Origin: Dysidea avara | Taxonomy: Eukaryota > Porifera > Demospongiae > Dictyoceratida > Dysideidae | Direction of reading: 5' to 3' | Assembly: GCF_963678975.1 (NCBI RefSeq) | Contig: NC_089272.1 | Location: 62,074,574 to 62,138,573, forward strand | Length of the DNA stretch: 64,000 nucleotides | Shown: positions 1 to 64,000 of the stretch, piece by piece | How the letters are laid out: each line of letters opens with the position of its first letter | Position numbering within the stretch: the stretch's first letter is position 1 | Program-made: the position numbers and the translations under genes | The notes under the pieces: generated by a model | What the model saw: the letters and a program-made list of their open reading frames with translations, nothing else | What the model was told of the DNA's origin: nothing | The model's database searches: none

Positions 1-245
1 TTGAACAGAATATTTGCATTCTGTAACTTGTGTTATAAAGCCCATTAAATGCTTACTGAGAGCTAAAAACTGCATGGCCATAGCATAATGGTACAAAAAG
101 TTATGAATGATGTAAGTGTGAAAAAGTAGGCAAAAATAATGTGCCCACATGTCCTATTTTCACAGGCCCAGTCACAAATAGTGTAGGTGTATTTATATAC
201 TAGTAGATAGATACCCACTATACAAATTTGGAATTTTCAACTAGA

Positions 246-447
246 GTAGGGACAATAACACATCAATAAAAACTACTGAAACAAGCTGGAGTAGTGCACG
301 ATATTAAATCACAGTAAAACAATAAGAACTGTTATATTCTCACTGTGCATATAGGAATATAACACTTCTTATTGTTTTACTGTGATTTAATATCATGCAC
401 TACTCCAGCTTGTTTCAGTAGATTTTATCAATGTGCTATGGTCCCTA
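246..447. repeat. Foldback (palindromic) MITE-like element
   Basis: Two arms of about 90 bases (246-338 and 356-447) are near-perfect reverse complements around a 17-base centre. For example, the stretch starting TACTGAAACAAGCTGGAG at 274 is mirrored at 403-420. There is no coding capacity. A single-stranded copy would fold into one long hairpin, typical of a non-autonomous DNA transposon. Confidence 0.85.
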
Positions 448-559
448 AATTCCCAATTTTTTGCGTACTTGTTTGTTAACCTTTTGCGTAAATAAAATTA
501 ATATCGGTGCATAATAGTGCAGATTAATCCCTGACAACTTTTGCTCCTGTTGTAAATGT

Positions 560-765
560 AGCTACAACTGGACCTGGGCAGCCTTGAACCTGTGATTAAT
601 GCTCGAACACTTATACAAGGCTGCCCAGGTCCAACCATGGATTTTTTTCTCCTTTTTCCACCTTTTAAAACATACTTTATGCAAACAGGCTGTAGGACCT
701 GGTGTCTTACAAACCTTCAGCACTTGTGCTGTAAAGCCTTATAATAAAAAAAAAACAATAAAATA
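560..765. repeat. Composite interspersed repeat with a 17-bp inverted repeat
   Basis: A perfect 17-bp inverted repeat (570-586 against 616-632) brackets a short loop. It is followed by the segment with CTTCAGCACTTGTGCTG near 714-730, which recurs in the SINE-like repeats at 15.25-15.53 kb and 37.6-37.84 kb. The short ORF here is not credible as a gene. Confidence 0.6.
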
Positions 766-3532
766 CATGATACCACATATCTTTTACTATTCATTTAGCT
801 ATCCTCTGATAAAAGGACAATAACCACTGAGACTGACTGAATGTTTGGAAGATTGATTAGTCAGAAATAAATGCACAATATCCCAGTATGTTAGTTATGT
901 AGCTATAACCACCTTATTTTTTGATTAAACGTTGTCCACTTAGTAACTTATGAATAAGGCCCAAAACTGTAATAAATATATTACCTGTTTTGTAAAACTG
1001 GCCAACTGGCATGGGCACAATGCATGTAAATAGCTTTAATAAATAATAAATTTATAGATAAACAATAATAAGTAACAACTTTTATGGTTAAAAGTTTTGT
1101 ATAACTCTTCTATATTTTGTAGCCGTTATCATAAATGTTTTAGCAATGCTTTCCTACATAATTATAATTATACACCAGTGGTATCAATGTGAATATATTT
1201 ATGATGGAGTTGTTGTAGATGCACTCTGCAAAACTGCTATCATTTTGCTAGATAATTACACTAATAGTTTTAGGTACAAGCAGAAAAAAACCCAGGACAA
1301 AAGATTATTGTATGATGGCTTTGTGCTTTGAAATCACTGATCCAATAAAAGTGTATGTTGTGAATTAAGTTGTTTCTGTTCATCTAATAAAATATCTCAT
1401 AGTTGAAAAATGCATATGGCAAAAACTATTGGTGGGAAACCAAAGGTTATGGACATGTACATGTAGTTTACTGGTCTGCTGTCAATGTAAATGTGCATGC
1501 CCATACTACAATGTTTGATGTGATGCTAAGAAAATGTTTACTGGCAAGAAAAGTTGAGCATGCTTGTTACCATGTGCACAACGTGTTGGCATTAGTATTT
1601 CCATTACCTACTGCCAGTCATGGATTTATAAATCTTCGCAGTTTGGAACCACGAGCTCATATAATTGACAAAGCAATACTGAAAACCATGCACTGAAAAG
1701 AATTCAAGTTGTTTGTAGCTACTGTGAAATATTGAGTAGAAGATCACTTGCCAAGATAACCTCAAGAACGTATTCACTCAGCAGTAGCTAGTGACATTGT
1801 ATCACAATTTGACATCAGTATAAGAATAGTCAGCGGTGGTGGAGTGATTAGTTCATGAACACAGGCAGATCTTACATAGCTGGTCTAAAGAGAAAAGGGT
1901 TTCAGAGAGTTCTAAAAAGCCAAGAACCTAAAACACTGACATCTAATAAACAGGAAAATAGTTTGAAAGAAAAGCATACAGACCAATGCAATATCAAATA
2001 GAACAGCAGACAGTGCAGCCATAATACTGTATGTTGTGATAAGAACTTGTTTTGCATGAATACCATAAACATTCAGCACCTGTGCTAAAAAATAAAATAA
2101 AAGGCCAACCCAAGCTATGGTCTGGTTTCTGGTCCTAGTCAGATTCAAAAGTGATTATGGAAAATCAGTATTAATGTCACATTGAAATACATAGAAATCC
2201 ACACTTATATGTGTCACCACTAAAGGACTTATCCACCTAGTAAAATATTTCACAGAATTTCTTGTAATTTAAGGTACTCACTACTGATCTGATCACTGTA
2301 AAGTTAAGTAGATGATTGTAATATCTTATTTTAATCATAAATATATTCCAGTTGTAAAATGTGACTTTAAGACCGATTTTCCAAAATCCGGTCACATAAA
2401 TAAGCATGAGGGCGGGCAAATTTGGCCATTATGTCATTATTACTAATGAAACAGATAAACCAGAGAATAAATACTCCACAGAACAGCCATTCAATTAGTG
2501 CTGTGATTGTAAACACTACAATTCACCATAGCTATGGTATAAATCTGTAAAAGTGAACCGTATTCTAGCTACATAAAGAACACCAGTTGGATAATCAAAG
2601 TAGCCAGATACTTTTGAAGGCTATAAGATACCAAACAACAAGCACTCTAGTAATGTTTTAGAAGTAGAAACTTACCTCTACCAAACGTCTCTCATTTGTT
2701 TACACGTGTGAAACCTGACACAATTTATATGACATCATTAAACATGCGCACCACTAATAATGGTGAAACCTGGCACTGTAGTGTGTAAATTGAATGCAGG
2801 CAGTGGACCAGAAACCAGACTACCAATTGGAATGGCTTAATATCCATAATTATGGCTTAATATCCATAATTATGGCTATATTAATTTTGTTTTCTGCCAA
2901 CAAAGAAAGGGCCTCCAAATTTCATTATATATACCTATAGCTATAGGGCCTCAAGGATGCTAAGGCTGGCCTTGGTAGCTAACAAGACAGCAAGACTGGG
3001 CACTGACACCATTGGCAATCCACACATCATTCGCACTTCCTTTGCGGCCCATCAATTTAGTGCCTCTAGGTCTGGGGCCTGATGGCTCAGAAGTAAACAG
3101 CTATAATTTGAGAGTTGCATCAGACTTTCCCCCACCCCTGAATAGCTAAAAATTAAAGCAGTCTAGCCACTTGAACGTAAGGCTACCCCCCCCACACACA
3201 CACACACACACAGAATTGGTCACAAACACTATAGCTACTTTCTCAGCCACTGCCCGCGAGCAAACCCCACAAAATATATATAGTTTATACAGCGTCAACT
3301 TACTGTGTGGCACTCGGTGTAGCAGTACAGGAATATCAGAATATTAATCTCACAATATTATTATGACAGCATGGAATCCACTGGTTCATAAAACCACAGA
3401 TATAATAATGGACAAACAATGAAAATTTTATCTACGTCACAGTATGTGATCAAAATAATTATTAATCACAAGGGATTTTCCCTGTAGCTACAGCTATATA
3501 AGGCTACGTACTTAGCTTACTTACCAAACAGT
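766..3532. other. No gene recognised; AT-rich intergenic sequence
   Basis: Only short open frames without recognisable domains are present. The longest (1403-1696, +, 97 codons) has no start context, splice partner or family resemblance that I can see. A small AC tract lies at about 3193-3211, and another copy of the GCACCTGTGCT-type repeat at about 2076-2100. Confidence 0.6.
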
Positions 3533-3806
3533 CAGGGGCGGATCTAGAAATTTTCAGAGGGGGTTTCCAATTGCAACTTCAGCCTAGCTGCCAGTTAAAG
3601 ACCAAAAAAAAAAAAAAAAAAGTCGCAAACGCTGTGAAGGTGATTTCAGAGGTAAAAGTATGAAGTTTTGCCAATAGAAAAAGAGCCAGAATATAATACA
3701 GTATGTATAACTCTCTAATTTTTATCACCCAGACAAATCGTAGGGGCGCACGCTATTGCAGAGGGGGTTTCTGGAAACCCCAGAAACCCCTCTAAAAGCG
3801 CCCCTG
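3533..3806. mobile_element. hAT-type MITE (CAGGGGCGGATC terminus)
   Basis: The left end reads CAGGGGCGGATCTAG and the right end closes with the complementary GCGCCCCTG. CAGGGGCG-type ends are typical of hAT-superfamily non-autonomous elements. Flanking octamers (CAAACAGT and AAACTGAT) are only roughly alike, so the target-site duplication is not convincing. An A18 tract lies inside. Confidence 0.6.
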
Positions 3807-3928
3807 AAACTGATCATGAGTCAGCAGATTCAACGCCTCACACCAGTAGCTAAACCATTTAGTATCAAGACACACGGTAATGTATCATGCCGGCAGCCCG
3901 GGCCAAGAAGCCGGCGCGCCACACCATG

Positions 3929-5660
3929 CAGGGGCGGATCCAGGGGGGCTTTGGGGGCTGAATCCCCCCTTCACCTTTAGGCTTTACTTGATCAATATGC
4001 TGAGTACTACAATGAAACTTTGTCTTAGCACAATTATATGATCACTGATAATACATAATACTCCTAAATCCACCTTATAAACATTTTTCCAAGGTATTAT
4101 CAGTGGATTTATGTTAAAGGTTATGCAACAAGGACCAAGATCAGCATGGAAGTTGTATAAGATCGAGATACTCTAATAGAGCAGTCAGCTAACTACTCTA
4201 ATAGAACATTCAGTGGAAGCATATAGTTGGTTCTGTTATGGAATTTTTCCAAATCTACCTGTACCTATACATACAATGATGTGCTTTGGTGTGTTTAAAA
4301 GGCTTGATTCGTCTACTTGTGTAGTTATTATGGATGGCAATACTTTATTCAGGTACACAATTTCCATTGAAAATGCTCTCAGATTCAATCTCATATCATT
4401 CAAATTTCAAAATTTTCCAGTTTCAACATTATTATTATTCTAACATACACCTATATTGTTGTGCAATTGTAAGAGGGTCAGGTGCATGCATCATGTGCTT
4501 TGGTTGTCTGAACCTAGCTACACAAATCTTTCCATTAACAAATGCTGCAGAGAGTCATACCTATAATCAAGAGTCCATAATATGGACTCTTGCTATAATG
4601 TAAAGGAAGTATACAGTATATAAAATATCTACAGGCAGAAATATGTATTTTATGTAGAAATGTCTCCAAATTGCAGTATTTTAGCATGTAATTTTCAAAA
4701 TTTTCCTGGGGAGGGCATGCCCCCAGACCCCCCTAGTTCCAGCATGCTTTGCATGCTGGGAAGTGTGAAAAGCACACCTCCACCCAAGAAATCAGTACCT
4801 TTAGTTAGCTCCCCCCCCCCCTTTTATAAATCCTATATCCACCATGAGTATATAGAAAGAAAACGTGATTTTCATACATAGATAGCTATGTACCTCCGTG
4901 ATCCCATAACCAAATTTGTTAGTATTAAATTATGGACATGTATACAAAACAGACACAGGGGCGGATCCAGGGGAGGGGAAGGGGGCTGAACCCCCCTTCA
5001 CTTTTAGGCTTTACTTAATATGCTGAGGATTATAAAGAACTTTTGTCTTAGCATAATTATATGATCACTAATAATACAGATACTCATAAAACAACCTTAT
5101 AAACATCTTTCCAAGGCTGCGATGTAATTACAGCAAATGCTTATTCTGGCTGCGGTGTAGGCTTTGCTTTTCATTGTTAAGATCTGCAGTGATGTGTTTG
5201 AGGGGTCATTGCTCTTCAGTTGGCCGTCCATCAGCCACTAATATTGATCTGGCCTACTCCGAGGGTCGCTTGGAGTCTGGTGGCCTTGTTTGATTGCTGG
5301 TATTTCCAGCTGTCCAGCACTTTAACACCTAGTGCCGGGGGTGGTGGCAAAGGCAGTCCATCTAGACCGGGAAAAAACAAAAAAAATCTTTCCAATGTAT
5401 TATCAGTGGATTTATGCTAAAGTTTATGCAACAAGGACCCGGATCAGCATTGGAGGTGTACAAGATCGAGATACGAGCAGTTACCTAACTACTCTAATAG
5501 AACATTCACTGGAAGCATATAGTTGGTTCTGTTATGGAATTTTTCCAAATCTGCCTGCACCTATACATACAATGAAGTGGATTGGCCTGTTTAATGCACT
5601 TGTCAATTTCATGCCCCACCCCCCACCCCCGGGCGTCCCCACACCCCAGGTGGGGATTTG
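3929..5660. mobile_element. Two degenerate tandem copies of a hAT-type MITE
   Basis: Copies begin at 3929 and 4956, both with CAGGGGCGGATCCAGG, then share about 500 bases in the same order: the CTTCACTTTTAGGCTTTACTT segment, the TCTAATAGAACATTCA segment and the TTGGTTCTGTTATGGAATTT segment. The first ends near 4846 in a decayed right terminus; the second is cut short near 5660. A third relative is at 11.88-12.43 kb. Short frames inside are repeat-derived. Confidence 0.6.
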
Positions 5661-6111
5661 ACATTGCTTCTTGTCCCCATACCTGCAGGGCCGTAGCCAG
5701 ACTTTTATCTGGGTAAGTTCTTTTAGAAGAAATGTGGACCTTTTTATATGAAATGATTCAGATTATATTATGGTGTATGCACCCAGCATACAAAGCATGC
5801 TGAAACTAGGGGGGTCTGGGAGCATGCCCCCCAATGAAATTTTTTGAAAATAGATGCTTAAAGGTTGAATTTAGTGGCATTTCAGTTAATAAAATAAGAA
5901 TTTTTAAGGTAAGCTGAAGACCAGCTGTATGGATGATATCTGGAAAAATATCTCTACTGCTACTGTAATTATACCATCTGCACATGCATGTGTCTAAATA
6001 TAATATATTGGAATGTCACAGTGATAAGAATGGGAAAGATTGAGCACTCTGCCGTGATTATGATTGGAAAGACAGCAATGTGCTGATATACATCCAATAA
6101 TATAAATTGAC

Positions 6112-7690
6112 TTATAAATGTTGGTCCAGGAGTTTGTCATAACTAGGTGGTGGCAGCTCATTCCATTCTTTAGTAGTTCTGTAAATAAAGCATTCTTGAT
6201 AATGTTGGGTGTGTGATGGTGGGAATATAAAATGTAGTTGGTGGAATTGTCTGGTGGTGGAGGTCTGTGGCAAAAAGTATTGTGGCATTTGTATGGCTGG
6301 CTCTTGATGGTGAACAATTCTAGATAAGAGTGTCAATCTGCTGGCTTTCCGTCTTTCTTCAAGTGTAGACCAATTAAGATCTTTCAACATAGATGAAACA
6401 CCACTATGGAAATCATAGTTGGAAAAAACCCACCTTGCTGCTTGTCTCTGTATCATTTCAGTTTTGTAAATTAAAGATTTCTGGTACGGGTCCCAAACTT
6501 GAGTGGCATATTCCAGGATTGGACGGACAAGTGATGTATAAGCTTTGGATTTAACCTTGTTGGTACATTTTCCTAGGTTTCTTTTGATGAAATTTAGCAT
6601 TCTAGTGGCTCGGTTGGTGATATTTGTTATGTGAGCATTCCATGAAAGTGTACTGTTGAGTAGAACTCCGAGGTACTTATATGTGTCACTTAACTGAATT
6701 GTTTCATTGTTTAAAATATATGTACTTGTAAACGGTGAATGATTTCTTGTAACTCTTAGTAACACACACTTGCTAACATTGAATTTCATCTGCCATACAT
6801 GTGCCCAGTTGGAAATTTCATCAAGATCTTTCTGCAATAAGGTGGTATCATCATTGTTACTGATTGAACGGTATACAATACAGTCATCTGCAAATAGACG
6901 AATGGATGATGATATGTTTTCACTGATGTCATTTATATAATTGTAACAAAAACATTAGGGGACCTAGTACGGTTCCTTGGGGGACTCCTGATATAACACG
7001 GACATAGTCAGATTCAGTTCCATTAATCACTACTCTTTGAGTTCGTTTTGTTAGCCACTGAGATAACCAGTGGTGAGTTCTACCAGTAATACCATAAGAC
7101 TGTAACTTTAAAAGCAGACGTTGATGGGGCATGGTGTTGAAAGCCTTAGCAAAATTCAAAAATAACACATCAACTTGTTTACGATCATCCAGACTCTTAG
7201 CTAGTTCTTCAATCACGGTAAGTAATTGGGTAATGCATGAGTGACCAGATCTGAATCCATGTTGGAGAGGGTTAAGTATGTTGTTCTGTTCTAAGTGAGA
7301 CATAATAGAATGATAAATTACGTGTTCCATAACCTTGCAACACACTGACAACACACTGATGTAAGTGAAATGGGTCTGTAATTAGCTGGTACAGTTGAGT
7401 CGCCCTTCTTATGAATAGGTATAACATTGCCCTGGAGCCAGTCACTAGGGAGTATTCCTTCCTTAAATGATTGAGAAAATATAATTTGAAGTATAGGGGA
7501 AATTTCAGTAGCACATAATTTCAGAATACGGGTGGGAATACTGTCAGGACCAGCTGATTTGCTTGAATCCAAGTTTTCTAAAATACATTTGATACCATTG
7601 CTAGTAAAATCGATGTTGTCTGTATCGGGATATTGATTTGATGGTAGGGTAGGAATGTCAGAATTTTCCTGAGTAAAAACAGATAAAAAC
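6112..7690 (-). pseudogene. Non-LTR retrotransposon (LINE) reverse transcriptase, 5'-truncated and broken
   Basis: Three minus-strand frames read in order as one reverse transcriptase of the Jockey/CR1 kind. First comes the SAGPDSIP and NYRPISLTS region (7690 to about 7360). Next is the HGFRSGHS, palm-A and GVPQGTVLGP region (about 7350 to 6950). Last come the FADD motif (near 6880-6895), the YKYLGVLLN motif and the thumb (to 6112). Frameshifts separate the frames near 7355 and 6945. Both aspartates usually seen in palm motif A (D..KAFD) are asparagine here (N..KAFN), so the enzyme would be inactive even without the frameshifts. No endonuclease domain precedes it. Typical of a dead-on-arrival LINE copy; confident as to family, not as to clade. 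Confidence 0.9.
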
Positions 7691-7883
7691 TGTTGGTATC
7701 AACAGGGGCAGTGGAGCAGAACAAAAGGTGTCTTAAACAATGAATTTACACATTAATTGCATGGAGTTGAAACATGGATGCTAATCGTGGGCTCTGTATG
7801 GAGGGGAGGGGCTTGTCCACCAAAATCTTATATTTTAATGAAAGCTCGGTTTAGACAATCTAGTCTACATGCTAGCTTTTAAA

Positions 7884-8227
7884 CAGGGCCGCCCACAGGG
7901 GGGGCAGCTGGGGCATTTTTCCCCGGGCCCCAGCCTCAACTTGAATACCCGTTTAAAAGATCGATGTACTCTAATAGAGCAGTCAGATCTAAATACTCCA
8001 ATAGAGCAGTCACAATATTCTTCAGAGGAACAGTGTAGCAAGCTTATATATAAGGAGATATGGTTGGTGAGGGCAGCTATTGTCATTGTCAGCATGTAAT
8101 GATCTTTTCTTTGGGTCTTCAACCTACAGCTTGGGTAAAGTTGTGATTCAGAATGGAAACTTCCTTGCTCCTGGGACCCCAATTTAACTCTTTGCCCTGG
8201 GCCCCTTAATTTCTCTGGGTGGTCCTG
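7884..8227. mobile_element. hAT-type MITE with 8-bp target-site duplication
   Basis: The left end CAGGGCCGCCCACAG and the right end TGGGTGGTCCTG form imperfect terminal inverted repeats. Both sides are flanked by the same octamer CTTTTAAA (7876-7883 and 8228-8235), the hAT-length duplication. The interior carries two copies of the CTCTAATAGAGCAGTCA-type motif and no gene. Confidence 0.85.
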
Positions 8228-8418
8228 CTTTTAAAAGAAAATGTAATTGTGACTGTTCTATTAGAGTGGTTGACTGCTCTACTAGTAAACTGTAGCTAAT
8301 GGACTTTTTCTCCTGAAAATTTGGACTTGTATACTAAAATTGTGGACCTTTTTACTGAAATTGTGGACCTTTTTTTACAAGAGGGCAGTTCTCAGACCCC
8401 CCCCTGGCTACGGGCCTG

Positions 8419-9530
8419 TCCTGGGGCAATTGACAGTTGTCCAATTCACTGACCAATTTTCGGTAGTTGCATTTCTAAACAATAAAATCGCACTTGCTAT
8501 AACTTTACTAGCTACAGGGCAGGTTTATTACAGTTGCATGCATGAAATATGCCTGCATTGCATGCATGAAAATATCCTTGAGGTGTTGTCAAATCCCCTA
8601 CTATGGGGGTGGGGATTTGACAGTCGATTTTGCCCCAGTAGTGGGGAATTTGGCACCATGCACGATTTGTCAAATCCCCTATATTCCCCCACCCTCCCCG
8701 GGGGTGCATTACCAGAAATTTAGTACATTTTTTGGTCGTGTGCATTAGTGTAGACAACCTGTGTAAAATATTCATATAATACAATCACTTTTGAATGCGA
8801 TGTTTTTAAATGTCTAATGATTGAAACCAACACATTCCAAAGGGTTTGAAGCCATTTAGTCCCTAACCACAATATTATCTTGCACTAACCTCAAAATTTT
8901 CTTCCACTTAGTACACTTCAAAGCCATACTGTGTATGTAGTGTGTGTCTGTGTGTGCATGGTTTAATCATGGCACATTTATACCTCATAAATTAGAGTGT
9001 TAACCACATCAAAGGGATACTCGAAATAACTGTTTGTGTGCTTTAACTTTCTCAGTTAAGGAACATGGTATGAGATATAAATTGTTTGTTTCTTTTCTTT
9101 TTTTTCAATTTCTGTTGTAATTTACAAGTACATGTTCCTTTATAGCCTGCAGCTCGTCTATACAAAACCATTCATCCGGAAGCCACAAGTCACTGACTAA
9201 ACTGATGATTGTTTATAATGTGCATGCATGTGTGCGTGCGTGTTATTATTGCATTTTTAAATTAATTGAGTTGATTGACTATAATGTAATCTGTATCACA
9301 ACGCGTATGCCATAAGTGTCTTGTCCTGGAGGAAGCTGGTCTATCACATCATACTTCAGTCGTTTTGCTTTGTTATTATCGCTAGCATAACTAGTCGAGC
9401 AATTTTTGGTCCAAATTTACACCAGATTTAACCTTAGATGGGTAAATTCTCAAAAAATCTTCTGTGGGGGCATGCCCCAGACCCCCCCCCCCCCCCCCCC
9501 CCCTAGACGAGAGCATGCTAAAGCATGCTC
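8419..9530. other. No gene; repeat fragments
   Basis: Contains a cluster of TTTGTCAAATCCCC / GGGGATTTGACA inverted motifs (about 8588-8690) and a long C tract (9482-9503) within a GGGGCATGCCCCAGACCCCC segment that also occurs near 4709, 5805 and 12.29 kb. The short frames are repeat-derived. Confidence 0.55.
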
Positions 9531-9783
9531 TACACTGTTAAAAATAAAGAGTAACCACCACTCTGAGAGTTCCCAGTGTAGGGAGGATTTAACACCCCAT
9601 GGAGAGTAACCAACACTCTGAAGAGAATAACCATTACTCTGAAGAGTAAGTGACACCACCTTCAGAGCATGTGTTACTCCCCAGTTACTCCTTTGGAGTA
9701 ATGGTTACTCTCCAGGGGTGTTAAATCCTCCCTACACTGGGAACTCCTTGAGAGTTGTGGTTACTCTTCATTTTAACAGTGTA
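9531..9783. repeat. Palindromic MITE (TACACTGTTAAAA termini)
   Basis: The element begins TACACTGTTAAAA and ends TTTTAACAGTGTA. Nearly the whole 253 bases fold back on themselves through repeated AGAGTAACCA / TGGTTACTCT segments and the pair GGAGGATTTAACACCCC / GGGGTGTTAAATCCTCC. A related end is seen in the element at 50.7 kb. Confidence 0.85.
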
Positions 9784-10008
9784 GGTTTTGCACTGTGTAC
9801 GTGCATATATGCTCAAAACTCCCTAGTTTAAAACAGCACCCATCATAATCTGCTGATTTTATTACAAGCATTTTCTAGTTCGATGTACGTGATTTTAATA
9901 TACTCTAGTGAAAAGTAGACTATCTCATTTGGCGCCAGTTTCAGCTAGCTACTACTTTCGTAGTTTACTTGCTGCCAGTTGCTGGAGAAAACAGAACACC
10001 TATAATTA

Positions 10009-11431
10009 GGCCATACCTATTGGATCTTATGTTGCGCGGGCCCGACCGACTGTCTTTTTTCATAACCTAAAATGATAATGATAATCACGTGATTTTTGAT
10101 CACGTGTTCTAATATGGCTTCTAACTCGTGCGCGTGGTTAAGCGTGATTGTAAAAGAAGGGCTGAAGCTTGTACAGCGTTCAAAAATAATCAGTTGTAAT
10201 TGGGAAAACTCTTTTGGTGATTTACTTTCGAAGTCGTACAGCACAGAAAGAAGAGTTGTAAAAGTGGAGATCTCCCAGACTGATCAATTTTTGTCTACCC
10301 ACGAGGTTTGCTTATATAGCTATATAGCTAGGGCTATATTACTATTATTATTGAATTATGTATGTATGTGAATGTTATACAGTAGAATACAGTTATTAAA
10401 AGGTATTTAATATTTATAAATCATATAGCTACTCACTGTATTATGCCATGCGAACTTCATTTCCTGTGCCTTTCATAAAAGGTCAGCATTGATGCCCCAG
10501 TGTTTCTCTGTAATCAGTTTCATTGCAAGTTTGTATGCTTTACATTGGAAGATAATAGAAGTGTGAGCACTTCTTTGTCCTGTACACACAGTGGAGACAA
10601 ACCTAACGCCTTCCAGGTTATGATGTCTGCAGCTCACAAGACAGTGTTACCCCGACCATATGATGAACAGCCATTGAGAGGTGATCATGCCATTTACAAT
10701 AAATTACTTGAACTGTTGAACAGCAGAAACTTAGGATGGAGTCCAGGTATTGTTGAAACCACAGGTATAAAGTTTTTGAAGGCCCTTACAGATTGCTTGT
10801 GGATGCTGGATCCACATCATGATCAATTTTCCTCACGAGCTTACATAATCCCAGAAGTTTTTCTGGGTTTACAAATTGATTACTCGAAGCTGTATACCTG
10901 TGGTTCTGAATTATTTCCGCCAACTTCATGCCGCTATGACTTGATAGTTACACGTGCAGCTCTGATATGCAGTGATTCCATTGAAGTACAATATTACAGT
11001 GCAACGCTCGTATCGTTTCCTCTAATCTGTTACTTTTGTGGCTTACCAGATGGACTGGTCAATGATGATTCCATCAAAGAGTTATGCAAGCAATACGCTG
11101 TTGTACGGCCAATCTGTTTTTTGTGTAGATCTAGTGGCAAAAGGCCTGCCACTAGACAACCTAATAATATGAAGAAGCAAAAGAAAAACTAAAACCATAC
11201 GTATAGTTACATAGGTTCATTTTTGGTAACAAATGCTTTCGTATTTGTATTGATGTACCATGCTTTATGTAGTTTGAATTTTAAAGTTTAGTAGCCATGT
11301 ACTGTGATACTTTTTATGTTTACATTAAATAATACTATTGAAAAAACTATCATTATCATTATCAAATCGACCTACCTACCCATATTTTTCAAGGTTTCGC
11401 CCGTGCAACATAAGATCCAATAGGTATGGCC
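10009..11431 (+). mobile_element. 1.42-kb DNA transposon with PIF/Harbinger-like ends carrying a unique gene
   Basis: Terminal inverted repeats of 33 bases (10009-10041 and 11399-11431) begin GGCCATACCTATTGG and differ at one position. Just inside, a second mirrored region with ATGATAATGATAA-type sequence lies at about 10070-10086 and 11349-11363. The element is bounded by TTA on both sides (10006-10008 and 11432-11434). A 3-bp TWA duplication with GG-starting ends is the usual signature of the PIF/Harbinger superfamily. No DDE transposase is visible; instead it encodes one two-exon protein (10114-11192). The near-identity of the ends suggests fairly recent movement. Confidence 0.8.
10114..11192 (+). 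CDS. Unrecognised 300-residue protein inside the TIR element; possible zinc-binding protein
   Basis: Exons are 10114-10305 and 10482-11192. The intron has GT (after CACGAG) and AG (after TCATAAAAG) ends and joins phase 0 to phase 0. The ATG at 10114 follows a CACGTG palindrome and is the first in frame. The product is 300 residues. It ends with two CxxC pairs (C247/C250 and C276/C279) and a very basic tail beginning KRPATRQPNN, which looks like a nuclear-localisation signal. The mid-part has several conserved-looking Trp and Pro residues but no motif I recognise: no DDE, RNase H or Myb helix signature. It fills almost the entire transposon, so it is either cargo or a partner protein of a transposase encoded elsewhere. 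A zinc-finger-type DNA-binding role is inference only. Confidence 0.7.
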
Positions 11432-11879
11432 TTAGTTGGATTGAGCTTTCTAAGTAAGGTCAGTGCTGGATTTGCCTATTAATGACGAATGACGTGAGCA
11501 TTACGTCAAAGACTGAAGCAGTTTCTAATTTGTTGGAGCATCGCTGGACATTTATGGACGGCCTGGAACCACAAGTAGATGGCTGTATTTAGCGAAGGTT
11601 TTAGCCTACGCGTTAATAATAAGGTGAAAATGATTGGTTACATACAGATTCAACCGACTTCGTAGGGTGAGTGAGTTTATTGTATGTTAAACCCATACAT
11701 TTGGGCCTACTGAACCATAGTCTGTATTGCCACATGTAGACGGACTTCAATCCTACCAAATGGGTCATTTAGCCTCTATTTATACATATTTCATTACCTT
11801 CACTACAGAGCGGACATTGTACACCGCTATTTGAGATGTATTGCCAATCCAACACTGTATGTCAATTTAATTTTTAATC

Positions 11880-12426
11880 AGTAGGCCCATGACCTCAAAT
11901 TTCTGGTATGGGGGGGGGGGGTGGGGTATGAAATTGACAAGTGCATAAAAGGCTTGATTCATCTACTTTTGTAGTTAATATGTTTGGCAATACTTAGTAA
12001 TTCAGGGACACAATTTCCATTGCAAATGCTCTCAGATTCAATCTTGCATCATTCAAATTTCACTTTCAACATTATTATTCTAACATGCACCTATTGTTGT
12101 GCAATTGTGAGAGGGGTGCATCATGTGCTTGGTTATCTGTACCTACCCAAACTTTTCCATTAACAAAATGCTTCAGAGAGCCATACCTATAAAAGGCAGT
12201 ATATAAAATATTTACAGGCAGAATATAAATTTTATGTGGAAATGTCTCCAAAATGCAGTATTTTAGCATCTATTTTTCAAAGATTTCCTGGGGGACTTGC
12301 CCCCAGACCCCCTAGTTCCAGCATGCTTTGCATGCTGGGAGGTGTGCTTCACACATCTCTACCCAAGAGATCAGTACCTTGGGTTAGCCCCCCCCCCCCC
12401 CTTTATAAATCCTAGATCCGCCCCTG
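11880..12426. mobile_element. hAT-type MITE copy, right end intact
   Basis: Shares the TAAAAGGCTTGATTC, TTTCCATTG and CCCCCAGACCCCCTAG segments with the copy at 3.9-4.85 kb and ends in CCTAGATCCGCCCCTG at 12411-12426. The left end is lost or masked by a G tract near 11911. Non-coding. Confidence 0.6.
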
Positions 12427-12449
12427 AGACAAAAACAATTATTAGTAAG

Positions 12450-12982
12450 CCAAAGGCCTTTTAGTCTGTCCATATCCTGTTATTGACCAGAAATTGTCTA
12501 AATTATTCTTAAAGCTGTTGAGATTAATTGACTCAATGACATTATCGGGTAGGGAGTTCCACTGATTAATCACACTGTTGGTAAAGAAGTTGAGCCTGGA
12601 TGTGGGTCTACATTTGCTGTTTGAAAATTCGTTGATAGTGACCTCTAGTTATGCTATTTGTAAAAACAAAAAATGGTTGTGGTGTGACTCTGCTAAGATT
12701 ATTCACCAGCTTGTAAACATCTATTATTGCACCTCTCTGTCTATGACAATACAATGAATATAAGTTAAGATGATGTAATCACGACTCGTAAGGTAAGTGT
12801 GCTATTTCTGGGGCTAGTTTGGTTGTTCTTTGTTGAATTTTTTCTAGTTTATCAATGTCTCTGGCCAGATACAGACTCCAAATTGACACACAGTACTCTA
12901 AATGTGGGCATGCACTGGGCAGATATAAGTTTTGTATTGTTACAAACTGAGATGCATTTAAGGACATGTAGTAACAGCTCAA
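12450..12982 (-). pseudogene. LINE reverse transcriptase C-terminal fragment
   Basis: The minus-strand frame at 12982-12779 reads PHLEYCVSIWS, then DIDKLEKIQ and a QRRATKLxPE-like segment, the conserved post-catalytic region of CR1/Jockey-like reverse transcriptases. Similarity continues towards 12450 in other frames with stops (a GAIIDVYKL-like stretch). This is a short, dead remnant. Confidence 0.75.
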
Positions 12983-13299
12983 GTGCTATCATTCCCAAAA
13001 ATAACATCACTACCTACCAGATAACTGTTCTTCCCTGCTGCTGCTGTAGTCCCCACCATTATAACACACATTACAATACTGATGGCTAGCTACTATTCCT
13101 ACTAAACTTTACTGTTCAAATTATCATACCTGCTATCAAATGTTATAGATATAGCTAATTTGTATCACTGTATGCATATTAAGTGATGATAATACAAATA
13201 ATGAGTTATCAGTGAGAAACATGCGTCATATACAGCCCCCTGTACTACATGTCATATACAGCCCCCCTGTACATATATATCTACAAACAGGGGCAGAGA

Positions 13300-13950
13300 A
13301 CAGTACTCGAAAGTGTGTGTGTGTGTGTGTGTGTGGGGGGGGGCTGTGGGGGGGCAAGTCATGCGGGGTGGCTGTAAGTTGCAAAGTGCTGAAAATCATT
13401 AATAATTGTACCTTGGTACCTTGGTGTGGCACTTGCATGCTAATATTAGGGGGTCTGTGGGCATGCACCCACAGGAAGATTTGAATGCTTTGAAATTGAA
13501 TCTGACAGCATTTTCAGTGGTACATGTGTACTTGAATAGGATACTCCTCTAATATTATCGCAATCTGGTAAATGTTTTTGAAGCCTGTGGACGAAAACCT
13601 GCAAGACTGAATCATGCCCCAGGTTAGGGACCCGTCGATTTCGCCAGCAAAAGTTTTGGCATAATGGTTGGGTAAAAGCAAAGAGCAAAATGCTGGCATA
13701 ATACGTGCAATTTTTGTGAAGTGGACATAAAAATTGTACAAAAGATCGAGATACTCTAATAGAACAGTCAGACACGCTAAAATATCGACAATGCATAGCT
13801 AATTGTTACAAGAACAACAAGTGACAATCGAGATACCCTAATAAAACAGTCGCACATGTTAAGCAATATTAGCTGGCTCCTTGCTTTACATGTTAGAAGT
13901 AATTTCTGATCGAGATACTCTAATAGAACAGTCACTTTAAGGCGAAACTG
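13300..13950. repeat. GT microsatellite and cluster of three CTCTAATAGAACAGTCA-type motifs
   Basis: A (GT)n then G-rich tract lies at 13312-13353. Copies of the motif GATCGAGATACTCTAAT followed by AGAACAGTCA lie near 13743, 13826 (diverged) and 13906, spaced about 80 bases apart. Reading frames here are spurious. Confidence 0.65.
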
Positions 13951-16900
13951 TAGCTTTGCACTTGGAAATATTCAATTAACAAAGATCAGTGCTAAGTAAA
14001 ATTATAATTCTTGAGCAAAATATGGAGCATAATAGGTGAAAAATAAAAGAATTGCTGGAAAGAAAAATAGGTAGAAAAAAAAGCAAAATAGACTGGTCCC
14101 TACCCCAGGTATAGCTACCTACCCTGAATGAGAGCAACAGAACATTCGTATATGATTTGTGGTAGGTTGGGGAACACACTTTGGATTAGTAATTACATTC
14201 CACCTGGACAGGTTCATAGGAGTTGGAAGAGCATCACAACCAGCATGTAGCAAGAATGACAGTTGTTTCTCAGGGAGGCCAAACATCAATCTCTTCCACT
14301 AAGAACAAGCTTGCTCCAGGGTGATAATATCTAAAAATTTATTTTGAACAGTTAATGGCTCAAAACTTGAATCCCAATGCTCAATGTGAGTAGAATGTAA
14401 ATGGTCACATGCATGGTTCTTAAAGGTTGCAGAGCAAATGTTGGTGAACATATTGCAATGTAGCAATTAAAGACTAATGTGCATAGCACCATCCACTTCA
14501 TTTTATCCACCCAAGCGCTAACACCACACCATATCGAAATAGCTACTTCCCTCATCGATTGGAACTCATTATATCGACCTCATTAATTGAAATGACTGAT
14601 AAGAAATTATTTCTAGACAACATTTGTAGCTAACTAATTATATGTTAATAGCTAACTGTACATATGTCCCCCCCCTCCTGTAATCCCCCTCGTAAATTTT
14701 TCCCCCCTGGGCATAATCAGTAAACACTTCCTGCCCAGTAATAATAACAAATAAATAAACTCAATACTGACTGCTATAGTGTTTAAAGTGATGTTGGCAG
14801 TGCAAAGCTATTTGTGTTTGTTCATGTACACCCACACTACACACATGCCTATTAATGGAACTTTTACCATATATGTATATGTAATTCATTGACCACAAAA
14901 GTTGTAATTGGTATATATTCAGTTCTTTGAATTCTTGTCAGTGTCATACTAACTGCATGACTTTTTGAAGGAGTTTTGTTACATTATCCTATGAATTTTA
15001 TTATGGTCATGTATGTAGCTGTTAGGTACACATTTCTTGTTTCCTCTAAGCATGCAATCACCACAGTGCTAGCATATCAAGATGTTTGTATAACTTAGCC
15101 CCATGCAGCTGCACCAATTTGTTCACTATTATGAGCATTTTTTTATATTGCATGACATTTTGTGCTTGTGAGTGCTACACTTGTAACTATGAATGGCAAG
15201 AATGCTCTTTACAAAATGTGTTCTGGCCAATTTTGGAATTTGTGCTCATTTTTTATTTGCAGAAAGTTGCAGAAAGGACCCTCGATAGGCCAGACCTGAG
15301 CAGCCTTGCAGCCATTTGAATTATGCTTGAACACTTACAGGAGTCATTTCATTCATGAGTCTGCCAGGCAGTCAGAATGTTTTCTCCCTGCAGTTATATG
15401 TCATGTCTTTGTATCCATACGAATTCTAAAGAGTGATTAATTATCTCAAAGTATCCTGAGTGGAATGAAGTAGATGTTATTTTATTTATTAAGGCTTAAT
15501 TTACAGCTCAAGTGCTGAAGGTAATAAGATGTTGCTGTTCAATACTAGGGTGAACTTCATCAATTATATTAATTTTAGATCATGTGATAACATGTGACCA
15601 ACACATGTACATACGATATTGAGTACATAGACTATTATGTACATATGTCATAATTATGGTGTCATGCTGTCATCAAGGTATCAGGATAGCCAATCAGAGA
15701 GAGACTGCCATCCTGTGGGACAAGATGACAGGAAAATGGCTCTACAATAATGTGATCATTATGCATTTGGTCAGATACTAATTGCTCATTGATATGCTAC
15801 TGATAAACAGGACTGCACATGAATGAATCTAGTTAAACAACACAGTGCCATGCATATATAGGATTTTACCTTTGGTGAGGTTTTAAAACCCTGAAGTGCC
15901 TTGCCAACTATATACAACCTATATATTCTTGCTAGTTTTAACAAAGTATATAGTAACAAGTAGATGTAAGACTCATAGGTACTGTAGTAGCACTGATGTA
16001 CCAGTCAACTAGGTAGGCGTGACCATTTGTATGACAGCTGAAGGCCGGCTTTGCTTTTTGTCTTTGTGTATATCTGTTTGACTTACTGCATAAGTGCACA
16101 TCATTGAGTCATTTCTACAACCTCACATGAAGGGTGCTCACATCACAGACATCACCAATGCTACAGTTGGGCAATGTTAACATAATTGCATTAAGAGTTC
16201 TGTGGAATATGTTACAGCAAAATGGATCTACATTGTAAAATACCTCATTTTCTCAAGGTATTTTTACCATAATTACATTATACTTAGAATTGTATTTGGC
16301 ACAAACTGGAGAGTTTATTAGTATATTGGTCTGAAGTTTCACCAATCTATTAATGCATGTACGATATTAGAGAGGTCCCATAATGGCTGTGTTCACATTT
16401 CACTCCAATAAGCTTTAGCCTAGTAGTAGTCACCTTTGATGTAGTGCAGTACGTATGCATATTCTCTTCTAGGCATAGTGAACAGCATTACAGTTTTAAA
16501 CTAAATATTAAAAAGTTCTGTAACTAATATATTGGCAAGTTGATTGGTTAGTTGAAAGCAAGAGTTCATAATGGAGTATACTATGAACTCTTGGTTGCCA
16601 GGTGGGTAACTATGTCATGGCCCCTCAGATTATACCAGCCCCAAAAACACAATTAAAAAGAACTTCGCAAATAGTGTGGCATTTTTCATAGGTAATGCAA
16701 TGGATCTGGGGTAGTGATGTGTTAAACAAAGAATTCAAATTTGTTGGTGATCACATAATATTATACTGCTAAACAGTCACCCAGTGAGAACTTGGACTGA
16801 TTTTCAGATGACTGTGCTGTTGTTGTACAGCAATGTATAAGCATCACATGACATTTACTCCAATTCTTTAAATAAAATATAGTCTTGTGCACACAATAGA

Positions 16901-17281
16901 ACATGTAGAATCCAGTGATGTGCACAACTGTGCCCTGGGTGGATGTGTAACATCTACATGTGGTCCATCACTTGATCGATACACTATAATGTATCTTATC
17001 TGAGTGTACAGCGTTATGGTATACAGTTCATGTAGAGTATGTATATTTAACAATAATAACTTGCTATCTGTATTAACTGATTAGAAAACACTGGCAAATT
17101 CAAGTAGGGTTCCATGAAATCTAAATCTAGGAAGGGTCATACTCATTCTTGATTATACGTAATAATGGCATTTTTTTGCCTTTATTGCAAAATCTTATAA
17201 AACTGCCTGGCATCCCGGTATGCAACTTCGTATGTTAAAATAATTATAGGTGTTAAACTTTTGCAGCCAATGTGTACAAAC
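13951..17281. other. No gene recognised apart from a SINE-like repeat
   Basis: AT-rich sequence with only short frames and no splice-linked coding segments visible to me. The SINE-like copy at 15,250-15,526 is listed separately. Confidence 0.5.
15250..15526 (-). repeat. SINE-like repeat, family with AGCACAAGTGCT core
   Basis: Read on the minus strand this matches the plus-strand copy at 37,597-37,840 over about 250 bases, with the blocks in the same order: CTTCAGCACTTG, CTTAATAAATA, TTTGAGATAAT, ATGGATACAAA, CCTGTAAG and ATGGCTGCA. The far end in the other copy has a box-B-like GGTTCAAGGTCC, suggesting tRNA ancestry. Confidence 0.65.
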
Positions 17282-17542
17282 CAGGGGCGGCTCCAGGTGA
17301 GGTTTCCGGAAACAGGTCACATTCAGATCGACATACTCTAATAGAGCAGTCAATCACTCTAATAAAGTAGTCAGTGCAGCAAGCTATTAAAGGATTTTAT
17401 GTACTTTATCAGTGATATTAATATGTACTTAGTGGAGGGCAGTTATTCTCAGCAGGCAGTTACCTTTTTTTTGGTCTTCACCAAAAGTCTAGCTATGCTC
17501 TTGATCAGAAATCACTCACCAAAAATCCTGGAGCTGCCTATG
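17282..17542. mobile_element. hAT-type MITE (CAGGGGCGGCTCCAGG terminus)
   Basis: The left end CAGGGGCGGCTCCAGG at 17282-17297 is mirrored by CCTGGAGCTGCCTATG at 17527-17542. The interior has two TCTAATAGAGCAGTCA-type motifs. No clear target-site duplication. Confidence 0.6.
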
Positions 17543-17729
17543 CAAACTGTGTGTTCACTGACTGCTAGCTAACAAATATCTCACAAAATGGGCATATCTG
17601 TGGAGTCTAAACAATGGTCTATGTCATTTTTAAGGGAAATAAGTAAGTTAGTGTTTCGCTGAGAAGCATTACATACTATTCAGTTTGACCACAATGTACG
17701 ATAATTTGATTTGTCAGGCATGTTAACAA

Positions 17730-17850
17730 GCCATGATATGTCGATATATCACAATATGCGATATATCAATACAGTTTGACTGTATCGATACGGCAATATT
17801 GTCTTAAAACGATACGATACATGATAATAATATTATATTGTTGTATCTCT
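17730..17850. repeat. ATATCG/CGATAT-rich inverted repeat fragment
   Basis: Repeated GATATATC, TATCGATAC and CGATACGATAC units, resembling the GGGCGATATCA-ended MITE family seen at 33.2 kb. Confidence 0.5.
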
Positions 17851-18072
17851 AATACCTATGTACACACACATTTTAGAAGTCAATTGTGTAAGTTGGTAAT
17901 GTACCTGTCTATCCATTTTAGGGTTGGGCATGCAACATAACATAACATATCAATACATGAATATACTTAGCCTTATTATATCAGGTCTTAATGATATTAA
18001 AAAAAAACTCAGCTATACTATGTTACATTTGAACTGCTGTTTGGGGTCATGCATGTATACATACAAAAATAC

Positions 18073-18847
18073 CTAGTCAGGATAGAGATTACGACGTGCT
18101 TTAATACAATGTTCTGCAGACTCGGAATGATCCAGAGTTGACTCTAAATACTTCTCAAATCTTGGATACAAAAATATCTTTGCAAAAGCATACTTTGGCA
18201 GTGAGGAATACTTCACCACATCGATCTGCCGCAACCACTGCAGTGCTACTTTACTCTTTTCATGTGTCTTTGCCAACTTCTTATTTGCTGTATTCTCACT
18301 TATCTTGTACTCTTCTTGTACGCTTGCCATGACTGTCAAGCTTTCACTGTGGATATACTTTTGCCAGGTTTCTGTTAACTTCTGTGCATCTGCGAGTGTA
18401 GCAGAAAGTTGTTCAGTTTTCTCTGTAGCGTTGACAGATTCCCATCCAGTAGCTTCTTCCAATGTTTCAAGAAACTCATTGTCACTATCGCTGCTTGCTA
18501 TCTGCTTGAGATTTTGGTACAGTTTGAATAGTTCTGACTCACTGCGTGTCACTTCAAGATTGAGTTTAGCAGACATCCAACAATGTGTTAGTGGGATATG
18601 TCTCCTCAACGTACTGTCTCCAATAACTGTTGTCTTATCTGTGTTAGCCCCATTGGAACTGATTACAAACAATAGGAAACTCAGTCCTCTTATAATATTG
18701 TCCAATTGCAGTAAATAAGTCATCTCTAATGATACAACTGTAGTGACTAAAGAACAACAAGTAATAGTTACTTTTATAAATACCATATAGCAGATTTTTT
18801 CTGAGGGGGATGCTTTCTGAAATTTTTGCAGATTGGCAGCTGTCCGC

Positions 18848-18849
<2 letters not shown>
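18073..18849 (-). CDS. Unrecognised protein, probable terminal exon(s)
   Basis: A minus-strand frame of 258 codons is open to a stop at 18073. From about 18745 down it looks genuinely coding: charged, helix-prone, rich in Glu/Lys/Ser, with a TGWESVNATEK segment and a Tyr/Phe/Arg-rich C-terminus. The first roughly 35 codons (above about 18745) look like repeat sequence next to a 23-base poly(A) tract (poly(T) on this strand) and probably are not exonic. Plausible splice acceptors on the minus strand lie near 18740-18755 (TTCTTTAG and CACTACAG). The true start and any upstream exons were not found. It lies divergently about 1 kb from gene 1. I recognise no domain and assign no function. Confidence 0.5.
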
Positions 18850-18878
<29 letters not shown>

Positions 18879-19816
18879 TGAAATATACAGCTCATTCAAA
18901 ATAACATTCTTTAATGCATTAAAAGGTCCTGAAGAAGTGAAAAGTTTCTCTCTTGAAATTTTGAACAATGGTCATCCCACAAACTATTTCCCCTTAAAAA
19001 TATCTCACCAAGCAAATCTATTGCAATATTCCAGTCATACACAGCCTGTCAATAGGGATTAAATGTCCACTAGTATAACTGCAGGTTTAAATGTCAGACC
19101 TCTCTCATTTCATCGCTTTTATTTCTATGATCCTTACTAAAATGTGAAACTTCTATTTCTTTTTATATGCGTAATGGTCTAGCATGGCAGTGGGCAAATT
19201 AATAAATAATTTGGTAGTTTTTGAACACTTTACACATTGCTGAACACAGTAGAAGCTGCAAGTGTTATTTTGATTGATGATCGAGTTTACAACCTTTGGA
19301 CAATTAGACAAACTCCTTCTTCATAAGATGCTCGATAAAACTGACTAAGCTGTGCTGAAACCATAAACATGAACAAGGCTCAGCCACTCCCTCATAATTA
19401 GTAGCTTCTTTTAGTTTCAAGCACCCTGGGATTTTCCCTACTTCACACACTAAGTAAAACGAGCATGACATCTGTAGTTACTTAACAAATTAAAATAATC
19501 TTTGTTTATTACCACTATTACGCGAACATACTCACATCTCCGCAAGAAGAGATCAGAAGACACCATTCACGTGACACTATACCGTTGCACGTGACACTGA
19601 TCATGCATGAATGCACTGTTAAAATCCCCTTTTGAGTTTTCCTGTTGACAACCGTCCACCATTGTTTCATGACTTAATCGCAAGTGGAACCTGTACACGG
19701 GTGTGTAGAAAAGTGAAATCAGTTTTTAGATATCTGTTGACGAAAGGAGCAAGTTTTGTTGAAGAAAATCGTTGGATGTAAACATCACTTCGACGTGTTA
19801 GAATGTGTACAGAGAT
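18850..19816. promoter_or_regulatory. Divergent intergenic region upstream of gene 1
   Basis: Starts with an A23 tract and repeat-like sequence. Closer to gene 1 it holds two GCACGTGACACT / TCACGTGACACT sites (near 19567 and 19587) with an E-box core CACGTG, about 230-250 bases before the gene 1 start codon. A promoter role is inferred from position only; there is no clear TATA box. Confidence 0.35.
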
Positions 19817-22800
19817 ATGAACGAAGACAATATCGAATGTGTCGCACTAGAAGAATGCGCTGTGTCCTTCACCAACAAATTGGACCCATCCGCGATATTT
19901 GCACACTTGATAGCACAACATCTCTTAACAGAGGACGATAAACAAGTGTTGATGAGCAATGCGAGAACACCAAGAGAAAAGGCGAACTACATTATGCACG
20001 TATTGCCCAGAAAGGCGGATGGGTGGTTTGATAAACTGTTACAATGTCTCCATGATTCAACGGATGGCACAGGCCATGGGGTCCTTTTGAAAGACTTGGA
20101 GGAAAAGCGTAAAGAATTAAGAGAGAGAAGAAACACAGGTACACCCAAGACTAGGAAGCACAAGATATCAGTTAGGGGAGGTGCTGAAGAAGAACAGAGA
20201 CCATTATTAGCTCGACAAGAAGAGGTATGGCCACATATACGTACAAATGCATTCCACAGAAACACACACAAATCTCATAATCCTAAAGAAAAGCCTCTGG
20301 TAGCTATGTGAAACACAGCTATTGCTACCCAGTGAACCAGCGTTGGTGCACCTCAGGCACTTGAGTCTTGTGCATGTGAATTCTTCTGGGGCAGGGCTAG
20401 TAACACACAGGAGGACTGTCCAGGTCTCATGGAGTGGAATTATTGAACCTGAAGTTCCATATAGCGACTCCAAAACACATACACATACACACACTGTCCC
20501 AAAATATATACCCTAACAATCCTAGCCTGTGTAACCGGTTGTTACTTGTACGAATTTTGAATTCAGATTGGTGAGCAGATCATATATGGGTCTAGAGAGA
20601 TGGATAACTTGCTGGTGTGTAGCAGCTTCTCATATATAAAATAGAAGTAGCTGATATTTACACATTAAATACCATTGATATAGGAAGATCAGGAGATTTA
20701 TTTTGGTGTCCCTAAAATAATATATATCTCATGGAAATATAGTACCTCATGGATCCAATGGAAAATCTTTTGATGGTCTCAAGAAGTGTTTGCCTCCTAT
20801 CACATCGGTAGGATTGTACGTTTCATTAGGCATTGGAATGTTTCTGTGTACCGTATTACTGCGGCTCCTAATACAGCTGTAAGTGCCCTGTCTTGTTCAG
20901 AATTAAATGCCGAGTCCCATAGTACAGTCATAAGATATATAAAGTACTTTGTGGTTTCATAAATGATAAACTTCCTTTTTTAAGTTTGAGTCTGAAATAT
21001 ACTGGGGAGAACATCAAGTACATTATACAACACTGAGGTACAACGTTAATACTTAGTAATACTTAGTAATACGTGAATGTTGTTCTTGTGTCGTTAGTTG
21101 CCAGCCTATGTAGTTTAGTGGCCAAGGTGAAAAGTTACTTAAATTCCTGGGCCATGGTTTGAGGCAATATGGTAGTAGGAGAATTAGCAAATTAGGTGAT
21201 GAACTTGCTTAATCTTTTCATTCAGTATACACAAATAACTTCTTGCCATAATCCTATTGTACTAAAGTCACTACACCTTCCTCCAGCAAACTGCTCCTGT
21301 AGTATCAAGAGTCCATTATTCTTGATAGTATTAAAGGGAAAAAAGGGACCAGTCTTAACCAGGAGTAATGTTGGGTCATGTTTTTCTCTCAAACCAACAG
21401 CTATAGTTGGTTGGCTTAAAGGGGCGGACACTAAAGCAGGTTTCACTAGTCAGTCTACACTTTTCTATTCATTATCCAGTATCCATGGAGAAACCTGATT
21501 GAATTATTAAGTAGCAACTATATACGGAAATGTGTGCAATTGATCATGTTCTGCTCAGACTAATGGTATTTGATGGAATACATACTGTATACTGTCCACC
21601 CACTGGCTGACCTATCGAAAACAATGAGACAGTGAACAAGTACCAGGTACATTCAGGTTTCATGAGCCTTAAATGGCTATTTTCCTCTTGTGCTCAGATA
21701 AGGAAAACGCTATGCTTACAATCTGTATATGTTATTTGTTAGTGTGGTGTATAGCAAATCCTTCACCTTGTTACTGATAAGGCCAACTAAAAGTAGGTCC
21801 CAAACGTAGTACTTCATGACCTCATTAATAAGATCACCTCATTATAGTGACCCATATCAAGTAAGTCCCAAACAGGGAGTGGGGATATGACATGCGTGCA
21901 TGAATACTAATAAACTACCAGGGCGCTGGCAAAAAAATATTTTATACAATTGCACTTCTGGTATGTGTTCATAATCATATATTAGGCATGAATGATTGTA
22001 TATCATCATTAAAATATTGTTGTGACTCTTCGTGGGAAGTCTGTGACTGCCACGTCAACGTCTAGTTTCTCCTTAATGGAACTGTTTATAGTTGCACAAT
22101 TCACATCATTGCTTAATCCCCAGTGATCCCTGCCATCAGAATAATGTACAGGACCTACTCATTGGGCTCACATGAAATGTTTTGTGATGTAGCGAATTCT
22201 TATACTAGTACATGTGACACATGTCGTGCCCTCCCTCAAGTCCCAAACATAGATAAGGTGTACTTCATGACCTCATCAATAAGACAAGATCGTTGTAGTG
22301 ACCATGTCAAGTAGGTCCCAAATATACTTAAAGGTGTCCAAGAGTCAAGAGGTTTGACAGGTATATTTTAGCAACCATACAGTATCTATCTGCTACAGTA
22401 TAAACATGATACTCATGATCTGTGTTATATGTACTGTATACATATAGCACATAAATTGTTTACCACAACTTTGTATTATGTCACTACAGACTTATTCGAT
22501 ATTCTTGGAATCATCTGGTAATCACTCTAACCACACAATACAAGTCAGGTCAAGTGATACAGTTGGATCTCTTATGGATAAAGTCAGAACTAAACTTAGT
22601 AAGTTTAAACGGACTATTATATATTTGTATATTTGTTTAGTGCACATATACTAAATGTTAACTATTTGTGTCTATGAAGGTACTGTGTGAGGTGGTTGCT
22701 AATATTTCATACATGTTTTTTGCCATAATGCATGTATATTGGTATACATGTGATTGTTTGCCTGACATTGATAGGAATGTTCTGAACAGTTTTTGTCACA

Positions 22801-25800
22801 CTCACAAAGTATGGCTTCTCTAGCACCTGATTCTAAAACCAGGAAAGCATGTATTTTGTTTAGTTGGCTAAAAGAAAGATTTTGAGGGTTCTGGGACACT
22901 TATAGCATATGTGACCAAATTTTACAAAACCAATCCAAATCGCACATCAGGCAAAATCAAACTAACGGGGGGATAGCTACACTATCGTACCGCGTGCTAC
23001 TAGTTTTGACGCTCAGTACTACTCAAACTACTCAAGCCTGGTTTTAACAGACGTCTTTTCTGGGTGGTATGGAGAGCTTGAATGGCAGTTTCAGGTCTTG
23101 TGAAGGATCTGGCTTGGCAAGAATCAGTGGATTACTGGTGGATGGCCTGATATTGTTTGCCAAACGACTTTTCTGTTCATATCAGCCACTAAGAAGCCAG
23201 CACAGCCCTGTAATCTCGTGTCTGGACTTCAATCATGGTCTGCCTCCAGTTTGAAGTCTATCTCTTGCCCACCCTGCCACTCTCCACCCTCCTCCCCTTT
23301 GTGAGTACTCGTGATATTATTTCGCTTGTCCAACTGCTCAGATTTTCTATCTTATTTGGCGGGAAACTCTACAAGCAGCTACAAGTACTGAAAGTGGTCT
23401 GAAAGGTAATAGATTGTAGCATCTTTTGTGTAAATTTCATATGCATGCCTGCTATCCTGGGCAAGTTGAATTCTTTAAAACTGTATATCTCGAAACTTCT
23501 AATGTACGATTTGGAACGTTTTTCCAAAATTCAGTCACACATATATCTATGTGTACCAATGCACACATTAGATATAACTTGTATATTACTGAGGTGTTGA
23601 GGTTGAAGAGATTATGAGCTGTGTGATAAGGAGCAACTAACTTCCTCAGCTGATCAGGTCATGCATGTACACTGTAGTAATAACAAATGGCAACAAGTAA
23701 CTTGTATAGAGAACCATTACTACTGCTCATGTGTGTACATGTAAAATACAATTAATACAAGTGTTGTGAAAACAAAGGAAAGGTACCACTAGTTGTGAAG
23801 AACGTATGTGCCATACCACAGCAAAACAAAATCCCTAACTATTAGGGAATTGTTTAAGCTTATTATCTAATCACATCAGGGATTTTTTTTGTGGTTGGCT
23901 TCACTGCTATGTATGTTATCAGGAGCTTATAAGCGCCTTCGGTACTTATAAGCTCCTGATGTTACACATGTACTGTTATAAGAGTGAGGTAATTGAGGTT
24001 GTGAAGTACATCTTGATGCAAGTGTGAAGTTTCAGATGAGAAGTCCTAGAACATTTGCTGTTCAAAATTGTGTATATCATCAGATATGTATGTATATCTC
24101 ATGAGCAGTTTTGCCACTTCACTTTAATAAGTGGGTGTAATGCATACGCCCATGAGCTTCAGAGGAGACACAACATGTTATCAAAAGAATTCATGTTAAC
24201 TTCATAATCTGACTTTACGAGATCGACCTTGAATAAAATTTACAGTGTTGTTCTCTTTCACTGTCACCATTTGCTGTACAGTAAGTTGATGACATCTTCA
24301 ATCGCCTTGTGTACTAATATTAAATTGCTGAGGTTCACCCAATAAATTACACCTAAGCTTTTCATTGGCACTAGGTAAACCAGGCGTGCGCCCACAGCTG
24401 GCCAAAGGCCGGCTGTGTGCGCACCTGGTTTACTGAAATTGCTTTCCGAAAAGTGTGTGTTTGTATGTATGTATGTCTGTTTGTTTGTTTGTATATTTGT
24501 TTGTCTTTCTGCACCCATGTGAGCAAAACTTTGTTCGCTAAAAACAGTCTTTATGTGATAAATAAAGGCCATATAGAGCCTGTATTAAACTTCTGGGCAG
24601 GTAAGCTTTGGTTTAAGACGGTTGATACGTGCTGGTTTGACATATGGGTGAAACGAGTTTATAAGGACGCAGTGAAGACCTTTCCCAATGGGCTCTATGG
24701 ATGTCAAACAGCTGAAGAACAACACAGCTTGCCTCCTAGGCTACCGGGTATAACAAATTCCTTTGAGTTAAAAGGGGGCATGCCCGTACATACGCGAACG
24801 AAAATGAAGAGCAGCTTTGAGGCTTTGACTGGAGAATTTGCATAAGAAAATGTTGTAGACGAACTATAAAACAATTAAGAAAATACTTCTGTGCATCATT
24901 AGTGGGTTAAAGTATTTTGTTCGAGATACACCTCCTTAGCAGTGCTTAGCAACGTAATTACAGAATCACTAAGTATTTCATCAATTACAAAATACAAATT
25001 ACTATAATTCAATTGTGTATGTAGCAACAAAACAAAATCCAATATAAATATTAGTTGTTAATTAATTCCAGTTAGGTTTGTTTGCTGCATGGCACCTGGT
25101 TTTTAGAAGTAGCACAACATCATCTTGTTTTTACCTAATTCTAAAGTAGCTTTTTAATTACTCTGTATAAATCCTGTGAGTGTGTCATACCTCCTCTGCA
25201 CAAGCTACTGTACTTGTATGTACATTTTTCTTAATATTGTTCAGGTGACCTGCTTTTTATTGTGTGTGGAAAGGTAACTGGTCAACCCATTCCAGGTAGA
25301 CTTGTAGCTAGCCCACCCTCAATGCTTACTATACACTTGTATGCAGCCATAAAAACGTTGTGAGGGTACTAGGGTAACAGAACAACAACTTGTGCTTTCA
25401 TGGCCCGATGTCCACAAGCTATACCATGTTTGTGTGATGCTATTAATGTGTACATGGTGACTGTTGATAAAAAATAAGGGAGGATAACCAGCATTGTATG
25501 TGTTACCGAAACCACTATGTTAAGTTGCCAGGGTACTTGGTTTCATTGCCTAACACTGGTTGAAAGGTTACATTATTAGTGAATCTACATACTGACAAGT
25601 ACCAACTTATTTTCCACACACACATACAAACACACACACACACAACACACACACACACAAACACACACACAAACACACACACACAACACACGCACACACA
25701 AACACACACACACACACACAAACACACATACAAACACACATAAACACACACACACAAACACACACACACAAACACACACACACACAAACACACACACAAC

Positions 25801-26156
25801 ACGCGTATGCAGCCCCATGGGTATGCCTATGGACATACAATTTGTCTTGTTTTGAGTTGTCAGTGTTGAAAATCACAGGTTGAATGATGACATATAACTA
25901 ACCACCTTACAACCTGTCCAGTCATCATAAGTCATAAGCCAATAGACCAAATTTGCATGGTCTTAAAGAGAGTAGTGGAGACTACGCTTAACCATTTCTT
26001 ATTTGTTTTGTTACAGACATATCTCACATGTATGGTATCAGACTGATATCAGGCTCACAAGAACTAAGGTTAACTAATTCACTACGTGATTCAAACATCA
26101 CCAGTAACAGTCGGGTTGTCATGGTAGTGATCACACGTGGTGGAATGGTCAGCTAG
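19817..26156 (+). CDS. Gene 1: CARD - ubiquitin-like fusion protein (218 aa)
   Basis: Exons are 19817-20224, 22490-22598 and 26017-26156, all with GT-AG ends and agreeing phases (0, then 1); they sum to 219 codons. Exon 1 encodes a CARD (about residues 8-97): helices with FTNKLDPSAIF, LLTEDDKQVL, the TPREKANYI turn, and the LPRKADGWFDKLLQCL helix typical of late CARD helices. It is followed by a basic, charged linker. Exons 2-3 encode a ubiquitin-like fold (about 138-215): an IFLESSG first strand, TIQVRSSDTVGSLMDKV aligning to the ubiquitin strand 2/helix 1 region, LISGSQELRL at the 'IFAGKQLED' position, SLRDSNI at 'TLSDYNI', and VVMVVITRGG at the end. Gly-Gly (214-215) is followed by only Met-Val-Ser. 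Translation starts at the ATG aligning with the start of CARD homology in gene 2. A cytosolic signalling adaptor is inferred. I know of no described CARD-Ubl family with this layout. Confidence 0.82.
20225..26016 (+). other. Introns of gene 1 with repeats
   Basis: Intron 1 (20225-22489) contains two related segments (about 21785-21875 and 22230-22325) that share a GTACTTCATGACCTCAT block and a CAAGTAGGTCCCAAA block. Intron 2 (22599-26016) contains a hairpin at 23928-23966 (AGGAGCTTATAAG mirrored), a MITE-like inverted pair at 24376-24433, a GT/TTTG-rich tract at 24450-24510, and the CA microsatellite listed separately. No further exons are needed to complete the domains. Confidence 0.55.
25612..25802. 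repeat. (CA)n microsatellite with AAC interruptions
   Basis: About 190 bases of ACACACA with regular AAACAC interruptions in gene 1 intron 2. The long minus-strand frames made of Val/Cys/Leu are translation artefacts of the repeat. Confidence 0.95.
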
Positions 26157-26599
26157 CAACACTTCAGAACATCTAGATTTTTTCACTTGATGTAAATTTA
26201 TTTTATTTTAACAACAGGGTCATTACAAATGGTGTAATACTGTGTGTGGCCATGGTATGATTTAGTTACTAGATATGGTTGTACGTAATGTATGTATGTA
26301 TGTGTGTACAGCAATGATGTTGTTTCCCCTCATTCTCCTTTTAACATCACTTGTAATATGATTTGTATATTTTCTATGTAACTATTTATGTCATATTAAT
26401 AAGATGTGGTTAATCAGATGCTGATGAGAACTCCTACAGCTGTAGAGAATTTTGTTGATTGTAACAATTTGGTAAGGGGATATTAAATCTTTAGGATGGC
26501 ATATTTCAATCAGCTGGAGCCCCAAATGCTGCTATACTTTTGCATATATTATAAATGATGTTATATAATTATTCTTGTACATGTGGTGCCATTGGTCAC

Positions 26600-26844
26600 G
26601 TGATTATATATTTGCAGATACCATGCCTAACAGTGGTCACGTGATTTAATTTACGCATTGACAAGCCCGGCCGACACGGAGAGGCGGGCGCTGTCAGACT
26701 GCATACACGTCAAACTGCCGCCATCAAGATCGAAGGGCAGGCGCCAGACTTCACTAAAAAAAAAACCACGCCAGACTGTTCACGTGGTGTTATTCTGATT
26801 TTTGGTGAAAAAACGGGTGACTTAGCTGTAGGATCGCACAACCA
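26600..26844 (+). promoter_or_regulatory. Candidate promoter and 5' UTR of gene 2
   Basis: This stretch is locally GC- and CpG-richer than its surroundings (for example CCCGGCCGACACGGAGAGG). It carries three CACGTG sites: GGTCACGTGATT near 26596, GGTCACGTGATT near 26636 and TTCACGTGGTG near 26780. CACGTG sites also precede gene 1. The start context is ACCAATGG. Inferred from composition and position. Confidence 0.4.
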
Positions 26845-29800
26845 ATGGCTACAGGATCAGATCTAGAGTTGATAGAAGGTACTGGTAACTAAGTGAACCT
26901 ATTAGTTGTCCAGCACACTTGCTCCTTGGTGCTGGGGGTGGCAGGCGCTTGACCTGGACTAAGCCTTTTTCAATCTTCAAGGGGTAGTCACTACCAATAG
27001 TCCTGTAGAACCATCTGCGACCGGGATCAAAATAAAATCAAGCGATCAAGAGTTAAATTTGGAGTGAATCAAGCGATCAAGACGTCCTAGAAAGTGGTGA
27101 TTAAACTAGCTCGAAAACAAAACGAGAATTTACGAAAATATGCGCTAAATTATCAAACAATCAAGGTTATTTTTAAGGAGAAACCAAGCGATCAAGGTAT
27201 ATTTTCGTCGATCAAAACCTTGGTCCCGGTGACCTAGCGACGATATTTCAGTACTTTTCGATTGTGGGTTGGAAACTTTTACCGTTGACTTGGCACGAAT
27301 TTGCTGGCCTTGACCTTTGACTTAGACTTTTACCACGGTCGTAGATCTACCTACAGTGAGTGCCTGTGTGTCACCCCCTTATATCCTGTACTCCGATCTT
27401 CGTCCTCGGTCAAAGCTAAAGTCAAGCTAGAAATTTACAGTCGGTCAAAGGACAAGCACAGTTTGTAAAGTGTATACCATGATCGAAACTTTTAGAATAG
27501 CATCGTGAATGTAAATTTACAAGAAATCAGTCAAGAGTCAAGCACAATTTTGAGTAAAAGTCAAGGATCAAGGCTTATTTTTCAACTTTGACCAAGGATG
27601 AAGATCAGAATACAGTGTATATTGGAGTGCCACCCCCTTGCACTTGGTACTGCCTATTCATCTAGGGATTGTGTGCGCGACATAATCTCTATTGTATGAC
27701 TACCACTTAGCTAATCACAAACCATACGGTGCATGTGCATGTAGTGTTGTAGTAAGGCCACTCCAAATAAAATTATCTGTTTCCTGTCCACCGCCCGCAT
27801 CTGGTTACTGTTAGGGGGGTGGTACTCCAATATATCCTGTACTCCGATCTTCGTCCTCAGTCAAAGTTAAAAGTTGAGCTAGAATTTTGCAGTTGGTCAA
27901 AGAACAAGCATGATTTTGTAAAGTGTATGCCACAATTGATACTTTTGGAATAGCTAAAATATACAGAATTTCGGTCAAGGGTCAAGCACAAATTTTAGTA
28001 AAAGTCAAAGGTCAGTGCTTACTTTTCGAGTTTGACCACTTTGACCGAGGACGAAGATTGGAGTACAGGATATATTGGAGCATAGATATACTAACCCCAG
28101 GTATGGGATTGGAAACTGCTGCATTCCTCACCAATTAACAGCTGCACTCCTAGTCTGATAAGTTTTCAAAATATGTTTTTTGCCAGTATTTAGAAATCGT
28201 GCTCAAGCATTCTGAGGTAGGTTTTAAACAGTTCTTGTAAGTTGCTGAGTTTAAATATACCATCACTTCCCAGTAGTACTCTTTCGCGCGACTTATCAAT
28301 GGAAAAAAGGAATGGCTGTAAAGGTGAGTGGCAAATTTTGTTCACTTATACTGCCTCACTGGATTAGTCTACGAGGTGTTTGTTTCGCTTAAATAGTAGT
28401 TCAAGGCATATAGTTTTGCATGAGGAAGTAGCCAGTGCTCTATCATTACTAGTTCTTGTCTTATTTAAGGAGATGATAATACGCGATTTTAGAAAATCTG
28501 TAATATTACCTTATAAAATACAAGAACAGAGTAGAAGCACACAAACTACTTCCTCATGCAAAACTAGAAACATTGAAATACTGTTTAAATGATACAGACA
28601 CCTCATAGACTAATCCAGTGAGGCGGTACAAGCAGACAAAATTTACCACTCACCTTTACAGCCATTTCTAGTTTTACCATTGAAACTCGCATTGAAAAGT
28701 CACACAAAAGAGTACTACTGGAAAGTGGCGGTCTATTTAAACTCAGCAACTTACAAGAACCATTTAAAACCCGTTGAGTACGATTTCTAAAGACAGGCAA
28801 AGGTGTCAAATTCTTTAAATTCATCGGACACGGAGTGTTTCAACAGAACTATCGAGGCACGTCACTAGTTTCCAGTCCTGTACCTGGGGTTAGTATATCT
28901 ACGATTGGAGTGTAACCCCCTTACACCTTTAAATATTTCATTATTCCATATTCTTCCATTATTTTCTGGTTATTCTTGCATACTGACAGGCTCAGTAAAA
29001 GCTATCTCAGCTCACGTATCAGCAGTGCTATCAAATCGGTACAAAATTCATGTTTGTGTTAGTTTTGCAAAAAGGAAAGAACAAGCTTAAACATGCTTTT
29101 ATGCAGCTTTTTAAGGTTGTACCGGGCAAATAATGGCTTGAAAAGCTGCCAGTGTCATAATGAAATAATGGAAATGGACCGCCCGTCCACATGCAAATAC
29201 GCTCGAGTCCAGGATGGGAAATAGAGAATTTATTTGGAGTGGCCTAACCATGGATCCTAATATTCCTAAATACAAGTTATAGTCATTGAGTTGGCTAAAT
29301 TAAGTGGTGACAATTTGCTATTCCGTAGCAAATCCATAGGTGCAGTTAGGCAATGTTGACAAGTCTAGCATGATCATACTTTTGTTTTGTATGTCTATGG
29401 GTTTCTTTATGTGAGGGGAGTGGTGTAACTACATGAGACTATATACTTACAACCAGTTGCCCAAATATTTGGTAACAAAAGGGAAATATACCTGAGTCCA
29501 GTCCACCAGTCCAGTCCACCAGTCCAGTCCACCAGTCCAGTCCACCAGTCCAGTCCACCAGTCCAGTCCACCAGTCCAGTCCACCAGTCCAGTCCACCAG
29601 TCCAGTCCACCAGTCCAGTCCACTAGTCCACAACCATTAGCTAACAGTGAAAATTCTATCCTTAGACTTTTATATAGTGTAATTGGGATTGTTTACAAAT
29701 TCGCTAAGAATTTTAATTTGATAACTTTGCTCAACCTCGAAAATATTCCCCCTTGACTATATGGTATGATGTAAACATGTGGGTTGACTAAACAGTAGAG

Positions 29801-32800
29801 CTGTGCATTTCTAAGCTAAAACGATAATACTCATTGCAAACTGTGTAACCACTAGTACCTGTCCTATCACACAGGTGCTGTCAACAAAAGAAATAAGTAG
29901 CATTTAAGGCAGTACTATATTCACAGGATCACAGTAGTTATGAAAACAAAGTTTGAGAAAAATCAATTTTACACACAGGAGTACACTTCCTTGCACCCTA
30001 ATCTTGTGCCCAGTTTGTTTTTTTCCCTTTTGTGTTTGGGTGGGGGAAATAAGAGGTCTGGGTATGAGACTATACTGGCACCCAGGTCAATTACTTTTAT
30101 AGCACCCAATTGGCCTGTCCATGCTGACAGTCCATATGCTGTGAAGCAATACCAGGATGCTATGAACTTACCATGCGCAAAAAAGGTAAGTTAGAAATAT
30201 TATGCCACTGGCAGGATTCAAACCCACACCCTACACTAACCGCAGCCACTTCAGGGAAGTGCTTTACCAGCTGAACTATTTTTTTGTGGTTTGCAATGGA
30301 ATGTGCATGGAGTTTTTCATTATCATGGCCTTCAATGTGCTGAAGTGGATGACGGAAAGCATGTAGAAGTGGCCGATACTGTATTGGGTAGCCAGATGAT
30401 GAGCATTTCATTTCGTACATGAATCGTGGTAATATGTGCACAGATAGGCGAGTAGGTGCTGTCAGTATCTGGTACATGAAAAAGTCACAAAAGGTAGTAC
30501 TGTATTAGGAACCCGCTGATTAATCTTTTTATTTTACATGCTATGCTGCACTGCTCAAAACCTTTACCTATTATACTCAAATTATGCTCAATATTTATTG
30601 CATTTTATGGGTAAATAATAAGTGGCTGGCACAGACTATAAATCCTTAACCCATTATTATCGAATGGCTAATATATTGCCATAACGAGTGCCCTATATAA
30701 ACGGAGCCATTACTCCTTTTTCCTAGGCGCTACGAAGCTAAAATTGCTACCAAACTGCTCAGAAGGACCGGGCGCTTCTAATGAAGTTTACCGTTCGGCG
30801 ATAGGAAGAAGCATGGGCAAGTTATGGCACTTGGCAATATAAAATAGCGTATAAAAAACAATACTACCTGTTTAAAACTCCATGTTCGCCTTCTCCCTGC
30901 TACTAGGAGGCTTTAGTTAGAATTACTCCATTCCCCACGTGATAAGGATTCTAAAAATAAATAGTGTGATGTCATCACGTTGATTAGTAAGATGGCGGCG
31001 CCCATCTTTCAATGCCATGGCGATACGGAGAAGATATGCTTCTTCGCTTCATAGCGCGTGAGTTGTGTGTGTGATCTGTAAGTATTCTAGCTGTGTTGGT
31101 AGAAGTGAGAGATGGCTATCAAACGGTATATAGCTTGATGGGTTAATTAATGGGTGGGGTCCACTCGTATCGTACACAGTTCACACAAGCCATAAAAGAT
31201 TTCACACTTGCGGTTTTGTAAAAAAAACTTCGGTAATAAAGGGTTAATAGAACAGTGAGTAACTCTAATAGAACAATCAGGTAGCTGACTGTTCTATTGG
31301 AGTATGTCAATCTTTTCTGTGACATGCAATTTGACAAACAAGTATTTAGAGTATATCGATCTTTTTCTGTGATATGTATTTTGAGAAGCAAGAATTTATG
31401 GTAATGCACAAGTGTTCTGCCTATTATGCTCAATGTTTTCATCTATTATGCTCATAACTATGCCAGTATAATCAGCGGGTCCCTAACTGTAAAGGTGGTA
31501 ATGTGGTATTTTTACAAAAAAATATTATTCAACGGAATTTTCTACTGCCTGCCTGCTTAGTGTAGCAGAAAAGTGGCTACAGCTATAGCACTACTTCTTC
31601 TTACTTCAACCTTTCTCATGTTGATAGCCATACAATACTCACACTATGTCTTATTTTTATCCTTTCCATAGCAGCTATCAGTCAACCACAGTACGGCTTC
31701 CTTTTCTGGGAGTACGTGTTCTTACACAATGTTATTGCACCAACATATTGGAATATATGTGCTCTCGGAGTACAGCTTGTGAGTTATTCTCAGTTTTAGA
31801 TAAGAAACCTGCCACCAGTAAAATTAATGGACTGCTTGTAGAATAATATGCACAAAGCGTATGAATGAAGTAGACTACTGTCAACTACACCGAGGTAAGT
31901 GAATTAATATGACATAGCTGCCAAACCGTGGTCTCACTTTGTGTCAGTAGTAGGTGCAGTTGGAATATAATATCAAGTTCACACGAGCATGCAAACTTGG
32001 TACCACTCAGTATGGTAGAAACAAGAAGTGTGAATAATTATCAATCAAACTGTACCGAACTAACCTAGCCATGCCATTTTTGGAATAAAGAAGAGATACT
32101 TAAACTTATTAGTATATGGAGTGATGCCAATATACAAGAACAGGTAACTGGATACCAAAGAAATCGTGATGTATATATTATGGCAGGATAGGCAGAAATC
32201 AGTTACACCAGGTCTTTGGAGATAAATTGAAGGTGAATAAAGGAAAAGAGAAAGGAAACAGGCCAAGTCAGGTACCCAGATTGGGAATGTTTTGATGCCA
32301 TTGATGCTGTAATTGGTTACAAACCAGCTACTCAGTCTCCAGTGGTTGTGGACTCATCACTGGAAGACCCAACTGGATGGGCAGATAACACTGTTCTGGA
32401 TAGCTTGACCAGTCAGCTAGCAATAGCTTGATGCAATCTGCTGGTGATGATTGAAATGAAGCACCATTGCTGAGTAACACTACTAGCTCTGTAACTCCAT
32501 CTGCTGGTGGTGAAACATCTGAGACCCCTGCAAAGCAGTAGTAGTACAGCCCAACCAAAGAAAGAAGCTGCTATAAATACTAAGAAATTGAACTATGATG
32601 TAACGGGTGATCTACTTGATAAGGCTTGTGTCTATGCAAGTATGCAAGAGAAGTCTGATAAAATTATGATAGAACTGGAAAACAAAAGAACTAGATTTGA
32701 AGAGCGACAGATGGAAATTGAAGCATAAATGAGGAGAGATGAGCAAGACTTTCAGTTGCAAATGATGAATGTAGAGCCTATGTAAACCCGCATCACAGCT

Positions 32801-35800
32801 CGTTTCAATTGCCATTTCCCCAACACTCAGTGTATGTGTATGAATTGTTCTATTGGGTGCTACAGCTACTATACATATACTCTGTGATGTGCCCAGGTTT
32901 AGAATAGTGGTGGTTAGAAGGGATAGGGTTGGGTCAAGAAATGTAGTATGGAGCCTTAAGTTTGTATGTCAGAGGTGAATTAGTAGTGGTTGTGGTGGCT
33001 ATTTTATTTGAGTGGTGGTCGGTACCGACCACTGCCGACCACTGTGGGTACATCCCTGACTCTAGTTTAAAATTCCTAATTTTTACTTATGCTTGTGTAT
33101 GTATGTATGTACGTACGTATGTATGTATTTATGTATGTATGTACATACGTATGTATGTATGTATTTATGTATGTATGTACATACATATGTACGTATATAT
33201 AGAGCTGGGCGATATCACAATTTCTTACCAATAATATATTACCATCTGAAACATCACGATATTACTAAATATCATGATATCCATACTTGAGTGCTATAGC
33301 AAAAATATTATTCCAAGAAATACATAACCAACACTTTTCTTGGATATAATTTGATTAGCACTTCCATCAAAGATTTGCATAAATATGTGTAAATATGCAG
33401 AATTACACTAAATACAGAGAATTACTGAAATATGATATGACGATATTGCAATTTGAAGACAGTATCAGATGTAAATATCCCAATATACGATAATATCATG
33501 ATATTGCCCAGCATTACGTATACACATAGTTAGATTTGTTGGTATGTACTTTTGTATGTATGTATGTGTGTGTGTATGTATGTATGTATTTATGTATATT
33601 GTTGTAGCTAATAAACCGCCAACCACAAGGCAACTTCTGTCCTTTGTGATACCTAAAGTTGCTACCAGATGGTATGAGTTGGGAGTTATGTTGCTAAGAC
33701 CAGAGCAGGAACCAAGATTGCAGCAGATCAAATCAGACCATGGTGATAATGTAAGAAAGAGTTGTTTAGAGATGTTCACATACTGGAGACGGTCTCACCC
33801 TGACGATAACTGGAATCATTTAGTAGCAGCGCTCAAGTCTCCTGGTTTAGAGATGGATGCAGTTGCTGCAGATTTACAAAAAATGTTCACTGGTAAATTA
33901 TTAATTTTGTGGTCACTGTTTTATAGCATGTGTTGCACGTGTAGGGACAATGTTAATATGTGCTTGTGTTTCTTGGCTTTTATAAGGATATAAATGTTCT
34001 TTTCGGATTTGTAGCAATTACAATTGGTAAGGATCAAACATCTTTACAAACCAACGTGGAGGAAGCAAAGAGTGAAGATAAGAGAAATATAACCTGTCCA
34101 GCCTACTACAGTGTACTGTTTTCTAGTCTTGTTGAAACTGTTCTCAACATTTTAAGTAAATTGGACAATAAAGAAGAAACCCTAGAAAGAGCCAAATCAT
34201 TGTGTATCTGTTTAACAATTGGTAGTGAAAGTAAAACATTGTTGTTTGATGATGAAAAATTGAAGAAAATTACTGACTGTGCAAATTTCAGAGAATTGTT
34301 TGTTATTCTTCGTGCACACTGGAATTGGGATGAGTGCTCAATACTGGAAGGAATTGTTGAAAAGTGTGAGTCAGAAAAAGCACAACAAGAGCTTCACAAA
34401 TACCGGCAAAAGGTGGTAATCACTAAAGGTCTTGAAGTTATTTTTAACCAAGTTAAAGTTTCTCCACCGACAGGATATAAAAGGTTTTATGTAATTTATA
34501 AAACCAGTTCAACCAGGCTAACAACTGATCAGTATCTTGACTGCAAAAAGTTTATATTTGACACTCTTGAAGTCCACCAGTATGTAGCCCTCCCATACAG
34601 TTGGGTGCTATTTGGTTCATTACATCTTGAGTGGCATGTTACTGCTCAGGCAGTCCCTTACATGATGGTTATGGCATACAAGAAGAAACAGGTTTTCATT
34701 GACAACTCTTACGTATTTATGCAACTTGGAGTAGTTCCAATATATGATATGAGGGATACTCATGAAGAAGTGAGTACAACTATGTAAATGTGTATATGCA
34801 CATTGATTGCATGATATACAGTGTATCAACATTGTTCATACAATGAGTTATTTTTATGTAGCTATAGGATTATTGCATGGATCAGCTGATGTCTTAGCAA
34901 CTGACCGTAATTTTACAATGTCGGAAATCAAAATACACACCATGATAACAATAGCTTGCCCATACTGTACATGTATTATACAGACCATAGTTTTCTATTT
35001 TAACAGTATATATATAGCAGCTATAATTTTGTGTATGACCAGTAGTGCTGGGTGGTATTGAAAAATAACAAATGGTATACCTTCCATAAAAAGTATCACG
35101 GTATTACTAAATATCACGGTATTAATGGTAAAGCCATTGGTATTAAAGTAACTGCCATTTACCTCAACAAAAGCACCAAATACCCATGGTAGTTCAGCAA
35201 ACCTCAGGTACAAATTACCACAAACAAACTTGTTTACATAGTTTGGTTAGCTGACTACATCACCACCTGCCTACAAATGGGTAGTTGGAAAAGGCAGATA
35301 CAGTCGGACGCGGACACATGCAGACACGGACATTTTCAAAAAGCATTTTTACATTTATATAACAGTTATTTTTCATATCTAACGCTGTTTGTACAGCAGC
35401 ATTCGCTTCCAGACCCAGGAGTCGATCTTGTCATAGCGCGTATCCATATATATACCACTTTAGCGTGGGCGTTCAAAGGCGCCGCTCGGTGTTTAACTCG
35501 CATATTGCCCGGGAAATATCAGGATATTGCCCGGGCAATATCATGGGAAAGCGGTTTGCCAATGACTTTGATACCCAGCCAGTTCAAAGAATCGATGCGC
35601 TTTGACTCGTTATATTGAGCGACATAGAGCTTTGTATTGTGGGACTCAGTTTTGTAGAGGTTGCTAAGCTTAGTACATAGGCTAAGATAGAGTAGTTGGT
35701 TGTTACTAAAGGATAATGAAGGCACAAAATAATTGTTTGGGCGATTGTGGATGCGTACTTCTACCCAACGCGTATCAGCCTTTGAACAGACCATGGAACA

Positions 35801-38800
35801 GCAAAGCTACTACTGCTACGTTGAAATAGGTTAGTAACTTACAGTTCTAAGTACTTAACTTAATATAATAACTTACTTACTGTCCCAATAGCGAAGTTAG
35901 TTGGCTTAACTTAGTACAAAAATGATAACAATATAAACTCCATCCCACAATCGCAAGTTTTCTAACATTGCGTGTTGAAGCATAGTAACGTATTAATAAC
36001 GTTTTAACGTATGGACAACGTTTTGATGGCTATTAGCCCATGCTATTAAAACCACAATCGATCTTCAGATGCTACTGTATAAAACAAATGGGATGAGTTC
36101 TTATTAGTTCTTTCACCTATTAGGTGAGTGCGCCCCAAGTGATATATATCACTTGTACCATGGCTGCTTGGGATTTTGCTGACATATACACCCGCAGCCC
36201 TCGGGCCTGCGGCCCTCGTGCTTTGGGTGTATATATTAGCAAAATCCCTCGCAGCCATGGTATAACTATTACATAAGCGCATGTGTGAACGATACACTAG
36301 CGCTCTAAAGACCATATTACAGTGTTGTATACGTGCTCTAGAAATCTAATTCAGAGCATATAGTTGTACACCAATAATACTGTAGTGATTTTCTTTTTTG
36401 ATGATTCCTGTAGTAAAGAAAAAAATAAAATAAAAAGGAAGCCTCAAAGCTGGCAGCTTTGGGGTTTGTAATTACAAAAAGTATACCAAAACAGAGAAAA
36501 GGGTATCATGTGATCATTGAAAATAATTGGCATCATGCATCTTTGCAGCCATTTCTTGGCTGCCACCTCTAATTTCAACACCTTTTTCTTTCTAGTGGAG
36601 GGCTGCACCCTTTTTTCACAGCTTGGCTATTTTGGTACAGATACGTATATATAGGGTGTATGCCATGATTTTTCTGGTCACTTCTTGTTGAGTAGTATCA
36701 CTATAACAATCTACCAGGACTGTGATTTTGGTAATCTAGATTACTAAAATCAGATACCTACTTTTTTGTGATAGAGCCTTCAGCACTGTAGGTGTGTCCA
36801 TATACGTATTATCACTATTAGTTTTTGTAGATATACTGTAGCAATTAATAAAGGAAGTTTTTAGTAGTCATTTAACTCCATCAAGGTAAAGCATGAATGC
36901 AATCTCAGACCATTCATGTTTATAGCTACATTGCCTACCTACATTGTGTGGGTAGGGATTTCACAACTGGCAACTACCTAATGTTCCCTATTCATTGCTT
37001 GTATTATATTTCACTCAGGAGAAATCTCCATCCATTACTAGTGGCAGTCACCACACAGTATCAACTCCATTGGATGATGAGTCTTGTAATATTGAACATG
37101 ATGTTCTAAAAGAATGTGCTGTATCATTCACCAACAAGTTGGATGCATCTGCAATATTTCCACACTTAACAGCACATCATCTCCTATCAGAAGACGATAA
37201 ACTAGTGTTAATCAGCACTTTAAGAACACCAAGAGAAAAGGCAAAACATATTATGAGTATATTACCCCAAAAGACAGATGGGTGGTTTGATAAACTGTTG
37301 CTATGTCTCCGTGAATCAGTGGATGGAACAAATCATGGAGACCTTTGGAGAGAATTAGAACAAAAACAGAAAGAATTAAGGCAAACTAAAAGCACAGGTA
37401 CACCCAAAAATATAGATATATCAATCAAAGAGGAATCTGAAGAATCACATCGACCAGCTGGAGATGAAGAGAATAAGGTATGTAATACAGTATTCAACTG
37501 GAGGGTGTACAGCAGCAGTATGTATAGATCACAAAATCTTTGCTGCCCAAAAATATCACCAAAGCTTAATTGGCACTATTGGTTAGATTCAATCTTACAG
37601 ACCTTTAGCACTTGTGCTGTATGTACACTCTTAATAAATAGAAATAATGTGTATTTGGTTCCACAAGACGTTCTTTGAGATAATAAGTCGCTGTCTAAGG
37701 TTCCTATGGATACAAATACATGACATTAACAAAGAGAAAACATCCTGGCTAGATCCCTGTAAGCGTCCAAGTAAAAATCAGATGGCTGCAGGTTCAAGGT
37801 CCAGTCAAGGATTTTCCACCTTTTCAAATATTATACTTAATCAAGTAGTGAGTTGTGCGACCAAGGAACTATGAAGTGCACAACCAAAAGTTAAAAATGT
37901 GTGGCCACTACTGTGAGTTACTTATGTGTAGGGACAGTTTCACAATATTAGTTCTGGATTATGTAACTTCTCTTAGTAGATTTATATTCGTTATGTAATA
38001 AAAAAAATCTTTAGTTGTTGTCAAGTGTACTTATACATATTTTGCTTTATTTCTCTACCTTGTGTTACACCTACCGTCATGTTACACCAGTCAACATACC
38101 CATGTTGTACAGTCCATCTAGCACTAACACTATCTAATTCTGGTTTGCTCCTACACGATTTTCTTCAATTAAACCTCTAACCCAGACAATAACTTTTAAA
38201 GACATGATGTGAACACAAATCCTAAAATCTTACAAACAAGTTGTGAAAGAATCAAGAGCGTAAGTTCCCTAGGAAAGGTGTTTGAAGCATAAATCTTGTA
38301 GACTCTATTTATTACCATGCGCCGCTTGGTGTATTACAATTGTTTTAACCTTTGTGACTTGTCACTACTGTGGAACTTCTGGTAGTCTTCTGAACAGCCT
38401 TGTTACATATACCCACCCCATGGACAAACAGTCACTCACATCATGGCTTTCATCATGCATGTTAATTACTATATACACACCTATATAACACAATGAACAT
38501 CACATTAATTGTTTACTTCTGACGATACAACAGAATAGTGATGTATTCTAGAAATTCAGGTTAGTGCATATGGAAATTCATGACACCCCTGATGACGCTA
38601 TACTCTATGTACACTGATAATTGAGAACTACAAAAGAACACATATAGACAATTGTAATAATACAGTTCCTCAACTGACCTGAAATTCACGACATCCTTTG
38701 ATCTGAGTTCCTGTATGGCCTTAAGTTACACATGACCACATCCAACTGCTAGTGGGTAAACTACTATGACCACATGGCCTGCAAAAATCAATAAGCGGGC

Positions 38801-41763
38801 ATTAATTACAGTATGCCTAAAATCTGGTTACTACTATACGCACGACATGTATACTTACCAGGGTATTAGTTTGGTCCCATAATAACAGTATATACCTAAT
38901 CCTGGAAATTCAGAAAACATCTGATATAATAAACAATTATATTCCTTAGTATGTAGACTAACCTGGAAATTCATGACACCCTTGATGTCACTACAGTCCA
39001 AGTACACTTAACAATTGAGAATGTATATATAGCTGTATGCTATGACAGAATAGTAACTAAATAAACTAGTATATTATTTAATTAAAAATGAAGTAGGGAT
39101 CCAAGTGATAAAGTAGTGAAACAAGAGATGAATGAAGGTATTATAGCACAGCATAGAATATCTCTACTTTAGCATTGAGCAAAAATAACTTTTTCCTATT
39201 TCCTCGTATAAAAAAAGCTACATTCAATTAAACACCTGTCTCGATCATAAGCCAGGGGTTTCCAGCACCTTTGGAAAATAAATGACTTGAGAGGCCCGGG
39301 TTATTACTTGAGTCTACTGTTAATGGCTTTAATTAGAGGTGCATTGATATTCGGATTGGCTATCGGCTATATTGGCCGTGTTTTTGCATATCGGTATCGG
39401 ATTGGTAACATGCATAAAAAAGTAGCAGATACAGATATACAGTACATAAACATCTATTTATAGGGCCATGACTCATGCTCTAGTAATACCCTAGTAGCGC
39501 ATGTTTATATAGTGTTGGCTGCTAATTACAGTCCCACTCTGTCACTTATTTACTAAATTTAGAGAGCAAATTGTTAGAGAAAATGTCCATGCTACCATAT
39601 TGAATTGGCTTTGTTTATCGGCTTGATAATATTATTTGTATTGGTTATCGGAATATCAGCTAAAAGCCATATCGGTGTACCTCTAGCTTTAATTGTTTCC
39701 CTTGTTGCTGCTGTTTCTTCATACTTGAGTTTAGAGCCTTCAGAGGGATGAAGGTACTACGAGTAATCACTTGAGTAGTCTGGGCGAGTCCATAGATATG
39801 TATGATACAACTATTTTCCAATCATTTTAAGCCACTTGTTTATATAGTCAACAGACTGTATCACTGTTCAGTATGCTTACCATTACAACAATCCCGTCCT
39901 ACCACCACCTGTAAATGCCAGGTGTTGGTCAGAATAAATGCCCGGTCTCAAATAAAGGCCCTGTTCATTTACAGGCTGGGTCAAAAATGCTGGGGCTTAT
40001 ATATAACATGCATGGATTTTCTATGCTGAAATACTATCTTTCACCTCTTGCTTCACTACTTCTTATTGCTTAAATTACTTAATTAATAATTGGTAAATGT
40101 ATTATGCACTAAAATCTATATACTGTATGTACGGTATGTGCAATTATCCTGTATTGTGTCACTACAGCCCTTCTCCATATTTGTGACATCAGCCATCTCT
40201 CATAAGCATATTGTATTGCAAGTCAGACCAAGTGACACAGTTGGACGTCTCATGGACTTAGTGAGAAAGAAATTTAGTAAGTTTATCTTGCATATTTATT
40301 AAGTACAGGGTATTCACTAAATGATTCCAGTTACAGTGTATGATGTACATATGTGCTTACTGTAAGTGCAATAAGATTCTAGATGCAGTATCATGGCGTA
40401 TACGTACATAAGCTCTGAACATTACTGAAATGCTCAAGTGTAACATCACACTTGTACTATAGAAATCAAGGGCATATCCAGGATTTTTTCAAAGGAGTTT
40501 CCAAAAATTCAGCAATCGACCACTGCAAAATTCCTCTTAGTTGTAATACGTTTCCTCTAGGGACCCACCGGTTATGCTTTTTTATTTTACCTATTATGCT
40601 ATGCTGGACTGCTTAAACCTTTAACCTATTATGTTCAAATTATGCTCAATTTGTATGCTTCAGTTATATAAATTTGCACTTTATGAGTGAATAAGTGGCT
40701 GAAGCACAGACTATAAACCATTGCTTGTCAAAATACATGTCACAGAAAAGATCGACATACTCTAATAGAACAGTCAACTACCTGTCTGTTCTGTTAGAGT
40801 TACTGACTGTTCTATTAGTGTATGTCAATCTTTTTCTGTGTATTTTTGGAAGAAGGTATTGCACAAATATTCTACCTATTATGCTAGCATTATGCTCAAT
40901 ACTTTCAGACACCTATTATGCTTATAATTATTCCAGCGTAATCGGCAGGTCCCCAGCTCCCTCCACTGCTGGTATCAAGACACGTCCAAAATAGTGTGGA
41001 CACAATGGTTATGAAGAAAGGTGGTAAGTTGTCTTACATCAGGAGCCTTTATTGTCCAAGTTTCTGTATACCATAAAGTAAAACAGACAACACAACGGTC
41101 TTATACACATTTCTTTTGGTATGCAAGGAAAAAGTCCTATTCATAAAAAGTAGCATCATACAAGCTACCAAATGCCTTCAAGGCTTTTGCAATTCTACAT
41201 GCCACCTCTCTAGTGACCTTTCCATCATTACATAGACATGGTCCAAGATAAGACTCAGTCACCTTCTCAATTTCACCTCCCTCCTCACTCAGTGGAGCAA
41301 CATCATCATCGCCAATACCACCCCCATAGCCACCCACACACGTGCACACACACAACACACACACACACATCCAGACATATACATGTTTTTCAGAAAAACA
41401 ATCAGGGGTGTGCCCACAGCCAACCTTCAGCCGGTCTTCAGCTGGCTGTGGGTGCATGCCTGGTTTGAAAAATACACACGTTTATGCCAAGGCTAGTAGA
41501 TTGTGGGAACATGTCTTCGAAAGAGGTGTTGGGAATGTATTTTCAGTATGTGATGTTTATAATATAAAGTATCTACATTCTGCATATATGTAGGCTGTTG
41601 TTATCTCAATTTTGTATTTTGATCCATAGTTATGCCCGATGTCTTTAGTCTGATATCAGGGTCACAAGAACTACGTTTGAATAATTCACTACGTGACTCA
41701 AACATCAAAAGCAACAGTCGTGTTATGATAGTGATAAGAATACCTGGTGGAGTGTTCAGCTAA
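26845..41763 (+). CDS. Gene 2: Death domain - domain X - CARD - ubiquitin-like protein (591 aa)
   Basis: Exons are 26845-26878, 33608-33892, 34015-34769, 37019-37477, 40168-40276 and 41630-41763, all GT-AG; phases agree at every junction and total 592 codons. Exon 2 is a Death domain (about 15-104): WYELGVML, RLQQIKSDHG, then Trp71 and Trp80 in the W..S.P...NW pattern, and LVAAL. Exon 3 (107-358) is a helical domain I cannot name, with HWNWDECSIL near 208 and a more beta-rich second half. Exon 4 is a CARD (about 386-470) clearly paralogous to gene 1 (FTNKLDASAIFPHL, DGWFDKLLLCL). Exons 5-6 are a Ubl closely matching gene 1, ending P-G-G-V-F-S; Gly587-Gly588 precede a three-residue tail. Exon 1 is only 34 bases and was picked because its phase and start context fit; it is the least certain part. 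The introns carry many transposons. Confidence 0.75.
27369..27642. repeat. Palindromic MITE related to the one at 27.82-28.09 kb
   Basis: Begins TATATCCTGTACTCCGATCT near 27380 and closes with the decayed complement GATGAAGATCAGAATACAGT near 27598, with GTCAAAG/CTTTGAC-type units between. Non-coding; lies just outside the larger Harbinger-like element. Confidence 0.65.
27756..29244. mobile_element. Harbinger-like MITE with nested foldback elements (gene 2 intron 1)
   Basis: The ends begin GGCCACTCCAAATAAA and are inverted over about 35 bases (27756-27791 and 29210-29244). They are flanked by TAA on both sides (27753-27755 and 29245-29247), a TWA duplication as in PIF/Harbinger elements. Inside lie another palindromic unit (about 27818-28090, ends ATATATCCTGTACTCC / GGAGTACAGGATATAT) and the large foldback listed separately. 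No transposase gene. Confidence 0.75.
28085..28905. repeat. Very long foldback repeat (arms about 350 bases)
   Basis: The left arm (about 28085-28435) and right arm (about 28545-28905) are reverse complements throughout. For instance CTAACCCCAGGTATGGGATT is mirrored by the GTACCTGGGGTTAG end, and TTTTGCATGAGGAAGTAG at 28413 by CTACTTCCTCATGCAAAA at 28546. Short frames inside are palindrome-derived. Confidence 0.8.
29495..29628. repeat. 13-bp minisatellite
   Basis: About ten near-perfect tandem copies of AGTCCAGTCCACC. The minus-strand Trp/Thr/Gly/Leu/Asp repeat frames are artefacts of this array. Lies in gene 2 intron 1. Confidence 0.95.
30190..30295 (-). repeat. tRNA-derived SINE-like segment
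   Basis: On the minus strand it has a box-A-like TAGTTCAGCTGGTAAAGC and a box-B-like GGTTTGAATCC about 55 bases apart, the spacing of a tRNA internal promoter. No cloverleaf is well preserved, so this is a tRNA-derived repeat rather than a tRNA gene. Confidence 0.6.
30509..31483. mobile_element. MITE (AGGGACCCGCTGATTA-type ends) with internal insertion
   Basis: The left end TAGGAACCCGCTGATTA near 30508 is mirrored by TAATCAGCGGGTCCCTA ending near 31485. Inside both ends are CCTATTATGCTCAA-type repeats, and near 31250-31320 a hairpin of the CTCTAATAGAACA motif. The same family occurs at 40,560-40,953. The GC-richer middle (30.7-31.1 kb, with AAGATGGCGGCGCCC) looks like inserted foreign sequence. 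Confidence 0.6.
32065..32790 (+). pseudogene. PIF/Harbinger Myb/SANT-like protein, degraded
   Basis: Three segments with stops between them read as the accessory DNA-binding protein of Harbinger elements. A SANT/trihelix-like start (EEILKLISIWSD, QRNRDVY) comes first, then YPDWECFDAIDAVIGY near 32275-32320. The C-terminal helix follows at about 32610-32770: EKSDKIMIELENKRTRFEE, then RRDEQDFQLQMM. In-frame stops occur near 32175, 32225, 32430 and 32727. It lies in gene 2 intron 1 and is no longer functional. The family call rests on remembered pattern only. Confidence 0.65.
33090..33200. repeat. (GTAT)n microsatellite
   Basis: Runs of TATG/GTAT with TACGTACG and TACATACG interruptions; a further tract of the same unit lies at 33540-33600, directly against the Death-domain exon. 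Confidence 0.9.
33203..33518. mobile_element. MITE with GCTGGGCGATATCA ends
   Basis: The left end GCTGGGCGATATCA at about 33203 is mirrored by TGATATTGCCCAGC ending near 33513; the interior repeats ATATCATGATAT-type units. A related end (GTGCTGGGTGGTAT) occurs near 35045 in intron 3. Confidence 0.7.
34770..37018 (+). other. Intron 3 of gene 2 with repeats
   Basis: Contains a MITE fragment from 35045 (CTGGGTGGTAT, then TATCACGGTATTA repeats), a short palindrome near 35510-35545 (ATATTGCCCGGGCAATAT core), and a strong palindrome at 36155-36262. An isolated ATG with ideal context (ACCATGG at 35789) followed by a GTTAGT donor near 35830 is present, but it does not fit the phase of the next exon. 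Confidence 0.5.
36155..36262. repeat. Imperfect palindrome around a GC-rich centre
   Basis: TACCATGGCTGC at 36156 is mirrored by GCAGCCATGGTA ending at 36262, and ATATACACCC by GGGTGTATAT. The middle reads GCAGCCCTCGGGCCTGCGGC. Likely a MITE or its solo hairpin. Confidence 0.7.
37597..37840 (+). repeat. SINE-like repeat with box-B-like motif
   Basis: Plus-strand copy of the family at 15.25-15.53 kb. It has TTTAGCACTTGTGCTGT at the start and GGTTCAAGGTCC (resembling a pol III box B) near 37790. It lies just after the CARD exon in gene 2 intron 4; frames that run into it from the CARD exon are read-through. Confidence 0.65.
39334..39685. mobile_element. hAT-type MITE with perfect 8-bp target-site duplication
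   Basis: The ends TAGAGGTGCATTGATAT and the mirrored ATCGGTGTACCTCTA delimit 352 bases rich in TATCGG/CCGATA units. The octamer GCTTTAAT flanks both sides (39326-39333 and 39686-39693). It sits in gene 2 intron 4. Confidence 0.9.
40560..40953. mobile_element. MITE (GGGACCCACCGGTTATGC ends)
   Basis: The left end GGGACCCACCGGTTATGC and the right end GCGTAATCGGCAGGTCCCC are inverted, followed inward by CCTATTATGCT repeats. The middle holds a hairpin built from GATCGACATACTCTAATAG and its complement (40747-40835). Lies in gene 2 intron 5. Confidence 0.75.
41030..41235 (-). pseudogene. LINE reverse transcriptase remnant
   Basis: The minus strand gives YLGPCLCNDGKVTREVACRI, then a KALKAFGSL helix, followed in another frame by an ETWTIKAPDV-like block near 41040-41070. 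This is the conserved thumb/linker of many LINE reverse transcriptases. Short and frameshifted. Confidence 0.65.
41400..41467. repeat. MITE-like hairpin related to 24.38-24.43 kb
   Basis: GGTGTGCCCACAGCCAAC is mirrored by the GCTGGCTGTGGGTGCATGCC segment, and a CCTGGTTT end follows. The gene 1 intron 2 hairpin has the same GTGCGCCCACAGC / GTGCGCACCTGGTTT plan. An ACACAC tract precedes it. Confidence 0.6.
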
Positions 41764-42950
41764 CAAAGCACTAGATTTTTATTTAATAGCAGGATCATTG
41801 CAAATACATATAAATTTGTAACTGTCCACTTAGTAGCCATCATATGATTTAGCTACTAGAAACTTATGATATCACATACTGTAGATGTATACTATAGAGT
41901 AAAACAGATATGGTTTCATATGTTTTTGTCAACGTTTGTAATATTTGTACAAATTTACACTCTTTGTACTGAATTTGTATGTTTCAACACATATACATAG
42001 ATACGTATGGTTGATCAGCGTGCATGTGATGCAAGTGGTACACTTCTGGCTATTAAAGTTTTGGCTTAAAACATGAAAGTATACAATAGGTGGGGAGTGG
42101 GATTGTAATGATGGATCAATGTGCAGATCAACTATATGGCAATTTTCCATTTTAAATAAGCATGATATGTAGGGATAGATCAACGAACTATGTATTCTGC
42201 ATGGTGGGTTTGTGTACGAGGTCCAATTTGTGTGAATTTTGCAAATTGAAACTAGATTCACAAAATTTTACTGTTTTCATATGAGCACATTTTGACTAAG
42301 GATTCTGCAATTGCAGAAATTTCTGCTGTAGATTAGTTGAATTGTATGTACTCACAAATATAGATTCAGACAATATTATAGATGTACTAATGTTTTACTT
42401 CAGTATCTATCACTGAAAAACAATTGAAACTACCCTATGACAACTCATGCAGTATATATACATAGCTAAATTTAGTTCAAAATCATACTAGCTGGATATG
42501 TGTAGAAACTGGCTTAGCTCAACAATAAATGATATACAATATACTTCCTTTTTCATACTAAGCATTGTTCATATAATATTATATGTTACTACTCTAATTC
42601 AACACCTTACTCCAATCCAGAATACATCTGACACCAGCAGCTGTTTGCTGTTTTGTCTTTATTGATTTATTATTTGTTTGATATTACCTTAGTATAATCC
42701 AACATCCCACACACTTTTCTGCCACTTTTAGCATTGGATCATAGAGGGTTCAGTGTACTAGGTATTCATTCAGCATAAGCAACTCGCCTCTGCATGACTA
42801 CAATATGGATTGCAACATCGATCTCTTTCATTTCAAAGTAAAGTACATGTTTAAAATTATATAGGTATTGTATTATAATCTCATCATACAGTATGTCAAG
42901 CAGTACGATAATAATATTAAGGTTTGGGCTTTTCTGGTCAAAAATATCAC
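41764..42950. other. No gene; 3' flank of gene 2
   Basis: AT-rich, with no recognisable coding segments. The frames on either strand are short and lack domains. Confidence 0.5.
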
Positions 42951-42954
42951 TAAA

Positions 42955-44060
42955 ACTCATCTCACAATACACCCTCATGGCATCTTGGCAGTATAACCAA
43001 GCCCAAAGTGCCTTCAGTATGACCTGAAACACTTCCTTAAATATATATTTAGTGGAATTTATTGACTGCCTGACTGACCGATGCCTTCAGACAAATGTAA
43101 GTCGATAGCAGCTAAGGCTACGTGCTTGAATTCTTTAGTGTTCAACGTCACTCAGCTTGACTGGTGCCATTTGGCATACCGCAGTACATACAATGTATGT
43201 TTCATGGACTTATCTTTGTCCTTTTGCTGTGTACCATTTATCTTTGCTGACGGCACAAGGAGTCGGTGTTGGTTCACAGTAGCGCCGTGTGATGGTGACG
43301 CTATATGTTTGACAGGAATCATTCAAGTTTTCCTTTGTGACTGATTGATTGCAGAAGTTCTACTCTTAATGTTTCTTTGTTTGTAACACTGGTTGACCAT
43401 TATATAGCTGAAAATGAAGTGTAATGGCTACTTTGCTATTTCAGTAATATTGATAGTTGGGGCACACATACATACTATAAGATACAGACGATAGTACTGT
43501 ATATTAGGGATCATAAGGGTTTGGAAAATATTACCCTCACAATGCCTTAATGGCTCCTTAGCAGTATTAGTTAGGTATAACTAAGCCCAAAAGTGCCTTC
43601 AGTACGACCTGAAATGCTTCCAAAAAGTTGCTACAAAATTTATTATTTTATTTAGTGGAATTTTCTACTGACTGACTGACTGACTGATTCTCCGATCGAT
43701 GCCTTCAGACAAATGTAACTTGATAACAGCTAAGGCTACGGGCTTGATTTATTTCCATGTTCGATGTCGCTTTAGCCCGACAGGTGCCTTTTGACATACC
43801 GTAGTACATACAATGCATGCTTCATGGACTTACCTGTGTCCCTCTTTGTGTCCATTTATCTTTGTTGACAGTGCAAATTAAAGTGTTAATTTGTGATAGC
43901 ACCCTGTGATGGCTTCCTTATGTTTGACAGGAATTGTTAAAGTTTTCTGTTGCAATGGATTGATTGCAAAGGTCCTACCTTCTCGTAGTGTCCTTTTTTT
44001 TGTATTGCTGCCTGAACATAGCTGAAAATGAAGTATAATGTCACTTCACTGTTTCAGTAA
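42955..44060. repeat. Two tandem diverged copies of an approximately 480-bp repeat
   Basis: Copy 1 (about 42955-43430) and copy 2 (about 43545-44060) share, in order, an AAGCCCAAAAGTGCCTTCAGT block, TTAGTGGAATTT, GATGCCTTCAGACAAATGTAA, CAGCTAAGGCTACG, CATACCGCAGTACATACAAT and TTTGACAGGAAT. A short third fragment (TTTAGTGGAATTTACCT) is near 53700. The 87-codon frame in copy 1 is not maintained in copy 2, so no gene is called. Confidence 0.75.
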
Positions 44061-44623
44061 CTGATAATTGGAACAAGCATTCAGATGAAAGCATTAAGCC
44101 TGGCACCATTATTTTCATTCTAATTTGGTATGCGTGAGTTCACCAGTCATAATAATGTTACAAAAAAGTTAATAAACAGGTATAAGGGAGATTAGGGTTC
44201 ATAGAAATAAAAGTAGTGAAACAAGGGAGGTCACCTACACCTGCAGATATACTAGTGGACATTAAATCCCTAATCCAGTCATGAGTAGAGATTGAAATAG
44301 GTATTTAATCAAGGGTGTAGCCAGTTTTCTGAATTGCCCAGGCACAGGGTCCAGTTGTCCCCATGTAAACTATTTAGTAAGAAACACGAACCCATCTCTG
44401 TGGACTCTTTATTACACATTTGCTGTCAAAAAGTTGTTTTCAAGTGCATACATGAACTTAGCTACTATACACTGCTGTTTGTGCAGCTTATTAGACTACA
44501 ATACTACTGCATGAATAATATAGAAGACTAAACTAAACAATTATGGACTAACTTAGCCTCCAGCCCCAATATTGGACTTCTTTTTCACTTCTCTGCTTAC
44601 ACACACTGAAGTGCTTTAGCATA

Positions 44624-44843
44624 CAGTGGAACCTCAGTTATCTGGACCCCATTTATCGCAATCCTCGGTAACTGAACCGTGGAAATGACTCCTCTATTAG
44701 AGCAGTGACTGTTCTATTAGGGAAGTTGAATAATACTGATATTTTTACAAATGTTCTTTATGGCTATTTATACACAGTTTCAGCTTTTCAGACCTACGGA
44801 CCACCCTTGGTCACAAGGGGTTTGAATAACTGAGGTTCCATTG
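44624..44843. mobile_element. Mariner/pogo-like MITE with TA duplication
   Basis: The element begins CAGTGGAACCTCAGTTAT and ends ATAACTGAGGTTCCATTG, flanked by TA on both sides. CAGTNGAACCTC ends with a TA target are typical of pogo/Tc1-mariner-derived MITEs. Inside is a TCTATTAGAGCAGTGACTG motif. Confidence 0.85.
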
Positions 44844-45727
44844 TACTTCATAACCAAAGTTTAAATAAACAATGATCCTCTTTAGTCCTGCTTCCAGTAA
44901 GACGGGCACTACAGCCGACTGGGAATTGGTTTTTGTCTGTCTTTCACTAGTCTATACCATCTAATAGAACAATTACATTCTTACTTCTATGTGTTTTCTG
45001 TGTCTGCTGTGTCCTGTCAACTCCTGTGTGTTGTCTGTGTTTGCTCTGTCCATCTCCGCTGTGTCCTGTGTGTCTGCTATATCCACTGTGTGCCACTCAT
45101 CAGACACAGTTGATATACAGGTCACAGCAGTCACAGTGGGCACAGCAGACATAGTCAACACTGCAGCACATGCACTGTACATATACACAGGAAATGACTT
45201 TCATTATTTAGTCTCGTGTGATCACATTCCATCAGGTGCAGGAAGTATATTTCTATAGTTAGTATAAAACTGTTTTTCCTACAGGTAAACAGAGAAGAAT
45301 TGGATTTTAAAAGACGTGTATTTTAAAATTTTGTATTTAATTATTAGCTAGTTGCTGAATGTTGCATGTATAAAGTGATCTCAAAACTGATGCACTTGGT
45401 GCATGCATGGTTGGTTTTCACATTGTAACTCAGTAAATTTACATTAAAATGAAGGTTTGTACTTTGATAGTTACCTAGCTGACACATGCAAGAAAATTCA
45501 TAAGTGGTATAGCTGGCGTGACAACAAATGATCACGGCAAAACCTGACTGCTGTTTCTCAATCGCATGACTTGTGAATATATGCCCGGTATAAAGTGCAC
45601 ATTTTTCCTGTACTTCTAATATAACACACATAGAATGTTCTAGAACAATCTAGTTTTCCATGCATAGATCTATGAAATTATATTCTGTTGCAGTAAACTA
45701 GAACTTCCATGAGATGAGCAACTGACA

Positions 45728-45800
45728 ACAGTGGCAGAGTAGTGGAGGTTTGGGTGTATAGGTGTAAAGGTCACTCCCTGGTTTGAACCCTGAATGATTT
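45728..45800 (+). repeat. tRNA-like SINE head
   Basis: Box-A-like TGGCAGAGTAGTGG and box-B-like GGTTTGAACCC about 50 bases apart, with a length that would fit a long-variable-arm tRNA ancestor. Acceptor-stem pairing is poor, so it is not called as a functional tRNA. Confidence 0.5.
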
Positions 45801-46860
45801 TTTGGCATTTTAATAAATGCACGGAGCTACCTCAATGTATCAATACCATCTGTGTACAGATGTCTCGATATGCAGAAGAAGAGGGAGTATGGTGCATGCT
45901 TTTATTCTGTTGGTATTTGCTACGACTGGGGACATGGGAAAGGAAGCAATCACTTTTTTATTGCCAGCTTGCTTAGCTCCTCTCAAAACGCAGTGCCTTG
46001 TCTTATAGCAGCACTTTGGCATGGCTTCGTTGCACCCTACATTTCTCTTTATTGAATTAACAACCATGTGTATCCAGAGAAGCCGCTCCATATCTTACAG
46101 GTCATCAGATACTTCCCCAGAAATGGGCCTTATTAGTGGCACTTAGTTGTCCCTTTTTGTAGAAAGTGTATCTGATTGTCCGATTGTAATTATGCATGTT
46201 GACATTGTTCAAACAAATGATATTTAAATTTTAAAAAAATTGACGTGTTCGTGCACATTTTTACTACTCAGTGACTGTTCTATTTATTTGATTATGCTTG
46301 TTTCACATGGTTGGTTTTTGCTTTATATCTCCTTAGCTAATACTCTCAGTACTTTCAAATCACAAAAGCTCTGTGCTACGGCTGTTAGCCTATCTGCATA
46401 CCAATTGTATAAGTTGTTTCTGTCCTGCAAAAAAATCACACAATTGCAATATTGGAAAATTGCTTGTAACTTTGCTCCACTTCTACCAATCTGTAGACAA
46501 ATTGGAAAATAAATGTGCTATTATTTGTTCTTTATACTTGATAAATCTGAAAAGAAACCAATAAGGCTTGCATGAGTTATGGAAATTTTTGTAAGTGGTG
46601 TGAAAAGAAAATTAACGGTAGAAGTAGAAAAATATGTATTAAGAAATTAAAACAAACTTTGAAGCACGTATCTCAAAGACAGCTGGATGAAACATTGTGT
46701 GGACAATTTCACACCTCAAGGAATGCTTCACAAATGGGCTATTTCTGTTTAGCCGTTACTGAGGTACACATGCGTGTTTTCTTGGTTCCTGTACATGTAC
46801 ACTTGTTTGTCGCACTGCAGCCACTGCCAAATGCATTGGCTTTTCTTTGACGCACAATAC
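45801..46860. other. No gene recognised
   Basis: Several overlapping short frames on both strands without domain resemblance or splice partners; AT-rich, probably intergenic. Confidence 0.45.
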
Positions 46861-46974
46861 ACTATTGTGTGTCCTGATATACAACTACAAGTGTATGCAC
46901 ATTTGTATTATAGAAGCATTGTGCAAATAATAATTACTTGTAGTTGTAATTCACTATAGACTTTTTAACTCAGC

Positions 46975-49445
46975 ATGTCATTGCTGTACATTATAGACAA
47001 AGCCTGTTTAATATCAACATGTCCACACAGGTGATTGTCTAAACAGTCCAGAAGCTTATCAAACCAACCATATGTAACACATGTATAAGGTAATTAATCT
47101 TCTTGGACTTAATATTCATGAGTAATTAAATCTTTATCATCAACTGTTAATGGTTCCGTGGCATCCAGGTGGGTTTAAAAGGCATCAACATCTAATTTCT
47201 CTCTCAACAGGAGATAATTTTTTTTTACTACTAGAGCTCTTCTTTTGCATGTTTTTACCTAGTCCTTCTCTTGTCATCTTACAAAAGCCTCATGATTTTT
47301 TTGTAATGAGTGATACGTTGATCTACAGTATGTAGATGTTGAGCTGAGCCCTCAAAAACATTTAATTAGGCCACATAACCTCATTATATTCTCATCCTCC
47401 AATACTCAAAACAGTAGTGTGGGAGGGTGGTGTTTTATTTTTTTTTTTATTAACTGGTAGCTGAATTATCTAGCTAAAAGTGAATTATATGACTCAGAAT
47501 GTAATTTTGATTAGACTGCTTTAGCTAGTTGTTAGGTGCTGGATGGCTTCACTCAGCCACCAATGGTGCAAACAAAATCCTTGACATGATAAGAAAAATG
47601 ATGGTGCGGGTGAAGATGAGAAACTAATAAGTAAGTTTATGTGGCCTAACTCAAAGATGGAGTGAAGTTTGGTTTATTTATAATACCGCTTGACCAAAAG
47701 TAGTTCAAAATCATTTCATTCAAATGTCTGACACTTCATGATCATTTACAAGTTTTCGCCATACATTTCCTATGAAGAAGCTATAAAGTGCATGTATAGT
47801 CTGTTATGTCTTTTGTCAAATTTGCTGTGTGGCCAAACCGTACATGTCTGCTTTTTACACTTTTATGGTCATCAGTAATCATCTAGTTTGCTGAAATGCT
47901 AGCTCTTTCTCTTAATAAAACATTTCGCTTTTCTGTTTTATATAGCTGTTTTCTCAGGACTCAGCTCAACGTGTACGTACTATAGTTCAGAGACATAATT
48001 ATGGATAGATAGCGGCCTATTCTGCTCCCCAAAATACTAAAATTCAAACTATTGTGCTTATAGCCATAATTATAACCTCAATATATTTTTGCTTTTACCT
48101 TTATAACATTATTTGGCAGTTTTACTGTAGTTTGTGAGCATCTCTTTAAAAGTATCGTCATGATCCTATGCCTATATTATGTTACCATCATGTTTACTAT
48201 TTCAGGCACCCATTATGAGCATAATATTGATACATGTAGGTGCTTACCCACAAGTTTCACCTGCACTTCTGAAACCACATTAGATGACAAGTGGAAGACC
48301 ATTCTTGCCATTTTCTGAAAATGCATGGTTTGGCTGAGTCAACAAAATCATCACTGTGACCATGTGTGTCATCATCTAGTGACAGTGACCTGTCTAACTC
48401 ATGATGTAGTGATGACCTCTTGTGGTTATCAACAGATGGCCATGGGCATGTAGGATTAGAGGTTATGCCATTACATAATTGTGCTGAGTCCTCTTTTAAA
48501 AAATCTGAGGCATTACTATGTATTCCAGAGTCAACAGAAGTTGTAAGAAGGTTGTAGTCTACTTTAAATGCTTGGTATTTGCCGTAGATAAACCTACAGT
48601 ATACATACAGTAATTAAGTACCAAGTATATACTCACGCATTATAAAATTCTTACCTATGCAATTAAATGCTCACTCATTTCTGAGGTATTAGTGCATCCA
48701 CAACAATCCCATACGAGGGTATATATACTAAAGAATTGTTATGTCCATAAGTGGTGGAAAGGGGAGGGCTAATACATAATGGATTCTTGACACTTGCTTA
48801 CTTGTGAAGATGCTGGTTGACTTCTGAAGCTGAGGAGTTGGGACAGTACATCCACAACAGTCCCAAGCAAACAACCTCTACATACACCAAGCAGCCAATA
48901 CGGCCACAAATCCTCATGATCAGTTCACACTTATTCCAGGTGTGTAGACATTTTTCAGTATAGACATAGAAACAGCTTGGTCTTTAGTGCTGAAACAGTG
49001 AAACCAATAATGTGCAGTCCTTGAAATTCACAGCCATGACCAACTCCAGTGTCAACTATGAACACTACCCAAATGGTTTGCTTGTAGATAAAGGGCATGC
49101 ATGGTGACCATTTATCAAGTATTTCTCCATTATCTTCATACTTGTTGGCAAACTTATAGCTATTTGTGGGCATATTTTAGCTCTTCAAATTCGAGAATGG
49201 AGTAGTTGGGAATTGAGAAGCAATGCTTTATCCACATGTTTTGATCTGCTTTACTGTCGGCATAGAAGGATAACACTTTTCCTTCACATAGTGACACTGT
49301 CCTTTGAGTCTACTTTAACATAGTCCACTTTTGCAAATGAAATTTGTAACAACCTGGCTACAGACTCAACATCTTTAAACAGATGCAATTTTTTTGCTGG
49401 CTCATTTTCCACACCGCCACATGTGGCCTTTGCCTGTAACCCAAA
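46975..49445 (-). pseudogene. Pseudogene A: decayed PH-PTB-CARD adaptor (gene 3 relative)
   Basis: Minus-strand homology to gene 3 in the same exon order. The PH exon (about 49445-49140) keeps the HLFKDVESV and SFAKVDYVK-like stretches. The PTB exon (about 49095-48795) keeps WVVFIVDTGVGH and GLHII. The linker exon lies at about 48600-48260 and CARD remnants at about 47235-46975. Breaks: a roughly 10-base deletion near the PH exon start (around 49430), loss of the GTAAGT donor after the KYEDNG codons (the sequence runs straight into GAGAAATACTTG), a one-base insertion at the PTB exon start, a deletion in the PTB, and a badly truncated CARD. Homology to gene 3 intron 1 continues to about 49870. 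No exon 1 was found. It would not make a working adaptor. Confidence 0.8.
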
Positions 49446-49869
49446 TAATGTGTAAATGCAATCTGGCTTGATAAAACAGTTACATAATGCATTATGAAAA
49501 ACATATTAATAGTAGCCATATTAATGCTTTAAGGCATGAATTGTAATTCTCATGCATGCTTGACACCAAAATGAACTAAGAATTTGTAGCTGAAATATTT
49601 TTAACATGTATGGCAGCTCATTGTTTGGGACCACAGTGCACACTGTATGTTTAATTATGTTATTTACCATGCAGCATCAGAGTGGAACCAAACTTAATGT
49701 CAGGATCTTCCACTCTGAAAGAATAAGGGTTGACTATGGCTATGGCTTTGTATGGGTAAAGTTAGTGCTCATGACTTTGGATTTTGAAATCAGTCAGTTG
49801 AATTGTCCCTGACTTAGTATATCATTACATGCAATTGCCATGTGCTTCAGTACAACTTTACAAGGTTAG

Positions 49870-50684
49870 TGCATGTTTGTATATAGGTTGCCTATATGTA
49901 TAATCAGAGAAGCATAATATAATATGATATTCATGTATCCTCATCATTGTGTTCTTTATCTTAGGAACTAATCACCTAGCGTGACCACTTCTCCATTGTT
50001 TTGTTACTATGATATAGTTACTACATCTAGTATGTTCAGTAGACCAGTGTATTATGTACTTATGTTGCAGCAGTATTGCTCAAAATTTCTACCTATTAGC
50101 TATGCTCATCTTTATATGCTTAAGCTTAAAATAAGCCTCAGTTCAAAAGGCTAGCACTGCTAAAAAGACTAGTAGTTTTGTTCATGTTAAAGAAAGGGAT
50201 GAACTTTATAGCAGTAGTACTATATTGAAGTCACCATACAGGTGAACAGTGGTATAAATGTTGCAGTACGGTTTAACTTTACAATTGAATTTTAAGGGAT
50301 CTGTTGCTGGATGCAACCCTTAAAATCTCTAAAAAATTCTACTGTGGCCAGCAATCTACATAACTATGTTGCATTCTTTCACTTTATTTACTTTATTCAC
50401 TACACTTAAGGAGGCAATACTCCCTTTATGAATCACATATGGACCATAGTAAGGAATTTCTGGCCTAACTCATTCATGGCATGCTTTGCATGTGGTTTTA
50501 TGGTGCACTTCTAAAAATGCACATAAATCTACAACTAGCTATACAAATATATATACACTAGTCCATCCTGTTTTGCGCTAAAGTTATTACATGTGGAACA
50601 GCATCAATTGCAAGAAACTATAGCTAGCTAGTAGTAGGAAGTCTGGTGGCTGTGGCCAATATGACCATCACCTCTACACTGTAA
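49870..50684. other. No gene; repeat-rich
   Basis: AT-rich sequence between pseudogene A and the 50.7-kb MITE. Short frames only, none supported. Confidence 0.5.
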
Positions 50685-50927
50685 AAAGGGTTTTTCATTT
50701 TAACAAAGAACTTGTTATCCCTGATGCAAAAAACAGCAAACACATCGTTTGTTAAAATAATAACGGGGGTGTTTGTTGTTGTAACATCATTTTCCTGTTA
50801 AAGTAAAAAATTGTTGTTACACTAGCAGTCACTTTTCATTAAAACATCTAGAATGTTAAAATAGCAATGAACAGTTCTGCTGAAACAATGTATGCTTTTG
50901 TTATTTTTTGTCATTTTTTACAGTGTA
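50685..50927. repeat. MITE with TACACTGTAAAAA ends
   Basis: TACACTGTAAAAA at the left is mirrored by TTTTTTACAGTGTA at the right. The interior consists of TGTTAAAAT/ATTTTAACA-type units facing both ways. It is related in its ends to the element at 9,531-9,783. Confidence 0.8.
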
Positions 50928-51173
50928 TATATAATGGTAAATGTCTAAACACGTTGCTTTTTAAAAATATATGTAGTTGTAGTCATTGGGTGATCTCAAA
51001 TCTGTTGTACATCATACGGTCATTTTAGAAGTAGCTAGAGTATAGTATTTTTAAAAAATAGAAATCATTTGTAGTAGATAATTACATAGTTGTGTTAGAA
51101 AAGCTTGATAAACACCAAACAACTGGCTTGTAAATGCCAATCTTTCTGCATTATGATTGGTGGCAGTATACAC

Positions 51174-51489
51174 ATAGGCGGTGGAGATGGGGGGCCATGC
51201 CCCCCCCTCCCCCTCCCCACTTTTATGGGACACTGTTTGCAAGAAAAGATCAAGATACTCTAATGAATCTAGATACTCTAATAGAGCAGTCATAGTATTC
51301 AGAGATGCAGTGTAGCAAGCTACGTAGCTACGTATGTGTAGGTGTAGTTATAAATAAGGAGATTAAGGAGATATAATTGGTGGAGAGCAGCTATTGTCAG
51401 CAGGCCATGACCTTTTTTTTTTTTTTTTTGATCTTCAACTTACAGCTGGCCTGGCCCCCTCACTCTTTGGCCTGCTCCACCACCCCTAT
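51174..51489. repeat. MITE-like repeat with ATAGGCGGTGGAG ends
   Basis: ATAGGCGGTGGAG at 51174 is mirrored imperfectly by CTCCACCACCCCTAT ending at 51489. The interior has two ATACTCTAAT(A) motifs (one complete CTCTAATAGAGCAGTCA) and a T19 tract. Frames inside are artefacts. Confidence 0.6.
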
Positions 51490-51645
51490 ACATGCAGCTA
51501 TGAACTTAGCAGTTTATTGGACCAAAATTATTTTGATTCTCCTTGTGTATTATGTTGTTTACTTGCCATAATTTCATTTATGGTGTGACATTGTATGGTA
51601 GCTATTATTATGTGATTGTGATGAAATACATGACTACGATAAGGG

Positions 51646-51706
51646 AACATTACTATGTAACTGATTTTTACTATGTAACTGATTTTTACTATGTAACTGA
51701 TTTTTT
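51646..51706. repeat. Three tandem copies of an 18-bp unit
   Basis: TACTATGTAACTGATTTT is repeated three times without change. Confidence 0.9.
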
Positions 51707-52129
51707 TGTGTTTGTTTTCTGGTTCCCTTTGAAGGTTTAATTTACTGCATGTTTATGTGCTGGGCTATGTTACTGTATCTCCTAGTCATCAACCTGAAAT
51801 TGTGTATGGGCATACTGCATTACTGTAATAGTATAATTTATGGTATTTTATAATGATCAAGGTTTCATACTGCAAATTGACTGCACTGTCTGACAGACAG
51901 TGCATAAAAATATTGCCTATACATAATGTATAGGCAATTACATTTGACTCTATAAGTTAACAACAGACAATATTATTAAATAGCCCTTAATTGAATTATA
52001 TATATTATGATTTCGTTGTAAAAATTTTCACTAACTATACAACCACAAGTACATGTATGCATATTTTGTATTATAGGTACATACATACAAGAATTATGTT
52101 ACTTGCAGTAATTAAGTGTAACAGTATAG

Positions 52130-53623
52130 TCTTCTTCACTCAGCATGTCATATGTGATAGATAGACAAAGCCTGTTTAATATCAACATGTCCAGTACCAC
52201 AGGTTGATTTGTCTAAATAGTCTGCTTCTATTATACCCTGCTCTTATACCCTGCTGCTTTTGTCTATTATGGTAAGCAAGATGCTATATTTCAAACTACT
52301 GTGCTTACAGCTACACTGTATAACCTCAATGTATTTATGCTTAAACTATTATGTTCTTCTAATAAACTACATTGGATAATATTCATTTTAGCCATTTAAA
52401 GAACTACAACTGTATCTTTGTCTGTTCATGATCCTGTACTGGTACTGCCTATTGTGTTAACATCATGTTTAATGTTTCAGGCACCTATTGTTATGACAAC
52501 ATAATTGACAGGTGCTTAGATAATTACCCACAAGTTTTACTAGTCCAACCAAATTTAAATTTCCCCTATATTATACCTGCCATCTCATGAGAGGTCAGGA
52601 ATGTTTGATTATTGGTGACTAGTAGACTAACAATATTATTATGTATCTAATCTGTGTTTTGATATGATAAATAAATTCATTGTATTGCATACATGTGCAT
52701 ACTACAAACCTGACATCACACTCTTCTTCAGACATCTTATATAATGGAGGTAGTGATGAAGGAGCAGATATATCATCAATATGAGAAACATGTCAGGACC
52801 TTTTGTTTAATGAGCTAGGACTTAATTGACAACTCCTTTTATAATGCTGCACTTCTAGAGACACTGCGGCATTTATAAATGAAGTAAGAGACAGGTCATT
52901 CCCATTTTCTGAAATACTTGTTGTTGTTGTGCTAGTGCTACCAGTACAGTTGCTATGGTTTGGGTAAAAGTAACCTGAGTTAGTAAGATTATCACTGTGG
53001 CCACATGTGTCATCATCTAGTGACAGTGACCTGTGCAACTCTTGATGTATAGAGATGACCTCTTGTGGTTATCAACAGATGGCCATGGGCATGTAGGATT
53101 ATAGGTTATGCCATTACATAATTGTGCTGAGTCCTCTTTTTAAAACAATCTGAGGCATTACTGTGTATTCCAGAGTCAATAGAAGTTGTAAGGCTGTAGT
53201 CTACTTCAGATGCTTGGTATTTGCCATAGATAAACCTGCAGTATACAATACAGTAAATAAGTACCAAGTATATACTCACACATTATAAAATTCTTACCTA
53301 TGCAGATGCTCACTCATTTCTGAGGTATCTGAATTGGGGTAGTGCATCCACAACAATCCCATATGAACTCCTCTCAGATATACCAAAGAATCGTTATGTC
53401 CACAAAATTAATTGTTTTTATTCCAAGTGTGCAGGAACTTTCCAGTATGTACATTGTGAATATTAAAAGTATCTTCCATAGCACTGTGTCCATTACAGAC
53501 AGCAATAATGTGCAGTCCTTGACAATCACGATCATGACCAACTCCATTGTTGAGTATGAACGCTGAGCCAGCGGTGTGTGTAGTTATGTGTATGTGTGTG
53601 TGTGTGCGTGCGTGCGTGCATGC

Positions 53624-53661
<38 letters not shown>

Positions 53662-54045
53662 CTGCCTGCCTGCCTAAATTTTTATTATTGCATGTTTGCA
53701 GTTTAGTGGAATTTACCTAATCAAATGAAAGCACACACTTCAACAAAAAACTGAGGGTCCTAAGGATATAGCTACTACCGTTACGTTGCTAATACACAAT
53801 GATAATTATTTTAATGTGCATCAGGAAACTTGTAACAACTTTTATCTCACAAAATGTATCAAATTATCAGTAAAGTGTAGCTGTTGAATTCATCAGAACT
53901 TACTAAATCAAAAATGACAGAAATCATACCTTTATTTATAATATTTATAAATATTTTGACATACTGAAGCTACTCCTTGACACCATTCTTAACATACACC
54001 CATCCATTAAACACTGGTCATCCTGCCATACTCTGTCATTTGGAA
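52130..54045 (-). pseudogene. Pseudogene B: decayed PH-PTB-CARD adaptor (closest to pseudogene A)
   Basis: Minus-strand pieces in gene 3 order: an exon 1 remnant (about 54045-53990) with an in-frame TGA four codons in, part of the PTB exon (about 53575-53315), the linker exon (about 53240-52790, containing a TNSGYFYPN block like LDSGYFQPN of gene 3), and a short CARD tail (about 52230-52130). The PH exon is missing and its place is taken by a GT/GCGT microsatellite (53578-53660). Its linker and 3' flank resemble pseudogene A more than gene 3, including noncoding stretches at 52,010-52,530 versus 46,860-47,000 and 47,930-48,240, so A and B arose by segmental duplication. Confidence 0.78.
53578..53680. 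repeat. (GT)n / GCGT / CCTG microsatellite
   Basis: GTGTGTGT with GCGTGCGTGC and CCTGCCTGCC tracts, abutting a TTTAGTGGAATTT fragment of the 43-kb repeat. It interrupts pseudogene B. Confidence 0.95.
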
Positions 54046-55184
54046 TGTATACTACAGAAGGATATACACATTACATTACATTCTTTCTTTTATATATATT
54101 AGGGCTAATAATGAATCGTGTGCACATCATGATCATATAAACACCAAGCATGGATGCAAGCAGTATGAGATATTTGTTTATTATGAATTGATTGCGTTGA
54201 TGAGCTACACAGTAGAATGCACATCTTGCACACAACACATACACTCCATGCACACATTATTGTGTATAATGTATCCTGTGTAGTATTACTGTAAGCCTGA
54301 CTACCGAAATTATATCCTATGCAACTGGGTCCCAAAAGTTGATTTATTTATTCTATAGTTGGTTATTATACACCTGAGCACACCATGTACCACAAAAACC
54401 CAGTAATATCAAAAAGAGTATTGTGTGTTCTTTTCCAATGGTTATATATTTTACTGGAAAAGCACATTTTTCACATGTTTGCATTCCTGGATTATCATCC
54501 ATACTAAAACTGTATTCCTGCATGTGTAAGAACCATGCTTCTTACACAAGGGTAAATTTTGGTACATCACAGAACATTTGCTGTGTTTTAAGAAAAAAAC
54601 TTGCCATAACTTAAAGTTTTGGCTTCTTCTTTACATGTTATTCCCATCTACGTGTTTGCATATACTTTTTTGTAACATAGCTAATTATGACTGGTGAATC
54701 ATGGCATATCACATTGGAAATGTTTTTAGCCACTGTAAAGAATGATATAGGCTTTATTCTATCTTACCAATACTGCTAGGGTTCCATGCATGAATGTATG
54801 TTTATTGTATATAATTATTGTGAGGTAGGTTTGTTTATGAGAAAGTGCAAATTAAACCTCCATGATCCCTATACTACCATACTGTGTAATAAGAGCTTGA
54901 AAATGTCATCTGTGAGCATTCTAATAGCGTATTATAAGAAGAGAGATTTTGTGATAAAATACAGGTTTAATCACTAGTAACAGTTGTGTTGTATTCTCAT
55001 AGTAATAATGTTGCTTCACTTAGTCAACCTAAGCCCTTGGCCAATAATGAGTTGCTAAAACTTTATTAAGCACTGTAAAGCCCTTTAAACACCGGAATTA
55101 ATTGTCCATCAGAATAGCACTTTATGAGCAAGAAGTCGAGAACAAGTGTCTGCAGGTTAGTGAGGTTACACTTTGATCATACAG
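54046..55184. other. No gene recognised
   Basis: AT-rich intergenic sequence between pseudogene B and gene 3. Short frames only. Confidence 0.5.
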
Positions 55185-55342
55185 CAGCCATAAAGGTGGA
55201 GAAACAAAAATTAGCTACATCTGCAGGTATACTAGTGGACATTTAATCCTTATAGCTATATACATAGACTGAATTAGGGATTAAATGTCCACTAGTATGT
55301 ATTGGCAACCTTCGTTATTTCTCTACTTTTATGGCTATACAT
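55185..55342. repeat. Palindromic MITE, ATACTAGTGGACATTTAATCC arms
   Basis: The arm around TACTAGTGGACATTTAATCC (near 55229) is mirrored by GGATTAAATGTCCACTAGTA (near 55276), with AGCCATAAAGGTGGAGAAA / TTTCTCTACTTTTATGGCT at the outside. Half copies are seen at about 19,050-19,115 and 44,205-44,275. Confidence 0.75.
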
Positions 55343-55673
55343 ATATGCAAACTTTCCATCTAACTGTAACCGTAATATAATAGCTGAGATTTGAATACTC
55401 CTTTCCTCCCAGCAATAATAGACCCTCAATACCATGGATCCAGAAGAGACAACAACATTATTATATTATTATTGTGACTTATTTTATAGCTACTGGACTT
55501 ATGATAAAATTCATAACTTCATACGTATATTTCACCATCACACTCCATTAATTATAAAATACACCAACTTATATAAATTTGTAAGTGCATGGATTGCTTT
55601 ATATAATTCATTTTAAAATTCTACATACTGTTTGTTTGAATTCATTAGGATTGTATAAAAAGGCATTGGAATA

Positions 55674-58600
55674 TCACTCTTCATGATTATTTAATAACTC
55701 ATAAGTGATAGACAGCATTTTAATAATATCAGCATGTCCTGTACCACTGGATGATCGCTGCAAGCACTCCAAAATATTATTGAACCAGCCAAATGCCTTT
55801 CTAGGTAGAACATCTATTAGGTGATGAATCTTGTCAGTGCGTGTCTTGGCAACATTCATAAGAATTTCTTTATCTTCATCTGTTAACAAATCCATTGTTA
55901 TCAGATGAGGTAGCAGGGCACCAATATCTATTTTTTCTATCAACACTGGATAATTCTTTTGTAATGCTTTTTTCTGCCTTTCTTCAGTTTCAGATGTCGC
56001 ATTGGAAGAATCATATTGGCATCTAAAGTGAGAGAATTTAAACATGTCATTGTTTGTTTGACAGAAGTGTTGGAACGTCAAAGGACATGTGGTTACTTTG
56101 ATGCAGCAATTTCAAGTTTTATTGATGCTGAATTAATATAGGAGCTAATTAATATTGTGTAAAACAAAAGCTAAAAGTTGAAGGTAGTTACTTTCTGCAA
56201 ACAGTTGCTAGCTACAGGACAGTCAATTTTAATTTTAACATTATAAAATTTCAAAGACATTTAATTTCAGCCTTAATCATACTCCTTGTCACACTATATG
56301 ATTTGATAACATGTTGAAACACTTGTGTTATTGAGAGATACAGTGCACAGTTATGTACTTATTATAACTGCCTATGAGACAGCCAAGTTTGGCCCATATA
56401 AAGATACCATACAATTTTTCTGAGGGGAAGTTTTTGTGGTTTTTGCGATTTGACTGCTATTCATTAAAACGTTTTCCCCTTAAAATTTGTTTCTCGATCA
56501 AAATGGCATTATAACTGCAAAAAGAATTGTAAAGAAATACAAATTTCCCTCTTGACATTTTGGATGGTGACGGTCCGAAAGAAATTTTATCCTCAAAAAT
56601 AACCAGCTGCAATATGGTAGGTTACCACATGACCCAAGGACATGGTGATATACATTAAAATAATGTGATTTAATACAAACCACAAACCTGCAATCAAGTA
56701 TCTTTTTTGATCTCTCATACATTCCTAGTAAAACTGGTGATGATAAGCCAGGAGAAATATCAGCAACAAGTCTGTGTTTCATGTGCATTGATTCTAGTTG
56801 GCAGCTTCCTTTACATGAGTGACTGTTATAATGTGCATGATATGAGCAGTAACTGCTGTTTCTACAACATGTAACTCCTGAATACATGTTCATAGGTGAA
56901 GAAATGGGAGATGAAGTAGTTAGATTGTTAGAACCATGTCTTGTTTTTACACCTACAGTACAGTTGTGTAGGTCCTGCAGCTGGTTTGGTTGAAAGTAAC
57001 CTGAGTCAAGTAAAGCATCATCATTCTCATCAGAATTTGCAGTGTAATAGGCATCTGAGTCGTCACCAAATGACAGTGACCTTTCTAAGTCATCATCAAA
57101 TGATGACCTGTCCAAGTTATGAGTTAATGGTGACCTTTGACTATTACTAGATAAGCATGTAGGATTAGAAGTGATATGATTGCATAACTGTGCTGAGCTG
57201 TCAGTCAGTTCAGGAGATCCCTTTGGTGAATCACTACAACAGATCCCTGAGTCAAGAGATCTTGTGTTATCATCATCAGTGGAAGTGTGATCATAGAGAA
57301 ATCTGTAACAGAGATGAATGTAATACATGATAGATTCTTGACATTTGCTCACTTGTGAAGGTGCTGACTGACTTCTGAAGCTGAGGAGTTGGGACAGTAC
57401 ATCCACAACAGTCCCAAGCGAACAACCTCTACATATACCAAGCTGCCAATACGGCCACAAATCCTCAGTTCACTCTTATTCCAAGTGTGTTGACATTTTT
57501 CAGTATAGACATTGAGTACTCTGAAGTTGGAATCATCTTGGTCTTTAGTGCTGAAATCAATAATGTGCAGTCCTCGAAATTCACGATCATGTCCAACTCC
57601 ATTGTCAACTATGAACACTACCCAAACATTTGCTAGTAAGTAGAGGGCATGCATGATGACTACATACCACTTATCAAGTATTTTTCCACTTACCATTATC
57701 TTCATACTTGTTGGCAAATTTATTTTTGTGAACATATTTTGGCTCTTCGGGAATGGAGTGGTTGGGAATTGAGTTAAGTAAGAAGCAATACTCCATCCAC
57801 ATTTTTTGATCTGCTTTGCTGTCTGCATAAAAGGAGAACATCTTTCCTTCAAATTTAATAGTGATGCTTTCCTTTGGATCTGCTTTAACATAGTCAACTT
57901 TTGCAAATGAAATTTCTAACAGGCTTGAAATTCCTCTGGCTACAGACTCAACATCTTTAAACAGATGCAATTTTGCTGGTTCATTTTCCACACCGCCACA
58001 TGTGGCCTTTAAATACCGTCGCTTGTAACCCTAACAAGATATTATAAGATGTGATAAAATGGTTACATAATAATTTATAAATTATAGTGTACAAACAAGT
58101 TACATGTGTGTCTAACAAGGGTCCAAAACTTGGTTTCATGCATGCAATCTCATATAGCTTGCTTTACAATCTCATTCAGGTCTCAATGAGATAATTATCT
58201 ATGGTTGCTAACCCCAGTAAATTTTTAATGAATTTCCCTGCACATGATAGTACAGTTTGCCTTCTAAAGGGGAAGGTGCAACTGGGTACGTAGTCACAAG
58301 GTTAACATTGTGAGGTACATGCAATTGCATGTGAATTTGTCAGTCTTCTGTGTTTTTTTAGCCAATTTATTCATCGTGCATGCCAGTAGTGATACCATTA
58401 TAATAGCTATGCTGTTATTTGAGAAATTTTGAAAATATTTCAGCTGAATTACTACTAAATACTTCACTGAATTACATTTACAAATATTCAAGATTGTACA
58501 ATTTCATACAGGATTTTCGGTCCCTTGACTGAGAATCTGTGGCTGAAATAATGCACGGCAGCTGATTGTTTGGACCACTAGCACTGCATGTCCTTAGTTA

Positions 58601-59651
58601 AACTGAAAGGCTTCTAAACAAGTGATTATTACTGCATTTATTATTTGATGACAGTAGCAAATTAATGCATGTAGCTATAATGGTTTACTTAACAGAACTA
58701 TATAATCAGTATTATGTAACATCACAGTGTCAGTGTGCTTAATAACAACTTTACAAGGTCAATGTGCAAGTTTGTGTGGGTGGCTGTAATAAGGAAAGAT
58801 ATTATGAACTATTTCCTTTTTTGTCTCACAGGTGGGTAGTTTTTAAGTAGACTCATCACTAAGTAACTACAAGGCCCCTATGTAATAGTGACAGTATCAG
58901 GTATGTTCAGAACATGCAGGTAGAGAGTTTAAATTTTATCGTTATTAAGACAAGTAGATTACAGAGAGGTCTCATAGATAGCTCTAATGAAGTGTCATAG
59001 TAAATAGTTGTAACAGCCAAGAGTGATTTGCCTCCATTTAATGCTTTCTTTCACTATATATGAGTATAGTGCACTAGTTCATAATTTTTATAATTAAACA
59101 CAACATCTAGCAGACAAAAATGAACTTTTCATTCACTGAGCCTGCCCTTTTAATAATTTTAGTGGACTATATTGCAGGGAAGGTAAAATCCTAACCATGA
59201 AACTCCTTCCCCACTCCTTATAGGTGCGCCAGCAGGTACAGCATGGAGTCTACAGAATTTATAAAGTCAAAGACAAGTAGCTGTAGTACTGAAGGGCTGA
59301 CATTGCATCCTTGCATTCTCATAAAGAATGCCCCATTGCAAATGGCTGAGGCATCCCTGCATTTACACAGAAATAAACAGCATCAGCTAAGGAAGCTGTT
59401 TTTCAGCTGTATAATACATGAAAAAACTTACACCAAGCATGCAAATATTTAAATAAAGTGCTATATTACGCCAGAAGGCATGGAAAAATGTTTAGTAGCT
59501 AGTGAGATTCATCAAAATAGTATTATAATTAGGTGTAAGATATGACACAGATGATCTACTGTGCTTAATCTTGGCTAACCTTATCATTGATTCTAGCATG
59601 TACCATCCCACCAAACACTTGTCGTCCTGCTGCTTTATATTGCCTGGCCAT
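55674..59651 (-). CDS. Gene 3: DOK/IRS-type PH-PTB adaptor with C-terminal CARD (550 aa)
   Basis: Minus-strand exons are 59651-59580, 58030-57694, 57632-57353, 57302-56688 and 56022-55674, all GT-AG, phases agreeing, summing to 551 codons. Exons 1-2 encode a PH domain (about 13-120): VFGGMVHARINDK, then GYKRRYLKA, HLFKD, and the C-terminal helix with its conserved Trp (KMWMEYCFLL). Exon 3 encodes an IRS-type PTB (about 137-229): WVVFIVDNGVG, RGLHIID, FRVLNVYTEK, then GSLVYVEV and LLWMYC. Exon 4 is a 200-residue Ser/Asp/Asn-rich linker with candidate phosphotyrosines (YYTANSDEN, LDSGYFQPN). Exon 5 encodes a CARD (about 455-545; IDIGALLPHL, LLTDEDKEIL, LPRKAFGWFNNILECL) of the same family as genes 1 and 2. 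Exons 2 and 3 end in the same phases as in gene 4, and exon 3 has the identical length (280). The PH-PTB pair marks a membrane-recruited tyrosine-kinase adaptor; the CARD is the unusual part. Confidence 0.82.
56405..56630. repeat. MITE in gene 3 intron 4
   Basis: TACCATACAATTTTTCTGAG at the left is mirrored loosely by the ATTTTATCCTCAAAAATAACC to AATATGGTA end at the right. A related left end (TACCATATAGCAGATTTTTT) occurs at 18,781, by the poly(A) tract. Confidence 0.55.
58031..59579 (-). other. Intron 1 of gene 3
   Basis: About 1.55 kb, AT-rich. Its 58.54-58.76 kb part matches sequence beyond pseudogene A (49.58-49.87 kb, sharing a GGCAGCT..TTGTTTGG block), showing that the duplication included introns. 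No additional exon is required. Confidence 0.6.
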
Positions 59652-61912
59652 GTTCAAAATACAATCCGCTTAAATCTGTAATGAAGTAATAAGGTTATTA
59701 GTATATAACATACAATACTGTGTAGCTATGTGAGTATGCATGAGTACAGTTAAACAGTGCATATTTTCATTGCATGCATGCAATTTAGTTTATAATTGTT
59801 TTTAAATTTAGATAGAAGCTCACTGACATACAGTATACTTACGCTATCTTATGACTTGCATAAGCAAATGTGCTTTGAGAAACCTTTAAGGAAAAGTGGT
59901 ATTTAGCTAACAAGCAGAGAAATGGTCAACATAATAATTCTAGACCACCAGCAAACTGTTTCATTTGTGCTAAATAAATAATTTTTGGCTATCATAATAT
60001 AGGTTGTTGTATGTTCCATTGCAATTTGTAACTTTTTGAGTTACACCTCTAGAACCCCCTTTTAACAACATTTATGCCCAACTCTAGAATCACCACTGTA
60101 ATGATATTATTCTGCTAAAACATGCAACACGTACTGCCAATCCCCAAGATTTTCAAAACTTACTTTCACAAGGAAGGAGGGGGCATGGTTTCCCCACCCT
60201 TAGAATCGTGCATGATATAATTATGCTTAATGTTAGAAGTTTTAGCAAGACCACACTCCTACTCCATAATAAAAAGGTGTATCTGCATAGAGTTTAACAC
60301 TGGAAAGCAAGATCCATATCCCATATAATACGTACGTAAACATATCAGTTCCCTGGTGGGACTTCAAGGTGCCCATGCATGCAGCCACCTCTGAGGTACT
60401 AGCACATCTCATGCAGGAGAATTAGCCTATACATTGAGCTGTCTTTTAGCATCTAGTGCGGTACACAGGTAATTTGTTTCATTGGGTAGGCGTGGCTACA
60501 TTGTGTCATGAAAAGTGAAGATTGTGAAGTCTATGAGTACTTTGCTATGTATAAAAGTACGTATGTAATATGACATAATAATTACATATGCAACTATGTA
60601 TGTACAGTAGCTATCTATTTACAAGTGACAGAAATAATGGCAGTTTGAAAAGCAGATACCATGTGCATGCACGCAGATGTATCATATCAAGTGGATTGAT
60701 TGCATACAGGTATAGGGAAGCCTATAATATGCGAGCGGCTACCTTGTTGATCTTTCAACTATAGTCAGCAACCACTAATACCTCCAAAATGTTGCTAGAT
60801 GTACTTAATGAAGACATACATTATTGTTAATTATTTCCATTAATGTACAAATGTAGATATGAGTATTGTCGTACATGACCATACATGGTCTCAAATGGAT
60901 AGTGTGCTCTTTAGTCTGCCTGTCAACTTTTTCTCTATCCATATACATTCATTTGGCCTGGCCATAGATATAAGTTATTTATTTATTTATTAAGGATTTA
61001 GTGCTAGCTAGGCTCTAATATCTATATGGCCTGATAGTATCTATCAGGCATTGTGAAAAACTGGTACAGCTACTGTGTTTTGCTTATTCAAACATATTAT
61101 CTATGATAACAAAACCAAGACATACCGATCGAGTTATGGATATACGCCGGTCACTAGAATCTGGTACTAGCTGCACTGCTAAACAGGCTGAGTCTTTCTA
61201 CTCTGAAGTGGTTAATTGCGAAGTTAATTGTACATCCGCTGCTGGCTGGATTCCACCATAGGCATAGATAAGTCGGGGTATATTATCCACTGACTCATCC
61301 ATTCCACCGTCTTCATGTATTTATACACCCAAAATAATTGCAAAGCTCGATTCTAATGAAATCATTGTAGCTATGGGTCATCCGGCATCACAGCGACCTT
61401 TTTCTAGTTGCTATCAGCTAGTTACGCTGTTCAGCAAACATCCGGTGTCATCGACCATTGATGATATACATAGGCGCGTTGTCAACTCAACCACTGACCT
61501 TATTGTTATAATTCAACAGCGAAAGAATTAGATGCGAGATTAGATGGTTTAACCAATTAGATTGCGTTAGGGAAATTTCCCCCTGTCTGTCCCTTTACGT
61601 CGAGTCACTGTGTATTATATACTTCGTTCTTACTGGTAATTTATTCAGAAAGCGGATAACTTGATTAAATCAGCTGTTTGGTAGTTGCAATGGTGCAGGA
61701 TTGAATAATTGTTTGGTACGTACACTATAAGCTCTGTCACTGCATGAGCATCATGATACATTTTTTTAGATGATTGTTTAGTCGCTTATCCCTATTATGT
61801 TACGTGTAAGGTATTGGTTATTATAGTGCTATTAGTAATCACTGAATGCTTTCTGTTTTCATTACATAGTGTCTGCTAATTTATAGGGGCTAACTAATTG
61901 TGGGATTGCCGG
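59652..61912. promoter_or_regulatory. Divergent intergenic region between genes 3 and 4
   Basis: 2.26 kb separating two head-to-head PH-PTB genes. No coding sequence seen. It must contain both promoters; the part nearest gene 4 (61.1-61.6 kb) is somewhat richer in CG, but no specific box can be named. ATTTATTTATTTATTA lies near 60978. Confidence 0.4.
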
Positions 61913-64000
61913 ATGGCGGAAAGTTCAGTTGTGGCGACGTCCCCTCGTAGCGCAGTCCACGAAGGGGTAGTGTATGTTGTTGACAAGCAAGACCAAGAGG
62001 CAAGTAGCTGCTATACAATTATGTATGGCAGAAGTCTGAGATTTTCTTTTGCAATGTAGGCCCATGTGAAGTGGTATTTGAAGGCATTCTGTGTTGGCAC
62101 GGATGGCCAGCCAGCAAGACTGGTAGTGTTCGAGAATTCCAAACATGCCAGTAAGGGAAAACCTGTAATACGAGTCATACAGTTATCTGATGTTAAGAGC
62201 ATATCATCCTCCAATATCAACAAACATCAGAAGAAGCTAATTGTTATTGTGGTCTGCAATGGAGATGACTTTCTGTTTCATGTCAAGTCAGAGGATGATC
62301 ATGCAAAGTGGCTTGGATATTGTAATGTGTTGTATACCTTGCCAAACTATGTTATCCCTGAGATACCAAAACGTAACCTTATTTCAAGAGAATGTACCAA
62401 CAAATACACCGATCCCTGCAAGTTTGGTGCTGGTAAGTACATAAATTATGCACAATTGAAAAGGGCCACATAAACTAATAATCTCTGCCCGCATTGCTGT
62501 TTTCTGTATCAATGATAATTCCATTACTGGTAGAGTCATGGGAGTTATCAATTTAGTTTTTAATAATGAAAACTCACCTACCGTCATTGGTATATTGAGC
62601 ATTGGTATAAATGAGAAATTATAAAAATCTATTTAATGTAGTCTTTTCTCTGAGCGGTATAGGCCTGAGGACAGAGAACTTAGAAACTAAAAACAGATAA
62701 TATTGTGTTCAGTATAATGCACGACACCTCAATGGCCTGCTATAATAATATTGTTAGTGCATTAGTAGATCAATGGTGCTAGTACTGTATAGTAGCTAAA
62801 CTATAAGTGTTTGCAGTGTAAGTAGCAGATTTTATCACAATTCCATTATTATAATAATTATCAGTGTGCTTGTGGGAGTATCAGATATCATAATATTTTT
62901 ATGTATACCTGTAGGTATGTATGTAAGATGTTGAGAAAGCATTGTTTGCAGCAGAACATTGCATTAAGTTCAGTTATGATAGACTTATTATTCTTATAGT
63001 CCACATATTTGTCGTTTACTTGATCAATGAGGGAGTAGCATCCATCCTTGGTTTATCTGGACTCCACATCATCACCATTAAGGAGAGTGATCGCACCTTT
63101 AATGTCTATGCTTATCATACAGAGAAGCATCTTGTAGCTTGGGACCATGACAAGATACGACGATCTGGTTGCGTTGAATCGTTGGTGTTCATAGAGCCCG
63201 GAAGAAAGTGTCATGGAGGACCAGGACTATTGTTGATGTACTGCTCATCCCCTAGCAAACTTAGAAAATGTCTCCATAAGTAAGATTTCCCCAATTAAAT
63301 TGTTATTTATGTGTAACTAAAACTATTTGAATAATTGAGCATTGTGATATTCCCCTTTGTTTGTGTGTGGGATAGTGCTTCAGATGCACATTTTAAATTA
63401 AAACTTGTGGTTTGTGGAATGAGTATTTGTGTAAATTCCATGTATATAAGGCTTCATTCTTACCTTTTTTAGTTTTATTTGGAACAGTTCCACAGCTTTC
63501 ACATCAGCAGAGTCCGTGTCTGTTGATCCTGAAGTTAGTAGTCCCTATCTCACAAGTAGTGACAGTCGCCAGTTGGTCCATACTACATCAACTGTACCTC
63601 CGACAGCAAGTCAAGGCTGGTACATGCCACCATCTACAAAACCAAAGGGAATTCCTACCAGTTGTATCCATACAGACAAAATCACTCCTAGTATAGATAA
63701 TTCAGTGTGTTCTTCAAGCATCTCTCAACTGCATTCTCCTTCATGCAAAAAACTTTTTGCACCTAATCATGATAGTTTTAACAATCAAGCAGAATTTCGT
63801 TTACGATCTGAGGTGATATCAAAATCACAAATCAGTACATACAGACAGTCAGAGAGCTTTAGCAAACTAAAGAGTAAGAAACTGAACAGCAGAAGTCATG
63901 TCACTCAGCCACCTCAAAATGCTGGTGGTACAGACACACAGGAACCACCACCTCTTCCACCTAAGCCAAAGAAACTTTCTTCAACTGCTAGTGTGGCTCC
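61913..64000 (+). CDS. Gene 4: DOK/IRS-type PH-PTB adaptor, 3' end beyond window
   Basis: Exons are 61913-61999, 62060-62432, 63000-63279, and 63473 to past 64000; at least 422 residues. The first intron is GC-AG (GAG then GCAAGT, ending TGTAG); the others are GT-AG, and phases agree throughout. The PH domain (about 17-135) has VHEGVVYVVDK, VKWYLKAF, LVVFEN and the helix Trp in HAKWLGYCNVL. The PTB domain (about 155-246) has GVASILGLSGLHII, FNVYAYHTEK, and the classic GRKCHGGPG loop before LLLMYC. The linker is Ser/Thr-rich with a YMPP motif (YxxP type, known as an SH2 docking site in DOK proteins) and a proline-rich PPPLPPKPKK motif at about 405-414, a likely SH3 ligand. This matches the DOK plan: PH, PTB, then a docking tail. 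Whether it also ends in a CARD as gene 3 does cannot be seen here. Confidence 0.85.

Follow-up and report, generated by a model that had tools for sequence, protein, structure and literature searches.

The candidate gene at positions 26845..41763 (+ strand) of a 64,000-nucleotide stretch of Dysidea avara contig NC_089272.1, which we call the window, looks like a new combination within a known class of animal adaptors for immunity and cell death, one whose domains are much shuffled. We refer to it as gene 2, and its exons would encode, in this order, a Death domain, a segment named X, a CARD, and a ubiquitin-like domain (Ubl). We consider it probable that these exons belong to one gene, in which a Death-X cassette was joined via a phase-0 intron to a local CARD-Ubl gene, and whose product is a scaffold. 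The protein is not of a wholly new kind; its Death-X part has many relatives in the same genome, and its CARD-Ubl part belongs to a family clustered around the window.

Exon model and domain content of gene 2

The features of gene 2 in the window are the following.

26845..26878, + strand: putative exon 1, encoding MATGSDLELIE and the first base of the next codon, with a phase 1 donor.
33608..33892, + strand: exon 2, Death domain (PF00531), with a phase-1 acceptor.
34015..34769, + strand: exon 3, encoding domain X in 251 complete codons, entered in phase 1 and left in phase 0.
34770..37018, + strand: intron 3, with both borders in phase 0, where the Death-X cassette is presumed to have been fused to the CARD-Ubl gene.
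37019..37477, + strand: exon 4, CARD (PF00619), phase 0 at both ends.
40168..40276, + strand: exon 5, first half of the Ubl (PF00240 when joined to exon 6).
41630..41763, + strand: exon 6, second half of the Ubl, ending in ...IRIPGGVFS followed by TAA.

An earlier note on this DNA had described six exons with agreeing phases that sum to 592 codons, and the rebuilt model reproduces this description: every border has a GT donor and an AG acceptor, the intron phases are 1, 1, 0, 0, and 1, all exons are open, and the 592 codons, TAA included, correspond to 591 residues. Three of the introns are long (6.7, 2.2, and 2.7 kb). Exon 1 is the least supported of the exons: it comprises 11 codons located 6.7 kb upstream of exon 2, and what speaks for it is an ATG, a donor, and the phase only. 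A tblastn search for its relatives over the fetched loci matched only exon 1 itself, and no first exon resembling it was found within 2 kb ahead of the Death exon of a paralog located on contig C6.

The three domains named in the same note are confirmed by Pfam scores that are each above the cut-off. The Death domain of exon 2 matches PF00531 (E 3.4e-5, 24.3 bits against a cut-off of 22.6), the CARD of exon 4 matches PF00619 (E 1.8e-5, 25.1 bits against 23.9), and exons 5 and 6, once joined, match PF00240 over residues 4-73 of 80 (E 4.2e-8, 33.3 bits against 25.4). Exon 5 by itself gives an E value of 0.075; since the joined Ubl matches the ubiquitin family at the E value given above, we regard the splice between exons 5 and 6 as well evidenced.

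The local CARD-Ubl family

Gene 1, the neighbor of gene 2 in the window, has the following exons.

19817..20224, + strand: CARD exon of gene 1 with its own in-frame ATG (PF16739, E 1.3e-6; PF00619, E 4.5e-6).
22490..22598, + strand: first Ubl exon of gene 1 (PF00240 when joined).
26017..26156, + strand: second Ubl exon of gene 1, ending in ...ITRGGMVS followed by TAG.

The joined Ubl of gene 1 matches PF00240 with an E value of 5.7e-8. No Death-X cassette was found for this gene, which consists of CARD-Ubl only. From the CARD onward, gene 2 is indeed a paralog of gene 1, as had been proposed: the two share 58% identity over 214 codons, with a dN of 0.28 and a dS of 0.77, and their CARDs are 62% identical over query positions 20-147. 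Unlike in gene 1, no ATG lies in frame upstream of the CARD in gene 2.

The CARD of gene 2 has 66 matches in its own genome, itself included, of which 29 fall between 62.07 and 62.6 Mb of the window's contig (C1), that is, in and adjoining the window. Twenty CARD loci were fetched, 19 of them besides that of gene 2, and in three of these 19 (L042, L047, and L056) there is no in-frame Met ahead of the CARD. A first Ubl exon is present in six fetched loci, which represent four genes outside the window (L041, L042, L043, and a gene upstream of the L044 CARD, this CARD being a partial match); these genes were inferred from their CARD and first Ubl exons within 1.5 kb flanks. Two of the outside Ubls, with exons joined by hand and a guessed, probably incorrect residue at the junction, were compared with Pfam; one gave a weak match below the cut-off and the other none. 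The same cluster includes a locus (L055) in which a Death domain 33% identical to that of gene 2 lies near a CARD.

Domain X as a multi-copy module

When the sequence of X was searched against the genome from which it comes (550.8 Mb in 108 contigs), it gave 66 matches, X itself being one of them; most lie on contigs C4 and C6. C1 has two further matches, which are weaker, interrupted by stops, and located about 61 Mb from that of the window. The earlier description of X as an unknown domain has to be replaced: X is a multi-copy module with 65 other genomic matches and with a second half that is probably TRADD-N-like, as discussed below.

Thirty X loci, including the one in the window, were inspected. 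The reading frame is open through the domain in 29 of them, while the remaining locus, L034, carries one TAA. With candidate donors defined by the pattern GT[AG]NG, the first one after the X match is in phase 0 and lies 0-45 bases on in 30 of 30 loci; by its appearance, X is therefore as a rule an internal exon, and X as a terminal exon was rejected on the same observation. The alignment of the 29 members (L034 excluded) has 10 invariant columns. Neither X alone nor these 29 members gave a convincing match in Pfam or the PDB. We divide X into two halves.

34098..34451, + strand: first half of X, a conserved segment with no family assigned, helical by eye.
34473..34748, + strand: second half of X, TRADD-N-like (NCOA6-clade), aligned by hhalign to the TRADD-N of NCOA6 and containing a putative tiny-Ser turn.

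Set against profiles of Death domains and CARDs, the first half gave no convincing match, in a setting where the Death-CARD control likewise fails.

Probable likeness of the second half of X to TRADD-N

The second half of X is probably TRADD-N-like, a reading based on profile alignment and on one conserved turn. Human NCOA6 and human TRADD served for comparison. Against the TRADD-N of NCOA6, hhalign gives a score of 23.7 over 43 columns with a reported probability of 20. This score is reached by none of 400 shuffles, whose maximum is 18.2, and ten other sequences, including reversed NCOA6 and human TRADD, score at most 14.2. The match covers no more than 43-45 columns, and hhalign itself assigns it a low probability, between 8 and 20. 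In the X/NCOA6 register, FGSLHLEWHV stands opposite WNSVRVTFNI.

TRADD-N domains are described as having a conserved turn between strands 2 and 3 composed of a tiny residue and a Ser (PMC8195603). In X, a Ser (Ser 201) that would sit in the β2-β3 turn is present in all 29 members, and its position agrees with the hhalign register. The residue preceding it is S in 20 members, N in 4, G in 2, and A, R, and H in one each, so that a tiny residue (S, G, or A) precedes the turn Ser in 23 of 29.

None of the Pfam TRADD models, PF09034 included, matches any of the 29 members. A genome-wide search with PF20694 gave a single match located elsewhere (E 2.35) and nothing convincing, and one with PF13820 gave no match, this model being silent in every control genome as well. 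The human TRADD sequence did not align with X either. We also considered gene 2 as a TRADD orthologue and rejected this assignment in view of its Death domain, which comes first, and of the lack of both a TRADD alignment and a PF09034 match.

Modules found around X

The neighborhood of X varies among its relatives, most of which were seen with just 1.5 kb of flank. A Death exon is found upstream of X by tblastn in five of 29 relatives (the C6 paralog, via L060, and L023, L029, L033, and L035, the Death exon of the last being cut by the end of the locus), and a sixth locus, L028, has a weaker match (E 0.04). The acceptor of this exon is in phase 1 in all five cases inspected (the window, the C6 paralog, L023, L029, and L033). 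Among the 10 loci checked for a CARD upstream of X, two have one (L011 and L014; PF00619, E 4.7e-6, and 4.1e-5 exactly at the cut-off).

Downstream of X, the C6 paralog has three BIR domains 6.6 kb away, their reading frame starting from an acceptor in phase 0; L015 has RING, B-box, and filamin domains starting 100 bases past the X match; L019 has PUB and ankyrin; and L034, the locus whose X contains a stop, has ankyrin. The downstream open reading frames of L025 and L038 have no ankyrin match in Pfam, and that of L023 is below the cut-off. The BIR, TRIM-like, PUB-ankyrin, and ankyrin frames are putative C-termini of the X relatives, judged from their positions. One genome displays a Death/TRADD-N-like cassette beside different candidate outputs, several of which (BIR, TRIM-like, PUB, and CARD-Ubl) have links to apoptosis or to ubiquitin.

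The C6 paralog is the closest X paralog of gene 2. Its Death exon, which stands before X, is 54% identical to that of gene 2 and is closer to it than the Death domain of L055. Given L055, the Death part need not have arrived with X and might be local. Gene 2 and its C6 relative both retain the intron between Death and X, and its donor, CTG|GTAAATTA, is identical in the two, from which we infer a duplication at the DNA level rather than a processed copy. The dN between the two is 0.33 for Death and 0.48 for X, with a saturated dS of about 2, and the parts of gene 2 show signs of purifying selection. The shuffling of the cassette therefore looks DNA-borne, in contrast to the route through reverse-transcribed copies that has been proposed for the spread of the DEDD2 clade of TRADD-N proteins (PMC8195603).

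One gene or two

Because the other X matches on C1 are far from the window and the CARDs are clustered, gene 2 appears to unite a cassette whose family is dispersed with a CARD-Ubl gene whose family is local. The best reading is a single-gene adaptor, since X is followed by phase-0 candidate donors, no ATG lies in frame ahead of the CARD, and the stretch from X to the CARD offered no other first exon that was convincing. The phases fit at the junction, the X exon being left in phase 0 and the next coding exon being in phase 0 as well.

The main rival places two genes side by side: a Death-X gene that would end in one or more unseen exons, in the 34.8-37.0 kb interval or elsewhere, and a CARD-Ubl gene whose first exon is unseen. 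We hold this to be unlikely, although it has points in its favor: CARD-Ubl occurs without Death-X in gene 1 and in the four inferred genes, the weak, broken, and distant X matches of C1 suggest separate family origins for the two parts, and the three of 19 CARD loci without a Met ahead of the CARD point to separate 5' exons in the cluster. Against it, however, stand the phase-0 candidate donor that follows X in every locus inspected, the open frames of other domain types that come after X in relatives, and the phase of the next coding exon of gene 2. The supply of first exons argues in the same direction, as the sole ATG exons with a phase-0 GT[AG]NG donor between X and the CARD encode MFIATLPTYI and MFIATLPTYIVW, and their donors, GTGTGG and GTAGGG, are poor. 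That gene 2 is a decaying or non-functional fusion of which the exons survive seems highly improbable to us; the long introns and the single stop-bearing member among the 29 inspected X relatives would agree with decay, but every exon is open, every splice site is GT/AG, and dN is clearly below dS in the CARD-Ubl part.

Under the single-gene reading, the phase-0 intron would mark the place where a Death-X cassette of the large dispersed family was joined to a CARD-Ubl gene from the CARD cluster, and the product would be a scaffold of the class "Death-like, TRADD-N, variable C-terminus". Its Death domain could dock on, or co-assemble with, a Death-domain partner. By analogy with TRADD and TRAF2 (PMC8195603), the TRADD-N-like half of X might present a sheet face and the Ser turn to a partner of the MATH/TRAF type. 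The CARD would nucleate or join CARD assemblies, possibly together with neighboring CARD and CARD-Ubl proteins, and the Ubl, through its ubiquitin-like surface, may bring proteins that bind ubiquitin or belong to the ubiquitin system to the assembly. The fusion event, all the binding partners, and the output are read here from domain content and gene arrangement, and the "hub" function that had been suggested for the product would have the same basis.

Comparison with known systems

FAF1-type adaptors combine Ubl domains with regions for binding within the death pathway. To our knowledge, they possess no Death domain or CARD of their own, and their architecture is unrelated to that of gene 2. 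Vertebrate TRADD, as far as we know, has neither a CARD nor a Ubl. It resembles gene 2 as an adaptor that combines a Death domain with TRADD-N (PMC8195603), whereas in gene 2 the order of these domains is reversed and a classical TRADD-N is unrecognisable when compared with the human sequence.

A close likeness is with another sponge. In Amphimedon, an expansion of 357 TRADD-N proteins of the NCOA6 clade has been reported, whose common plan, as given in the text of that report, is one to three Death-like domains, a TRADD-N, and a variable C-terminus (Kaur et al. 2021, PMC8195603). Gene 2 likewise has a Death-superfamily domain on its N-terminal side, after which comes a segment that is probably TRADD-N-like, and its X family is multi-copy (66 matches) with putatively interchangeable C-termini, ankyrin among them, as described for the Amphimedon proteins (PMC8195603). 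It differs from that class in the additional conserved segment between the Death domain and the TRADD-N-like part, and in its CARD-Ubl C-terminus, which is unnamed in the article's text on Amphimedon C-termini (PMC8195603).

According to the text of the same article, TRADD-N proteins of the sister clade, DEDD2, include fusions to polyubiquitin or TRIM, and the expansions of this clade, as listed there, contain no sponges (PMC8195603). These fusions are like gene 2 in that one protein holds a TRADD-N (a probably TRADD-N-like segment in gene 2), often accompanied by a Death-like domain, as well as a module of the ubiquitin system; they are unlike it in that theirs is polyubiquitin and the TRADD-N is of a different clade, whereas gene 2 has a single divergent Ubl behind a CARD (PMC8195603). 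The sacsin-like proteins fused to DEATH in Amphimedon join a Death domain to a family with vertebrate members that have a Ubl, yet, in the text of their description, they are defined by Hsp90-like, DnaJ, and HEPN domains and CARD is unmentioned (PMC3710099).

The NLRs of Dysidea avara itself share with gene 2 the use of CARD or DEATH as N-terminal signaling modules, and the legend of the figure on their architecture lists a UBQ domain (PMC12909245). In contrast to these NLRs, which that article defines by NACHT and LRR (PMC12909245), gene 2 has no match to either domain in exons 2-5, nor does the X exon family in Pfam, and the candidate assignment of gene 2 as an NLR was rejected.

Among the titles and the initial parts of abstracts listed by searches of an open-access library, no Death-X-CARD-Ubl or CARD-Ubl protein was found. 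The proposal that the architecture is previously undescribed is therefore retained in part: it stands for the exact CARD-Ubl C-terminus, of which no description was found, and falls for the arrangement of Death, TRADD-N, and variable C-terminus, which is a known class (PMC8195603).

C-terminal ends of the Ubl domains

One surprising feature of the two neighboring genes is that the products of both end in Gly-Gly plus a short tail of three residues, IRIPGG-VFS in gene 2 and ITRGG-MVS in gene 1. These ends pose the question of whether a death-fold adaptor could be covalently attachable to targets in the way that ubiquitin is, and it is possible, judging by the predicted C-terminus, that the gene 2 product is a conjugatable adaptor. 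The four CARD-Ubl genes outside the window, as read, end without Gly-Gly, in HKL, HKL, SMVL, and VLTDT; for L041, L042, and L044, this reading uses a second Ubl exon that was selected by eye among several frames, and only the one of L043 has a tblastn match.

The Ubl could accordingly be a processed modifier, in which a hydrolase would remove the last three residues, the Gly-Gly would be activated, and either the adaptor or a cleaved Ubl would be conjugated. We regard this as quite improbable. It would account for the ends of both genes, and it agrees with the 35-36% identity between the Ubl and ubiquitin repeats of the same genome and with the Arg that gene 2 keeps at the position of ubiquitin Arg72. 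However, gene 1 has Ile instead of this Arg, Pro replaces Arg74 in gene 2, the tail seems dispensable for the family if the four other genes are read correctly, and a Gly-Gly near the C-terminus can persist unused by descent. About as improbable, in our judgment, is that the death-fold scaffold is itself the conjugatable modifier, with the CARD-Ubl and Death-X-CARD-Ubl genes as its two forms; if this were true, seeds of CARD or Death assemblies could be covalently planted on a target.

The best match of the Ubl outside C1 is a divergent ubiquitin-like frame that ends in VPGGL (L064; 35% identity, E 1.3e-5). It is followed by one related frame and then by the ubiquitin repeats, aligned at about positions 4-78. 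Ile44, Val70, Arg72, Lys48, and Lys63 of ubiquitin are positions with known roles. The Ubl of gene 2 has Ile, Val, and Arg at the first three, and Gln and Ser at those of Lys48 and Lys63, respectively.

Death domains and CARDs in the genome

The Death domain family of the D. avara genome (G000) comprises at least 150 matches above the Pfam cut-off: 150 of the 653 first-look candidates were scored and every scored one exceeded it, which points to a very large expansion of this family. Of the 66 CARD matches of the genome, 29 fall, on both strands, in a dense cluster at 62.07-62.6 Mb of C1, the contig that carries the window. Close to a CARD of this cluster, and on the same strand, lies a Death domain in the CARD locus L055, and the two may possibly form one CARD-Death gene.

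L055:580-840, minus strand; G000:C1:62277348-62277524: Death domain near CARD

Modules accompanying X and CARD

The module X of the proposed Death-X-CARD-Ubl gene has relatives that are followed by other domains. In L019, the X relative precedes a PUB domain (PF09409, E 2.6e-19), a domain type that binds p97, and ankyrin repeats. In L015, the X relative is directly followed by RING, B-box and filamin matches, a set that amounts to a TRIM-like ligase body.

Four further putative CARD-Ubl genes were found (L041, L042, L043 and a gene upstream of the L044 CARD), whose Ubl, as read, ends at about the position where the RLRGG tail of ubiquitin starts.

L064 (G000:C9:16108993-16109217): divergent ubiquitin-like frame ending VRVPGGL

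PH- and PTB-like exons of the window

62060-63283, plus strand: PH and PTB-like exon region, Pfam matches slightly below cut-off
62060-62470, plus strand: PH-like exon (PF00169, E 8.2e-5, slightly below cut-off)
62930-63283, plus strand: IRS-type PTB-like exon (PF02174, E 2.8e-4, slightly below cut-off)
48801-49505, 53411-53716 and 55677-58030, minus strand: exon regions of the same group
55677-56111, inside the 55677-58030 minus-strand region: CARD (Pfam, E 1.2e-9)

The minus-strand exons that look similar to the PH/PTB-like ones were not recognized by Pfam. The exons on both strands perhaps represent DOK/IRS-like docking genes, and these candidates are possibly joined to CARDs.

Separately, an apparent imperfect inverted repeat was spotted by eye at 28200-28850, within intron 1 of the Death-X-CARD-Ubl gene.
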